This document shows, one piece after another, positions 1-64,000 of a stretch of 64,000 nucleotides of DNA. Source of the stretch: Actinostola sp. cb2023 (Eukaryota > Cnidaria > Anthozoa > Actiniaria > Actinostolidae); NCBI GenBank assembly GCA_033675265.1, contig JAUJYZ010000473.1:262827-326826 (forward strand), read 5' to 3'. The notes beneath the pieces are model-generated. The model worked only from the letters and a program-made list of their open reading frames with translations. It made no database searches and was not told the DNA's origin. Every line of letters begins with the position of its first letter. Position 1 is the stretch's first letter. Position numbers and translations under genes: made by a program.

Positions 1-713
1 GGTAATTCTAGGCCCTCTGCTACATATTACAGAACGAGATGTTATGTACCTACAAGGTGTGTCAGCTACGATGTTGCCATGCCCTTAATTGAACCTTGGT
101 TGTAATGTTGTGTCATGATCAATGATGTTTGTCAAGGTGTCCTTTAATAACAATAATAATTAATATAATAAAGGTTTTGGCTGCATCGATATGCCACAGC
201 AGGTGGATTGCCGATTGGAGATCATAGTATTATTAGGGTCACTCGATAATATATTTACAATTGTCGGGCAATGCATGTTTGACGTCCGTTGGTACGTGAT
301 GGTATATATGTAAGTGAAAACAATAAGGATTAGCTTTTGTACTTCGCCGTTAGACTTTTGGGAAATCGGTGCGTTGCCATTGACTCTAGCTAAAATCGCA
401 GATTGAACTAGATCGCCTGGGAACCTCTAGGGCTTCTCTAGGGCCTACGAAAGACAGCGATGTTCAATGAAAATGAAGCTTCCGCAATTCCGGGAATCAC
501 TTCCTTCTCCTAGGACTCTGCTATATGCTTTTCCTAAAGACATGGTGATCTTGTGTGTAAAGTCGGTATCAGAGACAGAATTTAGGTGTACCCAAACAAG
601 TGCCCCTACCTCGGCCAGCAAGGGAAGCACCCCTGTAACTGTCCTTGGCGATTTTCAGCTCGTGTTGGAAGGAGTGTATTTTGGCAACTGGACGACGGTA
701 ATAGGAGTATGAT
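1..713. other. no gene recognised
   Basis: AT-rich sequence with no open frame that resembles a protein family I know, no splice-framed exon series and no clear repeat structure. A forward frame at 467-712 has no recognisable motif and is probably chance. Confidence 0.4.
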
Positions 714-1060
714 CTAACAAGACGCTCATTGAGCGTTCACTCGTGCCCTGATGCAATTGCGTTCTGAAATGAAGTTCATAATGAGAGACGCATGGGCACC
801 AACATAAACAAGAGCGAACTATTTGAACCGTTTGAGCACAGAATTACTTTAGTACGTGTATAGTGCTATTGAAGCCTTTGTAAGCTTAAATATCTTAAAC
901 AAAAACAAACGATAGAAGTTATCAGAACCATCTGACCCGATGCAACCTCAAGACGTACCGAATACGTCTGATTCGAGATCTTTATCTATGATCACCAACA
1001 AACAGTCTCCCTCGTCACGCAACTGTCATTGTCATTGTCATAACGTTTGGTATGGCCGGC
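714..1060. repeat. dispersed repeat, shared with 58985-59750
   Basis: Segments at 714-760 (starting AACAAGACGCTCATTGAGCG) and 905-1060 (TTATCAGAACCATCTGACC through CCTCGTCACGCAACTGTCAT) recur near 58985-59750, the second part in opposite orientation. The other copy is split by a 538-bp MITE. No coding content is visible, so this is probably a non-autonomous element whose exact ends I cannot fix. Confidence 0.5.
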
Positions 1061-1423
1061 CTGTGGACCAATATTCAGTATTCCGAGCTATAGACTAGCC
1101 TGCGGAGGAGGCTAACTTTCGGAACTTTACAGTATATCAGCAAAAACGTTAATAGCCCGACTTCACGCTACTAGAGCGTCTTGTTTCAATCTAAATATAG
1201 ACGAGAATAGATTTAGATTTTTGCCCCTTGACCTCAGGTGCTTCCCCTGATTGGTTTGTGCTTTGTAATCTTTCTTGTGGGTTTGCGAAGAAAGAGGTCG
1301 TTGTGTTGAGATGCGTGTTGATAAGTCTCGTGGTCTCGTTCCCAGTCCCACTCGATTGCAGATTCATGACCCCGATGAACAAAACAAAACAAAAACAAAC
1401 AAAAATACCAACTGTAATTATAG

Positions 1424-1454
1424 ACTCGGCCCGGCCTTAGGCCTGGGCCCGAGT
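1424..1454. repeat. short GC-rich hairpin
   Basis: An imperfect inverted repeat with ACTCGGCCC on one side and GGGCCCGAGT on the other. A similar hairpin lies at 62427-62455, also next to TAATAA/TTATAA. The two may be the ends of the same repeat family; no function is implied. Confidence 0.45.
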
Positions 1455-1664
1455 AATTATAAAGTTTAAATCTAAGCAGTACTGGAAGAATAACTTTATT
1501 AAACTATTAATTTGCGAGTAGAAATGTGGAAAAACTCCATATCACAATGGTAAAAAGACAATAAGAAATAGATTGAAATGATGAAATGATAAATACGCGA
1601 GAAGCTAGTGTAAAGAATTCAGGAAAAAATAATAATATTAATAAAAAATACAAAAAATTTGAAG

Positions 1665-1705
1665 TTCCAAATGGGATTTGAACCCACGACCTTCCGTATT
1701 CTATA
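1665..1705 (-). repeat. tRNA-like B box, possible SINE head
   Basis: On the minus strand the sequence contains GTGGGTTCAAATCCCAT, a good match to a tRNA T-arm and RNA polymerase III B box. It is followed by AT-rich sequence. I could not fold a full tRNA or find a convincing A box upstream, so this is more likely a decayed tRNA-derived SINE head than a working tRNA gene. Confidence 0.3.
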
Positions 1706-3584
1706 TTTGCCTCACAAATGAAATTATACTTATATAATACTTATATAATGAATTAACAATAGCATTGCAGTTTGCTCCATTATTGTTCACGAATGTGGGC
1801 ATGAAACTATTCTCAAAGCAGTCAGTTCTGTATTTATTTAAGGTGACTCCGTTATCATTCTCGGCGCACTCGTCTATGACAAACTTTGGGTCATAACTTC
1901 CTCTGCTTTTATGCAATTGCCATAAAACATTGGCAACTATTAGAGCTTTCATTCACCTATAATACAATATAATTCGATTGCACTGCAGAACATTTTTTTA
2001 AATAATATTAGAACTTAAGTAAACTCAATATTTTGGATAAAATTGGATATTGCGGAAAAATCTGTCCGTTTTTTTTGGATGAAAGTTTTGAAATCACTTT
2101 ATATTGACATAATTCATAACCTGACCAAGTTTTAGCAAAATCGTTGGAGCGAAAGCAATCGTTGGAGCTAATTTCCGTGCTTAATTTTGGTTGTTTTCAT
2201 GCGGCCGTGCTTTAAGATAGATTAAGATGTACTGTTTGTGTGCTTATCTTTAACTTTTTACAAATGGAAATATATTTTCACACTTGAATGTTGCTTGTCC
2301 ATTGATACATCTCATCGGTATCCATAGATTGTTCTTAAAAATTAGCAAATCAGGTCATAATTTGGTTGAAGGAGAACTGTAGGCAAAATATACCTTTTAA
2401 TTTAATGAATGCATGTTTCTAAACGAATTTTTCAGGACTGGGTTTAAATTTTTGTGGAGAAGATCCTTACGTTTTATTTGCAAAACGAGCCAGTTGATTA
2501 CCGCTGTATTGAACGCGACCCACTTCGGGAATTATCCCAAGAGAAAGTGTAGTCACAACATAGAGTCATTATAGGTATATTCTTGTACCCAAGCGAATGT
2601 TGTGAACGGTAAAACTGAATCTATTTTCAATACAATATGAGTGTCGTTCGGGTGACTGGAATAATAATAATGGTCGGGGAAATCTTAATCCGATCTGTCC
2701 GTGCAGCTAGAGCAGATACAGGCCAAGATTTCCCCATTGTCGTCCTCCTTAGGCTTTTCGGTTCCTCAAAAGAAGAATATATCCGCCAGATCGGATGGAA
2801 ACCTAACCGGAAATGGTCGATCTTCATATTTAGATGTATTAAGTTACGGGTAGAACATTTTCTAGTTTGTCAGTCTCAAACCCTCTTGATGACCTGAATT
2901 TATGAAGAGTTATGGGGAAAAACTTGGCTCTCAGTTTCTGGAGTCATGTATACAACCTCCTCCTTGATTTCAAACCAGTTTTTGTTTAGCACTTGTTGTA
3001 GTTTCTGGTGGAGTTTATTCAGTAGTAGTTTTGGGTGTGTGGGTTTAAGGAGTAGTTTCGGGTATTAAAGGTTAGGAATATCAATTGACATTGTGTCCTG
3101 CTTTCTCTGTTCCCGTACAGAGCTATGCTATGCAGGGGCTGCCTATCCAAGACTCGCATTTTCCCATAACTCTATTGTCCACAGGTCTTTGTGAAGCAGG
3201 GCTACACTATAAATAGAATACTATTTCATTAATCACTAGGCCAAGGCGATCAACCATAAACACTGACTAACTACTCTTATATATACCTCTACTCCCTGGG
3301 GAGCCTTACAATCAATATATTTACAATGAGTTAACAAACCATTCATTACAATTGTATAATGTCCTGTTCACACGGAACCGGATCAATATGATAATGTCAG
3401 TGGTTTTTACCATCTTATCATGCGCAGAGCATACTGCCTACGCCAAATACGGCTTGCCGTACGAAAAGTTATCCAGACAAGGTGTTTACACGGTACCGGT
3501 CAATTTTTTATCCGTGCAAGTCAAAAATTCGACCTCGATTTTGCAGGAAATGGAAAACTCGGCAGCTGTGCTCTATTGAAGAAT
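1706..3584. other. no gene recognised
   Basis: About 1.9 kb of AT-rich DNA. No frame shows a recognisable domain, and I see no tandem or inverted repeat longer than a few tens of bases. Confidence 0.4.
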
Positions 3585-6200
3585 CATAAAATAATTTTTA
3601 TATAACGCGCGCTCTGATTGGCTAAAAAGCTATGTGATATAAGAGCACAGAAACATTAGTTCATGACCTTGAAAGACCTTGAAGCGATGCAGTGGATTTG
3701 ATCGACCACAAATATACTATTATTATTATTATTAATATTTTTTTTCTGTTGTCAAACATGCTTTATTTGCTAAACAAAAGCCATAGAATTACAGCGGTTT
3801 TTCTTGTTTAGTTAAGTTCAAGTTCTATGTAGATGTGATTTTGCTGATTTTAAACGGACAATTTGCAAGAATTGAGCTTCAATTTCAAACACACCAAGAA
3901 ACTCGACGAATCGTCCAATTATTTTTGTCCACAATAACGAAGAAAACTAAATCTAACTGCTCAGTTCTTTCAATTACATACTATTTTTTCTAGTGTACGA
4001 CTGAAAATATCAAGACAAAATAGCCGTATTTTTATACTCACAAAACAGTGAAAACAGAGCGATTCTTGTAGCTACACGGCCGGTTCACCTGAACATTCAT
4101 ATCTCTAGTAAAATATGTCAAAGAGAAAAAAAGAAAATATATATTCAAATGTCTCAGAAACGTCCATCGTTTACACATTCTTGTCATGAAAAGCGATGAA
4201 AAGATTCAAAAATACGACAAAAACTGTGGATATTTGGCTACCTGACTTCGTGCTCCATTCATCAAGACTCTTCGTCATTGATCGTGAATTGGCTCCGCTT
4301 TACTCACTTCTTCGTGTTTCGTGTTCACAGGATACAAAAACGAAGTGTAACAAGCATTCTTCTCTAATTTTCTGACAAAATAGCATTCTTCAAAACGTTT
4401 TTCCTGTCAAAACACTAAACGGCACAGATAAAAGTTGTCGAGTCGCTTTGCCGTTTTGATTTCTTTCACGATATTTGATTGGATGATGGGCGATTTCTGA
4501 CGCTTTTCAGGAGAATTGCAAATTTGATCAGTAAAATCTCGCGTAAATAAAGGAGTTTTTTAACCCATTGACTCCATTGACTCCTACACCGGCCGAAACC
4601 GGCCGTAAACATCGATACTGCTTTAAAAAATTCTAACTTTCTGAATTTTCGTAACATCGATCTCATGGCCAGTTATTAGTGACAACTAGATAACTCTTCA
4701 TATTTTAACCTCAAGTAAACTGACTTACAGGTCCGATTTCTGGGCATTTAGTTCAATTTGTTTTCCATAAAAATCAAAAATGCGTGTTTTTGACGCAATT
4801 TTACACCTCGAAAATGAACGACATTTGACTTGGATTTCTTCCAAAATACATCCTTGCGAAACAAAACGCCACTTTCTCGGCAAACTTCCATCTCTCTTCT
4901 TGATATAGTCATGAATTTTTCCCTCTCTCTTCCTTAACTCGCCGAACAATAGCCATTTCCTTAGGACCACTTTCGCAAATACGTGTTTTCATTCTGCACG
5001 CCCGAAAAGGATGCCGGGAACATACGGGAATTTTCGACAGCAAGCATCCCGCCATTTCCGTTTTTAAGATTTTTATAGTGTCGAGCCACTCGGTCCTACA
5101 GGCAAAATATTGCACATGTTGCATTCTTTACAAGTCCAAAGTCGCCAAAAATGCCTTTGTAGGTCCTGCAATTCACCACAGAACAACCAGAGAGACGATT
5201 TCACAGTTGAGTCCGCCATTTTGAATTTCGTAACGGCAGTGTCGAGATGTCTTCGTGAAAATCGCTCCTCGCTGCTGGGTTCTTTCAGCAGAACGGTCTC
5301 TACCACACCAGTCAAGCTTAATGATGCTGTTCTGGGGACCTCTGTGGTGAATAATGGCTATAAACACTCTAAAAATGCAAAATTGGCCTCTTCGAGTAGT
5401 GAACACTACTAGCCCCAACGAGCTTCCAAGAAGAAAGACAGCACACGTGAAGACGCGAGCCCACGGGCATTCAGAACTGTCAAGATTTCCATGGAAACTC
5501 CTTATATGGAATCGAAATTTCCTACGACGTAATTAGGTCCAGAAAATCGCTAAAAAACTCAAAATAGCTCAGGAGCGAATGGGTTAAAGAAAGAAATCCT
5601 TGTAGTTATTTTGTAAAAGCATTAGAAAACGTTTGTCCATGTTCTATTTAACAATTAGACTACGAGTTCGAGTTTTCTATGAGTCAATAGTCAATGAGGC
5701 GCGTAGCGTCGAGTTGACTATTTCAACTCAGAAACCGAGAACGAGTAGTCCAATTGTTTTAGTAGAAACCGACTTGCATACCTTCGATTTTATACCAATA
5801 TTTATTGATTTTCTCTGCTTTGTTTTTGTTCAAAACGCCGGCTTTTTCGCTACTCACTATCTATCACTCAATAGATAGTGAGTACGTTAGCCAATCAGAT
5901 TGCAGGATTAGTACGTGATAGTATGCTTGTTGGTTTCTACTAAAACTCGATAGAGCACAGCTGCCGAGTTTTCTATTTCTTTTATAAAAAATACAATTAT
6001 GATTTTATAGCAAGTTTTCGATTTTGTTCGTTGCAAAAGTGTTTGAATATCTTCGCGCACGTGCCCTGTGCTCTCATAGAGCACGCGGAATACCCATCCT
6101 TTGGCCAATCAGAGAGCGCGTTATATCATAGCTATTTTATAAACTCTCGTTTTGACCAATCAGAGCGCGCGTTATATCTAAATTATTTTATAAAAGCCAA
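3585..6200. mobile_element. composite foldback repeat, copy 1
   Basis: The left end reads ATAACGCGCGCTCTGATTGG and the right end carries the inverted form CCAATCAGAGCGCGCGTTAT twice (about 6104 and 6153), next to TTTATAAAATAATT-like sequence. Much of 3600-4560 and 5586-5640 is also present at 13741-14875 inside the Polinton, with rearranged orientation. No transposase is visible, so this is a non-autonomous foldback element. It carries a nested TTAA element at 4564-5583. Confidence 0.6.
4564..5583. mobile_element. nested TTAA element with piggyBac-like ends
   Basis: A 1020-bp insert bounded by TTAA at 4560-4563 and 5584-5587. Its ends read CCCATTGACTCC and GGAGCGAATGGG, an imperfect TIR of about 12 bp. 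The related repeat copy at 13815-13818 has a single TTAA at the equivalent place, that is, an empty site, which supports insertion with TTAA duplication. TTAA targeting and CCC/GGG ends are typical of piggyBac-type elements. There is no transposase inside. Confidence 0.7.
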
Positions 6201-6636
6201 TAGATAAACAACAAAAATAGTTGTACCTGTACGGCCAAAATCATACAAAACTGCAAATTATACTGGCTTCAATGACTTTGTCGTTGGCTTTGCTTGTCGA
6301 TCGGCTGCCGGCTTTACCAGACTTGTGAGTTGTTGTGGTTGTATATTTTCACAATTACTGAATCAGAGCTATCGCCTCTGCATGTTTATCAATAAATATG
6401 GCTTTGTCTGAAATACTTTGCCTGAGAATCTCAGCATTCAAGCAACGTAGTTAACAAATCCATCAATGACAATGTCCTGTGAAAAGTTGAAGTTCAGCTT
6501 CTCAAGCAAGCGGCAGTTCTCTGATCGGATTGAAAGTACAACAAGAACTGAACGTCAGTTCGATTTATTAAAGTTTTATGAGGATAGAATAAGTCTATAG
6601 ATTTATATCTTTCCGATTAACTTCTTTGTTAAACAG

Positions 6637-6721
6637 AATAATATCAGAAAAGTATACTTACAAGTTTGACAAGATTGATTCAGTGATTGATTCCGTGTCA
6701 TCGCTTTTAGTCTTTCTGGTT
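6637..6721 (+). CDS. possible exon of a membrane-protein gene
   Basis: An 85-nt segment with acceptor AAACAG and donor GTAAGT encodes a short stretch ending in a hydrophobic run (SSLLVFLV). It lies upstream of further hydrophobic frames at 7049-7345 and 7907-8036 and, beyond the Polinton, of the exons at 25323-26303. It could be an upstream exon of the same gene. Phase to the next candidate exon does not fit simply, so the link is tentative. Confidence 0.3.
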
Positions 6722-7048
6722 GTAAGTTTTCGTTAACTATGAATGTTATCCATATCTAGATCTTGGCTGTGTTACTATTGTAGATTTTCCGTAAATGTAG
6801 ACGTTAAAACGACTGAAGAAAACAACTTTTGTCCTTCAAATAAACTGATTTTAGTATTCACCTTTGCTTGATTCCTATATTGGCTAGCCTAGCGAAATAC
6901 AAATACAATACGACTTGTGCGATATCGCCTTTTCTCGTGAATTCAACGTGGAATTCCCTCGTCAGCCAATGAATTTACCTATAGAAAATTGACATGTATT
7001 CACTCTTTTTCCAGTGAATTTCACTCGATTTACTGCAATTTTTGAAGT

Positions 7049-7345
7049 TTGCCGGTAAACACTGAATCGGCTGCCTGTGCAATTTTACGTCACGACGTGC
7101 GCAGAACAGTGTGCGCGCTGACATTAGCAGGCACCGTACTTAACTTTATCATTTACATGTCATTTGTTATGTTGCGAATGTCGCTAATTACAGTCAGCAT
7201 GCCCCTGCTGTTTTTAACATTTCACGGCAACTTATTGGACCTGCTTCTTCTCTTCAGTGCTGAAAACAGCAGATTAATTGCCATCCATTCATTCATTGCG
7301 TCTTTGACGTCACATCCATACGGAAAATCAGTATTAAAAGATTAA
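7049..7345 (+). CDS. possible exon with two membrane segments
   Basis: A 98-codon open frame with two hydrophobic stretches, about residues 20-42 and 46-68 (for example FIIYMSFVML and SMPLLFLTF). It could be an exon of the multi-span membrane gene that continues at 25323-26303. I could not place splice sites that keep phase with 6637-6721. It may also be chance; no homology is certain. Confidence 0.28.
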   Translation: MPVNTESAACAILRHDVRRTVCALTLAGTVLNFIIYMSFVMLRMSLITVSMPLLFLTFHGNLLDLLLLFSAENSRLIAIHSFIASLTSHPYGKSVLKD

Positions 7346-7406
7346 CTCAGAGACGAAAGCTGACACAATCTCCAATAAAACAAAGGATAGTTATACAGTA
7401 TATATA

Positions 7407-7778
7407 TGAGGTCTGATTTCTTAAAAGGTGTCTTGTTGACGAAGCCCCATTTTGTAATAACAGTTTTCATTGTTGTGCTCCTGGCATCAAATTGGCCCAA
7501 AAATCAAAAACCAACAGCAAAGAAGCGTACTGATAGTTTCACGTAGAAGAACTGTCTCGAGTTTTTTGATAGTGCGCATGCCCGAGCAAAAAAACATCTT
7601 AGGTGATTTTGACACAACATGAGCTTGTAGAATCATGAGAAAGTGAGGGATTGACCTGTTTCGTGAAGGCATAGCCAAACTTTGAGTTGAAACAACATCC
7701 TAGGTGATTTTGATACAACAATAATTGAGGTCTGATTTCTTAAAAGGTGTCTCTGTTGACGAAGCCCCATTTTGTAAG
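7407..7778. mobile_element. TRIM-like element with short direct repeats
   Basis: Direct repeats of about 52 bp at 7407-7458 and 7726-7778 both begin TGAGGTCTGATTTCTTAAAA. A second internal pair (around 7597 and 7697, TAGGTGATTTTGA) also repeats. The outer repeat resembles the 128-bp direct repeats at 27571 and 28016, suggesting one family of miniature LTR-like elements. No coding capacity. Confidence 0.4.
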
Positions 7779-7787
7779 TAATGTTTC

Positions 7788-7874
7788 AAAGCCGAGAATG
7801 AGGACTAGACGGGGTTTCCAGTCCTCGGCTTCGCCTCGGACTGGAAACCCCGTCTAGTCCTCATTCTCGGCTTT
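7788..7874. repeat. 36-bp perfect-stem hairpin
   Basis: Two 36-nt arms (7788-7823 and 7839-7874) are exact reverse complements around a 15-nt GC-rich loop. The arms start AAAGCCGAGAATGAGGACTA. It sits just after the second TRIM-like direct repeat. It is probably a foldback MITE; no promoter or gene is apparent. Confidence 0.75.
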
Positions 7875-7906
7875 GGAACGACTTCTCATACTCATTAATT
7901 ATTACA

Positions 7907-8036
7907 TGCAATGGCCTAAAGGCAATAAATAAAGAGTTGCAAGATTTTAGCCCGGAAAAGCAAGAATTCCAGTCTACATATTCTCTGCTCATGCGCAGAG
8001 TCGAGGACATCGTATCCCACATGTGCCGGTTGGACT
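7907..8036 (+). CDS. possible exon cut by the Polinton
   Basis: An open frame (including LKAINKELQDFSPEKQEFQS and LLMRRVEDIVSHMCRLD) runs straight into the left target duplication of the Polinton at 8031-8036. Composition looks coding. If the Polinton is removed with one duplication, a stop follows within two codons, so this is either a broken exon or a coincidence. Possible link to the exons at 25323-26303. Confidence 0.33.
8031..8036. repeat. left 6-bp target site duplication
   Basis: TGGACT directly before the Polinton terminus; the identical hexamer follows the right terminus at 24961-24966. Confidence 0.9.
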
Positions 8037-8388
8037 ACTACTTGTGCTGTAACGGCGAAAAATCACCGTCAGTTTCTTCTCACTCAAAACCCATTTTTCA
8101 TCACTCTTAGATCAAAGTTTATGGAATCATATTTTTTTCAACAAGTGGAAACGCGTTTTTGCATCACATACCCCATAAAAAGCATTTTTTGATGGAATTA
8201 CGCCGTGAATAAAAAATCTGAGTTATTGTTCAAAAACGTTTTTTAAGCAATAATTTGGTACAACGCCGTGAAATATCAAGTCGGTCCCTATAAAAGCACT
8301 CTTTGATGATACGATGCCGGATTTCACCGGTCTCTACCACAATGTGCAAATACACCCCATACCAAAGCATGATTCCTTGCCGTGATTA
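8037..8388. repeat. Polinton left TIR
   Basis: About 352 bp inverted relative to 24603-24960. The outer 240 bp differ by only a few bases; the inner part has small indels. Confidence 0.92.
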
Positions 8389-8533
8389 CAAATATATCTC
8401 TACTAGTGGTTATCAAATATCAATCTCACGAAGTTAGTATATAAGAGGGGGTACTAGTGCAAATCCAAGCGGTACTTGTATGTAGACTGACACAGCTGTG
8501 TCGTGACGTCATGACACACCAGTGTTGGAACAT

Positions 8534-9760
8534 TTATCGAAACATATACCAAGCCAACCCTGAAGCAACAACTGTTACAACGGCTAGATTAGTATCATGT
8601 GTTTTCGATGATGGTATCGGTTTTTCATTACCAAGGGGGAGGCGATTCACCTCTCCCTTCAAATATTTATTTTCTGTTTTATCTGAAGTGGTTGGTTTAT
8701 CAGTTGTATCCTGATGAGGCAGTTTAACCTTTGAATGGCCCAGGTTATGTCTAATACTAGTCTTTATTGTCTCATTGTTGATATCGTTAATAGAGTACAA
8801 ACCATATGTCCGTGAAACAGTACTAACTAATTAGTACTAAATAGAACTGATGAAACAATAGAAAACAATAGAGATAACACTATTTAGTACTATTTAGTAA
8901 TAGTACTATTTCACGGACATATGGTTTGCACTCTACCGTATTTCATATTAAAAGTCGCTCTCTTCAAGTAATTGTTGTAACCGATTATTAAATGTGTGTT
9001 GAGAATCATACTACTAGGTAGTAACCAACACCCTGGAGAGAGAGCCAAATCTAATTTCACTCTCGATTCTTGTACAGAACGCTGGTATCTTTGGATACTT
9101 TTGGAAATCTCTCTCTCAATAATAGAACTTTGAAATAATTGTAAGAACACCCTCTGAGTCTCAATGTTGACTCCCGAACTGCCAATAATGCTTGATCGTG
9201 TATCGACCTGGCTACCCAAAATACAATAAACATAAGCCTCTATACTCCGATTTAATCGTTCGTATCCTACTTTTGTAAGCCCCTCAGATTTTTCAGGAAC
9301 AAACCAATTATACTGGGACCGGCTCTGATGTGTCGATGTGTAATATAGTTAGACTACTGTTTTTAGGAGAAACATAATGGAAACTGAATTTGTCTGATTC
9401 ATCTGATATCCCCTTAAAACGAAAGTCCGGGTTTGATCCGATCAACCCCGAATTCGTTACAAAGTTTTATAAACGAATTGTGATTATACCGTGTGCCGTT
9501 CCAAACAAAGGTGTTATCCCACGGTAGAGGGACTTCTAGTTGATTTAAAATGGATCGGATAGTGTACAGTACATGAAACCTCAAAATAGAAGATATTTGG
9601 GTATTAGGCTCGAGTAACTCAAAGGAAATTCCACAACCTGATGTCGAACACCAAGTAGCAAAATTCAGTTGCTGGCTCCAATTCCTCATATAGGGCTCTT
9701 CTAACCATTTACTATATTCGGAAACATTTTGAACCGTGGGTGGTATTGAGAATTCAAACC
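8534..9760 (-). pseudogene. conserved Polinton structural gene, broken
   Basis: Three frames on the minus strand line up as one gene: 9414-9760 (contains PYMRNWSQQLNFATW and SILRFHVLYTIR), 8936-9219 plus upstream sequence (SIQRYQRSVQESRVKLDLAL), and 8534-8790, which ends in a hydrophobic segment (NLAVVTVVASGLAWYMF) suggesting a C-terminal membrane anchor. I recall very similar proteins as a recurring gene of cnidarian Polintons, function unknown and probably virion-associated. It is broken by a stop and frameshift around 9300-9414 and by a TA-type MITE at 8791-8935. The upstream end is not certain; a stop lies just before 9760. Confidence 0.6.
8791..8935. mobile_element. TA-type MITE, copy 1
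   Basis: A 145-bp foldback whose ends read TAGAGTACAAACCATATGTC and, inverted, GACATATGGTTTGCACTCTA. A relative with the same ends lies at 37307-37470. TA at both ends suggests a Tc1/mariner-type TA duplication. It interrupts the structural gene at 8534-9760. Confidence 0.75.
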
Positions 9761-10973
9761 TCTATAACTCATAAACGCAAGTTTCAAATCACAAAATACT
9801 CAACCCACCAACTATTCAGCTTATATTGAATCGATTTTTAAAACAATCTCACAGGGGTGATAGGCACTTTAAATAATATATTTGTTTTTTATATGATTTC
9901 TAGGCAAATATCGTATAAATCCTTGTCAATAACATTATTTTCACAATCTGTTAACCAAAGCCTTAACGAGCTAATAAAATCATTACTTATTATTTTTGTG
10001 TATACATCGGAAAAGATTTGCCTACAAATTGGAACATTTGGTCTTTTCGGTCCTAGCCCCTGCGAATCCCTTCGAATTCATATTCTTCTTTTTTTCCTGT
10101 CAGTTTCTGATTGTTTTTCACTTCGGTATATTAATATTATATATATAATATGCAATATGTACTTCAGTTTAATTTATATTTTCGCTTGACCCCCTCCCCT
10201 CCCCCTCCACGAAATCCCCAAATCAGTCCTAGATTATTGCTTTTATAATTTCATGCCGTGATTAGATCTGATTAATACATCGACATATATAACACTTACT
10301 TGTTACATTAATTGTGCATGGAAAAAGGGTTCACCACTGCTTTGCATTGAGTATTTTCACCCGCTATCAGTTCCCTCAGATTCATCAGTTTTGTTTGTGC
10401 AACGGCGAAGGCACAAGCTGTTATCAATAGTCATACTAACAACACCAGAGAAGCCTGACACATCATATTTTTGAATGCCCAGGAGTTTACATCGAGTCAA
10501 GATAATACAATGATCAATAGATATAAATACTAGGAAGAGCTTCGAGGCTGTTGTGTATATACTCTGTATGGGACTCTATAAAAACTGGCCGAAATACGGT
10601 GCGAAAATTTTACGTACTAACATGTATTTGGTATCAAAATGTCCATAAAAGCGCGGGCTATGCTAATCCGTAGTTAATTTCGTGACTAGGCCTGTGTAGT
10701 TTCAATAAAAGCTATTTATGTGGGCTGACAGACCAGTTTGAGGTCATGTCACGCCAATTCTCTTGTAAGGTAGACCCATTCAACTAAAAAAATACGGTAC
10801 TTTTTTGCATCGAATTTCAATTATAACCAAATAATATGGTCCACGAAAGATCAAACAAACTAAATCCGTCGTTAACTTTTTAGTTATATGCATTTATACG
10901 AGGAAAATTGCAAAAAACCTTGAATTTGAGCCCATGTTTGTATGTACTAGAATGTGGGGGCGTGCAAGAAAAA
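9761..10973. other. Polinton stretch without a recognisable gene
   Basis: About 1.2 kb between two leftward genes. Neither strand gives a convincing protein. The forward 110-codon frame at 9857-10189 is hydrophobic because of AT-rich composition. The stretch may hold an unrecognised insertion or decayed coding sequence. Confidence 0.4.
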
Positions 10974-11782
10974 TTATAGCTGACTACTTGTGACAAATCT
11001 TTCCCGATGGTTATCATTAGGACTATAATTTGTGTTTTTTCTATCCTCATTTAGAATTATTGTATTAAATATAGAACATCTAACACCATCATTAAAAACC
11101 ATGGCTTGATCGACTATGTCACAATTAATGTAGATTTCACTTAAAACCGGTTTTATAGTGACTTGTGTCATAGGTCCTTGTTTTTTAATAAAATTATTTA
11201 TACCAAAAAAACACAGCCATATGATTATTTAAAACCAAACATTTATTAGTAAAGATATTATATTCGTCGTTAACTAATACTAAAGAGAATACCTTATTAT
11301 CATCATTGTTTATTTTTTTTAGAACATCATTCATCGTGTAATTACCTTTAGGAAAGGATACCAACAAAGTCTCTTTATCGCTCTTTCCCTTCCCACCGGA
11401 AGAAATAGTTCCTGGTGAAGGGAGATTGTAGATTTTATTTATAAAACGGCAACTCACAAGTCTTATTTTACTGAAAGATTTACAGTCATTTGCAAAAATT
11501 CTGGCCGCCACGATATATCAATATATCAATATATCGGGTGCATTATGGGTAATAAAAATAATTGAAAATTGCCCTTAAAGCGGTTAACATCAGCAAATTG
11601 GTAGAAATATTTAGTATAATGTTTATTTTAGTCTTACGTTTGTTGTTTGTAAGCTTTTCTTCATTTAATAAGTTAGGAAACTCAAAATAGTATTATTTAA
11701 TTACCCATAATGCACCCGATATATTGATATATTGATATTTCGTGGCGGCCAGAATTTTTGCAAATGACTGTAATTGGCTCAT
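10974..11782 (-). pseudogene. probable minor capsid protein, interrupted
   Basis: Two minus-strand frames, 11194-11480 and 10974-11192, form one gene of about 170-180 codons with a frameshift near 11190. Motifs VSFPKGNYTMNDVLKKIN and, downstream, SEIYINCDIVD match the pattern I associate with the penton-like minor capsid proteins of Polintons and adintovirus-like elements. The ATG at 11780-11782 and the next two codons are separated from the rest by a 292-bp MITE (11481-11772) with a 3-bp ATT duplication. Family assignment is from memory of the pattern. Other possibility: another virion protein. Confidence 0.5.
11481..11772. mobile_element. 292-bp MITE with ATT duplication
   Basis: Inverted arms begin TACAGTCATTTGCAAAAATT on both sides, extending about 80 bp through GGCCGCCACGATAT. 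ATT flanks it on both sides (11478-11480 and 11773-11775). It lies three codons into the gene at 10974-11782. No coding capacity. Confidence 0.75.
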
Positions 11783-11847
11783 CGAAGAATAGTGTTTTTT
11801 TAAACGCTTTATTACTGATGTACAGAAGTGTCATATATAATAGTCTA

Positions 11848-13263
11848 TCATTTTTTCTTTTTATACCTTTCAACGAAGTACATCACCACAGCTATTATGA
11901 GAAGCCACAGGTGTTTACCAATAAAACCGATAACCTGAGAGGCCGTTTTGAAAACGAACGATGCTATTGCTCCTACCATGCCAGGAAGTATCTGAGCCAG
12001 TTTTTCACCTATTATTTTCAAATTTCTTCCAACACCCCTTGCGAGAGTAGTTAATCCACTTTTTAAACTACTAATGATCACACCAAGAACTATAGAAACA
12101 GAAGTGACAATAGCAGTCAAAGTAACCCCATATTTTTTAAATACTAGTATAACACGCTCCCTCGGTGTTAATCGCCCTTCTTGTTCTTCATTCTTCTCTT
12201 CAAGCCTCTCAACCTCGTCATCGAGCTGTTCAATATCCAGTTCATTTCTCAGTTTGTTAGTATCTATCACTTTATTTTCGCGTTCTAATGTATCGATTAC
12301 CGCCTGTTGTTGCCCTAGTTTAATTTCCTCTTCCTCAATATAATTATTGTAATCATTGAGTTGTTCATCGGTAAGATCATCCTTTTTTTGTTGGGTTTGT
12401 TCTTTCACATTTTCCTTTCTTAGGATAACCTGTTCGTTTAACCTATTAATTTCTAAGGAATTATTTTCTTTTTTATCGTTATAATCGGCAATCAATTGCT
12501 CTTTCTTCATCTTAACCTCTTTTTTCTTATCAATTAATTTGTCACGTCTGACAATAATATCAGAAGCAGTGTTACCTAGAGCATCTCTATACACCCTCGG
12601 CAAGTTTTTATTTATCTCGCCGTATTTTGTGAAAACCCTCTGAAACCCAACTTTGTTTTTACTCTTTATCTCAAGCATGTTATCAACCATTCGAACTTCA
12701 TACTCACCAGCAAGTTTGTTTTCAGGAAATAATCCGTTAATTTCATTCCAGGCCTTTATTACCGTATCCGACCGTCCTAGAGAATGTTTTATTGTTATAG
12801 GGAGATCGTCGTTGAGTAGATATGTTTTGGGTTTTTTGTTACCTACTGCTTTTTTTAATGTAAGAATAACATCACCTCTATCATCTATAGGCTATAAATA
12901 AACGGTGATGTTTCAGGGTTCCACTCTGGGTATAGTCCTTTTATAAAGTTACTAGATTTCGTTTTTCTAAAATCGGTCATTTCAATTTCACCACTATCCC
13001 CGAGATCGAGATCTTGTCTTAACCTTCTGTAATAACCAGAATCGCTCCGATTTGTTTTTATATAGATTTTGCGTTCTTGAAGCATCGATTGTAATACCGA
13101 ACATCCTAAGCTTTTCGACAAAATATTTCCTCCATTGGCTGCTATGAATATCGTCCTCTACGCCAGGTATTAATTCAGCGAGATCGTCATCGTTAATTGG
13201 ACGGTTTATATCAACTTTACCTTCTTCTGTGAATGGATCTAAATCAACATCAAATCCTTCCAT
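11848..13263 (-). pseudogene. coiled-coil and membrane Polinton protein
   Basis: Three overlapping minus-strand frames (12994-13263, 12885-13121, 11848-12901) read as one gene of about 470 codons. It has an acidic N-terminus (MEGFDVDLDPF), a middle domain, a long charged coiled coil (about 12160-12590, rich in E, K, Q and D), then an LTPRERVI segment and a C-terminal part with hydrophobic runs (TAIVTSVSIVLGVIIS; LWLLIIAVVMYFVE) ending in KKKK. The last ORF alone is 280 aa. I recall this architecture as common in animal Polintons. Function unknown; a virion membrane or fibre role is a guess. Two frameshifts (near 13110 and 12895) break it. Confidence 0.6.
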
Positions 13264-13306
13264 CTAGTATATATATAATACTAAACAGATTTTTTTAAAT
13301 ATTATT

Positions 13307-13737
13307 TTATAAATGTCGGGATACTAGATACCCTGCTCCTAACATACCAACACCAACGTACGCCATCTCATAGTTTTTTTGTTTGTTGTTCGGCTTATAA
13401 AAATCACTAAACTCAGGTTGTTTGCTAGGATTGAAATCTGTTTTAGGATGAGCCTTAGAGTATAGTGTAAAACTATAGTCTGTATCTTGTAAATTGTCAT
13501 CTGCTAATTTTTTATTAACATACTGTGTCGTCAACCAATCCTGGTATAGTTGTCGTTTTTCTTTTGCCATTCACCTACGCTCTGTTGATAACGTTCTATA
13601 GCTTTGTCGTGTCGAATTTTCTCCGCATCAACGTGTTTCTTATCCGAACCTAGGGATTTAGCCAAATACATCGAACCGGTGAAGGCTGTGGCATTCAGAA
13701 CAGCCCCGGCGACCATCATTATGACAGCACTAGCCAT
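13307..13737 (-). pseudogene. small Polinton membrane protein, frameshifted
   Basis: Frames 13531-13737 (starts MASAVIMMVAGAVLNATAF, a hydrophobic N-terminus) and 13307-13570 (ends YVGVGMLGAGYLVSRHL) overlap and together give one protein of about 140 aa with a membrane segment at each end and a soluble middle. The DTDYSFTLYSKAHP and FSDFYKP motifs are ones I recall from a conserved small protein of cnidarian Polintons. The break near 13560 is probably one indel. Role unknown, likely virion-associated because it lies among capsid genes. Confidence 0.6.
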
Positions 13738-13740
13738 TTA

Positions 13741-14875
13741 TATTTAAGCGATTTCTCGCTTTTCAGGAGAATTGCAAATTTGATCAATCAAAATTCGCGT
13801 AAATAAAGGATTTTTTAAGAAAGAAATCCTTGTAATTATTTTATAAAAGCATTAATACACGCTTGCCGTGTCTTTGTTCTCTGTTAAAAACACGCGGGAT
13901 ATGTTGGGAGAACAAAGAAATGTCTCACGAAAGAAATCAGAATGGCAAAGCGACAGTAGCGACTCGACAACTTTTATCAGTGCCGTATAAATAGTGTTTT
14001 GATAGGAAAAACGTTTTTGAAGAATGCTCTTTTCTGTCAGAAAATTACCGAAGAATGTTTGTTACACTTCGTTTGTGTATCCTGTGAAAACAAAACACGA
14101 AGAAAAGTGAGAAAAGCTGAGCTGATTCAATGAAGACGAATCGTCAAACTTTCTGAAATATTTGACATCTTGATGAATGGAGCACGAAGTCAGGTAGCCA
14201 AATATCCACAGTTTTTGTCGTATTTTTGAATCTTTTCATCGCTTTTCTCGACAAGAATGTATAAACGATGGACGTTTCTGAGATATTTGAAGATATTTTT
14301 TCTCTTTGACATATTTTACTAGAGATATGAATGTTCTGGCGAACCCGCCGTGTAGTTACAAGAATCGCTCTGTTTTCACTCTTTTGTGACTTATAAACTT
14401 AAATTATACGGCTATCTTTTCTTGATATTTTCAGTCGTACACTTGAGAAAATATGTGTAACTATAGAACTTACAGAACGGTTAGTATGTGATTGAGAAAA
14501 CTGAGCAGTTAGATTTAATTTTCTTCGATATTGTTGACAAAAATAATTGGACGATTCGTCGAGTTTCTTGGTGTGTTTGAACTTGAAGCTCAATTCTTGC
14601 AAATTGTCGGTTTAAAATCATCAAAATCACATCTAGATAGAACTTGAACTTAACTAAACAAGAAAAACTGTAATTCTATGGCTTATATTTAGTAAATAAA
14701 ACATGTTTGACAACAGAAAAAAATAAATTTGTGGTCGATCAAATCCACTGCATCGCTTCAAGGTCGTTCAAGGTCATCAAAACCATGTTTCTGTGCTCTT
14801 ATATCACATAGCTTTTTAGCCAATCAGAGCGCGCGTTATATCATAGTTATTTTATAAATTAGTTTATCATTTTTT
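13741..14875. mobile_element. foldback repeat, copy 2
   Basis: About 1.13 kb with segments shared with 3585-6200. The right end carries CCAATCAGAGCGCGCGTTAT followed by TTATTTTATAAATT. It sits exactly between the start of the gene ending at 13737 and the stop of the next gene at 14879, so it entered an intergenic gap. Its TTAA at 13815-13818 is the empty site for the element at 4564-5583. Confidence 0.65.
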
Positions 14876-14878
14876 ACT

Positions 14879-15114
14879 TTTAAACCGATTTTGGTAGAAC
14901 ACCGGTTTTCTCAAGGTAATCTTTCAGATACATACTTGAACCAAGGATCAGGACCCATTTTCCATAGTTTGTTAGACTACTACTAGGATCGTTAAGAAAG
15001 CTTTCCTTAAGAGCTTTCTTACTAACGTAACCAACAACTGCCGCTATCCCAATTATTACAGACTGAAGCGTCCATAGCTATTTTAACCAATTTGTTTTCT
15101 GTTGAACCAGACAT
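14879..15114 (-). pseudogene. short one-membrane-span Polinton protein
   Basis: Starts MSGSTENKLVKIAMDAS and, after a frameshift near 15065, continues with a hydrophobic segment (AAVVGYVSKKALKESF) and ends YLEKTGVLPKSV. About 78 aa. The pattern of a short Ser/Thr N-terminus, one membrane span and a conserved NDPSSSLTNYGKWV tract fits a small membrane protein seen in Polintons. Too short and broken to be called without the neighbours. Confidence 0.5.
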
Positions 15115-15157
15115 GTTTATATAATAATCAAAGATTTTATTTTTTATATACCTTTTT

Positions 15158-15556
15158 TCATTCCATCCCGGTCCTTATAGGAATTTTAGATTTTGTTTGT
15201 GGTTTAACATCATTCTTTACAATGTGTTGTGTTGTAGCGGTTGGGATGGTTTCATTATTTTGAATAGGTTTATTCTTCCTATATCGAAAATACAAATCTA
15301 TACCTGTTAATACGATTCCGGCGAGCGAGAGGGCTGTCGTTAGCGATATTTCTGGCATCCATTTTGAATTAGATGATTCCTCCACAACCTCATCTCCTGT
15401 ATAACGATTATTTTCTATTTTAAGAGCTTCCTTGGCCCTCTTATGGTAAAGAGAAAGGCGACGCCCGGCCTCTATACGACGCGGATCCTTCTGTTTAACA
15501 ATTGGAGATTCGGGTTCTTTAGTAATTTGGTCATCTTTCATATTATCTTCAGACAT
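15158..15556 (-). CDS. 132-aa single-span Polinton protein
   Basis: An intact frame, MSEDNMKDDQ to IPIRTGME. The N-terminal half is charged with a KDPRRIEAGRRLSLYHKRAK tract; one membrane span lies at about residues 72-90 (LTTALSLAGIVLTGIDLYF), followed by a basic then polar tail. The KDP+AG+L motif before a single span is common in Polintons as I recall. Among leftward virion genes, it is likely an inner virion or membrane protein. One of the few unbroken genes here. Confidence 0.6.
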   Translation of the reverse strand: MSEDNMKDDQITKEPESPIVKQKDPRRIEAGRRLSLYHKRAKEALKIENNRYTGDEVVEESSNSKWMPEISLTTALSLAGIVLTGIDLYFRYRKNKPIQNNETIPTATTQHIVKNDVKPQTKSKIPIRTGME

Positions 15557-15619
15557 AATAGTACTCTATATATTTAAAATTTTTAATACATTCTAGTAAT
15601 AACATATTATTATTAGAAA

Positions 15620-15700
15620 TATGCTTGAGAGATCCAAGAGATACCAAGAGATTCCAAGAGCCAGTTCAAGAGATTCCAAGAGCCTGTTCAAGAGATAATA
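15620..15700. repeat. CAAGAGATTC short tandem repeats
   Basis: Imperfect repeats of CAAGAGATTCCAAGAG at 15630-15700 and again at 16243-16300 flank the non-LTR fragment. They suggest it inserted inside a small tandem array that also forms the end of the gene at 16266-17425. Confidence 0.55.
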
Positions 15701-16252
15701 ATAATAATAATAACTTATAAAGCGCTTATACAAATCGGTTCTAAGCGCTGATTACAATAAAAAGTAAAATATGAAAAAATATAGATATAATATAGATAAT
15801 GGTATTTTAAAAATTCAATGGATATATATATATATATATAAATAAAATATATAGTAACTAAACTAGTTTGAATAAATAAGTTTTCAGTCTCGATTTAAAT
15901 GTCTCTAAACAGTCAGTCTTTCTTGTATCCTAATGGTAACACGTTCCATAGCTGAGGTGCAGCCACTGAGAAGGCTCGGTAACCATATGTCTTTAGGTTG
16001 TATTTCCTTGATTTCAGCAAAAATGCATTCGACGATCGCAAAGGTCTTGAAGGGACGTACAATTGAAGAAGGTCGTTAATATAGGTGGGAGCCAATCCAT
16101 GTAAAGCCTTGAAAGTTAGCAGAAGAATCTTGAACATAATGCGTTTCTCCACCGGTAACCAATGTAGTTCACTAAGTACTGGAGTGATGTGATCGTATTT
16201 ACGCGTATATGTCAGAAGGCGGGCAGCTGCATTGAGTATTCGTTGCAAGAGA
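15695..16252 (-). mobile_element. 3' fragment of an L2/CR1-like non-LTR element
   Basis: Minus-strand frame at 15913-16250 encodes the C-terminal end of an L2/CR1-type reverse transcriptase protein (AAARLLTYTRKYDHITPVL, LHWLPVEKRIMFKI, FKALHGLAPTYINDLL). It is followed by a 3' UTR with GCGCTTTATAAG and a (TTA)n tail at 15695-15715. This is the usual 5'-truncated insertion, less than 0.6 kb. It is related to the larger fragment at 19235-20999. Confidence 0.75.
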
Positions 16253-16265
16253 TTCCAAGAGATGT

Positions 16266-17425
16266 TCAAGAGTGCTCAAGAGATTCAAGAGATTTATCAA
16301 CAGTTTGTTTAATATGGTTCTCAAAATCATTATCAACAACTTCATCTTTATCATGAGATCCAATCTTAACATGCTTTACAACCTGTAAAATACCAGAAGC
16401 CAGAGCTACAAATCGTCCACCTTTCAATAAAAGAAGACCAGCCATGTTATTAAGCTCTGTTTTAAAGGGGGACTAGTTCAAAATTTGATTTAGCTGAAAC
16501 TTCACTTAAATAATCTCAAAGACCCATACAATCACTGGTTAATTTTTTTCTCAAAAATTCCAATGGGAAGTAATACATTTTTATGAATCTTTAGAGGTGC
16601 CAGTGACGTCACTGACTCAACCCAAACTCAGCTCCATACATTTCTTTGTATTTTGTGATCAAAATATCTGAACGGTTTGTTCAGATAACAGCTCTGCACT
16701 GAAGAAAACTAGTCAAACAATCAATCCTAAGCACATACAAGGTAAGAAAACTCCTTCACACAAACGTTTAGCTTCATAGAACTAAAATAGTTCAAGACAT
16801 TAAACATGAAGAAATGTATGGAGCGAATCCGTGATGATTGTTTGGGTTGAGTCAGTGACGTCACTGGCACCTCTAAAGATTCATAAAAATGTATTACTTT
16901 CCATTGAAATTTTTGAGAAAAAAATTAACCAGTGATTGTATGGGTCTTTGAGAATATTTCAGTGAAGTTTCAGCTAAATCAAACTTTGAACGATTTACGT
17001 ACTAGTTCCCCTTTAAACATCGATTTTTTTTGTAGATCAGAACACAATTTTTCGTTGTCATCGATAGGGACTACATAAGAAACGATTCCAACAGCAGCCT
17101 CTATAGCTGCATCTACTAGAGTATTTGTGATCCTACTTCCCATAATAACCTGGTATCGATTATAATAACGATCAACAACATTAGCTGATAGTTTCTTAAC
17201 ATCGCCTAAGCTCATCTTAATTCCAGTATATTGGTCAACAGTACCGAGCACTGCCAGGATGGATAGTTGTTCTCGTTTCTCTTCTACTTCTACTGAATTA
17301 TCAATTTTCTTTATTGGTGATTTCCTTCTAGGTTTTTTTTCTTGAATATCATTGATCTTCTCTGGTAAAGGTTCTAATATCAGATTATTTTCATCATTCA
17401 TATATTGATCGAGAATTGACGTCAT
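16266..17425 (-). pseudogene. conserved hydrophobic Polinton protein, split by MITE
   Basis: Starts MTSILDQYMNDEN, contains LGTVDQYTGIKMSLGDVKKL, DRYYNRYQVIMGSRI and SYVVPIDDNEKLCSDLQ, is interrupted by a 546-bp TTAA MITE (16467-17012), then continues with GLLLLKGGRFVALASGI to a stop at 16266. Without the MITE and one TTAA the frame is continuous, about 203 codons. I recall the YYNRYQ and KGGRFVALASG motifs as a recurrent Polinton protein of unknown role. It lies just after the ATPase gene in the leftward series. Confidence 0.65.
16467..17012. mobile_element. 546-bp TTAA MITE
   Basis: Arms of about 170 bp are inverted copies (AGGGGGACTAGTTC outermost; TCAGTGACGTCACTG near the inner ends), flanked by TTAA at 16463-16466 and 17013-17016. 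It contains no gene. It splits the gene at 16266-17425 without other damage, so the insertion is clean. Confidence 0.85.
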
Positions 17426-17456
17426 GCTTATAATATATATATATACGATTATTATT

Positions 17457-18086
17457 TTAAATAATAACGTTAGGAAATTCTACATATGATTTGTAAGGAA
17501 ATCTCAGACAGAAACATAAGCGAGCGTACTTTTCATTTTTAAGTATTTTCATGTATTCTTTTTTATGCTCTGCATCTAAATCACCACCATATTCGTCAAA
17601 TAGAATTTGATTTGATATTTTATTTGGTGTGAAGAAGCTAATTATGCAACCAATATTTTCACGAAAGGGTTTAGCTATAGAAGTTAGTTGTTGTGTTAGC
17701 ACCCATACACTGATTTTTTCATGCCTACCAGAAAATGATAAATTAATAAACATATTTGATCGTTGTTTAACCTCTCTACTACTAGCACAGTCGTCAAGGA
17801 CTATCAAACATTGATGGCCTCCAAACAATTCTTTACAACATAATAATAACTCATCAATCTCATCAACACTACTAGCATCCGGTGATAAGACGATAAACCT
17901 GGGGTCGTTATTTGCAAATCCTCGATAAGTCTCATTTTTAGAGTAAGTAGGGCAGATTAAAACAATGTATTCGAAAACACCTCTATAAGAATTATGTAAT
18001 AGATCTAGTAGATAATGAGTTTTCCCGCAAAAAGTAGGACCTGAAATAATACAGTGAAACGGCAATTTGTCTCTCATATTTTCCAT
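17457..18086 (-). CDS. A32-like DNA packaging ATPase
   Basis: A 209-aa intact protein starting MENMRDKLPFHCIISGPTFC. Walker A is GPTFCGKT near residue 17; Walker B is LIVLDDCA. Both match the FtsK/HerA-type packaging ATPases of Polintons and large DNA viruses, which pump genome DNA into capsids. I chose the ATG at 18086 because the open frame further upstream overlaps the capsid gene end and lacks similarity. It lies just downstream of the major capsid gene in the same direction. No break is seen. Confidence 0.85.
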   Translation of the reverse strand: MENMRDKLPFHCIISGPTFCGKTHYLLDLLHNSYRGVFEYIVLICPTYSKNETYRGFANNDPRFIVLSPDASSVDEIDELLLCCKELFGGHQCLIVLDDCASSREVKQRSNMFINLSFSGRHEKISVWVLTQQLTSIAKPFRENIGCIISFFTPNKISNQILFDEYGGDLDAEHKKEYMKILKNEKYARLCFCLRFPYKSYVEFPNVII

Positions 18087-19234
18087 ATAACTTATATACC
18101 GAATAAAACTTTTTAGTGTATTAAAATACACTAATAGAGAATTGATTTCAAAGCACAATTTTGAATCTCGAGGACAGCGTCTGAAATTATATACATGTAG
18201 CAAGTGATATTTCCGCTACCACCTGTTGTCCGGGTCATCTCAAGTTTAATACCACCTGTTGTACCATCAATAGTCAAACCGTTACCATGGACGCTATTAT
18301 CAGTGTACATTCGGAGATCAATCCAAATCGCATACTTATCACTGTAAAAATCTTTTTGACTAATATTATCAGTTTCTCCATATCTAGCTACCACTGAATC
18401 CCAAAAATCGGCTTGTACCATACCCGTACTAAATAATCGACCTGGTAAACCGTCTATGTTGATATTAACTTTTATTATATTCGGATTACAAAAAGTTTCT
18501 GTGTTTTTAGCCCCGACTGTGAATGAATCCACAAAGAGCATCAGGATACCACTCATAGATCGTCTTGGGACGTTGATCTGCTGATTCAATACGCCATCAG
18601 ACCCTTTATTGATGGTGAACGTCTTGTGTAAAAGCACGTTTTCATAATAGAACCCTTTACCAACCTGATAAACCGAAAGAACCTCCCTGGCTAGATAGTT
18701 GCTAGAAATGCACTCGTACTCGAGCTGTAGGTTTGAAATACTGTAGGTATGTGGTTTGGTTAGGTCGCTACTAGTCACGATTCCGCCTTCTGGAAGAGTG
18801 ATCTGAAATTCTAGACTGTTTGATAGAATTTTTTGATAAAAACAGCCGTGACTATCTATAATAGGATGGTTGATACGCATTCTATATAGATCACCGTGAA
18901 CTGCTGCTAGAGTAACTTCTTTAGCATCTGTTGATACCTTATCCCCAGCATTCGTTCGTAACCGTTTCATGTTTACTGAGGAAACACCTTCTCTCAACAT
19001 ATTTTCACGTTCTCTTTTTAGTAAAAATAGATCTGAATATATTTCGTACAAATCGTTACGATGCAAATCAGAAACGACCTCTCCGCCGTAAAGCACTCTA
19101 ACATGCGACTTAAGAGCTCTCCCGAGGTTATTAACAACTGTGTTATTAACATGTCCACCGCTAGCTAAATTTAGTTTAAAAATCAGTGAGATTGACCCTG
19201 GAACGTATAAAATATTATCACTCAATCGAGGTAG

Positions 19235-20999
19235 ATAATAATAATATAATAATAATAATAAACTATATTTATAAAGCGTCATATTCAATATTTGCTCATG
19301 GCGCTATTAACCTATATCCAATAAAAATAATTCGACCAAATGCACCATGGTATACGCCGGAAGTTGCTATTCAGAAAAATAAAAGAAGACGGCTTGAACG
19401 AAAGTGGCGCTCTACGATGCTTGATCACGATCGGGAACTATATAAGAATCAATGTGGCGTCGTTAATAATCTTATCGACACTTTAAAATCATCCTACTAC
19501 ACAACTATTATAAAAGATCATTCCTCGGACCAGAAAGTACTATTCAAGACAGTGGATAAGTTGCTTCAAAAGCCTAGAGAAAAGAGGTATCCACCCTCAA
19601 ATGATGACATTTCCTTGGCTAATTCTTTTGCTGATTACTTCATTAGCAAGATTGACATAATCTACAGTGAACTTGTCGATAAGTATGTTGATGTCGAGCC
19701 ATCACTTCCTGAATCATCAACCTGTCCTGTGGAATTCTGTAAATTTTCTCAGGTCACCCAAGATGAAGTGAAGCGATTTGTAGTAAAACCTTCTTCCAAG
19801 TCGTGCATTTTGGACCCTTTGCCTGCATCGATTCTAAAGGGTTGCCTTACAACACTCCTACCTACTATCACCAAGATTGTTAACCTATCTCTGTCGACTG
19901 GTAATTTTCCTGATGCAATGAAGACTGCGGCGATTACACCCTCATTGAAGAAACTTGATGCCGACCATGAACAGTTTAAGAACTTTCGTCCCATTTCCAA
20001 CCTGACATTTGTCTCCAAGGTAATTGAGAAAGCAGTTGCTGTACAATTGACTGAACATATCAAGACCTGCTATCTAGACGAAGTGTTTCAGTCTGCTTAC
20101 AAAACATTTCATTCAACTGAAACTGCGTTATTAAGGGTACAAAATGATGTCTTGTGTGCTCTTGACAAAAAGGAATCTGTCATTCTACTATTACTTGATT
20201 TATCTGCTGCCTTTGATACTGTACATTATCCTACACTACTATCCAGACTTTCTATTCGCTTTGGTATCCGAGGGAAAGCCCTTGCATGGTTTGAAACTTA
20301 TTTAACATCACGCCAATTGTTTGTCAACCTTGAAAACGCCAAGTCTTCCCTTCGCAGTGTTGTTCGTGGTGTGCCTCAGGGATCTGTGTTGGGCCCGTTA
20401 CTTTACTCGTTATACACATCACCTATTGCTGATATCATCAAGCGGCACAATTTGGACTATCACTTGTATGCCGACGACACACAGCTGTACATATCCTTCA
20501 AGACCAATAGTTTTGCTGATCTCTGTACTGCTAAATCATCAGTTCAACTCTGTGTTGAAGACATTGATCGCTGGATGACCAACAATATGCTCAAGCTTAA
20601 CCAGGATAAGACGGAACTTGTGGTTATTAGCTCAAAGTTTCACCCTCGTCCTTTCATCGACTCTGTCTTGGTAGGTGATGAATGTATATGTCCAAAGGTG
20701 TCTGCAAGGAATCTTGGTGTAATACTGGATGAATGCCTCAGCATGGAAGAACACATTAGAAGAATCTGCTCTGTGTCTCAGTACCATCTTAGGAACATTG
20801 CAAAGATAAGAAAATACCTCACCAATGAAGCTACGGAGATCCTCATCCATGCATTCATTAGCTCTAAACTGGATAATTGTAATTCTTTACTATATGGCCT
20901 GCCTAAATGCTTGATCAGTCAGCTGCAATCAATACAGAACACTGCTGCTCGTATTGTTACTTCTACCAAGAAATTTGATCATATTACACCGGCTCTGTT
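19235..20999 (+). mobile_element. L2/CR1-like non-LTR insertion with 5' inversion
   Basis: The insert consists of a short 3' tail in minus sense at 19235-19275 (inverted GACGCTTTATAAATATAG plus (TTA)n, like the tail at 15695) joined to a reverse transcriptase segment in plus sense to 20999. A tail of one polarity joined to the body in the opposite polarity is the signature of 5' inversion, or twin priming. A TAG at both junctions may be a 3-bp target duplication. It lies in the capsid gene. Confidence 0.7.
19310..20999 (+). pseudogene. L2/CR1-like reverse transcriptase fragment
   Basis: An open frame of about 560 codons. It starts after the endonuclease domain (RPNAPWYTPEVAIQKNKRRR), then shows RT motifs FRPISNLTFVSKVIEK, LLLDLSAAFDTVHY, VRGVPQGSVLGPLL and the catalytic YADDTQLYISF, and ends at FDHITPALF where it is cut. 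The endonuclease domain and the last ~100 aa are missing, so it is a dead 5'-truncated, 3'-cut copy. It is otherwise open and looks young. Reverse transcriptases of this clade copy their RNA directly into nicked target DNA. Confidence 0.88.
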
Positions 21000-21137
21000 T
21001 AGGCGAACGTAAATTGTTTCTCCAGGGTTAACGGTGCTCGGAGAAAAGGTGATACGATGAGTTGTTTTTGCAGCTTTGAGCCCAAATGTTTGTCTGTATT
21101 CGCGGTTGATATCCAAAAATTCTGGAACAGATGTCAT

Positions 21138-21178
21138 ATTATACTATTATAAGAGATTATATATTTATATAGATTATT
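21138..21178. promoter_or_regulatory. divergent start region of the Polinton
   Basis: Only 41 bp, almost all A and T (TATATTTATATAGATTATT), separate the capsid start codon (minus) from the integrase start codon (plus). It is the natural place for a bidirectional promoter separating the structural and replication gene sets. No defined motif beyond TATA-like runs. Confidence 0.4.
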
Positions 21179-21817
21179 ATGGATAAAATAAATAACAGAA
21201 AGAATGGATTTTATGAAAAACGATTGCCACATTATATAACAGTGAGATATCTATATACAGATGGTAATAAAAATAATACCAAAGATCATTGGTCTTCAAA
21301 GACGTATAATATATCAAAAACCAGAGTACAGATTGACAAACCAGTATTCTATTTTCTTAAAGGAGGCCCTAATCATTGGTTTAGAAGGGAAGAACTACAG
21401 GTTGTAAATGATATGAATGAAGGGTGGGAGCACAATTTAGCAAACGAATTACACAAACCCGTAAGACATAACTTTACACGACGTCGTGTTATTGTTAATC
21501 ATGTTGATGAAATATGGTGTTCCGACCTTGTTGAAATGCAGAAATTTAGTAAATGGAACAATGGATATAGGTATCTTCTTATGGTTTTAGACGTGTTCAG
21601 TAAATACGGTTGGATTGTTCCATTGAAAGATAAAAAGGGTGAAACGGTTATGAATGCCTTTGAAACAATATTCAATGATGGTAGAAAACCACAATATCTA
21701 TGGGTTGACAAAGGTAAAGAATTCTATAACAAACACTTGAAAGACCTATTAGAAAAACAAAATATACAGATGTATTCGACTGAGAACGAAGAAAAGGCTT
21801 CTGTTTGTGAAAGATGG
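21179..21817 (+). pseudogene. retroviral-type integrase, truncated
   Basis: The protein starts MDKINNRKNGFYEKRLPHYI, has a Polinton-type N-terminal region, then the rve core: D in CSDLVEMQKF, FSKYGWIVPL, second D in LWVDKGKEFYN, and the ENEEKASVCERW region with the catalytic E. It stops being recognisable right after ERW at about 21817, so the C-terminal domain is lost. It is replaced by unrelated sequence to about 22200. Integrase inserts the linear element DNA and makes the 6-bp target duplication. The active-site residues are present, but the truncation should inactivate it. Confidence 0.85.
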
Positions 21818-22227
21818 ACAATTTTTCATTCCGATGCTGCTCGTTCATTTTCAACACTTTTCTAAATATTGTTTTGTAAAGAAAAGTGTTATTATTTACC
21901 TTTTAGCTCATATAAAAACAAACTCAAAACTTTGCGTTTTTAGAAAGAAAATATGCGAACTTTGCCACTGAGAATCTAAAGGCGCGCTTAAAATTCGAAT
22001 TAGTAAACAACAATCGTCTGCTTACCTTGCCGTCAAAGTTGAAATTTTGCGCGGAATAAATGTCAGGAAGTCCAAAATAGCACTGAATGATTGAAAATAA
22101 CTCAACATTTGCTCGGGTAAATTTTTTTTTCGATCTTAACTTTACGGTATAAAAACCGCACTTTTACTGAAAAGTGTTCACAATTAGAACTGTTCACAAT
22201 TAGAACAACATACTGTATCCTAGTATT
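21818..22227. other. non-homologous insert/deletion junction
   Basis: About 0.4 kb with no protein similarity separates the truncated integrase from the polymerase fragment. It has AACACTTTTC near 21853 and GAAAAGTGTT near 22167 as possible short inverted ends, and a repeated GTTCACAATTAGAAC at 22175-22205. It probably contains a small MITE; coding sequence on both sides (integrase C-terminus, polymerase N-terminus) is gone, implying a deletion too. Confidence 0.45.
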
Positions 22228-22989
22228 TTGCTACACAATCAACATCCCATACCCGTCTACTCTATACACGACAAAATAGAACCTTTTAATTGCAAAAACG
22301 ATCTGAGACTATGTGGCGAATTCTATGTAAATGAAACCACTCTCTATAATTACAGCAGCCCGATAAGAATAGAGGCCGGTTTTTACAGTTCAAATCTGGT
22401 ATTATATCTCGTTGATACTCTCCATATGCCTCTTTCGTCGGTGCGATTTAAAATTATAACAAAAAGAGCCCTCAAACCAGACACATTCAGTTGGTTCATC
22501 CGATACATTTTCGACAACTTCCCAGAGAATAATGCCAAAACATTAGCCAATAGTTTTATCGGTGAACTGGGTCGTAAGTATGATAGGACAGACAACGGAT
22601 TCACCTGCTCAGACCACGAGACAGCAATGTGTGCTTGGACTTCAGCAATGAGTGAGGGTAGAAACGTAACGATCGATCACAATGATGACATATATTTGAT
22701 CAGAGAACAAAAAATAACTAGATTATTCTTAGATAACACCAACGTGAACAGATTCGTGGTTTCGGAGGCTATTCTTCGGCTCCTTCAATTAATTGAAACA
22801 TCTCATGGTGAAGATAGTAAACTGTACAGTTATAACACAGACGGGATTTTCATCAGAAACTCAAAGTTTTTACCGAAAAATAAAGGGGATATCGTGTTCA
22901 GTACGAGGAAAATCGGAAAAGCCGATGTCACAGACTCTCAACTATTTTATTTTGAAAAGCATTACCGAGATCAGAAAACATTGATGTGA
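22228..22989 (+). pseudogene. PolB-like DNA polymerase, C-terminal part
   Basis: About 253 codons. The tract NNAKTLANSFIGELGRKY resembles PolB motif B (K-x-x-x-N-S-x-x-G), and YNTDGIFI resembles the metal-binding motif C, with TD in place of DTD. No N-terminal exonuclease or motif A is present, so only the C-terminal palm half survives. Context with integrase upstream and helicase directly downstream fits a protein-primed Polinton polymerase. Its end overlaps the next frame by ATGA. Confidence 0.6.
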
Positions 22990-24121
22990 ACGACTATGAT
23001 GTAAAAAGGGGCAAGGGAGTGATTTACACAGGCCAAGCTGGTTCTGGGAAAACTACTCTACTTTGTAAGATGGTTCAAGAGGCAGAAAATCCTCTAGTGC
23101 TATCATTCACAAATAAAGCAATCCAAAACGTTAAGAGTAGGTTGATTAACAATGGCATGGTAAGGGAGGAGGCTAATCGAATATGTCACACTTTTGACTC
23201 TTTTTTCTGTGAATGGAAAGGTAGAGACACATACAGTCTTGCGCATAAAACGGTCTTCGTCGAAGAGTTTAGTATGGTGCCAAACAAATGGATTACAAGG
23301 GTGTATCAGGCTTACGGGTTGTACGGTATCAAGGTATACCTTTTTGGAGACCCTAACCAGTGTAGTCCGGTAGAGGGATGTAGCCAAATAACATATGATT
23401 ATCTTGATTCGGTCTCTATAAACGAAATGTGTGACAGAATAGAGACGCTTGAGTATATCCCAGAAACTTGCAGGTACGACAAACCAACACATACAATGTT
23501 AGACAAATTCTTAAAATACGGTAGGGTGACATCATACTTCAGACCAATCGAAAGGACACTTTTAAGAAATATTTGTTACCTTAACTCGACTAGGATAAAA
23601 GTAAACACAGAGTGCTGTAATCGATTTACTACCGGTAAGAGACACACGGTGGTAGAATTCCAGTACAACTGTAAAAAGGAAATCTACAGGGTATCTACAG
23701 AGATGTCGGTCCTATTGACTCAAAATCTTAAGGGTAGGGGGATGTTCAACACGGAAGAGTTCGTCATAGAGGAGATTAACAACAACCGTTTCAGGGTCAA
23801 TAACGAGTGGTTTGATCAGAAGGAGTTTTCCGAAAGCTTCATCCCGAGTTTTTGCGCGTCACGGTTTACAAATTCCAAGGGTGTGACATCAGCGAGTCAT
23901 ATAATATCTACGATACAAATCGAATGGATAAAAGACAGCTGTATACAGCACTAAGTAGAACAACCAAGTTCGATTACATTCATATCAACAACAGGGAGCT
24001 TAACAACCGATATATTCATAGACAACAACCTTCTTTAGAATTGATTAATTCGAAGTTCAACTCTCTCTACAAGGAAGGAAAAATATACAAGGTTGTATTT
24101 GGTGATTGTAAAAAGGTGTGA
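22986..24121 (+). pseudogene. SF1 helicase, Pif1/RecD-like
   Basis: Walker A GQAGSGKTT at about residue 17, a Walker B region VFVEEFSMVP, motif III FGDPNQCSPVEG, and after a frameshift near 23851 the C-terminal motifs VYKFQGCDI and LYTALSRTTKFDYIHI. About 375 aa in total. The ATG overlaps the polymerase stop, so the two may be translated together or may once have been one polyprotein. SF1 helicases unwind DNA for replication. It runs straight into the GIY-YIG-like gene. Confidence 0.8.
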
Positions 24122-24581
24122 GGAACTAACGACACGCATGAAATGGCATCTCTCGAATAAGAGTAGCGAGGTTTACAAAAACAAAAACAAAAAACCGATG
24201 ATCAAACTAGTTATGCTTGCTCCCAGTAACGACAAAAAGGCTCTGGAAAAAGTAGAAAATGGATACATCGAAGAATATGCTGAGAGGTATGGTAAACGAT
24301 TGTTGAACAAAAAATGCAACCCATTGATGAAAAAGAAGGTCGAGTACAAGGTCGAGATGGAGAACATAACCGAATTAAGAAAGAGAATCGCTCTACTCGA
24401 GAAGAAACTAATAATAAAGGACGACCCTAAGAATACAAAATGGTTTTTTGATTGCAATGTCAATGGGAAGAGATATCACACAGATGCAAGATATACAAAA
24501 TGTTCAAAAGAAGAAGCGCTAATAAAGATTGAGCAGAAGAAACAGGATAAAATCACCGAGCTCACCGTATATTTCGACTAA
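24093..24581 (+). pseudogene. GIY-YIG-like nuclease domain
   Basis: The frame shows TTRMKWHLSNKS, typical of the L-x-x-R-x-x-x-H helix of GIY-YIG nucleases, then LEKVENGYIEEY and RLLNKKCNP, with a coiled-coil and a repeat-like tail (CNVNGKRYHTDARYTKCSKE). The IY-V part sits in the preceding frame (GKIYKVVFGDCKKV), so a frameshift near 24115 separates N-terminus from core and it was probably fused to the helicase. Catalytic details cannot be fully verified. Role likely in DNA processing. Confidence 0.5.
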
Positions 24582-24602
24582 GTAGCCCTACCCACCTTTT
24601 GG

Positions 24603-24960
24603 AATCACGGCAAGGAATCATGCTTTGGTATGGGGTGTATTTGCACATTTGGTGGAGACCGGTGAAAATCCGGGCTGTGCTTTTTATAGGACATAATTGT
24701 AATACGGTAAACCGACTTGAGATCTTCACGACGTTGTACCAAATTATTGCTTAAAAAACGTTTTTGAACAATAACTCAGATTTTTTATTCACGGCGTAAT
24801 TCCATCAAAAAATGCTTTTTATGGGGTATGTGATGCAAAAACGCGTTTCCACTTGTTGAAAAAAATATGATTCCATAAACTTTGATCTAAGAGTGATGAA
24901 AAATGGGTTTTGAGTGAGGAGAAACTGACGGTGATTTTTCGCCGTTACAGCACAAGTAGT
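24603..24960. repeat. Polinton right TIR
   Basis: Inverted copy of 8037-8388, ending CCGTTACAGCACAAGTAGT directly before the TGGACT duplication. Confidence 0.92.
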
Positions 24961-24966
24961 TGGACT
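24961..24966. repeat. right 6-bp target site duplication
   Basis: TGGACT, identical to 8031-8036. Confidence 0.9.
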
Positions 24967-25322
24967 CTTGAGTAGCATGAAGTAGAGCCTGCTTTCAGAT
25001 TGAATCTAATTCGGACAGTGGTATTGCCTCTACTCTGTCCAAGGTCACGATGATTGTTATATGAGGGATAAGAACTCAGGAAAGAGTACTTTGAAATGAT
25101 TTCAAAGTACTCTTGAGCGGACTTTCCGGGGTTTGCAGGTCCATCATGTGACCGGATTTGATGTACCGGATTGGCTGGTTATGTATTTATTATTATTATT
25201 ACTACAAATATATTGCTACAATTTAATACAATATGTATTAATGACCATGTAACATTACTTTTACCATGATATACTGGACAAATCCAGTTATTTAATTAAG
25301 TGAAAACATTGATTTTTTTCAG
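24967..25322. other. intron or intergenic DNA
   Basis: Follows the Polinton; contains a short hairpin (about 25085-25115, AGAGTACTTTGAAA inverted) and ends in a good splice acceptor TTTTTTTCAG. No coding frame is apparent. Confidence 0.4.
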
Positions 25323-26303
25323 AATATATGGGAAGTAAAAAAATATATCAATAACATGAATGGTGTTGCTGCTCGAATAACAACAATGATCGTTTTCAAC
25401 TATTGTGAGTTGACTGTCATAGGTAAGTTGTAAAACAGTGTTGATTTTAGATATGGTTGTTCATTTATACTTGAAGTATACAATGAGCTACATATTCATG
25501 GGACGTGTTTTGTTTGATTCCTTTTGATGTCTCTCTGTTGCTGTTGTTCCTCATTGCTGTTATTATGACTCATTGGTTTGGGATTCACGTTATAGTTTAC
25601 TATTGCAATGAGAAATGAATGTAATGATTAATTCTAGACCGACCATTAACCTTTTAGATCGACACCACTTTTAAGGACTTGGCATGTGATTTGTTCATTG
25701 CAGGTCTTTGTATTCTAGCAATGGAGCCAAAAGCTGTTCCTCTGAATCAGTTGGTTTACCGTGCTATCATACCCATGTTATGTTTCTTTAATCTGATTTG
25801 TCCAGTTGTCATGGTAAGAGTAATGTTACATGGTCTTCAATCGTAGTTAGAATACACTTATACTTTCATAACAATTGTGTAATTTATCATCGTAGAAAGT
25901 TACCCACCCTGTTGCCATGGCAAAAGTAGTTATAACTATTTTCTACAATGTTTACTCCATAGGGAACCTTATTGACGAGCACAGGCGAAATGCTGAAGCA
26001 GCTTAGTCTTCAAATGCGAGTGTTTGGTTATCCGTCCACTACTCAGTTTGACCGCGATTCCTTTCTATTATTCGTGCAGCACACAGACTTGAAGGTAAAA
26101 CCTTTCAGTATATTATTTGGTGACTAGAAGAGTAATGTGAAATGTCTCTAATACTAAAACATTGTTTTTGTTATTCTCAGCCAAAGTTGTTCACTGTGCC
26201 CTTGAAAGCTTCGTACGTGTGGGGATTGGTAACAGTAATTGTGTTCATTGTTATGCTACTAATGCAAACAAACATCTTAGCTGGAAATAACAAATACCTG
26301 TAA
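25323..26303 (+). CDS. multi-span membrane protein, gustatory-receptor-like candidate
   Basis: Four exons, 25323-25422, 25704-25813, 25963-26094 and 26181-26303, all with AG acceptors and GT donors, and all phases agree. Stop TAA at 26301-26303. Hydrophobic spans are visible in exon 1 (ITTMIVFNYCELTVI), exon 2 (IIPMLCFFNLICPVV) and the last exon (WGLVTVIVFIVMLLMQTN). Three spans followed by a short tail ending NNKYL fit the C-terminal half of a seven-span chemoreceptor-like protein such as gustatory-receptor-like proteins of cnidarians; this is inference from shape, no diagnostic motif. Upstream exons may lie before 8036, in which case the Polinton sits within the gene. Confidence 0.6.
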
Positions 26304-27570
26304 TGCAGTACATTATTATTTCCTCACGACAGACAGACTGATGTAGTTATAGCCATGACGTAGTTTGGTTGGTTGGAAGTGGATTTTTCCAGTGGTGAAA
26401 AGTCGAAATTCCAAAACCTGATATGACGTCATCGCAGTAACACGTTAATACGCTGTCACTCCAGAAAATGCTAAATAATTTTCCAAACCTCATTAATTAT
26501 TCACGAAGTAATTAGCCAATCGGGCTTCGTAATTTGTAACACGTGCAGTACCTTGAAATCCCATCAAGGTCCAAGGAATAATTGTTTCAAGTCCTTGGAC
26601 TTTGAACTGAATAGAATAAATGAATGCATTAATTTAATGATTGGAGCACATTCACAGATTCCTCCCGAATAATTAATGAGTTTTTGAAGTCGTTCAAAGA
26701 CCTCCAATTCGGAGTTGACAGGATCTCAAAGTACTTGCTACGCCTCGGACTTAGACTAATTAGCCATTTCCAACACGAATGGAGGACTGGGAACGAGTTT
26801 TTATAATTAATCTAATTAAGAAATGAACCCCATCACAAGAAAGAGCATATCAGAATTAGTCAGCCTAGTTCCAGGCTTTAATTCACCGACCAGGGAGATA
26901 ACGCCTGGGACTAGGCTGAGAATTAGTATGTTTCAGCAGGGAGGTGTGAGGGAATTTGATAGGGTTTGGACAAGCAGCGACTGAACTGCAGACATTTAAA
27001 AACTGCAAAAATTACAAAGAAATGTATGGTTGCAGTCAGGGTACACTTATCCCCTGTAACCATACATTTCTTTGTAATTTTTGAGATGTTTGTGTTACTC
27101 GTTCAATATCTATAAGAACAATGTATCAGATATCTGTTTACTACTCAGGCTGTTGTGATTGCAGAGTATGTAGGCTTAGCTGGAACAAATTTTCATCCAA
27201 TTTAATTTGAATTTTATGAACGTTTTTGAGAAAATATTTAGTGGTCTGTAGGAAATTCCGTTGGACTTTGAAATGTTCAAACCGTTATTTGAAATGTTGA
27301 TTTCAAATGTTCGAATTACTGGTCACGCGTGACGTAGATTAGCTATAAAGTATACTCAGTTTTCCAAAACCAAAGAGTTTTACATTTGCTTAGATGTGTT
27401 TTAAAAGCACTTCTCTGGAGCTCTATGCATTTTGATTCAGATAATATATTTCCCTTGAGAACAGAATACCCACGGCGAAACCCACGTTAAATAAAGATTA
27501 TTATTATTATTATTAATACGAAGAACTCTATCCGTGACAGAGTATAGAAACTCTTCAACTTTAATATAAA
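26304..27570. other. intergenic DNA with several hairpins
   Basis: No gene seen. Contains a foldback near 26565-26610 (GTCCAAGGA inverted), one near 26860-26925 (CAGCCTAGT inverted) and a 23-bp stem hairpin at about 27005-27084 (AAAAATTACAAAGAAATGTA inverted), probably small MITEs, plus an ATT run near 27500. Confidence 0.5.
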
Positions 27571-28145
27571 TGAGATCTGATCACACAAAAAGGAGTTTCG
27601 TTGTTAGACCCCTTTGATAAATTCGATTCATGAAATATTTGATAAATTGGAAGCCACACCCAAATGAATTAAGCCCCCTTTTGTGCGAACATCTCTCATG
27701 ATGACGACACAACTCTGAGACATTCAGTATATGTACCTACGCTGGACTTGGAACAAACGCGCGATATAGCCAGTTTGAAGTATCAGTCAGCCCATGCATC
27801 GAAGTGTCCAAATAAAATTCTGAAAACTGTAAGAGAGGATTGCATGCTTGTAGTATAAATGTGCACTTCACAGCACGTACACCGCGCATTGCCGCGCCCC
27901 ATCCAGTGCTAGCGTTTTACCTTACAATAAATGCAGAAAATACCGTGAACAAACACGCGAAACTGTCCGTCATAAGGCGAAAACCATTGCAACGTCACGA
28001 TCATTACACAACAATTGAGATCTGATCACACAAAAAGGAGTTTCGTTGTTAGACCCCTTTGATAAATTCGATTCATGAAATATTTGATAAATTGGAAGCC
28101 ACACCCAAATGAATTAAGCCCCCTTTTGTGCGAACATCTCTCTCA
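27571..28145. mobile_element. TRIM-like element with 128-bp direct repeats
   Basis: Direct repeats at 27571-27698 and 28016-28145 start TGAGATCTGATCAC and end ACATCTCTCA, so they show TG...CA ends with an inverted TGAGA/TCTCA. The repeats are nearly identical and enclose only about 317 bp. These are the features of a terminal-repeat retrotransposon in miniature. No primer-binding site or clean target duplication could be read. The repeat resembles the 52-bp repeats at 7407 and 7726. Confidence 0.5.
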
Positions 28146-28194
28146 TATACATATTGGTATATCAATGAATTATATACCTTTTGAATTATTTCTC

Positions 28195-28400
28195 TTGGTA
28201 GATAAAAAAATAAATAAATAAATATAAAGTAAATAAATAATAAATAAATATAAAATAAATAAATAATAAATAAATATGAAGTAAATAAATAATAAATAAA
28301 TAATAAATAAATAAAAAAAAAATAAATAAAAAATAAATAAATAATAAATAAATATAAAATAAAAAATAAATAAAAATGAAATATAAAATAAAATAAATTA
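28195..28400. repeat. AAAT-rich simple repeat
   Basis: Imperfect AAATAAATA repeats of roughly 200 bp. The long minus-strand frame here (FIYLLFIYY-like) is a translation of the repeat, not a gene. Confidence 0.9.
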
Positions 28401-28611
28401 CCGAGTTTCTTTATACGAGCAACGAGTAAAATGTCAGCCCGTAATACCGAGAAAACATCTAATAAGCTGTATATATACAATTCCTTCAAATTCAGTCACT
28501 GAAATGTTAAAGTTTATAAATGAGCGGCCACGAACAACACTCCACTGGTATACGTCGGATCAAACAATGATATAACTGGTTCGCAAATTAAGAAATAGGT
28601 TAAAGGAAACA

Positions 28612-29266
28612 ATGGCATCATTCTATGAAATTGCTGGCTTCCCCAGGATTATTGGAGCCATTGATGGAAGCCTGATCCCAATAAAGGCTCCAAACAAGGG
28701 GGAACACCCGGCTTTATGTGTGCCACAAAGGCTTCCATGCCATGGCTGTTTGTAATGCAGATCTTGTGTTTACAATAAATGTCTTAGCTAAGTGGCATGG
28801 GTCCACACACGACTCTGCCATTTTCAATACCAGCGAGTTGCAATACCATTTAGAAAATGGTGGTGGAAGGGATGACTGGCTGCTGGGTGACAGGGGTTAT
28901 GCCCTACAGCCCTACCTAATAACCCCTTTCAGACCAGCAAATGTTGTAACAGAGCCAGAGAAACGGTACCAATCAAGTCATACCAAGACAAGGAACACCA
29001 TTGAAAGATGCTTTATTCTATGGAAGCAACGGTTCCGTTGTGTAGATGTTTCGGGTGGGGCGATGCAGTTTGAACCAAGTCGTTACTGCAGGATCATTTT
29101 GGCAATTGCAGTTCTGCACAACATGTGCCTAAAGACAACATATTTGCCTTTAGGTGCAGATGTTGTTGTGGAACAGGGTGGTGCCGAAATGGGAGCTCTT
29201 CAAGATGTCAACACTCAGGCGGGAAGTCAAGTGAGAGCACGTTTAATAAATGATGTATTTACCTAA
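28612..29266 (+). pseudogene. Harbinger (HARBI1-like) transposase, broken
   Basis: Frame 28612-28712 gives IIGAIDGSLIPIKAP with the first catalytic D. After a frameshift near 28712, 28718-29266 continues with NVLAKWHGSTHDSAIFNTS (second D), LLGDRGYALQPYLITPF and NTIERCFILWKQRF (catalytic E), the DDE_Tnp_4 pattern of Harbinger transposases. The N-terminal helix-turn-helix region is missing. It is a fragment. Long-TIR element A inserted about 60 bp after its stop. Confidence 0.85.
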
Positions 29267-29392
29267 TAATTCTAGGTAAATATTATCCATCTATAGCATG
29301 TAAATAGCACGTCTTAAAAATATTACATTTAAGTGGCTGTCCCGCTAAAAGCGGACCGGTCGTCTTCGCGACGGAAAATCGATTTCCTTTAA

Positions 29393-31157
29393 GGTGGCTG
29401 GACTGGGTTTTTAGGTGGCGTTACCTTCCATGTTTCAACGGAAAATTCGTTGCTGTTGACAAGCTAATTTAAAATCAATTTTTATACCAAGTCTAGAGAT
29501 AGATTAAAGTTTGCCATGATATATGTTTGATCATGATCGGAGTTATTCTAGCGCCAAAATGACGTTATTACGCTTTTTGAATAAATTCGATTTTCAGAGA
29601 GAGTAGAGTTTTGTTTAAAAAATTGTCTTCAAGACATAAAGTTCACATGGTCGTCTTCAGTTTACGAAGTTTCGATGATTTCTATGGAAGCGTTTGCAAA
29701 TAGATCGAATCGGAACTTTTTGGTAACGAATTTGTAAACAATCCTAAACAATTGTGTCGGGTGCCCGAAAACTTCACTTTGCGGACTATAAGTAAACTTC
29801 TTTTGAGCTCATATTGTTCTGCAACCTTTTCGGGATTCCTTTTAGGAAACGTAAAGAAATCGCTTCATTCGATTTCGAAAAATACGAGTTCCAGTAAAGA
29901 TATGCATTTTGTCTTTTATCAAGGATTTCACTTGTCTTTACTGAAAGGGGTAAAACTGAAAAATCCGGTGATGAATTTTTCTCTAACTACCAAGTCAATT
30001 AGTTTAGATAGCACATTCATCAACCCTGAAGTTTCAAGTTCATTGAAACACTTTAACACGGTCAAATAGTATTCTCAAATCCGAAGACTTGTATGACAAC
30101 CGCATCTTATTTGTGTTATGTTTTCTTTGTCATGCATCTCTATTGTACAGAATACTTGCTAAAGTTGTGCATTCCAACACACCATGCATTACCGTACACC
30201 GCCTGATTGCCTTCCGAATCCCTTCCGAGTATGAAAATACCGGTATCTCGACGGATATGGGCATTGTCACACAATTGTATTATATTATTATATTATCATA
30301 CTCGGACGGGACTCGGAAGGTAGTCAGGCGGTGCATGTAATGCATGGTGGTTGGAATGCACAACTTTAGCAAGTATTCTGTACAATAGAGATGCATGACA
30401 AAGAAAACATAACACAAATAAGATGCGGTTGTCATACTCTGGAAATGGGCATGCGGCAAAAGTCTTCGGATTTGAGAATACTATTTGACCGTGTTAAAGT
30501 GTTTCAATGAACTTGAAACTTCAGGGTTGATGAATGTGCTATCTAAACTAATTGACTTGGTAGTTAGAGAAAAATTAATCACCGGATTTTTCAGTTTTAC
30601 CCCTTCAGTAAAGACAAGTGAAATCCTTGACAAAAGACAAAATGCATATCTTTACTGGAACTCGTATTTTTCGAAATCGAATGAAGCGATTTCTTTCCGT
30701 TTCCTAAAAGGAATCCCGAAAAGGTTGCAGAACAATATGAGCTCAAAAGAAGTTTACTTATAGTCCGTAAAGTGAAGTTTTCGGGCACCCGACACAATTG
30801 TTTAGGATTGTTTACAAATTCGTTACCAAAAAGTTCCGATTCGATCTATTTGCAAACGCTTCCATAGAAATCATCGAAACTTCGTAAACTTGAAGACGAC
30901 CATGTGAACTTTATGTCTTGAAGACAATTTTTTAAACAAAACTCTACTCTCTCTGAAAATCGAATTTATTCAAAAAGCGTAATACGTCATTTTGGCGCTA
31001 GAATAACTCCGATCATGATCAAACATATATCATGGCAAACTTTAATCTATCTCTAGACTTGGTACAAAAAATTGATTTTAAATTAGCTTGTCAGCAGCAA
31101 CGAATTTTCCGTTCAAACATGGAAGGTAACGCCACTTAAAAACCCAGTCCAGCCACC
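29393..31157. mobile_element. nested foldback TTAA element D
   Basis: 1765 bp between TTAA at 29389-29392 and 31158-31161, inside the left TIR arm of A. The opposite arm has one TTAA at 35644-35647 and no insert. The ends read GGTGGCTGGACTGGGTTTTT inverted, and almost the whole element is one palindrome with arms of about 850 bp around 30280. Frames such as 29752-30069 are duplicated in both arms and look non-coding. Confidence 0.88.
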
Positions 31158-31161
31158 TTAA

Positions 31162-32141
31162 GTTTTGCAGGCTGAAAGGGTTTGGTACACATGTATTAAA
31201 AACCAACTGGTTTTTGTCAAAAAATCTTCTTTGATTTTTTTACGAACCAAAACCTAATTTTGACGGTCACGGGGTTTCTAGGCCTGATTCACGGACTCGA
31301 AATGACCGGTTTTTAGAGCCGCGCTACGTACAGAAGAAGAAATTAATCAAATGATATGAACCGTTACTATTATTTCAGTTCCAAGATACATTCCTTGAGT
31401 TCAAAACCGAAATATTATTTGTGTTTGAAAAATCCCAAGGAAATCAGGTGATTTCAAAGTTACCCCTCTTAACGCCTGATGAATTCGCACGAGAATATAG
31501 CCGTATAAAATGGTTAATATTTCAAAAGTGCGACGGAAATCTATGCAGAAATGCATTTCACGGTAAAGCTATAACCTGCTAGTGTCAGATTCTAACGTTA
31601 AACCTGTGGGTATGTCTCTCGAACAGGAAGAAAAAAAGCGATGAATACAAGTCATATTTGGCGTGTTTACATGAATAGCGAGCGTGACAGCTCATTAGCA
31701 TATCCGTTGTTTTCACCCCCGACATTCCTGTTTTTCAGTTAAAATACGGCACTTATCCTCGTGATATCAAGAAATATAACTTCCGTTCTTTCAACAACAC
31801 TTCAGACCAGCATAACAGTACAAATTGCAATTCCACAGGAGTAGAATGTTGGTCGTTTCTTTGCACGGCAAATGCACTTGACCAAGGCCGTTACACTTTG
31901 TTATGAATTTACTTCGATGACTAAAATGCTTCTCATTAATAGACGTTAGAACTCTTACTTACTGTGTTTGGTTACGATTTAGACTGTTGAACGCCATTAA
32001 TTCCGCTTCAGTTCGAAGGACGTTGGGTGACACTTCAAACTGTTCGACTATAAATTATAAACTATAACTTACACTGAAAACCGCTAGTGAGCTGGAAGAT
32101 GTAGCTAGGATAGCCATGCTGTTGATAACCATGCACTTCAG
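31162..32141. repeat. element A left TIR, inner part
   Basis: Inverted copy of 34664-35643; the first 60 bp of the same arm are at 29333-29392. Confidence 0.9.
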
Positions 32142-32370
32142 GTCCCGCGTCCACACGTGCCATCAAATGACAAACTGGACTTTTTTCTTGATCTGTCTCT
32201 ATATTCCATGATATTAAACCTCTAATTGTTGACTGCTGGTATCATGAGTACCTCATTAGCATATCCCATTGTTCTGTTTGGGACTCTTCAAAAGATCTCA
32301 GGCCCCGCCACACGTATCCGCATATCTTTGAATCCGCAACTTTTTCGATACGGATTGGCCTCCCGTCCAC

Positions 32371-32505
32371 ACGTATCCGGTGAATACGGTCGATGAATCC
32401 GCAACTTTTTGAATACGCTCTTTTGAATACCCGCGATGTGAATACGGCCGGTCAAGTTGCGGATTCATCGACCGTATTCACCGGATACGTGTGGACGGAA
32501 GGCCA
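32371..32505. repeat. short palindromic insert in element A
   Basis: Inverted arms CCGTCCACACGTATCCGGTG and their complement enclose GAATACG-rich sequence. It resembles a small MITE and lies next to the first coding piece of A. Confidence 0.55.
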
Positions 32506-34439
32506 ATCCAAGACATGTTTATATGTCCCAAACACCGTGGAAGTCTCGGTAGATATTGGAAACCTAAAACAGCGTGTCAGTATCCAGAACATAAGGGAAA
32601 ACTTCAGGCGGTAAAAGGCAATCGTGTTTTTAACGTCACGACTTCAAAAGACGTTCTTCTGATCATTGGATCGGATTTCTTATTCCTGTTGGATCACGTG
32701 AGTAAAATATTCATTTGATATATATACTGTAGTCAAGTATCTGAAATGTCCAATTCCTCCGTGGGGGGGTGGCGTGGCGTGTGGGGAGGTGCGGCGTGGG
32801 GAGGTGTGGCGTGGCGTGTGGGGAGGTGCGGCGTGGGGGGTGCGGTGGGGCGTGTGGTGTGGGGTGGCGTGTGGGGAGGTGCTGCGTGGGGTGTGGTGTG
32901 GCGGGGGGGGTGTGGCGTGGGGTGCTGTGTGGGGAGGTGTAGCGTGGGGAGGTGTGTGGGGAAGTGTGGCTTGGGATGGGGCGTGGCGTGGGAAGGTGTG
33001 GCGTTGGGTGGGTGTGGTGGCGGCGTGGTGTGGTGTGTGTGTGGCATGTGAAGGTGTTGGGTGTGGCGTGGGGTGGGGAGGGCGATGGTGGCGGGGGGTT
33101 TGGGGTGGTATGCTCCCATAAATTTAGGATAGGGCTATGTTGTCAACACAAAAAAAACTCTTTACTTACTTATTAATGTTTTCTGAAACCACTGTATGAT
33201 GATTCATGGGTTCGAAACCACTACTATACATGTCGGGCGGCACCTAGCTATATAACCGGTTTACATGTGGGAGTAACCACAGCCCCCACCCCTCCTTACG
33301 GGGCTCATAGATAAAACTTGTGTTAATAAAGGTGAAGCTTCCCAAATCAATATATGAATCGTAATTTTCACATGGTTTATAACGTTAACATAAATTAATT
33401 TCCTTACATACTCTCACCACCATATTTATCATGATGTTTCTTCAGCTATTTGTAAAAGTTGTCGAAAGATGCACAGTAGCAAGCTGAAGTCTGACTGGCG
33501 CTGGTTGAAAGAACAACAAACAGGCACGTAGGTCCCGGAAAGCTTATTCCCTGGTCAGAGGTTTTCATCAAAAAACAAGGACCTACTTTACTGAGAGAAA
33601 TTGCAGATCGCGGTTTCTTTCGCGTTGTACCACGGGTAATAAAGCAAAGTCTCTACTGATTCTGAGAACGAAGAGGCAGTGTTTCATTGCGAAGAACCAG
33701 GATGCATGAGTGAATTCAGCACTTTTGGTAAACTCCAAGACCATATTCATTTTGGTCAACATGGTAAATCGGAAACATCAGAGAGTGTATATGATGGTCT
33801 TAGACGTGAGTGGGTATCAAAGTTCTCATCACTGACTTTGGAATCCACAATATCGCAGGCGTCAGAAAAAACATCCAGTCATCTAGCAGGCAGTGATGAA
33901 TCGACAACAATGGGATGGGCAATTCAGAAACCAAGAGGAAGTGGATTAAGGTTTTCTGAGAATGTCAAGTCATACGCGATTTGAGCACGGTGAGTCAACA
34001 GGCAGGAAGGCTGACCCATGTCAAGTAGCAGCTGACATGAGGAAATCTCGAGGGATGAATGGTTATCTCAAGTCACAAGTTCAGGGATTCTTTTCAAGAC
34101 TGGCTGCGGCGAGAAGACGAAAAACGCCAATTTCTCATGAAACAGATCAGTTCGAAGATAACGAAGACGTCAACTTCTCAGAAGATGAACTGAGTGGCTC
34201 ATTCCGAGAACCGCAATAGACTGGGACTTATGCATCCAATAACGTACGACGGTTACAACATCTGTGAGCTTGTGAAGTTGAGCACATTAGCTAAATTCAA
34301 CGTAACAATGCTAAAGGCAATGTGCAAACATTTCGAGCTCACATATAAAGCGAGAGATGTAAAGGACACACTGGTAAAGAAATTGAAAGACATGGTTATA
34401 AGGACTGTACGTGCGCGCAAGTGTAGACTGCTGTCGTAG
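32506..34439 (+). pseudogene. element A remnant of the C2H2/DDE gene
   Basis: Three pieces match the six-exon gene of element B. Piece 1 (about 32511-32665) has CPKHRGSLGRYWKP and ends at the equivalent splice donor, which reads AT instead of GT. Piece 2 (from 33446, behind acceptor TTCTTCAG) has ICKSCRKMHSSK, a CxxC motif. Piece 3 (33679-34439, two frameshifts) has the C2H2 finger FHCEEPGCMSEF with HIHFGQH, then GESTGRKADPCQVAADM and VQGFFSRLAAARRRK. The DDE exons are absent. It is a deletion derivative and cannot be autonomous. Confidence 0.7.
32762..33112. repeat. G-rich minisatellite
   Basis: About 350 bp of imperfect repeats of GTGGGGAGGTGCGGCGTGG on the plus strand, almost without C-runs. 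It can form G-quadruplexes in principle. It lies in the intron region of the element A gene. The long frames on both strands (Gly/Val-rich and Pro/His-rich) are by-products. Confidence 0.85.
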
Positions 34440-34663
34440 CCATAAAGGCCAATTTAGACGGCACGACTTTTGCCTACAATATATTCGCGCACACAACTTG
34501 CTCGTGCTTTAATACTTACCGGGTACACGTTTCCCACAGCATAGCTGCATTAGCATATTCCATTCTCTTTGGGACTGCGACAGGTTAAACGTTTTGGTCA
34601 GTACTGTAACTACTCCAAAAGATCCTCTGAGTGATATCGAATGGAAGTACAAAGAGAATAGAA

Positions 34664-35703
34664 CTGAAGTGCATGGTTATCAACAGCATGGCTATCCTAG
34701 CTACATCTTCCAGCTCACTAGCGGTTTTCAGTGTAAGTTATAGTTTATAATTTATAGTCGAACAGTTTGAAGTGTCACCCAACGTCCTTCGAACTGAAGC
34801 GGAATTAATGGCGTTCAACAGTCTAAATCGTAACCAAACACAGTAAGTAAGAGTTCTAACGTCTATTAATGAGAAGCATTTTAGTCATCGAAGTAAATTC
34901 ATAACAAAGTGTAACGGCCTTGGTCAAGTGCATTTGCCGTGCAAAGAAACGACCAACATTCTACTCCTGTGGAATTGCAATTTGTACTGTTATGCTGGTC
35001 TGAAGTGTTGTTGAAAGAACGGAAGTTATATTTCTTGATATCACGAGGATAAGTGCCGTATTTTAACTGAAAAACAGGAATGTCGGGGGTGAAAACAACG
35101 GATATGCTAATGAGCTGTCACGCTCGCTATTCATGTAAACACGCCAAATATGACTTGTATTCATCGCTTTTTTTCTTCCTGTTCGAGAGACATACCCACA
35201 GGTTTAACGTTAGAATCTGACACTAGCAGGTTATAGCTTTACCGTGAAATGCATTTCTGCATAGATTTCCGTCGCACTTTTGAAATATTAACCATTTTAT
35301 ACGGCTATATTCTCGTGCGAATTCATCAGGCGTTAAGAGGGGTAACTTTGAAATCACCTGATTTCCTTGGGATTTTTCAAACACAAATAATATTTCGGTT
35401 TTGAACTCAAGGAATGTATCTTGGAACTGAAATAATAGTAACGGTTCATATCATTTGATTAATTTCTTCTTCTGTACGTAGCGCGGCTCTAAAAACCGGT
35501 CATTTCGAGTCCGTGAATCAGGCCTAGAAACCCCGTGACCGTCAAAATTAGGTTTTGGTTCGTAAAAAAATCAAAGAAGATTTTTTGACAAAAACCAGTT
35601 GGTTTTTAATACATGTGTACCAAATCCTTTCAGCCTGCAAAACTTAAAGGAAATCGATTTTCCGTCGCGAAGACGACCGGTCCGCTTTTAGCGGGACAGC
35701 CAC
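34664..35703. repeat. element A right TIR
   Basis: Uninterrupted 1040-bp arm, nearly identical to the left arm; its TTAA at 35644-35647 is the empty site for element D. Confidence 0.92.
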
Positions 35704-35707
35704 TTAA

Positions 35708-38217
35708 CATGGTGATATGTTACATATTTACATTGATTGTCCCCCAGATTGGGAATTAGGGATCTATTGTATGACTTGTTCAGTTAATTGTCACCAAAGT
35801 CATCTTGCATGTGATTAATGTCCCACTTGCCTTTGACAAAAAGAAGTTTTACCACAATCTATGAATTTCTCGCATTTTGATTGGTCGAGAGCCGTGGTAA
35901 ATAGGAGTACATACCACAGTATTACGTCATAAGTCGATCGTCTGATGCAAAAATTTTAATTTTGTCAAACGAAAAACATGTTTTCAGCTACATATTTTAC
36001 AGTGACTAAGAGTACATACCGAACTGACTATCGTAAATCACAACCATAGTTCGTAGCAAGCCAAATATTTCATCAGTTGCAGTTACATTCTCCACAGTTT
36101 GTTCTTCGTTCAAGTAAAAACTGCTAGATCTATCGTATCGATGCTTATAGATTCACGGTAATAAAAGTGCATTTGTTGACTTTTGGACACTCTGATAATA
36201 AATCCACAGACCATCAAAGATTCCGCTGAAGTACTGTTCTCTAACGTTATTTCATATTTTTCAAGACATGTTCACCACGACCTCGTGCTTTTCTCCATTG
36301 ACTACATTTTCCAGATTTTAGTCTTTAGAGTATTTTTCGGCTTTGTTGACTGTCAAAAGGCATTTTTCAGATTTCACGCAATAACCAGGCACAAGGTGAA
36401 GCTTTCCCCACTGATAAATAATTATCTGAGAGTTTCTTTCAGACTTGAAAACTTTGATTTTGAACTGACCAGTTGGCTGATCCCCGAACCAAATTCGGCT
36501 ACGCCTCGTGAGTACATAACATTTTGACCATGTCATGACGTAATATCGTGGTAAATAAGAGGACATACCACGGCTAGCCATCGTAAATTAGTTAATTACA
36601 CATGTATTACCTATTAGAAAATAGAATGAAATTGAAATTGAAATGAATTAGACCCCATCCACACTTAATAAATGTGGAGCTCTATCATTTTCATTTGAAA
36701 ACGCAAACCAAAACAAAGTGTTTTAAAAATGCATTAAAAAAATGCAAACAGGACCTAGCCAGTCTTATAGTACCGCATAATTTTCATATATCTCTATATA
36801 CACAAAAGTTACTAATGTTTGGAGTAGAAATATATTAACTGTGTTAATATCATGTACGTGTATGTCTTTATTAACACAGTAAATATATTCTACTCCAAAC
36901 ATTAGTAAATTTTGTGTGTATAAAGAGACAGCAAAAATCCAAACTGATTAGCAATTTAACAATTTTTAAAATAATTTAACAAAAGTGATTATCGGTGAAT
37001 ATTCACCAAGACGAAGTCGACGTGAATATTCACCATAAATCACAGAGCCTGAGGTGAATAATTATTGTTTTAGTATAATTTTAGACTTGAATATCAGAGA
37101 TTAGAATATAGCCATACTCACTCGACCAATCAGTGCCCAGCATTTGTGCGCTCTATATCTCATAAAGTAACTAATAGGGCTTTAACAATGGACTCATTAG
37201 TATTCTCTATATAGAGAATACTAATAAAGCTCTTTGTTTTCTTTTGTTACAAAGCCTCATTAGTATTCTCTATATAGGGAATACTAATGACTAACTTAGA
37301 GAATACTAGAGTGCAAATATTATATCCATGAAATAGTTAACTAACTAAATAGTACTAATAAATAGCACCAAATGCTTTATCATTGTTGTCTACTCAGTAG
37401 TAAAACTAGTAAAATGTTAATTAGTACTAAATGTTAGCGCTTATTTCACGGATATAATATTTGCACTCTAATATATAACGTGTACTAAGAAAAACTATAT
37501 ACACAAAATATTATAATACAATCTTAGTTTAATCTTCAAATACTGTTCAAATATTATATCATAATCCAATAAATCGACAGTTATTTGGATTCGTTAAGCA
37601 GCTAGATTTAATACATGAATAGTGATACAGAAATACAGATCATAACTATACTAAACACTAAAGAAACGTAGCGAGTCACTTACTCTTCAAAATGAAATCA
37701 CAAACGAGTTTCTCCATGTTCTGCAAGAAGTGTAGATGTAGTTCTCCGTATGATTGCGATATAGGTAGCCCAATCTTTCAATATATTAAATGTCCACATC
37801 GTGCTTGATAGTTTTCTTTGGTGTTTATTTTTTCTCTTGTTTTTCAATTTCGTCCGTTCTAACTGCTTTGAAGAAACTTTGAGATTTCTGTCTTCATTTC
37901 CACAACAAATATCGGCAATTTCTAGCTTTGCAAGCTTCGTATTTAAAGCCTCAAGCTTCGGATATTCATCATGCTTCACTCCACTGAAGTCACACACAAC
38001 TGAACAGCTTTGCATAAGCGTATGTGCATTTGAAATCAGTCATAACGAGCCGCAGTCACTTAGTTACCAAAGAACCCCCCACAGATGCGGTAATAGTTTA
38101 TTACCGCATCTGTTGGGGGTCTTGCTGGTCTATCTTGTAAAGGTCTGTCGAGAACGAGTGGTGTTACTTCTAACACTATACAATGCAACGAAACCGGCTC
38201 TTCAGCAGTCAACATAT
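35708..38217. other. repeat-rich intergenic DNA, no gene
   Basis: Contains a foldback of about 685 bp (35890-36574) with GCCGTGGTA/TACCACGGC ends, a palindrome at about 36793-36930, repeats of TAGTATTCTCTATATA near 37200-37300, the TA-type MITE copy 2 at 37307-37470, and a 22-bp-stem hairpin at 38073-38121. Frames at 36183-36527 and 37801-38364 have no recognisable domain. Confidence 0.5.
37307..37470. mobile_element. TA-type MITE, copy 2
   Basis: 164 bp; the ends TAGAGTGCAAATATTATATC and the inverted GATATAATATTTGCACTCTA match copy 1 at 8791-8935 in the first ten bases and in the TGAAA/TTTCA and TAGTACTAA inner motifs. Confidence 0.75.
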
Positions 38218-38350
38218 TGTAACGGTTTTAGTAACGTCCTTTTATTTTACTTAATCGTTGCTCAATCACACTCTAGTCATCCGATCCCTCATCTAACATG
38301 TTACACAATCTCTAGAGGTCATATGTCACGCCATGACTCAAACCGTCACA
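38218..38350 (-). repeat. 3' LTR
   Basis: On the minus strand it runs TGTGACGGTT to CCGTTACA, with TG/CA ends, 133 bp. Directly before it is a purine run (GGGGGGAGTAG in sense), at 38351-38365, serving as polypurine tract. Confidence 0.88.
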
Positions 38351-38455
38351 CTACTCCCCCCTAAATGAAGGGACGTGACCTCACGTCCTAAGTTTAGAAT
38401 AAAAAGCAACCGTAACATCAAATCAATACTCTTAGCTAGTTACAAGAATCAGTCT

Positions 38456-40594
38456 CTAGTTAGTGTCATAGTCTTTAAGCCAACCAGGGGCTTTTCTATT
38501 TCTTTGTTGCCTGCTGATGCGGTTCTGAATCTGATCACTGTCTGTACCATCAGCTAGAGGTTCAAGTCTGACCTCGCCGCTCTTGGGGCTGCCTGTGGTT
38601 TCCTCAGTAGGTAGAGCGTCCAGCCATGTGGGTGCATTGGTACCCTCGTATGGTTTGAGGCGGTTATGGTGTACAACCTTTGGTTTTGTTTTAGCTCCCT
38701 TCTGAATGCGATAGGTTACGTCGTCCAGTTGGCTGATGACAAGGAACGGTCCCTCATAAACATCATTTTGTAGTTTCGGACACCGCCCTTTCTTTCTCTT
38801 TGGGTTATGTAGCCAGACCGCATCCCCCCGATTAAAGTGGTTGCAACGTACACCCCGATGGTCATAATAGCGCTTTTGACGCTCAGTCTCATGCTTCAAG
38901 TGTTGCCTGGCAAATCTATGGACGGTCTCCATTCTCTTCAGTAGTTTTCCTGCATACTCGGACCGGTTGGCAGTCCCTCTAGAGTCGTCTGGAGGATGGC
39001 CCATTAGCAGGTCTACGGGCATTGCTGCCTCCCTCCCGAGCATTAACATACTGGGGGTGCACCCGGTCGTCTCGTGTACTGCTGTCCGGTACGCCATCAT
39101 TAGCAGAGGCAGGTGCACATCCCAGTCACGTTGATTTTCTGCTGTAAATTTTGCCATCATAGACTCCAGGGTTCGATTATAACGTTCAACCATCCCGTCT
39201 GATTGAGGGTGCAGAGGTGTAGTCCTTGTTTTTTCGATTCCGAGTAGGGTGCACATTTCTTTGAAGACTGCGGACTCAAAGTTTCTTCCTTGGTCGGAGT
39301 GTATCTGTAAGGGTACCCCAAATCTGGCCACAAACTCATCAACCACCTTTGTTGCCACTGTCACAGCTTCCTGGTTAGGAATTGCATAGGCTTCCGTCCA
39401 CTTCGTGAAGTAGTCGGCTACCACCAGCACGTACTTGTTTGAATTGTCAGACTCCGGAAGAGGACCCAAGACATCCAGCGCTACCCTCTCCATTGGTGCT
39501 CCAACGTTGTAATTTCTCATAGCGGCACGAGGTGTCCTCTGTGGTTTCTTGCGTGCCGCACAGAGATCGCACCTCCGGCACCAGTCTCTAACGGTCTGTG
39601 AGCATCTGTGCCAATAAAACCTCTGTCTGACTCGTCCAAGTGTTTTTGAGACTCCCAGGTGTCCTGCTGTCTTGGCGTCATGCATGGCACGAAGGACTTC
39701 TGGCCTCAGCGTCCTGGGGACCACGAGCTGCCACTGAACATCTTCGCCTGAGTCTGTTTCCCATCTTCTGTATAGGACGCCATCATGAAGCTGTACTCTC
39801 GCCCATTGGCTCCAGTATGCTTTCACAGCGCAGCTCTCCGCAGACACTTCGGCCCATGCTGGTCTCTCGGCTGTTGTCTCCTTCCAGTGTATGAGTGGGC
39901 TGAGGTCGGGGTCCTTTAGTTGTTCTTGTCGTAGGTCTTCATTGGACCACCTGGAAGTCCAGGAGTCTGGTATCTTTGTCTTAGTTACTTCTCGCGTCTC
40001 TGCAGACCTCAGTCCTCGCGCGGTTGTTTCCGCCTTGCCACATTCCTTTGGTGCGGTATCTTGGTGAACCCGTTCCTTCTGTTCAAGGTTTTGACAATGA
40101 TTACAGTCCTCGCAGGGTCTCCTCGATAGGGCGTCTGCATTTCCGTGCTTTACCCCGCTGCGATGTTCGATGGTAAGGTCGTATGTTCCTAAGAATTCAA
40201 GCCATCGTGCTAACTGACCCTCTGGATTCTTGAAGTTCATCAGCCACCTTAAGGCACCGTGGTCTGTCCTAACTAGGAATGGCCTTCCGTAAAGGTAATG
40301 ATGAAATCTCTTTACAGCATTGACAATGGCCAGGAGTTCCTTACGGGTGACGCAATAATTCCTCTCAGCTTTAGATAGGGATTTACTATAGTAGGCAATC
40401 ACCTTCTCTTCCCCATCTTGGACTTGTGAGAGCACTGCGCCCAAGCCGATGTTGCTTGCGTCTGTGTCCAGAATGAAGGGGTCTTTGCTCGTGGGGTATG
40501 CCAGAACCGGCGCCGTTGAAAGTGTGGTCTTTAACTGGTTGAAGGCGACGTCGCATTCCGAAGTCCATACGAACTCCCTTCCTTTCTCTGTCAA
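38456..40594 (-). pseudogene. Gypsy pol: RNase H and integrase
   Basis: 712 codons. RNase H carries D in LDTDASNIG, E in TRKELLAIV and D in RTDHGALRW. The zinc-binding integrase N-terminus (HLGVSKTLGR with CRRCDLC) is followed by the rve core: D in LDVLGPLP, D in HSDQGRNFES, E in ERYNRTLESM; then a GPY/F-type tail (YEGPFLVISQLDD). It joins the RT frame after a 1-nt shift near 40610 (TTT run). The integrase inserts the cDNA; RNase H degrades the RNA strand. Confidence 0.92.
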
Positions 40595-40628
40595 GCGGTG
40601 AAGGGGACGCGCAATGTCAGCAAAACCC

Positions 40629-42360
40629 TTAATGAACCGTCGATAATAAAGAGCACAGTCCTAGGAAGCTTCGCATTTCGCTTGCTCGAGATGGTACTGG
40701 CCAGTCCATTACCGCGCGGTTCTTCTCGGGGTCTGTGGAGATGCCATCGGCGCTAACCACGTGACCTAGGAAGTACACTGACTGCTGGAAAAGGCGACAC
40801 TTCTTCGGGTTTAGCTTAACTCCAGCATTCCTCAGACGTTCCATGACGTCACGCAGCCTTACTATTTCTGCTTCAAAGGTATCCGCATGGACGATGATGT
40901 CGTCGAGGTATGCCAGACACACCTCCCAGGGTAACCCAGCCAGCACTTTCTCGATGAATCTTTCAAAAGTCGCTGGAGCGTTTACCAATCCGAATGGCAT
41001 TACAGCGAAGTGATAGAGTCCTCCGCTTCCGGTAGCGAAAGCTGTCTTCTCACGATCCTCCGGTGCTAAGGCGACCTGCCAGTAGCCACTTGAGAGGTCC
41101 AGCGTAGAGAACCATCGTGATCCCGTCAGAGCGTCAAAGCACGAGTCTGCCAATGGTAATGGGTACGAGTCCCTGAGAGTAACTTCGTTCAGTTTCCGGT
41201 AATCGACGCAGAACCGTGTAGACCCGTCTTTCTTCTTAACGAGGACAATCGGTGATGCCCAAGCGCTAGAGGATGGCTCGATGATTCCATCGTTCAGCAT
41301 CTTCTTTACGTGTTCCTCTGCCTCCGCTCGTCTGTGCATTGGTAGGCGGCGAGCTGGCTGCTTTATCGGTATGGTATCGCCGGTGTTTATTCGATGCTCA
41401 ACGAGGTTCGTCCTGCCGAGGTCGCCAGGGGAACAAGTAAAGATATCAGCATACTCGATCAACAGTGCACTGAGCTTTTCTCGTTGGGCACTGCTAAGTT
41501 CGTTGCCACTCTTCTGAAACATGTCTTCCAGATGCTTTGGCACAGCCGTGCTGCACTTTGTTGGTTCCCTGTTAACACAGCGGACTGGTTCCTCCTTCAT
41601 TTCGCGAAACTGTGAGTTGACCTCAATAACGTCCTCGCACGATGCGGCAACCGTTCCTTTATACAATGTGCATGGTGTGTTGGTCACGTTTAACACTCTT
41701 AAGGGCACGACTTCCTTTTCCGTGTTGACCAGCGTTTTTGCGAGTAGGAGACTTTGTGTCTTTGCGAATCGTACTGAAGGTTCCAGCACGCCCATGCTGC
41801 CACTTGACCGCGGGTCAATGAACCTCCCTGGTACGATTAGTTCGCTTCCCGGTGGAATGACGGTTGTGCTTTCCACTACGACTCGACGGCATCCTTGTTC
41901 GCTGGACTCAGTTGCAGGAGCAAATTGGAGTTCACAGGAACCATTTTTGCAAACGAGCTCCCCACCAAAGGTGCGTAAGAAATCCAGACCAAGTATGCCT
42001 TCTGGCTCGATATCTGCCACCCATATTGGATGAAGGGCTTCGATGTTCCCAACGCGAACTTTGCACATGCCACGTCCCTGGAATGGTGCGGTGCTCCCAT
42101 TGGCCAATACCATGGTAGTTGCTGCGTCCTCCAACAATGGTCGGTCACTCTGTGGGATCTGTTCAATAACGACGGACTTTATAATGGTTATATTTGCACC
42201 GGTATCAATTAAGAAATCAACCGGGACTCCTTGAACATAGCCCCTTATGTAAAGCCCGTCGTTACAGTCCTTTACTTTTCCCGATTTAACAGCTGGGTTG
42301 TTGGGTCGTATTGACTGTTCAGCTACCGAGTTCAGGCCCTCGAGCTCGGCAGACTGTCGT
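40629..42360 (-). CDS. Gypsy pol: protease and reverse transcriptase
   Basis: The open frame begins within the end of gag (about 42360) in the -1 frame, with no stop before the protease. The aspartic protease active site DTGAN is at about 42200-42210 (FLIDTGANITIIK). RT motifs follow: WASPIVLVKKKDGSTRFCVD, FSTLDLSSGYWQVAL, FGLVNAPATF and the catalytic YLDDIIV. An overlap of gag and pol in different frames suggests -1 ribosomal frameshifting, though no slippery site was verified. The frame breaks near 40629 before RNase H. Confidence 0.9.
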
Positions 42361-43605
42361 TTCCCGATAGTGGACTGTTGACTTGTTGCTTTGTGGTTTG
42401 TGCTCTTTTGGGACAGTCACGTCGAAGATGGTTCTTATCGCCACAAGCCCAGCATCCGTCTCCTCGAAAGCGTTGGTGGTTCTGTTGCACAGAGCAAAGG
42501 CCTTGAACCAGGCGTTTTAACTCCTCTATCTCCTCGCGCAGGCCGTCATTCGTCTTTTTCGTTTTGTCGTTCTCGGCGCTGTTCGTTGTAACTTGAGCGG
42601 CTCTCGCTGACCTTTGGCGTTGTTTCTCAGCGCTCATGAATGCTTCAAGCTCTACGGCAACGCCCAGTGCTTCGTTTAGTGACTTTGGTCGTGCTTGACG
42701 TATCTTCCATCGCATGTCTGTCTCCGTTATAGCGTCTAGGAAGTAGTCTCGGGCAAGGATATCACGTAAGTCTACTGCTGCGCTTGGATAGGCTTGACGG
42801 GTCAAGCGCCTGATGGCCTGTGCCAACTCAGGTAGACTCTCATCTTTCTCCCGCTGGCGGTTCTTTACGTTGACTCTGAACATCTCGGTTTTATTTTCAG
42901 TTCCGAACCGTGTTGCGAGCGCCGCTGTCAGGCTTTTAAAGTTACGTCTCTCTTCACCACTTAGGTCACCAAGGACTGTTCGCGCCTGTCCTACCAGGCT
43001 CACGGCGAGGTAGGCGGCTTTCTCTTCGCTATTCCAATCATTAAGGTCAGCGACCATTTCGAACTGGGCCTCGTAATCCTCCCAGGATGTTGTCCCCTCG
43101 TACACAGCGGGACGTACGCGAGGTCTCGTGGGCTGATATTGTTTGCACCACCGCCCCCTTTTCCTGTTTTGGTGATTTGAGTAGCGTTGTTTACGGTTTC
43201 TTCATCCTTTGCCTTCGCTAATTCTTCGATTTTAGCGAGAGCGTCGAACAGTTCATCGTTCTCGTGGTCTACCATGTTTTTCTCGTTACAATTTCCATTG
43301 CTTGTGGTTGTCGAGCTCGTTTGTTTACTTTCGACTGTCAGCAATCGTTTCGTTAAATCGTTTAACCTATTCTCCAGTTGGGAATTCTGTGTGTTCACGG
43401 TCTCACTCAGCGATTCCACAGCTTGAAAGATCTTTCCGAGTTGGTTGCATGTCGAGTCGTCTTGTTCTTCTTCGTTCTTTCCCTTGACGATTACCGGTGT
43501 CGACATTCTCCACGTGTCTGAGCATGCTTGTTCCAGCTCCTCGGGGTTCATGTCCATCAAACTGTCAAACTTCACTTCCGAATCACTAGTACATTTACTT
43601 GACAT
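42332..43605 (-). pseudogene. Gypsy gag, frameshifted
   Basis: The N-terminal part starts at the ATG at 43603-43605 (MSSKCTSDSEVKFDSL), has a coiled-coil stretch, and shifts frame near 43125. The capsid part (WEDYEAQFEMVADLNDW, SLPELAQAIRRL) and a CCHC zinc knuckle CWACGDKNHLRRDC follow to the stop at 42332. About 420 aa. Gag packages the RNA in virus-like particles. The GTG-initiated extension into the primer-binding site is rejected as a start. Confidence 0.87.
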
Positions 43606-43618
43606 TTTCTTGTAGTTA

Positions 43619-43637
43619 ATCCCAAACGCGGCCACCA
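43619..43637 (-). promoter_or_regulatory. tRNA primer-binding site
   Basis: In sense TGGTGGCCGCGTTTGGGAT, two bases after the LTR end. It begins TGG, the complement of a tRNA CCA 3' end; I cannot name the tRNA. Confidence 0.75.
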
Positions 43638-43639
43638 GT

Positions 43640-43764
43640 TGTAACGGTTTTAGTAACGTCCTTTTATTTTACTTAATCGTTGCTCAATCACACTCTAGTC
43701 ATCCGATCCCTCATCTAACATGTTACACAATCTCTAGAGGTCATATGTCACGCCATGACTCAAC
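43640..43764 (-). repeat. 5' LTR, outer end missing
   Basis: Identical to 38218-38342 across the shared length, but the last 8 bases (the TGTGACGG start of U3) are replaced by the first unit of the 92-bp satellite. Confidence 0.85.
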
Positions 43765-44668
43765 TATTTCTCCGAAGCGCTCAGGCAAATAAATCGCCAG
43801 GACTTCTCGCTGGATGTACCAACTAGAGAAATATATTACCACATACATCACTCGACTATTTCTCCGAAGCGCTCAGGCAAATAAATCGCCAGGACTTCTC
43901 GCTGGATGTACCAACTAGAGAAATATATTACCACAGACAACACTCAACTATTTCTCCGAAGCGCTCAGGCAAATAAATCGCCAGGACTTCTCGCTGGATG
44001 TACCAACTAGAGAAATATATTACCACAGACAACACTCAACTATTTCTCCGAAGCGCTCAGGCAAATAAATCGCCAGGACTTCTCGCTGGATGTACCAACT
44101 AGAGAAATATATTACCACAGACAACACTCAACTATTTCTCCGAAGCGCTCAGGCAAAATAAATCGCCAGGACTTCTCGCTGGATGTACCAACTAGAGAAA
44201 TATATTACCACATACATCACTCGACTATTTCTCCGAAGCGCTCAGGCAAATAAATCGCCAGGACTTCTCGCTGGATGTACCAACTAGAGAAATATATTAC
44301 CACAGACAACACACTCAACTATTTCTCCGAAGCGCTCAGGCAAATAAATCGCCAGGACTTCTCGCTGGATGTACCAACTAGAGAAATATATTACCACAGA
44401 CAACACTCGACTATTTCTCCGAAGCGCTCAGGCAAATAAATCGCCAGGACTTCTCGCTGGATGTACCAACTAGAGAAATATATTACCACATACATCACTC
44501 GACTATTTCTCCGAAGCGCTCAGGCAAATAAATCGCCAGGACTTCTCGCTGGATGTACCAACTAGAGAAATATATTACCACATACATCACTCGACTATTT
44601 CTCCGAAGCGCTCAGGCAAATAAAGCGCCAGGACTTCTCGCTGGATGTATACCGCCAACTAGAGAAAT
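43763..44668. repeat. 92-bp tandem satellite, about 10 units
   Basis: Units begin CTATTTCTCCGAAGCGCTCA and end with TAGAGAAATATATTACCACA; each is 92 bp with a few changes (CATACATCACTCG versus CAGACAACACTCA). The inverted words TATTTCTC and GAGAAATA lie in each unit, so each can form a weak stem. The last unit is degenerate. Units adjoin directly with no unique spacers. Confidence 0.95.
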
Positions 44669-45885
44669 TAATTGCAAAAAATGCTTATCTGAGTCACAGT
44701 AGTCTGCTTAGTTGTTTGTCCATAATGTAGAGCCAGTCTACTGCAGTCTTCGTTGACGAAGCGACATCAAAAGAGGCTTGAGGTTTAGATTGAAGGAATC
44801 GTATTTATAATTTCGCGCCAAAATAAATGCTTTGACGTGTGCTCATCCTTGAAATGTCCATATATTAGAAACGCACATACTGACATACAATCGTTAATTT
44901 CCAAGCTACTGTTGACATATCCCCACTTATCGAAATGAGATTATAAGTCAGGCATAGCAACCGGAAACCCTGCTGTTTTGTGAACTTTTCTTGGCTGCGG
45001 CTCGTTGTGTTCCTTTGGGAAAGCAACAGACATGCAGCCAAAGAATACTCTCGTTGAGTATGACTATATTCTAAAACGGTTAGAGAATAAACACTCGTGC
45101 TTTATGGGATTTAGAGCTCCGAGCAGCAGATAGAAGGCCACGTGGCGCGTAGCGTTATTCTCTAACCCTTACAAAGACGATAAGTACTTTTATTAGTAAT
45201 TCGATCTGCATTCGTAATTTTACTTCCGCTCTCGACCAGTGATTATTGTCACATAATCACTGGTCACTTGACCAATCACAGCGTGCGAAACTCTATATTC
45301 AAGTCTAAAATTAAGTGATATTAAAGTTCTCTCTATATTTCAGTACCTGTGTTAGGTGCCTTCAATATCTCCAGCTCAAGCTTCAGTTTTTCAGTTTTTA
45401 GCTTATAATAATAAGTGGCTGTTTCAAAGTACAAAAAAGTATCAAAGAATCAGATTGGTATAATTAAAAGGATTGGAATGTGTTCAATAAATGTTCCAAA
45501 AGATAAGAAAGCGGAATTAAAGAACTTACTTCCATCTGTACATCAGATACTGAGGGTTTTCTTGATCTTCTTTTTAGGTCTGCAGCTTTCCAATGGGGGC
45601 AAAATTCCTAATAAATTGATCAAACAATAAACCCTATGAAAATATGTTAATTAATTTATTATTATCAATTATGGGTTAATTAAAAAGTCATTTCTAAATA
45701 AATAAAATAATGCATCTAACCCAACCATGCAAGAGAGTTAATGGGATGACGGCAGTCTTTATTAATAATATTATAACAATAATATCTTTACAAAACAAGA
45801 CATATATATATACCGGTATGTGATTATGAAATGTACATCTTACAATTCATATATTATGAAATGTACATCTTACATATTCATATAT
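44669..45885. other. intergenic DNA, no gene
   Basis: AT-rich. Contains two small inverted repeats (about 45073-45170, GGTTAGAGAATAA ends; 45234-45266, GACCAGTGATTAT ends) and tandem TGAAATGTACATCTTAC repeats at about 45825-45875. No supported coding region. Confidence 0.45.
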
Positions 45886-45889
45886 TTAA

Positions 45890-47227
45890 GAGTGAATGTC
45901 TGATAGAACCGAGAATCGCCGGTCAGCGACCCCTTGGACAAATGTCTCAAATTTTGCCAGATGATACCTTTGGGTAACCTATTTTCGAAAGGCATATTAA
46001 AAAGTTCCAGTGTCTTTTCATTTTTTTTTTAATTAAGAAAGTTCAAAAGTGTGGTCGAAGTGCTGTTTTTGATTGTCGCGCTGTCCAAATAATGGCGCGA
46101 GTACGAAGCGTCGCTGTAGCCTCAAAACTATTTCAATACCAATCAAACTTTACACAGATAAAGAAGCACTATCGACAATGAATTTGAGTCCAAAAATTGT
46201 TCTGATCTGTAAATCAAATATTTTTGCGAGCCATTTCGAGAATGAGTATAAAGTGCACAGAAAGTTACGGCGAAAAATAGGGTATATTAAATCGCATAAA
46301 AAGGTTCCTGGTATGTCATTGTTCTACATTTAAGAGGCAGTCCCTGTAAGATTCGAGCAAAGTGGGAAATCGGCCCAAAATCGAGATTTTTGAAACTTTG
46401 CCTGAATGAAGTCTACTATCTGCCTGTTTGATTGGTATGGCTTGTTTTCCTTGAAAATATTTATTTCGAATTTTACGAGCAAAAAACGAATTTTCACATT
46501 TTGACGAGGCGAATATGCAAATTTATCGAAATTCAAAATTCTCTCAAACATTCAGCAGTCACTCTTTCAAACTAAAATGCACTACGACGATCAATGTTCT
46601 ATTGGACTATTTACTAAGCGTTATATATCTTAGTTTCAATCGACTTTTGCAAATATATTTGAATGCAAAGAAGACCTAGTTTTGGAGAAACTCAGAGAGC
46701 GTAAAGTATGCTAATTTCAACTACCGAAAACCTTGTGTAATAGAGCGAGTAAAATCAAATAAGTTGTATCCCCGTGAAGGCCAATAGTTGTAATAGTTTT
46801 CTGTGAAGAAATATCCGCGGGCACTCGATTGGTTTATTTGTGAGAGTGCTTTCAAATACATGAATATGCAAATTTCACAATTCAAACGAATTCGCCGGTA
46901 AAGTATCAAACTATCGAAACGATCTGTTCTTAGCTTCACGGGTGCCTGACATTTGCTGAAATGACAAGATAAATACGGTTTAGCTTATATTGATGTTCAT
47001 TTAAAAGCTTGCTTGCGATTTCGAGAGTAGTCATGTTGAATTAGGCAAAAACACGCAATTTAACTTCATCAAAGTTATGGTTGCAAATCCGCAGCTTTGG
47101 GTTTATATAATACCAATTCGTTTAGCGGAAAAGCAAAGTACATCGACATCAAATCGAATGAAAACTGGTATTAGTTAAATTGCGAAATCGAATGATGTAA
47201 ATAAAGTAAAAATATTGTTTTAAATCG
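45890..47227. repeat. element B left TIR
   Basis: Inverted copy of the two right-arm parts. Contains the intact TTAA at 46329-46332, the empty site for element C. Frames such as 46721-46939 are repeated in the other arm at 53038-53256 and are not taken as genes. Confidence 0.88.
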
Positions 47228-47659
47228 GCATGGTCTAGGTCTTATGTTGCTAATTTATTCAGTCCATCGCCAAGGGCGCGCGCGTGTTCAAGACTTCTCT
47301 CGCTTGCTACATTGTTGTCGCATTTAGGACTATGTGACCATTACTTTGACTATATTATTGTATTTCTTATTAACGCATGTACAAATACATTACATTGTTA
47401 TTTACTACAAACGGCTATTTGAGTTTGTCCCAAATACTTACAGTTTCGCTCAGTAAGTAGTATAATGTCAAAAACGATCAACAGAGGCATTAGCGAGTAT
47501 TAATCCCCTTCGTCCAGCCAAAGAACTATCGATCGGTAGAAGAACATGGTTAAAACTAAGTCATATAGTGATCATATTCGCGAACCTATAACCGATAATG
47601 TTATTTAGCTGTGACTGCAAGGTATACAACTGCATTGCTTAAAGACAAAACAATTTACA

Positions 47660-50600
47660 TTAGTATTTACACGAGCACTTGCTCAAAAACGAAGTAATTG
47701 CTTCTACAAACGCAATTTTTGTCCTTCCATCAGCTTTCACGCCAAAGTGATTGACAATGGAGCGTAGCTGAGTCATCTTGAATGCAGCTATTTGCTTCTC
47801 TTCGAGGCTGCACAGGTTCGTCCTGGAGTACAGGATGGGGTGCCTGGACTCAATTTCCTGAAGTGCGTGGATCACATTATCACGTGCGGCTGTCTGGTGG
47901 CGCCTGTATTCCTCAGCCTCGTCGTCTGATGCCGTTACAGGTACTTTTCTCTTAGCTGCCATTCGTGAAAAGTATGACGTAATCTGTGCCGGACGTAAAA
48001 ACTCCTCTACTCTAAAAAACGCGCTGGTCAGTGTCATCCCTTACGCATCTCATCTCCTTTGCCACGTCCTCTGGATTCGCCTTTACACCAGTCCTCTCTC
48101 CTACTTGGAACTTATTTTCTAAGTAGGCTTTCTGTTTTGCGCTGAAACGGGTGTGACGTTTGGATGTCTCGCGATGTGCCCATCCCTGTGTGAGAGTGCA
48201 GGGCGTGCCGGTCCCTTGTTTCCGCCCTGAAATGTTACTGATACTGATACACCCCAGTGCTCCAGCCTCCAGCCGCTCAGCATAACGGACCTTGGCCTTG
48301 TCCATCAGTCTTGTTCTTTCTAGCCTGAACTCGTGTTTGCCAAACATGAGGTGTTGCTCTAGCCTGCCGTGTGATATGTATGATTTTACACAGCCATCTT
48401 CTGGGCAAACAAACAGATGGGAGTCGCTGGTCAGGACTGGATCAGAAGAGTCGTCGTCGAGTTCTGTGTTGGAACAAATAACTGGTTGCCGTGTCTCTTT
48501 CACCTGTCTGTGTTTGACTGGTATAAAGCCGCCTTCTCCAACATCGTCTGTTATCCAGTCAAATGAATCGCCTTTCGGGATGCCTGAAATAAGTATAATT
48601 ACAATTATTGGAATAATAACTTACCAAGTTGTAGTTTTCATTATACTTACCATCAAATCCTGTCCAGGACCAAAAATGCCCTTCACCGATGTTGTACGCC
48701 TTAAAGGCCCGTATCCCTTGTGTTGTCAGCACAAAGTTGGAAAAGCTGCTGACTCCATCCCACTTGATTTTTGTTTCTTTGGCTGCTTTTCCTACCCTAG
48801 GCGCCACCACACGTACTACACGAACACCTGGTATTCCATCGTTCGATTCGATTGCAGTTTTCATTTCAGATGCAGTTGTAACTGAGTGGCCTTGGTTGAT
48901 GTATGCCTTTATGTGCGTTTTTATCTGCGCCGACTTCCTGTCACACGGTCCCTTCCCACCCTGTGGATCACAGAAATCAAACTGGCGGAGGTCCAGTCCA
49001 GTCCGGTCACGAAGAACTTTGCATGCGAGAATCGTTGATGCTGAATGGTAACATCCCGCGTTGTCTTGTCGATAATAAACATTGCTTAACTCGGGATGTT
49101 CACGTTTGAGTGTCTGTAGAACATGCTCCATTACAGTTACCACTGTTTTGCTGTCCTGGATTCCAGACTCAATGATATGAACAAACGTTTCAGCTACAAG
49201 CACATTATTAACTCTTGATTGACATACTGTGATGTGCCAGGAAATTCCCCTTTTTCCGAAGAATTCAGCCTGTGTCTCTCTATACTGTGCCGGTAAAAAC
49301 TTCATGGCAAAGTCTTGTATTATCAAGACAGTATCTGCTTCAAGGGTTTCGAGTACATCAGTCCTTGCTTTATCTTGATGGACCATTCTGAGCTGATGCG
49401 ATTTCCAGGCGAGGATGGCATCACATGCAGTGTGCGTTGTAAAAAGCGCGTCGTCTTGAATGTCTTGTGGAAGCTTGGTTGACATCACTTCTGATTTCAC
49501 TTGTACAAGCGTCTGAAAAAGTCAGTAAAAGGAACCAAATTGTATTACCATGCACCGTTTAACTTGTAATACTGACAAGGATCTGTTTACCACATATATT
49601 GAAAACGTCGCGCGGCAAAGCATTTTGTATGCAAAACATTATATTACAAGTTATGAGCAGTGGCGTAGCCAAGAAAGGGTCCTAGGGATGCCTAATGGAT
49701 TCAGATGAGTGTAGTCCAGACATAAACAACTGTGAAAAATACTTACTTCTTTTAAGCTCTCACATCGGTCACATAACTGGTTGTGTTCATGCTCGCATTG
49801 ACCTTGGTAGGACTGTACACTGGGGTCACTGAGGGAAAATACTCTGCAATGGTCGGCAACTGGACTATTCAGCAAGCAGTGAACCTGAAGTCCGGAAACA
49901 ATTTTTTAGAGATAAAGCAACATTAGCCAGTCAGATATATCGTTTATTAATTTGGATTGAACGCCGGCTGATAGCTCTGACAGTATTTTTGGGTGAATAA
50001 TAATAATCGAATATTAGAAAAATGAAACAGTTGCCTTTCTAACTAAACAATACGTACCTTGTAATCGCCTTTTATGTATTGTTTGAGTTGCCTGAGCTGG
50101 TCCTTCAGGTGGCGTATCATAGCATCACCAGCAGCACCATACTGTAAGAGCGTGTCGAGGATGGAGATGAGGTCATCGAATCCACGTCCACCCTCAGCTG
50201 CATAGTTGTCAAGCCCTTGAAGACTCTTTCTTACTGACGCAACGCAAGACTCGGAGAGTATACGGAAGAGTGTGGTTCTGGAGAGGGGCTGGTAAGAGCT
50301 CTCTTCACAGTACTGGTTATACTGAACTATAAGACGAGATGGCAGCACTGTTCTGATCACATTCGGGATGTCTATTACCGCCCCGCTGGTAAGCTTTAGG
50401 GTTCTTCTCCCAAACGGCAGGTCCTGCACGATGTTTGAAGATGTCACAAAATCGAGAAAGTGTTCAAGTTTTCCAGGATCTACTTTTTCTCTGATCTGTT
50501 TCGGAGGTGCGTCCAAGCGAAGACCAGCACCGGTTTCTATGCTGTATCGCCTCGCTGCTGTGAATTGGTATCGGGTCAGTTCTGGTATGTGTTTTGTAAG

Positions 50601-52438
50601 CTCTGCATAGCTAACTTTACTGGCAACAAGACTCAGCAACTGACGTTTGGTTTCTGACTTTGATGCCTGTTTGTAAGACTCAGCAACTGCTATCAACAGT
50701 TCACTACCCAGCTTATCGCTCGCAAGTAATTTACTGACCTCGTCAGTATTTCTGACTGCAGTCCACAATGCTGCAGCAGATTGCGGTGCAACAGTTCTTA
50801 CCACTTCAGCGATAATCGCGCTTGCTTTCGTGGTGTAATGCAAGCGCGTTTTAGTTGACGTGTCACCCCAAGGGTGTCTCAATATAGATCCAAGAGGTCC
50901 AATACTAGACTCATCTAGAAATATATCCAGTGCATCTGTCTTCCTATTTTCATTGCTCTCTTGAGCTTTGGAATCCTCGCGTGGAACTTGGCTTTCACTC
51001 TCTTCTGTGTTGTACTGGGTATCTTGAGATGAGGATGGCGAGAAGTCACTTGCGATGTCGAGACGGCTCAATTCTTCAGTGAGGTTGTCAATGGCAGAAA
51101 GGCTATCTTTTACTTGGATAGATGGCTACAAATATATGATTTTATGATGCTAAGTGGTTGTCATAATGGTTGCTTGATAAAATATATATGTAAAAGGCGA
51201 AGATTTTGAAAACATGAATAAATTGTATAAAAACATTTTCGATATAAAGGTCATCATCAGTTTATATGCTAAGTGATTGTACTATTGTGTCATGCAGTCC
51301 CACTATCAGGGCCGTACACAGCACAGGGGCAGGGGGGCAGTTACCCCCGCTAGTAAGGCGAAAAAGATACCAAAAAGTACTAAGAACTGTAATATTTTTA
51401 TTAATTTTTTCCTTTTAAAAACGTACTGTCCCCCCCTTGAATTTTGGGTTATGTACGGCCCTATTGTTCCTAAATGTTATTATGGTTTACCGGTTAAAGT
51501 AGATCAATATTTCAATTCCAACGACTACGTTTATACACGAAAAGGGATTGTTGGAATGTGGGCTACCTGTGGATTCGGTTTTCGCGCCATTTACATGAAC
51601 ACGCCCGTCATGCTACACTGAACATAGTAGTTATAAAACAATTCTCAATCAAACTGCGCGATGCAAACAAGATGAGCGAGTTGCAAATAATAATAATAAT
51701 AATAATAGCTTGTCGCAGCTTTAATGTCAAAGTAAATAGAGCAACACGCGGCAACAATGCTGTCATTGAGTGCGCGCTTCGCGGCTGTCATTTCCATTCA
51801 CATGCATGTACATTGTACCTGTTTTGGATTTTCAGACGGAATCAGCATCTCCTTCGCCATTGGCATTTTCAATGTTTCTCGGCATCTTCTGCATATCGCT
51901 AGACATTAACATATAATTTAATATATTTGTTATATAGAAATGCTATGACGGTTACTACGTCATTACCTGATCCAATTGGAACGAGCACACCAATTTGCTT
52001 GAATACGGCTTGTGAAAGAGATTTGCTGACTGTCCGGTCACCCTTAGGTACGTTTGAGGGATGGTTAGCTAATGACTGCGGAATCTGGCAGCGGCGCTGG
52101 CGACCCCTCCAATATATACCCAAATTATCACGGTGCTTTGGGCACACAACTAGGTCTGTATCACCAAAAATACCTAAAGAATCACAAGATTGCAACGTTT
52201 CTGCATGTGTGCATGTTAAGTAATAACACAGCAAACGGTTTACACGTACGTACGTACCTGCTCTACACATTATGAGTTCCCCTTCATTGGCGAGTCCCCT
52301 CAGATTGAACATCTTCAAATGCCCAGTTATATCGCGACGACATTCATTGATCGACAGCATTACCTCAGCATTCTTATCTCTATATACTGCGAAGCCGCAT
52401 TCTGTGCCTAGAACAGCACCAATACCACACTTCGTCAT
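47660..52438 (-). CDS. six-exon C2H2/DDE transposase-like gene
   Basis: Exons (minus): 51967-52438, 51819-51898, 50058-51125, 49747-49884, 48651-49512, 47660-48583. All introns are GT-AG and every junction keeps phase, about 1180 codons. In order: a Cys/His segment VVCPKHRDNLG (exon 1); CRRCRETLK (exon 2); a long exon 3; CEHEHNQLCDRC, a Zn-binding cluster (exon 4); a DDE-like core with D in IIQDFAMKFLP (49312-49314), D in YYRQDNAGCYH (about 49065) and CDPQGGKGPCDRK (exon 5); a C2H2 finger FVCPEDGCVKSY with HLMFGKH, then RFSAKQKAYLENKFQVGE and ITSYFSRMAAKRK, homeodomain-like (exon 6). One frameshift in an A6 run (48014-48019). Probably the transposase of element B. Third catalytic residue unassigned. 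Confidence 0.75.
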
Positions 52439-52757
52439 TTTCTACAGGACTTTAATACTGACAATCATTCCATTCCTTGAAATGTCAAGACTTTGCTTGT
52501 ATTGCACAACGTACCGGTCCCTTGGTAACTGCATCACGTGCAATCAACAAATGCAATAAATGTACTACGTACACGTTGTTTGGATATTTAGTTTATGTAA
52601 AAGATTACATAGAGTAAAAGTTGGCATTTATTAAATGCAATTCAGAGGAAATAAGGTTCTAAAGTTCTATTCTTGATTAACGAAACACACCTGACCAAAG
52701 CACTGGTGAATTAATTAGCAACAGGTTGTCGATTTCAGGACACCTCGACTATATGAT

Positions 52758-53642
52758 TTAAAATGATATTTTTACTTTCTAAATCATTCGATTTCGCAAT
52801 TTAACTAATACCAGTTTTCATTCGATTTGATGTCGATGTACTTTGCTTTTCCGCTAACCGAATTGGTATTATATAAACCCAAAGCTGCGGATTTGCAACC
52901 ATAACTTTGATGATTCAGAAGTTACATTGCGCCTAATTTAACATGACTACTCTCGAAATCGTAAGCAAGCTTTTAAATGAACATAATTATAAGCTAAACC
53001 GTATTTATCTTGTCATTTCAGCAAATGTCAGGCACCCATGAAGCTAAGAACAGATCGTTTCGATAGTTTGATACTTTACCGGCGAATTCGTTTGAATTGT
53101 GAAATTTGCATATTCATGTATTTGAAAGCACTCTCACAAATAAACCAATCGAGTGCCCGCGGATATTTCTTCACAGAAAACTATTACAACTATTGGCCTT
53201 CACGGGGATACAACTTATTTGATTTTACTCGCTCTACTACACAAGGTTTTCGGTAGTTGAAATTAGCATACTTTACGCTCTCTGAGTTTCTCCAAAACTA
53301 GGTCTTCTTTGCATTCAAATATCTTTGCGAAAGTCGATTGAAACTAAGATATATAACGCTTAGTAAATAGTCCAATAGAACATTGATCGTCGTAGTGCAT
53401 TTTAGTTTGAAAGAGTGACTGCTGAATTTTTGAGAGAATTTTGAATTTCGATATATTTGCATATTCGCCTCGTCAAAATGTGAAAATTCGTTTTTTGCTC
53501 GTAAAATTCGAAATAAATATTTTCAAGGAAAACAACCCATACCAATCAAACAGGCAGATAGTAGACTTCATTCAGGCAAAGTTTCAAAATCTTGATTTTG
53601 GGCCGATTTCCCACTTTGCTCGAATCTTACAGGGACTGCCTC
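52758..53642. repeat. element B right TIR, inner part
   Basis: Inverted copy of the inner part of the left TIR (46333-47227). The outer remainder of the right TIR is at 56563-57169. Confidence 0.88.
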
Positions 53643-53646
53643 TTAA

Positions 53647-56558
53647 ACTTTATAGCCTTAAAGTTATGTTATTGAAGTTTGTCTCTACCAAATTTCACGG
53701 TCAAAATCGCATTCTTTCCCAATCAGAAAATCGATCGTCCGAGTACTACTTTTGGCCGGAGCGTCATACTTTGACTCTTGAAAAGACATCAAAGTGGACC
53801 GATAAAATTCGAAACTACTTCTAAAGAAGTCTCAATGCACAGCTATTGAAGTTAAAAGACAGCGAAATTATTATTATTATTATTATCATTTACATTATTT
53901 ACTCTTGCTCGTTCGCTCTCATAAACAACCGCATTATATTCCAATAAAACAAGACTAGAAGATCATAACAGATCAAAACATTGAATATTCTGTTATTGGC
54001 ATTAAAATATTATTACTACTATTATTAAATTTGCTACTCTTCTGGCTACAGTCCCTACAATATTTTCGATATGTAAATTAGGTTGTTCGTTTCCTTGTCA
54101 ATCCATCCTCGGAAACCCAGGGGCTGTAGGGGAGGGTGAGGGGAGGGGAAACGCAAGGGGAGGGGGGAGGCCATTGGTTTTCGAGGATGTTGTCAATCTA
54201 GTAATTGTACCTTCATCGCCGAGAAAAACTTGTCGAAAAAGTACATTACGTTACCGTAGAGTAAAGGTCTATGTTTGACGTTATCAATGTAAATAGACGC
54301 ATTTAGTTTTCTAGCAAAAATATCAAATGTCTGCTTAATCGGGAAAGAAACTGGGCGACCATGAGCCACGCGCGTAAGGTTGAGCAAACGTTGTTGTTTA
54401 TATCCCCATAGTCAAACTCGTTTTCTCATTGGTAGCCCAACCATTGCTTCCGTTGCCTCCTTTGCAGACGTTTTTAATGTCGACATTAAAAGCGTCTGTA
54501 AAGGAGGCTATTGCTTCCGAGGCTACTAAATAAAAAGAAGTCAGAGACAAACACTAATAATCAATAATGTATCGTAAACCTGACTGCAACTTCAAGATAT
54601 ATAAATAAAAAGATATTTGCACCTTTCTTTGATGGGTTTCCTGTGTTAGAGCGCGCGCGCGCGAAATACGTAAGGTTGGGGTTCGCTGTGCATAAAAATT
54701 GCGCGCGTTCTTTACCTCTGGAAACCCATCGATAAATTAAATAAATTAATTAAATGCAAGAAGTAGTTCCATTTCTGTCTTTACTCCCTCATCTGATTGG
54801 AGTTTCAATGTTCCACCATAACATCTCTGTTGCATTCCGGGGGGGTTACTACTTGACCCATGTTTGGGTATAGGGATGCCGCTGACGGTTTGAAACATTG
54901 ACCCTGTTTAGGACCAAAAAATATAAAATACCTACCCTGTCTAGGACAACACCCTCTATTTTAGGACCCTGTTTAGGGCCAAGGACAAAATAAACACTGT
55001 CTTCTTTTACACAATTTTAACGTGTTTTATGTTGACTGATCACCTGCTAAAGATCGGCAAACTTCTCTCTCGGATGGCTAAATACCGGATAAAACCATAT
55101 TTAACGACGACAATCGTGCATTACCATACCCTGTTTAGGACAGACTCACATAAAATTATATACCCTGTTCAGGACAGAGAGGCCAAAAACCATACCCTGT
55201 CCAGCGGCACGTCCCCGTATAGCCCATATATGGGAGTACCCATGGGCGAATCTTGAAAATAAATAAAATATGAGAGAATCGCCGCAATCCGTAATACGGT
55301 CAAGAAGCGCTATATAACTACAAAAAGTCATTCACCACACTGAAAAATTATTAAAGAGCACTCGCGATCCTGACAACAGGATTCTATAATTTTATATATA
55401 TTGAGCAATAGGAAAAATGTGTAGTACAGTACACAGGACACGTGACCCAAGCGTGATTATGCCTTTTAAAAGTGGATGATTTGGAGAGCTAACAGTAGAG
55501 TAGACTCCTATGCACCCGTTCTTACTTTCGGGATCGCAGGGATCCTGAAAATAAGAACGGGTGCATAGGAGACTAACAGTAGAGGAAACACGAGAAGGAT
55601 TTGCGGCAGTTGCTACGTACGCTTAGTGAAGACGAATATCAACGTTTATTAAAGGGCCGGACACACGGTGCAACTGCGTGTGTCCACCTCTGCAACATCT
55701 TGCGAGCAACAAATTACGTCGTATTAGCGCGCCGAGTCAATTGTGAGCAATCAGTTTCATGGGTGGACACACGCTGCAACAAAATTGCCAGCAATATTGC
55801 GCGCAATGTTGCACCGCACTCGCGTGGCTCTCTTGCGTGGCTCCTGGCCGTCCAGTTTTCAAATTATTATTTTTGGCTAGAAAACTAAATCCGCAACGCG
55901 TCTATTTACATTGATAACGTCAAACATAGACCTTTACTCTACGGTAACGTAATGTACTTTTTCGACAAGTTTTTCTCGGCGATGAGGGTACAATTACTAG
56001 ATTGACAAGGAAACAAACAACCTAATTTACATATCGAAAATATTGTAGGGACTGTAGGAGAAGGGTAGCAAATTTAATAATAGTAATAATATTTTTAATG
56101 CCAATAACAGAATATTAAATGTTTTGATCAGTTATGATCTTCTAGTCGTGTTTTATTGGAATAGAATGCGATTGTTTATGAGAGCGAACGAGCAAGAGTA
56201 AATAATGTAAATGAGACATACCATCATGTACATAATTAAATTATGTTGTTGACAAGTTATGGGATTGTAAATGTTGAAAGATCGATGAAAGACTAGTGAG
56301 GTCTAGCAGAAATTGAATTGAATTGATTTGCAAAGCATTTCGCTGTCTTTTAACTTCAATAGCTGTGCATTGAGACTTCTTTAGAAGTAGTTTCGAATTT
56401 TATCGGTCGACTTTGATGTCTTTTCAAGAGTCAAAGTATGACGCTCCGGCCAACGGTAGTACTCGGACGATCGATTTTCTGATTGGGAAAGAATGCGATT
56501 TTGACCGTGAAATTTGGTAGAGACAAACTTCAATAACATAACTTTAAGGCTATAAAGT
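53647..56558. mobile_element. nested foldback TTAA element C
   Basis: 2912 bp between TTAA at 53643-53646 and 56559-56562, inside the right TIR of B. The left arm of B has a single TTAA at 46329-46332 and continues unbroken. Arms of about 660 bp (53647-54310 and 55885-56558), ends ACTTTATAGCCTTAAAG inverted. The middle has small hairpins (54456-54512; 55506-55573) and no gene I recognise. Confidence 0.88.
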
Positions 56559-56562
56559 TTAA

Positions 56563-57169
56563 ATGTAGAACAATGACATACCAGGAACCTTTTTATGCGA
56601 TTTAATATACCCTATTTTTCGCCGTAACTTTCTGTGCACTTTATACTCATTCTCGAAATGGCTCGCAAAAATATTTGATTTACAGATCAGAACAATTTTT
56701 GGACTCAAATTCATTGTCGATAGAGTTTCTTTGTCTGTGTAAAGTTTGATTGATATTAGAGAGATTTAGCAAACACGACGTGACGTGAAAGAGGACGGCG
56801 CGCGCGCTGACGAATAACTGTGAAACGACCGTTGGGCGTCCTCAACGTCATGAAGAGGACGTGAAAACAAGTGAAATGGCGTCGTGAACTTGACGTCGCG
56901 TCGTGTTTGCTAAAACTCTCTATTGAAATAGTTTTGAGGCTACAGCGACGCTTCGTACTCGCGCCATTATTTGGACAGCGCGACAATCAAAAACAGCACT
57001 TCGACCACACTTTTGAACTTTCTCAATTTTAAAAAAAATGAAAAGGCGCTGGAACTTTTTAATATGCTTTTCGAAAATAGGTTACCCAAAGGTATCATCT
57101 GGCAAAATTTGAGACATTTGTCCAAGGGGTCGCTGACCGGCGATTCTCGGTTCTATCAGGCATTCACTC
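56563..57169. repeat. element B right TIR, outer part
   Basis: Continuation of 52758-53642 after the insertion of C; ends CATTCACTC before the TTAA. A 150-bp stretch near 56760-56930 is not in the left arm and is palindromic, probably another small MITE. Confidence 0.8.
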
Positions 57170-57174
57170 TTAAG

Positions 57175-57362
57175 GAATGGTCAACGCTTAGCGTGCGTCC
57201 ATCGAGTTATGGAGCATGAGGGAAGTTGGGAGAGCACGAGAGAAGCGTAAGAGTTGCTGGAGGCGTAGCCGAGAGCAACTCTAGCTCCACGAGCCTATGC
57301 TCTCCCAAATTCCCGCATGCTCCATAACTCGATGGACGCACAGCTAAAGCGTTGACCATTTC
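57175..57362. repeat. foldback repeat beside element B
   Basis: Arms of about 75 bp (AATGGTCAACGC, CGTCCATCGAGTTATGGAGC and their complement) directly after the right TTAA of B. Possibly a MITE that was at the target before B. Confidence 0.7.
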
Positions 57363-57365
57363 TTT

Positions 57366-57626
57366 TATAACATAGTCACTGCAATTTCAAATAAACAATT
57401 TGATTTTCGGATTGATTTCAGAGCGTGCGCGCTATGACGATGACGTGAGCGTGTGTCCGTGGCCATAGCGTTTGTCTGTGGGCTTACGGACACACGCTAA
57501 CCAACCAATCAGAGCGCGCGTTATATCATACCTACAGTGTGGTAAAATATGAAATGTACATCTTACAATTTTAATATTATAAAACAATAATGGTAGAATC
57601 AAGATACATGTATTTTACATATTTAC
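57366..57626. other. intergenic, with CCAATCAGAGCGCGCGTTAT motif
   Basis: The motif at 57504-57523 is shared with the foldback repeats at 3.6, 6.1 and 14.8 kb. The TGAAATGTACATCTTACA word at about 57552 also occurs left of element B at 45826 and 45857. Confidence 0.45.
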
Positions 57627-57683
57627 CTTGATTTCAAAGTCATCATGACCTCTAGCTCCACAAGATGGCAAAGCAGGACTTTC
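57627..57683 (-). CDS. possible small exon
   Basis: 57 nt in phase 0 with an AG acceptor and a GTAAAT donor (ESPALPSCGARGHDDFEIK). It could belong to the gene represented by the Myb-like exons at 58440-58892, but may be chance. Confidence 0.28.
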
Positions 57684-57758
57684 CTTTGAAAAAAAGAAAA
57701 TATGTAAATTCAAATTGTTAATTGATTGAAATGAACAAAAAGACAGTTCAACTTTAAA

Positions 57759-57860
<102 letters not shown>

Positions 57861-58439
57861 ACATACATTGTATCCAGAGTCATATTTTGTGAAACGCTTA
57901 AGGTGATTAAAATTGTCTATCTCATGTTCTTGTAAACCTATTATATTATTGTTAGTTAAGACTGCCAGTCAGCCCATTAACTCTAGCATGGTTGGCTTAG
58001 ACATACCTGAAATGAGGACCATTAATACTAAATGTAAGTTACCAGTCCCTTTCAGGGTTGATCCTTGCTAAATTGTCAATTTAATACTGATAGAATTAAC
58101 CCTGCTTTACAGACACCCACTTAATATGGGCGCCCACTTATTGTAGACATGCAGCTGTCCTAACAAAATATATAGTGACACAATAGCACTTTTTAATTTC
58201 TTGATGGTGTCAGCCATATTCTAAACTTATAAAGGATGTAATGTGGCTCATGAACTGATTTCCCATCCATTCTTGCAGTCTCAGCTTCTATGATTTATGA
58301 TTTTCAACCCGACAACGATTATGCAATTAGCTACATGTATATAAATATCAAAATGAAACAATAGAAAACATGGTTTAAATGCTTGCACACCATAGTATAT
58401 ACTTCTAAACTTATAAAGGATGAAAAAGGATGAAAACTA

Positions 58440-58892
58440 CTTTTTGCAAAAGTGTCAATCCCTCCAGAAATTCCATTTATTGCTTCTGGACCTAGGATGT
58501 CTGCAATGTTTTGGTCACATTCACTGAGAGATTGACATGTTAGACCAGTATCTTGATTATCAGTCTTAAAGTAAAAACATTTATTGTCCGACAAAATGTT
58601 ATTTAATTATTGTTGGGTTGCAACTGGTGTTTATCATTGTATTAGTGTCTCTTGTTTAATTTAAAAGTTCATCCAACAAAATTATTATAATAGCTATCAT
58701 ATCTCTTGATACTCTAGGGACACTTGAAACCCAGCAATATGATTCAGATTCCTGCAATTCAGAAAATAAAATTACCTCATCGGGTAAAACCCCATTTACA
58801 GTTGTCCTGATTCTCCTGATTTCTTCGTTCTTTGCCGTTCTTTCAAGTTTCTTTTTTACTAGAGAAGTCATGTCTTCCCATCTCTTTTTCAC
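58440..58892 (-). pseudogene. Myb/SANT-like DNA-binding protein fragment
   Basis: Two exons in phase: 58776-58892 (VKKRWEDMTSLVKKKLERT, with acceptor AATTCAG and donor GAG/GTAATT) and about 58440-58564 (SECDQNIADILGPEAINGIS, then GGIDTF). K+W-x-x-L and the downstream ILGPEA-GI-GGID motif are characteristic, in my memory, of the Myb-like DNA-binding protein that accompanies Harbinger transposases or its domesticated relatives. The N-terminal and C-terminal parts were not found. Its relation to the Harbinger fragment at 28612 is open. Confidence 0.45.
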
Positions 58893-59022
58893 CTGAATTT
58901 TAATTAACAAATAAAAATGTTTTGTTTTAATTCTTGCCAAACATGTTTTTACAAATAGTGTATAGGGTGAGGGGCCTTTTATATTTTAACAAGACGCTCA
59001 ATGAACGTACACTCGGGCATTA

Positions 59023-59560
59023 TGCATGGATCAATTCCAGCTGTTACCATCCCCCCCCCCCCCCCCCCCCCCCCGGGCTGACCCTCGGGGATTTTTTTTC
59101 TTTTTCGTGGGACTACAAATTCCTTGCCCCTGGGCCGCCAGAAATAACAAATTCCCCGCCCCCGGGCAACGGAAAAGCAATCAACAATTTAATATATTAA
59201 AGGCATGTTTAATAATAAAGCTAGACGCATTTTGGAAAGAGTTATGGACCCTAACAGTAGAGATAAGAAGTCATCTGTACTTATAAAATCACGAAGTGTT
59301 TCTTTATACCTTCAAACAAAGCCTTTAACTTTGCAAGACCTCGTTTTTCAAGCCAATCAGCGACAAAAGTAGTCTCATTACCGGCGAATTCCATTATTAT
59401 CAATTCCACCATTGATTGTATGCTCGGTCAAGTTATCCCCGCCCCCCACCCCCGGGACAACATGTTGTTGTACAAATTCCCCGCCCCTGGGACACAGGTC
59501 CTTACAAATCCCCGGGGTATGCCCGAGGGGGAATGGTAACAGCTGGAATTGATCCATGCA
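59023..59560. mobile_element. 538-bp MITE with TTA duplication
   Basis: Ends TGCATGGATCAATTCCAGCT and its inverted copy (about 40-bp TIR), flanked by TTA at 59020-59022 and 59561-59563. A TTA/TAA duplication is the Harbinger habit. A 24-base C run (59051-59074) begins right inside the left TIR. Confidence 0.75.
59051..59074. repeat. poly-C tract
   Basis: 24 consecutive C; a likely place for length errors. Confidence 0.9.
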
Positions 59561-59750
59561 TTATGACAAGGACAATGTCAGTTGCGTGACGAGGGACCTG
59601 ACAACTGACTGACAGTTGCGTGACGAGGGAGACTATATATGTGTCGGTGAGCATAGATAAAAATTTCCGAATCGTACGTCCATAGGACGTACTTGGAACG
59701 TCCAGTTGAGGTTCATATTCATGGTCAGATGGTTCTGATAACGTTTTTGG

Positions 59751-60711
59751 TTTCTTCGTTGTCGCAGTGGAAAGTCGGTCAAATAAAAGGACTCAAAAAT
59801 CATTCCCGAACTTCGTATTTTTTAAACATCCAGTCGATTCAGACTATGATGTGACGGGAGCAATTTTAGAATACCCCGTCACTATATCAAGCTCTTGATT
59901 ATATCTATCAATATATTTATCAGAAATGTGTTTCATTTTATTGTCGGATACCTTTTTAAAAACGGGTTTCTGAAACCACGGCGTGACGGTAGTCGTGCAG
60001 CAAACACAGCTTCATTATCTGCTGAGTAATCTTGAAACTCGAATGATTTTCAGACGGCTCATGTGTCATATAAATACGAAGCTACTGTCTCTGCCTATAA
60101 ATTTCGGAATTCATGCCTTCAATGTGTCCGAAAATCAGTCCGAAACCCTTCACAATGACGAACGGCGGGTGTGACATATGTGAGAGGAGCGTTTCTTTCC
60201 TGCAAGTTGGATACATAAAAGTGTTACGTTCGAAGTTATGCCCAAATTTCGTTCATTGACCTTGCTCAGTCCATGGCGTTGATGAAGTTTTGAAGTACGA
60301 TTTTTACGATTACTTTTCCTTCTGAATGTTTCAAACATGGAATAAAATAAACTTCAATCATTATATTTCTCAGAAATGTGTTTCACTTTATTGTTGGATA
60401 CCTTTTAAACGGGTTTTTGAAACCACGGCGTGACGGCAGTCATGCAGCAAGCACTGATCCCGAATTTCGTACATTGACCTTGCTCATGTAAAAACAATGA
60501 TTATATGATCGTGTTTAAAAGGAAGTGATCGATGGCTTGCCTTCGCCATACAACATCATTTCTCTTCTGCATTATACGTTATGTCACACAACACGCTTCA
60601 CGACTTGATTAAAAATGCTGGCGGTGACGACAGTGTTCGTTTACCATTTATACGCTTTTCACGCTGCAGGCTCATCGTAAAGTCCATTCAGAACTAGGAA
60701 TTTCATTCAGT
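59751..60711. other. intergenic with a direct repeat
   Basis: Two similar segments of about 90 bp at 59918-60008 and 60361-60455 (ACCACGGCGTGACGG near the end) lie in the same direction, followed by related CATTGACCTTGCTCA words. No gene is recognised. Confidence 0.45.
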
Positions 60712-62184
60712 CCAAGCAAGGGAGCACGGTAGAAACTGGGCTGCCTGTGGTGATGACGCGTTTTGCGGTTTTTGATTATTGCGCGCGCGGGCTCATCAGT
60801 ATATTGGGATCCCTGTGGCTAATGCTGACGTTTTTGAGGTTTTCCACAATAAGATCGCGCAAGCTCATCAATTCATCAATACTGAATAAATATGGCTGCC
60901 TAAATAAAGTGACGGGGAGTGAAACTTGTAAGACCCTTTCGACAATCCGCGTCAGATTGCTAGGAACATCACCATTGCTAGGAACAGCCCGGGTTTCGTA
61001 CGGAGCAAAACATGGAGGCCGACGGTTTTACGAACAGTTTCGTAGGAGTTTCGTAGGGAGAAAAACATGGAGGCCGACGATGCGACGACGAAATGTGTAC
61101 CATATAAGGTCTGTAAATACAATTTTCTGCATATTTTTTTCTTGACTTTTATCATTTGTTTGTATGTTCAGTTTAGCGTAGAGGCGAAAAAATGCCTTAC
61201 CGGCTTATGAAATGAGTTTATTGTTTCATCAAGCGTAAAAATACTGAGTTTATTGTTGTTGTTGATGGTCGGCTTGCCTACAAAGGTACCGAGAAAAGTA
61301 CTAAAGGACTTGTCTTGCTGTTTCACAGACTTAATACGATCCTTGTTTTCATTTTCCTGCGAAAACATCACGTCTGTAGACGAAACGTACGTATGAAACT
61401 AGTCCTCAGTCCAGCGAAAGTGAATATCTTTGGACGCCTCGTAATGAAGCTCAAGTATCCTTCATGTATTTAATTGCATTTTATTTTATTTTTTTGTACA
61501 GTGTAACACCGTCCGTCGATGTGGGTCGCCGCATGTAAGTCCAGTTGATGCTGTCAGGAAACACTTTCGACCTTTCTCTCCAGTTTCCTCGTTTATGATT
61601 TGCCAGTTCGGATGTAACGCAGGCTAGATTTGCCTTAATAAAAATGCTTTTCCTACTCCTTACTTTCTCAAAATGACAATGCTGTACCCTTCTGTAGCTG
61701 CTGAAAGTACATTTAACTGTTCAAAAGACAACATGATTCAAAACAAACGCAGAATCAAAAGCCGGGAAGCTGATGTCGCGTACGGAAAATTTATTTCAGA
61801 AATGTTCAATGTTTTGCTGAAAAGACTCTCAAGGGAGGGGAGGGAGAGTAATGTTTTGATAGCTGTCATCGATTAACTGCTGACCAAAAGTAACGTTACG
61901 AGCATGTTACAAAGGAATTCCATGATTCTCTTCTCTGATTGGCTGAGAATCGATCACATGATCTTAGTTTCACTCCCCGTCATTTTATTACTGGCGTTAC
62001 GTTTTCTTTGTTGATGAGCCCGCGCTATCATATTGTGGATAACCGCAAAAACGTCAGCGTGAAACACAGGAATCCCAATTTACTGATGAGCCCGCGCGCG
62101 CATAATCAAAAACCGAAAAACGCTTGCTAGCAAAACGCGTCATCACCACAGGCAGCCCAGTTTCTGCCGTGCTCCCTAGCTTGG
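60712..62184. mobile_element. TIR element of unknown family
   Basis: Inverted arms of roughly 170-190 bp begin CCAAGCAAGGGAGCACGGTA at 60712 and end with the complement at 62184; inner arm motifs include GATGACGCGTTTTGC and GATGAGCCCGCGC. The 1.1-kb centre has no gene I recognise. Target duplication not clear. Confidence 0.6.
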
Positions 62185-62426
62185 TCCAAGCTCTCCGTTA
62201 TTATTTGGCTGTTTTAGTTTTCATTTCGGATTTCATTTGCTGTCGAAATTCGAATTCGAATATATCCAGGATGCTTCAAGTAATCGCTCGATGGGAACCC
62301 GCATATATTTTGGGACAGAGTGTAGCTTGCTTTCTTATCTGCTGAGTAATCTTGGAGCTCGATACGACCACATACTTCGCATTCTGTGTACTACGAAGAA
62401 AAATATAAAAGAAAGCGCACTTTATA

Positions 62427-62455
62427 ACTCGGGCTTCCTTCGGAAGGGCCCGAGT
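62427..62455. repeat. short GC-rich hairpin
   Basis: ACTCGGGC and GCCCGAGT around TTCCTTCGGAAGG; partner of the hairpin at 1424-1454. Confidence 0.5.
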
Positions 62456-62984
62456 AATAAGTGAGAAAGTTTAAATGACAGACTGAAACAGGGTATCAAA
62501 CTCCCTTTCCCTGATTGCATCTATAGCTCCATTGTAGCCGATTGTAGCCATAACTTCCACAATAACTTTGGAGAAACTCCAGTTTCTCCTCTTCCATGTT
62601 GGCAAACGAACGACACACAGGAAGCCCAACACTGAAAATATATGTTGGGATCCCTGTACACCTCCCTCCACTGTGCGAAAAGCTAAATATTCGGGTCCGA
62701 ATACTATCGAAAACGGACCGACAAACGTTCGGTATTCGTTAGTTTTCGTATTTTTGATGCCGGTTTGACTTGACGTCCACCATTGGTATTCGACATCGAA
62801 TACGGACTGTTTTTCCGAATTCGATAAGAATACTTCAGAAAATCTGTTGTGTTTCTGGGGAATACTTCAGAATATTACAGAATAGAGTATCGTATATATA
62901 GAACATGTCGGATTTCTTGGAAGTATTTCGCGTTTTTTACTATATTTTTAGTCAATAGCCCGTATTTTTACTCTTAATTACTTT
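62456..62984. other. no gene recognised
   Basis: AT-rich with GAATACTTCAG-like words that lead into the degenerate tandem repeats. Confidence 0.4.
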
Positions 62985-63360
62985 TGTGTTTGGCGTCAAC
63001 TTTCCGAATACTTCTCGCATATTTCGGGTTTCCTAGAATATTCTATAGCAACTCCCTCCATATTTTACGTCAACTTTCCGTATACTTCACGTCTATTTGC
63101 GTTTTCTGTAGTAGTCTTAGGGGAATTCCTTGCGTATTTCGGATCAACTGTCCGTATACTTCAACTTCACCCATATTTTGCGTTTTCTGGAGTATTCTTA
63201 CGGGAATTCCTTGCGTATTTCGGACCAACTGTCCGTATACTTCACACCATATTTTGCGTTTTCTGGAGTATTCTTTTGAAAATATTTACTCATCTCCACT
63301 GAATCTAGCGTTAATTTCCCGAATACTTTAGGTAAATTTCAAATCTTCTAGAGTATTCAT
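62985..63360. repeat. degenerate tandem repeat, about 75-bp unit
   Basis: About five units of the pattern TTGCGTATTTCGGA, AACTGTCCGTATACTTCAC, ATTTTGCGTTTTCTGGAGTA, TTC; the middle two are closest. The 115-codon frame across it is a translation of the repeat. Confidence 0.65.
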
Positions 63361-64000
63361 GGCTTAACCTTTTATTAACAACATATCATAATTGATATAC
63401 ACACACATCGTTGTTCAATTATTTGCACTTTATTTTAAACTTCTAATTCTTAAAATATAAATATATTTACAAAAGTAAAATAAGGTATAATAATATCAAA
63501 TAATTACATTTATGACATTTATAATATTATTGGATAAGCCTGTAAGGGGAATGCAATTTGAACTCTTTGAAAAACACATTCATGAGTACAAATTATTACA
63601 AATTGAACAATAAATATTGTATGATTACCAATTCATTTATATTCATGAAAATGAGTGTGATATTGAGTTACATGTAATAAACCACTATTGTATTGTTGTA
63701 TTGTGGCCATGTACATATAATTTTACCCTGCGAGCAGAGGTTCCTTTTCGTCTTTCTATGTTCACTGAGTCTTTTACTTTTGCTGAATGGCTTTTTGTTT
63801 TGGCTTTTGGCTTGCTGTTCTTGTAGTTCGAAAGAAACCTCTGCCCGGACTCGGCACTTTACCGTTTGAGCATGCGTCGAGTGTCGTCATTAGGTACATC
63901 ACAAGTTGCCATAGTGACATCCAAATATGGCTGTGCACGCACATCGGAGGCTCATTTTTTGTCAGTAAAATGCTTTCATATTTTATGCGTGCGCCTTATC
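63361..64000. other. no gene recognised
   Basis: AT-rich with a small foldback at about 63732-63846 (GCAGAGGTT/AACCTCTGC). The 69-codon frame at 63617-63826 is hydrophobic without a known motif. Confidence 0.4.

Follow-up and report, generated by a model that had tools for sequence, protein, structure and literature searches.

A nearly intact TTAA transposon with kilobase inverted ends and a probable seven-exon DDD-type transposase gene in Actinostola sp. cb2023

Within the 64,000-nucleotide stretch of Actinostola sp. cb2023 DNA analyzed here (the window), the element at 45890-57169 is a real, nearly intact transposon at a TTAA site with very long inverted ends (Table 1). We consider it very likely a class II cut-and-paste transposon with one gene, split into seven exons, that would specify a DDD-type transposase of ~1,150 residues. 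The original prediction, a TTAA transposon close to intact whose DDE/D-like protein carries a C2H2 finger, is well supported. The terminal inverted repeats (TIRs), the TTAA copies, the exon model, the mobile relative, and the architecture common to both are shown directly; catalysis, the binding roles, and the superfamily are inferred.

Table 1. Features of the two TTAA elements and their nested insertions (window positions)
Feature	Position	Strand	Basis
Left TTAA target-site copy	45886..45889		sequence
Left TIR, about 1.34 kb	45890..47226	+	self-comparison and arm alignment
Right TIR, broken by 2.9-kb and ~163-bp insertions	52755..57169	-	self-comparison and arm alignment
Right TTAA target-site copy	57170..57173		sequence
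Exon 1	52258..52438	-	exon model
Exon 2, CPKHR motif	51967..52173	-	exon model and match to second element
Exon 3, CxxC; exon 2/3 junction kept in second element	51819..51898	-	exon model
Exon 4	50058..51125	-	exon model
Exon 5, Cys/His cluster CEHEHNQLCDRC	49747..49884	-	exon model and motif
Exon 6, putative DDD core (D625, D708, D749)	48651..49512	-	motif, triad by eye
Exon 7, frameshifted near 48016; C2H2 finger, basic segment, and SAP-like C-terminus	47663..48583	-	model and matches
Nested 2,912-bp TTAA element, own long inverted ends (ACTTTATAGCC)	53647..56558		self-comparison
~163-bp MITE-like insertion in right TIR of first element	56758..56920		self-comparison and alignment
Second TTAA element, TIRs ~1.04 kb, catalytic exons missing	29333..35703	+	TTAA/TIR and protein matches
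Degenerate coding remains: exon-2/3-like, C2H2, basic segment, SAP-like C-terminus	32512..34439	+	protein matches
1,765-bp palindromic TTAA element nested in left TIR of second element	29393..31157		sequence comparison

The terminal bases of the first element are inverted copies of each other (GAGTGAATG...CATTCACTC), and the two TTAA copies border it directly. By self-comparison, the left arm (45886-47226) matched right-arm blocks at 57173-56921, 56757-56559, and 53647-52755. Once the inserts were left out, the alignment had 1,367 columns, of which 1,308 were identical and 26 were gaps, giving 97.5% identity of ungapped columns, with the final ~40 columns extending beyond the TIR end. This result confirmed the proposed TIRs of about 1.34 kb at TTAA. 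The point differences between the arms were scattered, and the two insertions were found in the right arm only. Because of this pattern, an assembly duplication is unlikely. A 193-bp near-palindrome (57172-57364) begins at the right TTAA, and the element may have inserted there at the edge of an older MITE.

The gene lies on the minus strand, where seven exons are joined by six GT-AG introns, all in phase. The GT-AG introns and matching phases had been anticipated, but with six exons rather than seven. A single frameshift was located at a T run near 48016 in the last exon, in line with the one homopolymer slip expected, and a biological or a sequencing slip is alike possible. At present, this copy carries the frameshift and the nested insertions. 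With the frameshift read through, the protein is 1,152 residues long, of which 1,035 precede the frameshift. In the gene region, the two longest frames free of stops span 360 and 320 codons. Across 300 order-1 Markov simulations, the longest frame of each was shorter than both, with a maximum of 247 codons.

A CPKHR motif is present in exon 2, and CxxC pairs are found at residues 132-135 and 550-553. When the PDB was searched by sequence, the C2H2 pattern at residues 905-929 matched ZNF410 (E 2.2e-4) and YY1 (E 0.016), bearing out the finger, although no Pfam finger model scored above cut-off. The C-terminus is SAP-like, with the Ku70 C-terminal region at match ranks 1, 6, and 7 and SAP-domain-titled entries at ranks 41 and 45. 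The basic segment, described earlier as homeodomain-like, is conserved in the second element, but its identity as a homeodomain drew no match in Pfam or the PDB sequence search. In exon 6, the core pattern VLIIQD...VYYRQDNAG...GKGPCDRKSAQIK holds the acidic residues of the putative triad at spacings of 83 and 41. This triad was picked by eye from sequence motifs; it reads DDD, where the original prediction named a DDE-like core. Its placement would be as expected for strand 1, strand 4, and then the helix of an RNase H fold. Single-sequence AlphaFold2 of the core returned a mean pLDDT of 38.5, and because of this low confidence the triad stands as a motif reading only.

A second, related element lies 10 kb from the first, within the same window. 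It is bordered by TTAA at 29329-29332 and 35704-35707, has the ends GTGGCTGTCCCGC, and shows a single mismatch between its TIRs across the first 1,000 aligned columns, with the nested insert set aside. When the first-element protein was compared with its own window by tblastn, three collinear stretches were found at ~32.5-34.4 kb (E 2e-5, 1e-4, and 0.008). Searched against the second element alone, these matches scored 42.7, 37.7, and 30.0 bits, compared with at most 26.6 bits for 200 block-shuffled queries. A further four matches, two of them collinear, were weaker (17.3-20.0 bits) and fell inside the shuffle range. The basic segment scored 33.5 bits against the second element, compared with at most 23.1 bits in 200 shuffles. 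The second element encodes a diverged CPKHR/CxxCR N-terminus, C2H2 finger, basic segment, and SAP-like C-terminus, and both elements share the position and phase of the exon 2/3 intron. Exons 4-6 of the first element had no match within the second, and since its frames are also degenerate, this copy is non-autonomous. The matched protein parts are only 24-38% identical, so the second element represents another family and not a recent copy. Because diverged parts of the gene recur inside a second TTAA element with long TIRs, the gene belongs to mobile elements, and this is the strongest evidence, beyond that of the original prediction, for its being transposon-borne. Copies in host loci lacking TIRs and TTAA had been named as an outcome that would overturn the prediction; the one further copy within the window lies inside both. 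Immediately left of the second element, a DDE_Tnp_4 transposase fragment (28685-29263), which we take to be Harbinger-type, was also observed.

Both elements carry nested TTAA insertions in one TIR arm. In the first element, the 2,912-bp insertion in the right TIR is bordered by TTAA at 53643-53646 and 56559-56562 and contains no frame of at least 130 codons wholly within it. At the corresponding place, the left TIR is uninterrupted and has a single TTAA, which represents the empty site. Likewise, in the second element the right TIR is uninterrupted, with a single TTAA as the empty site for the 1,765-bp palindrome. The opposite TIR arm is thus a built-in empty-site control for both nested insertions. 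The ends of the palindrome (GGTGGCTGGAC) are similar to those of the second element (GTGGCTGTCC), and the ends of the 2.9-kb insert (ACTTTATAGCC) showed no resemblance to the latter.

Other mobile sequences share the window. A 16.9-kb Polinton-like element (8037-24960) has 365-bp inverted ends (92%), an apparent 6-bp target-site duplication (TSD), TGGACT, and frames for a Pox_A32-type ATPase, an rve integrase, and a helicase-like protein; at 19180-21009 it also contains a frame that has a reverse transcriptase domain. Inverted repeats of 0.9 kb that are 83% identical bound an 11.3-kb stretch at 3586-14855. A Gypsy-type retrotransposon (38217-43763) is bounded by identical 125-bp direct repeats; its protease, RT, RNase H, and integrase domains passed the Pfam cut-offs, and a gag match fell narrowly short of its own. 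Beside it lies a tandem array of ~92-bp repeat units (43754-44668).

For the proposed transposition pathway, the zinc-binding N-terminus and the C2H2/basic/SAP-like tail would bind the long TIRs and draw the ends together. The DDD core would cut the ends and then join them to a staggered cut at TTAA, which would yield the 4-bp duplication. The second element is a relative from another family that lost its catalytic exons. Because its TIRs are nearly identical, recent movement with transposase supplied in trans is suggested, or else arm homogenization.

The placement of this gene among known families was examined with Pfam. The 1,035 residues that precede the frameshift returned no family at E ≤ 10. 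When eight pieces were scanned separately (six from the first-element gene and two from the second element), three gave no match and five gave only matches below curated cut-offs. With the same library, seven of eight frames from other transposable elements in the window matched a family above its cut-off. These results, together with the lack of some piggyBac and Kolobok signatures, speak for DDD transposons specific to TTAA that would form an undescribed superfamily apart from Sola, Kolobok, and piggyBac. We nevertheless regard such a superfamily as doubtful. Absence from Pfam is weak evidence because Sola1-3, although named groups (PMC4455052, in excerpt), may have no Pfam model, and a DDD triad, a 4-bp TSD, and kilobase TIRs are traits of Sola as excerpted in PMC10741241. 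In its full form, this possibility, which we put forward tentatively, would comprise TTAA-specific animal transposons that have kilobase TIRs and a DDD transposase encoded in seven exons, its N-terminus zinc-binding and its C2H2/basic/SAP-like DNA-binding tail conserved. Palindromic derivatives and others without the core, also at TTAA, would accompany them and insert into each other's TIRs. The gene sets of corals and other marine invertebrates commonly include similar uncharacterized proteins, and our estimate of novelty was lowered for this reason.

A divergent Kolobok element would share the TTAA TSD, and the 5'-GA start of the first element (GA/TC ends) agrees with the 5'-RR ends stated for Kolobok in the excerpt of PMC9587614. 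However, the C/DxxH given there between the second and third catalytic residues was absent from D708-D749 and the next 61 residues, with the triad as assigned by eye, and the second element starts with 5'-GT (GT/AC ends) and not RR, making a Kolobok assignment very improbable. The gene has many introns and a finger of a type common in host regulators, as would suit a host gene that unrelated inverted repeats had captured, but a diverged second copy sits within another TTAA element with long TIRs. An assembly duplication, which the original prediction had listed as a refuting outcome, is contradicted by the point differences between the arms and by inserts present in only one of them. Both of these explanations were rejected as extremely improbable.

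piggyBac elements also have a TTAA TSD. The ends GAGTG and GTGGC and the TIRs above 1 kb contradict piggyBac, for which a CC[C/T]T end motif and TIRs of 12-19 bp are described in excerpts of PMC2872659. In the search of the first 1,035 residues at E ≤ 10, no piggyBac transposase domain was detected. Such a model is included in Pfam. CMC/Transib, in which the second D and the last acidic residue flank C(2)C and H(3-4)H (PMC12730594, in excerpt), is likewise contradicted, as both motifs were missing from D708 to 61 residues past D749 of the by-eye triad.

Compared by description only, Sola is the closest-fitting superfamily and Sola3 the closest group. Sola3 prefers a TTAA target. Sola1-3 are named groups within one superfamily (PMC4455052, in part), and Sola as excerpted in PMC10741241 has a DDD transposase, a 4-bp TSD, TIRs of 11-1124 bp, and sizes of mostly 2-9 kb, with some above 15 kb. 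The present elements resemble Sola in the 4-bp TSD, with TTAA at both ends of both elements, in long TIRs and element size, and in a DDD-type transposase, here by motif only (D625, D708, and D749). Their TIRs measure ~1.34 kb in the first element, longer than the 11-1124 bp of reported Sola elements, and ~1.04 kb in the second. No Sola3 sequence or motif appeared in the examined passages of PMC10294476, PMC5199201, PMC8634313, PMC4455052, PMC7913693, PMC9976928, PMC10741241, PMC12730594, PMC2872659, PMC3878927, PMC4735498, and PMC9587614. If the element is not Sola3, it represents a further lineage reaching TTAA and bears on the evolution of TTAA specificity, and a tail combining C2H2 with a SAP-like region would be unusual as a module for binding the ends, its predicted role. 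If it is Sola3, the window offers a rather complete anatomy of a little-studied group, including exon structure, tail domains, a deletion derivative, and nested target sites. Comparison with Repbase may well give the element an existing name, and we consider it probably Sola3-like, within the known kind of DDE/D cut-and-paste transposons.
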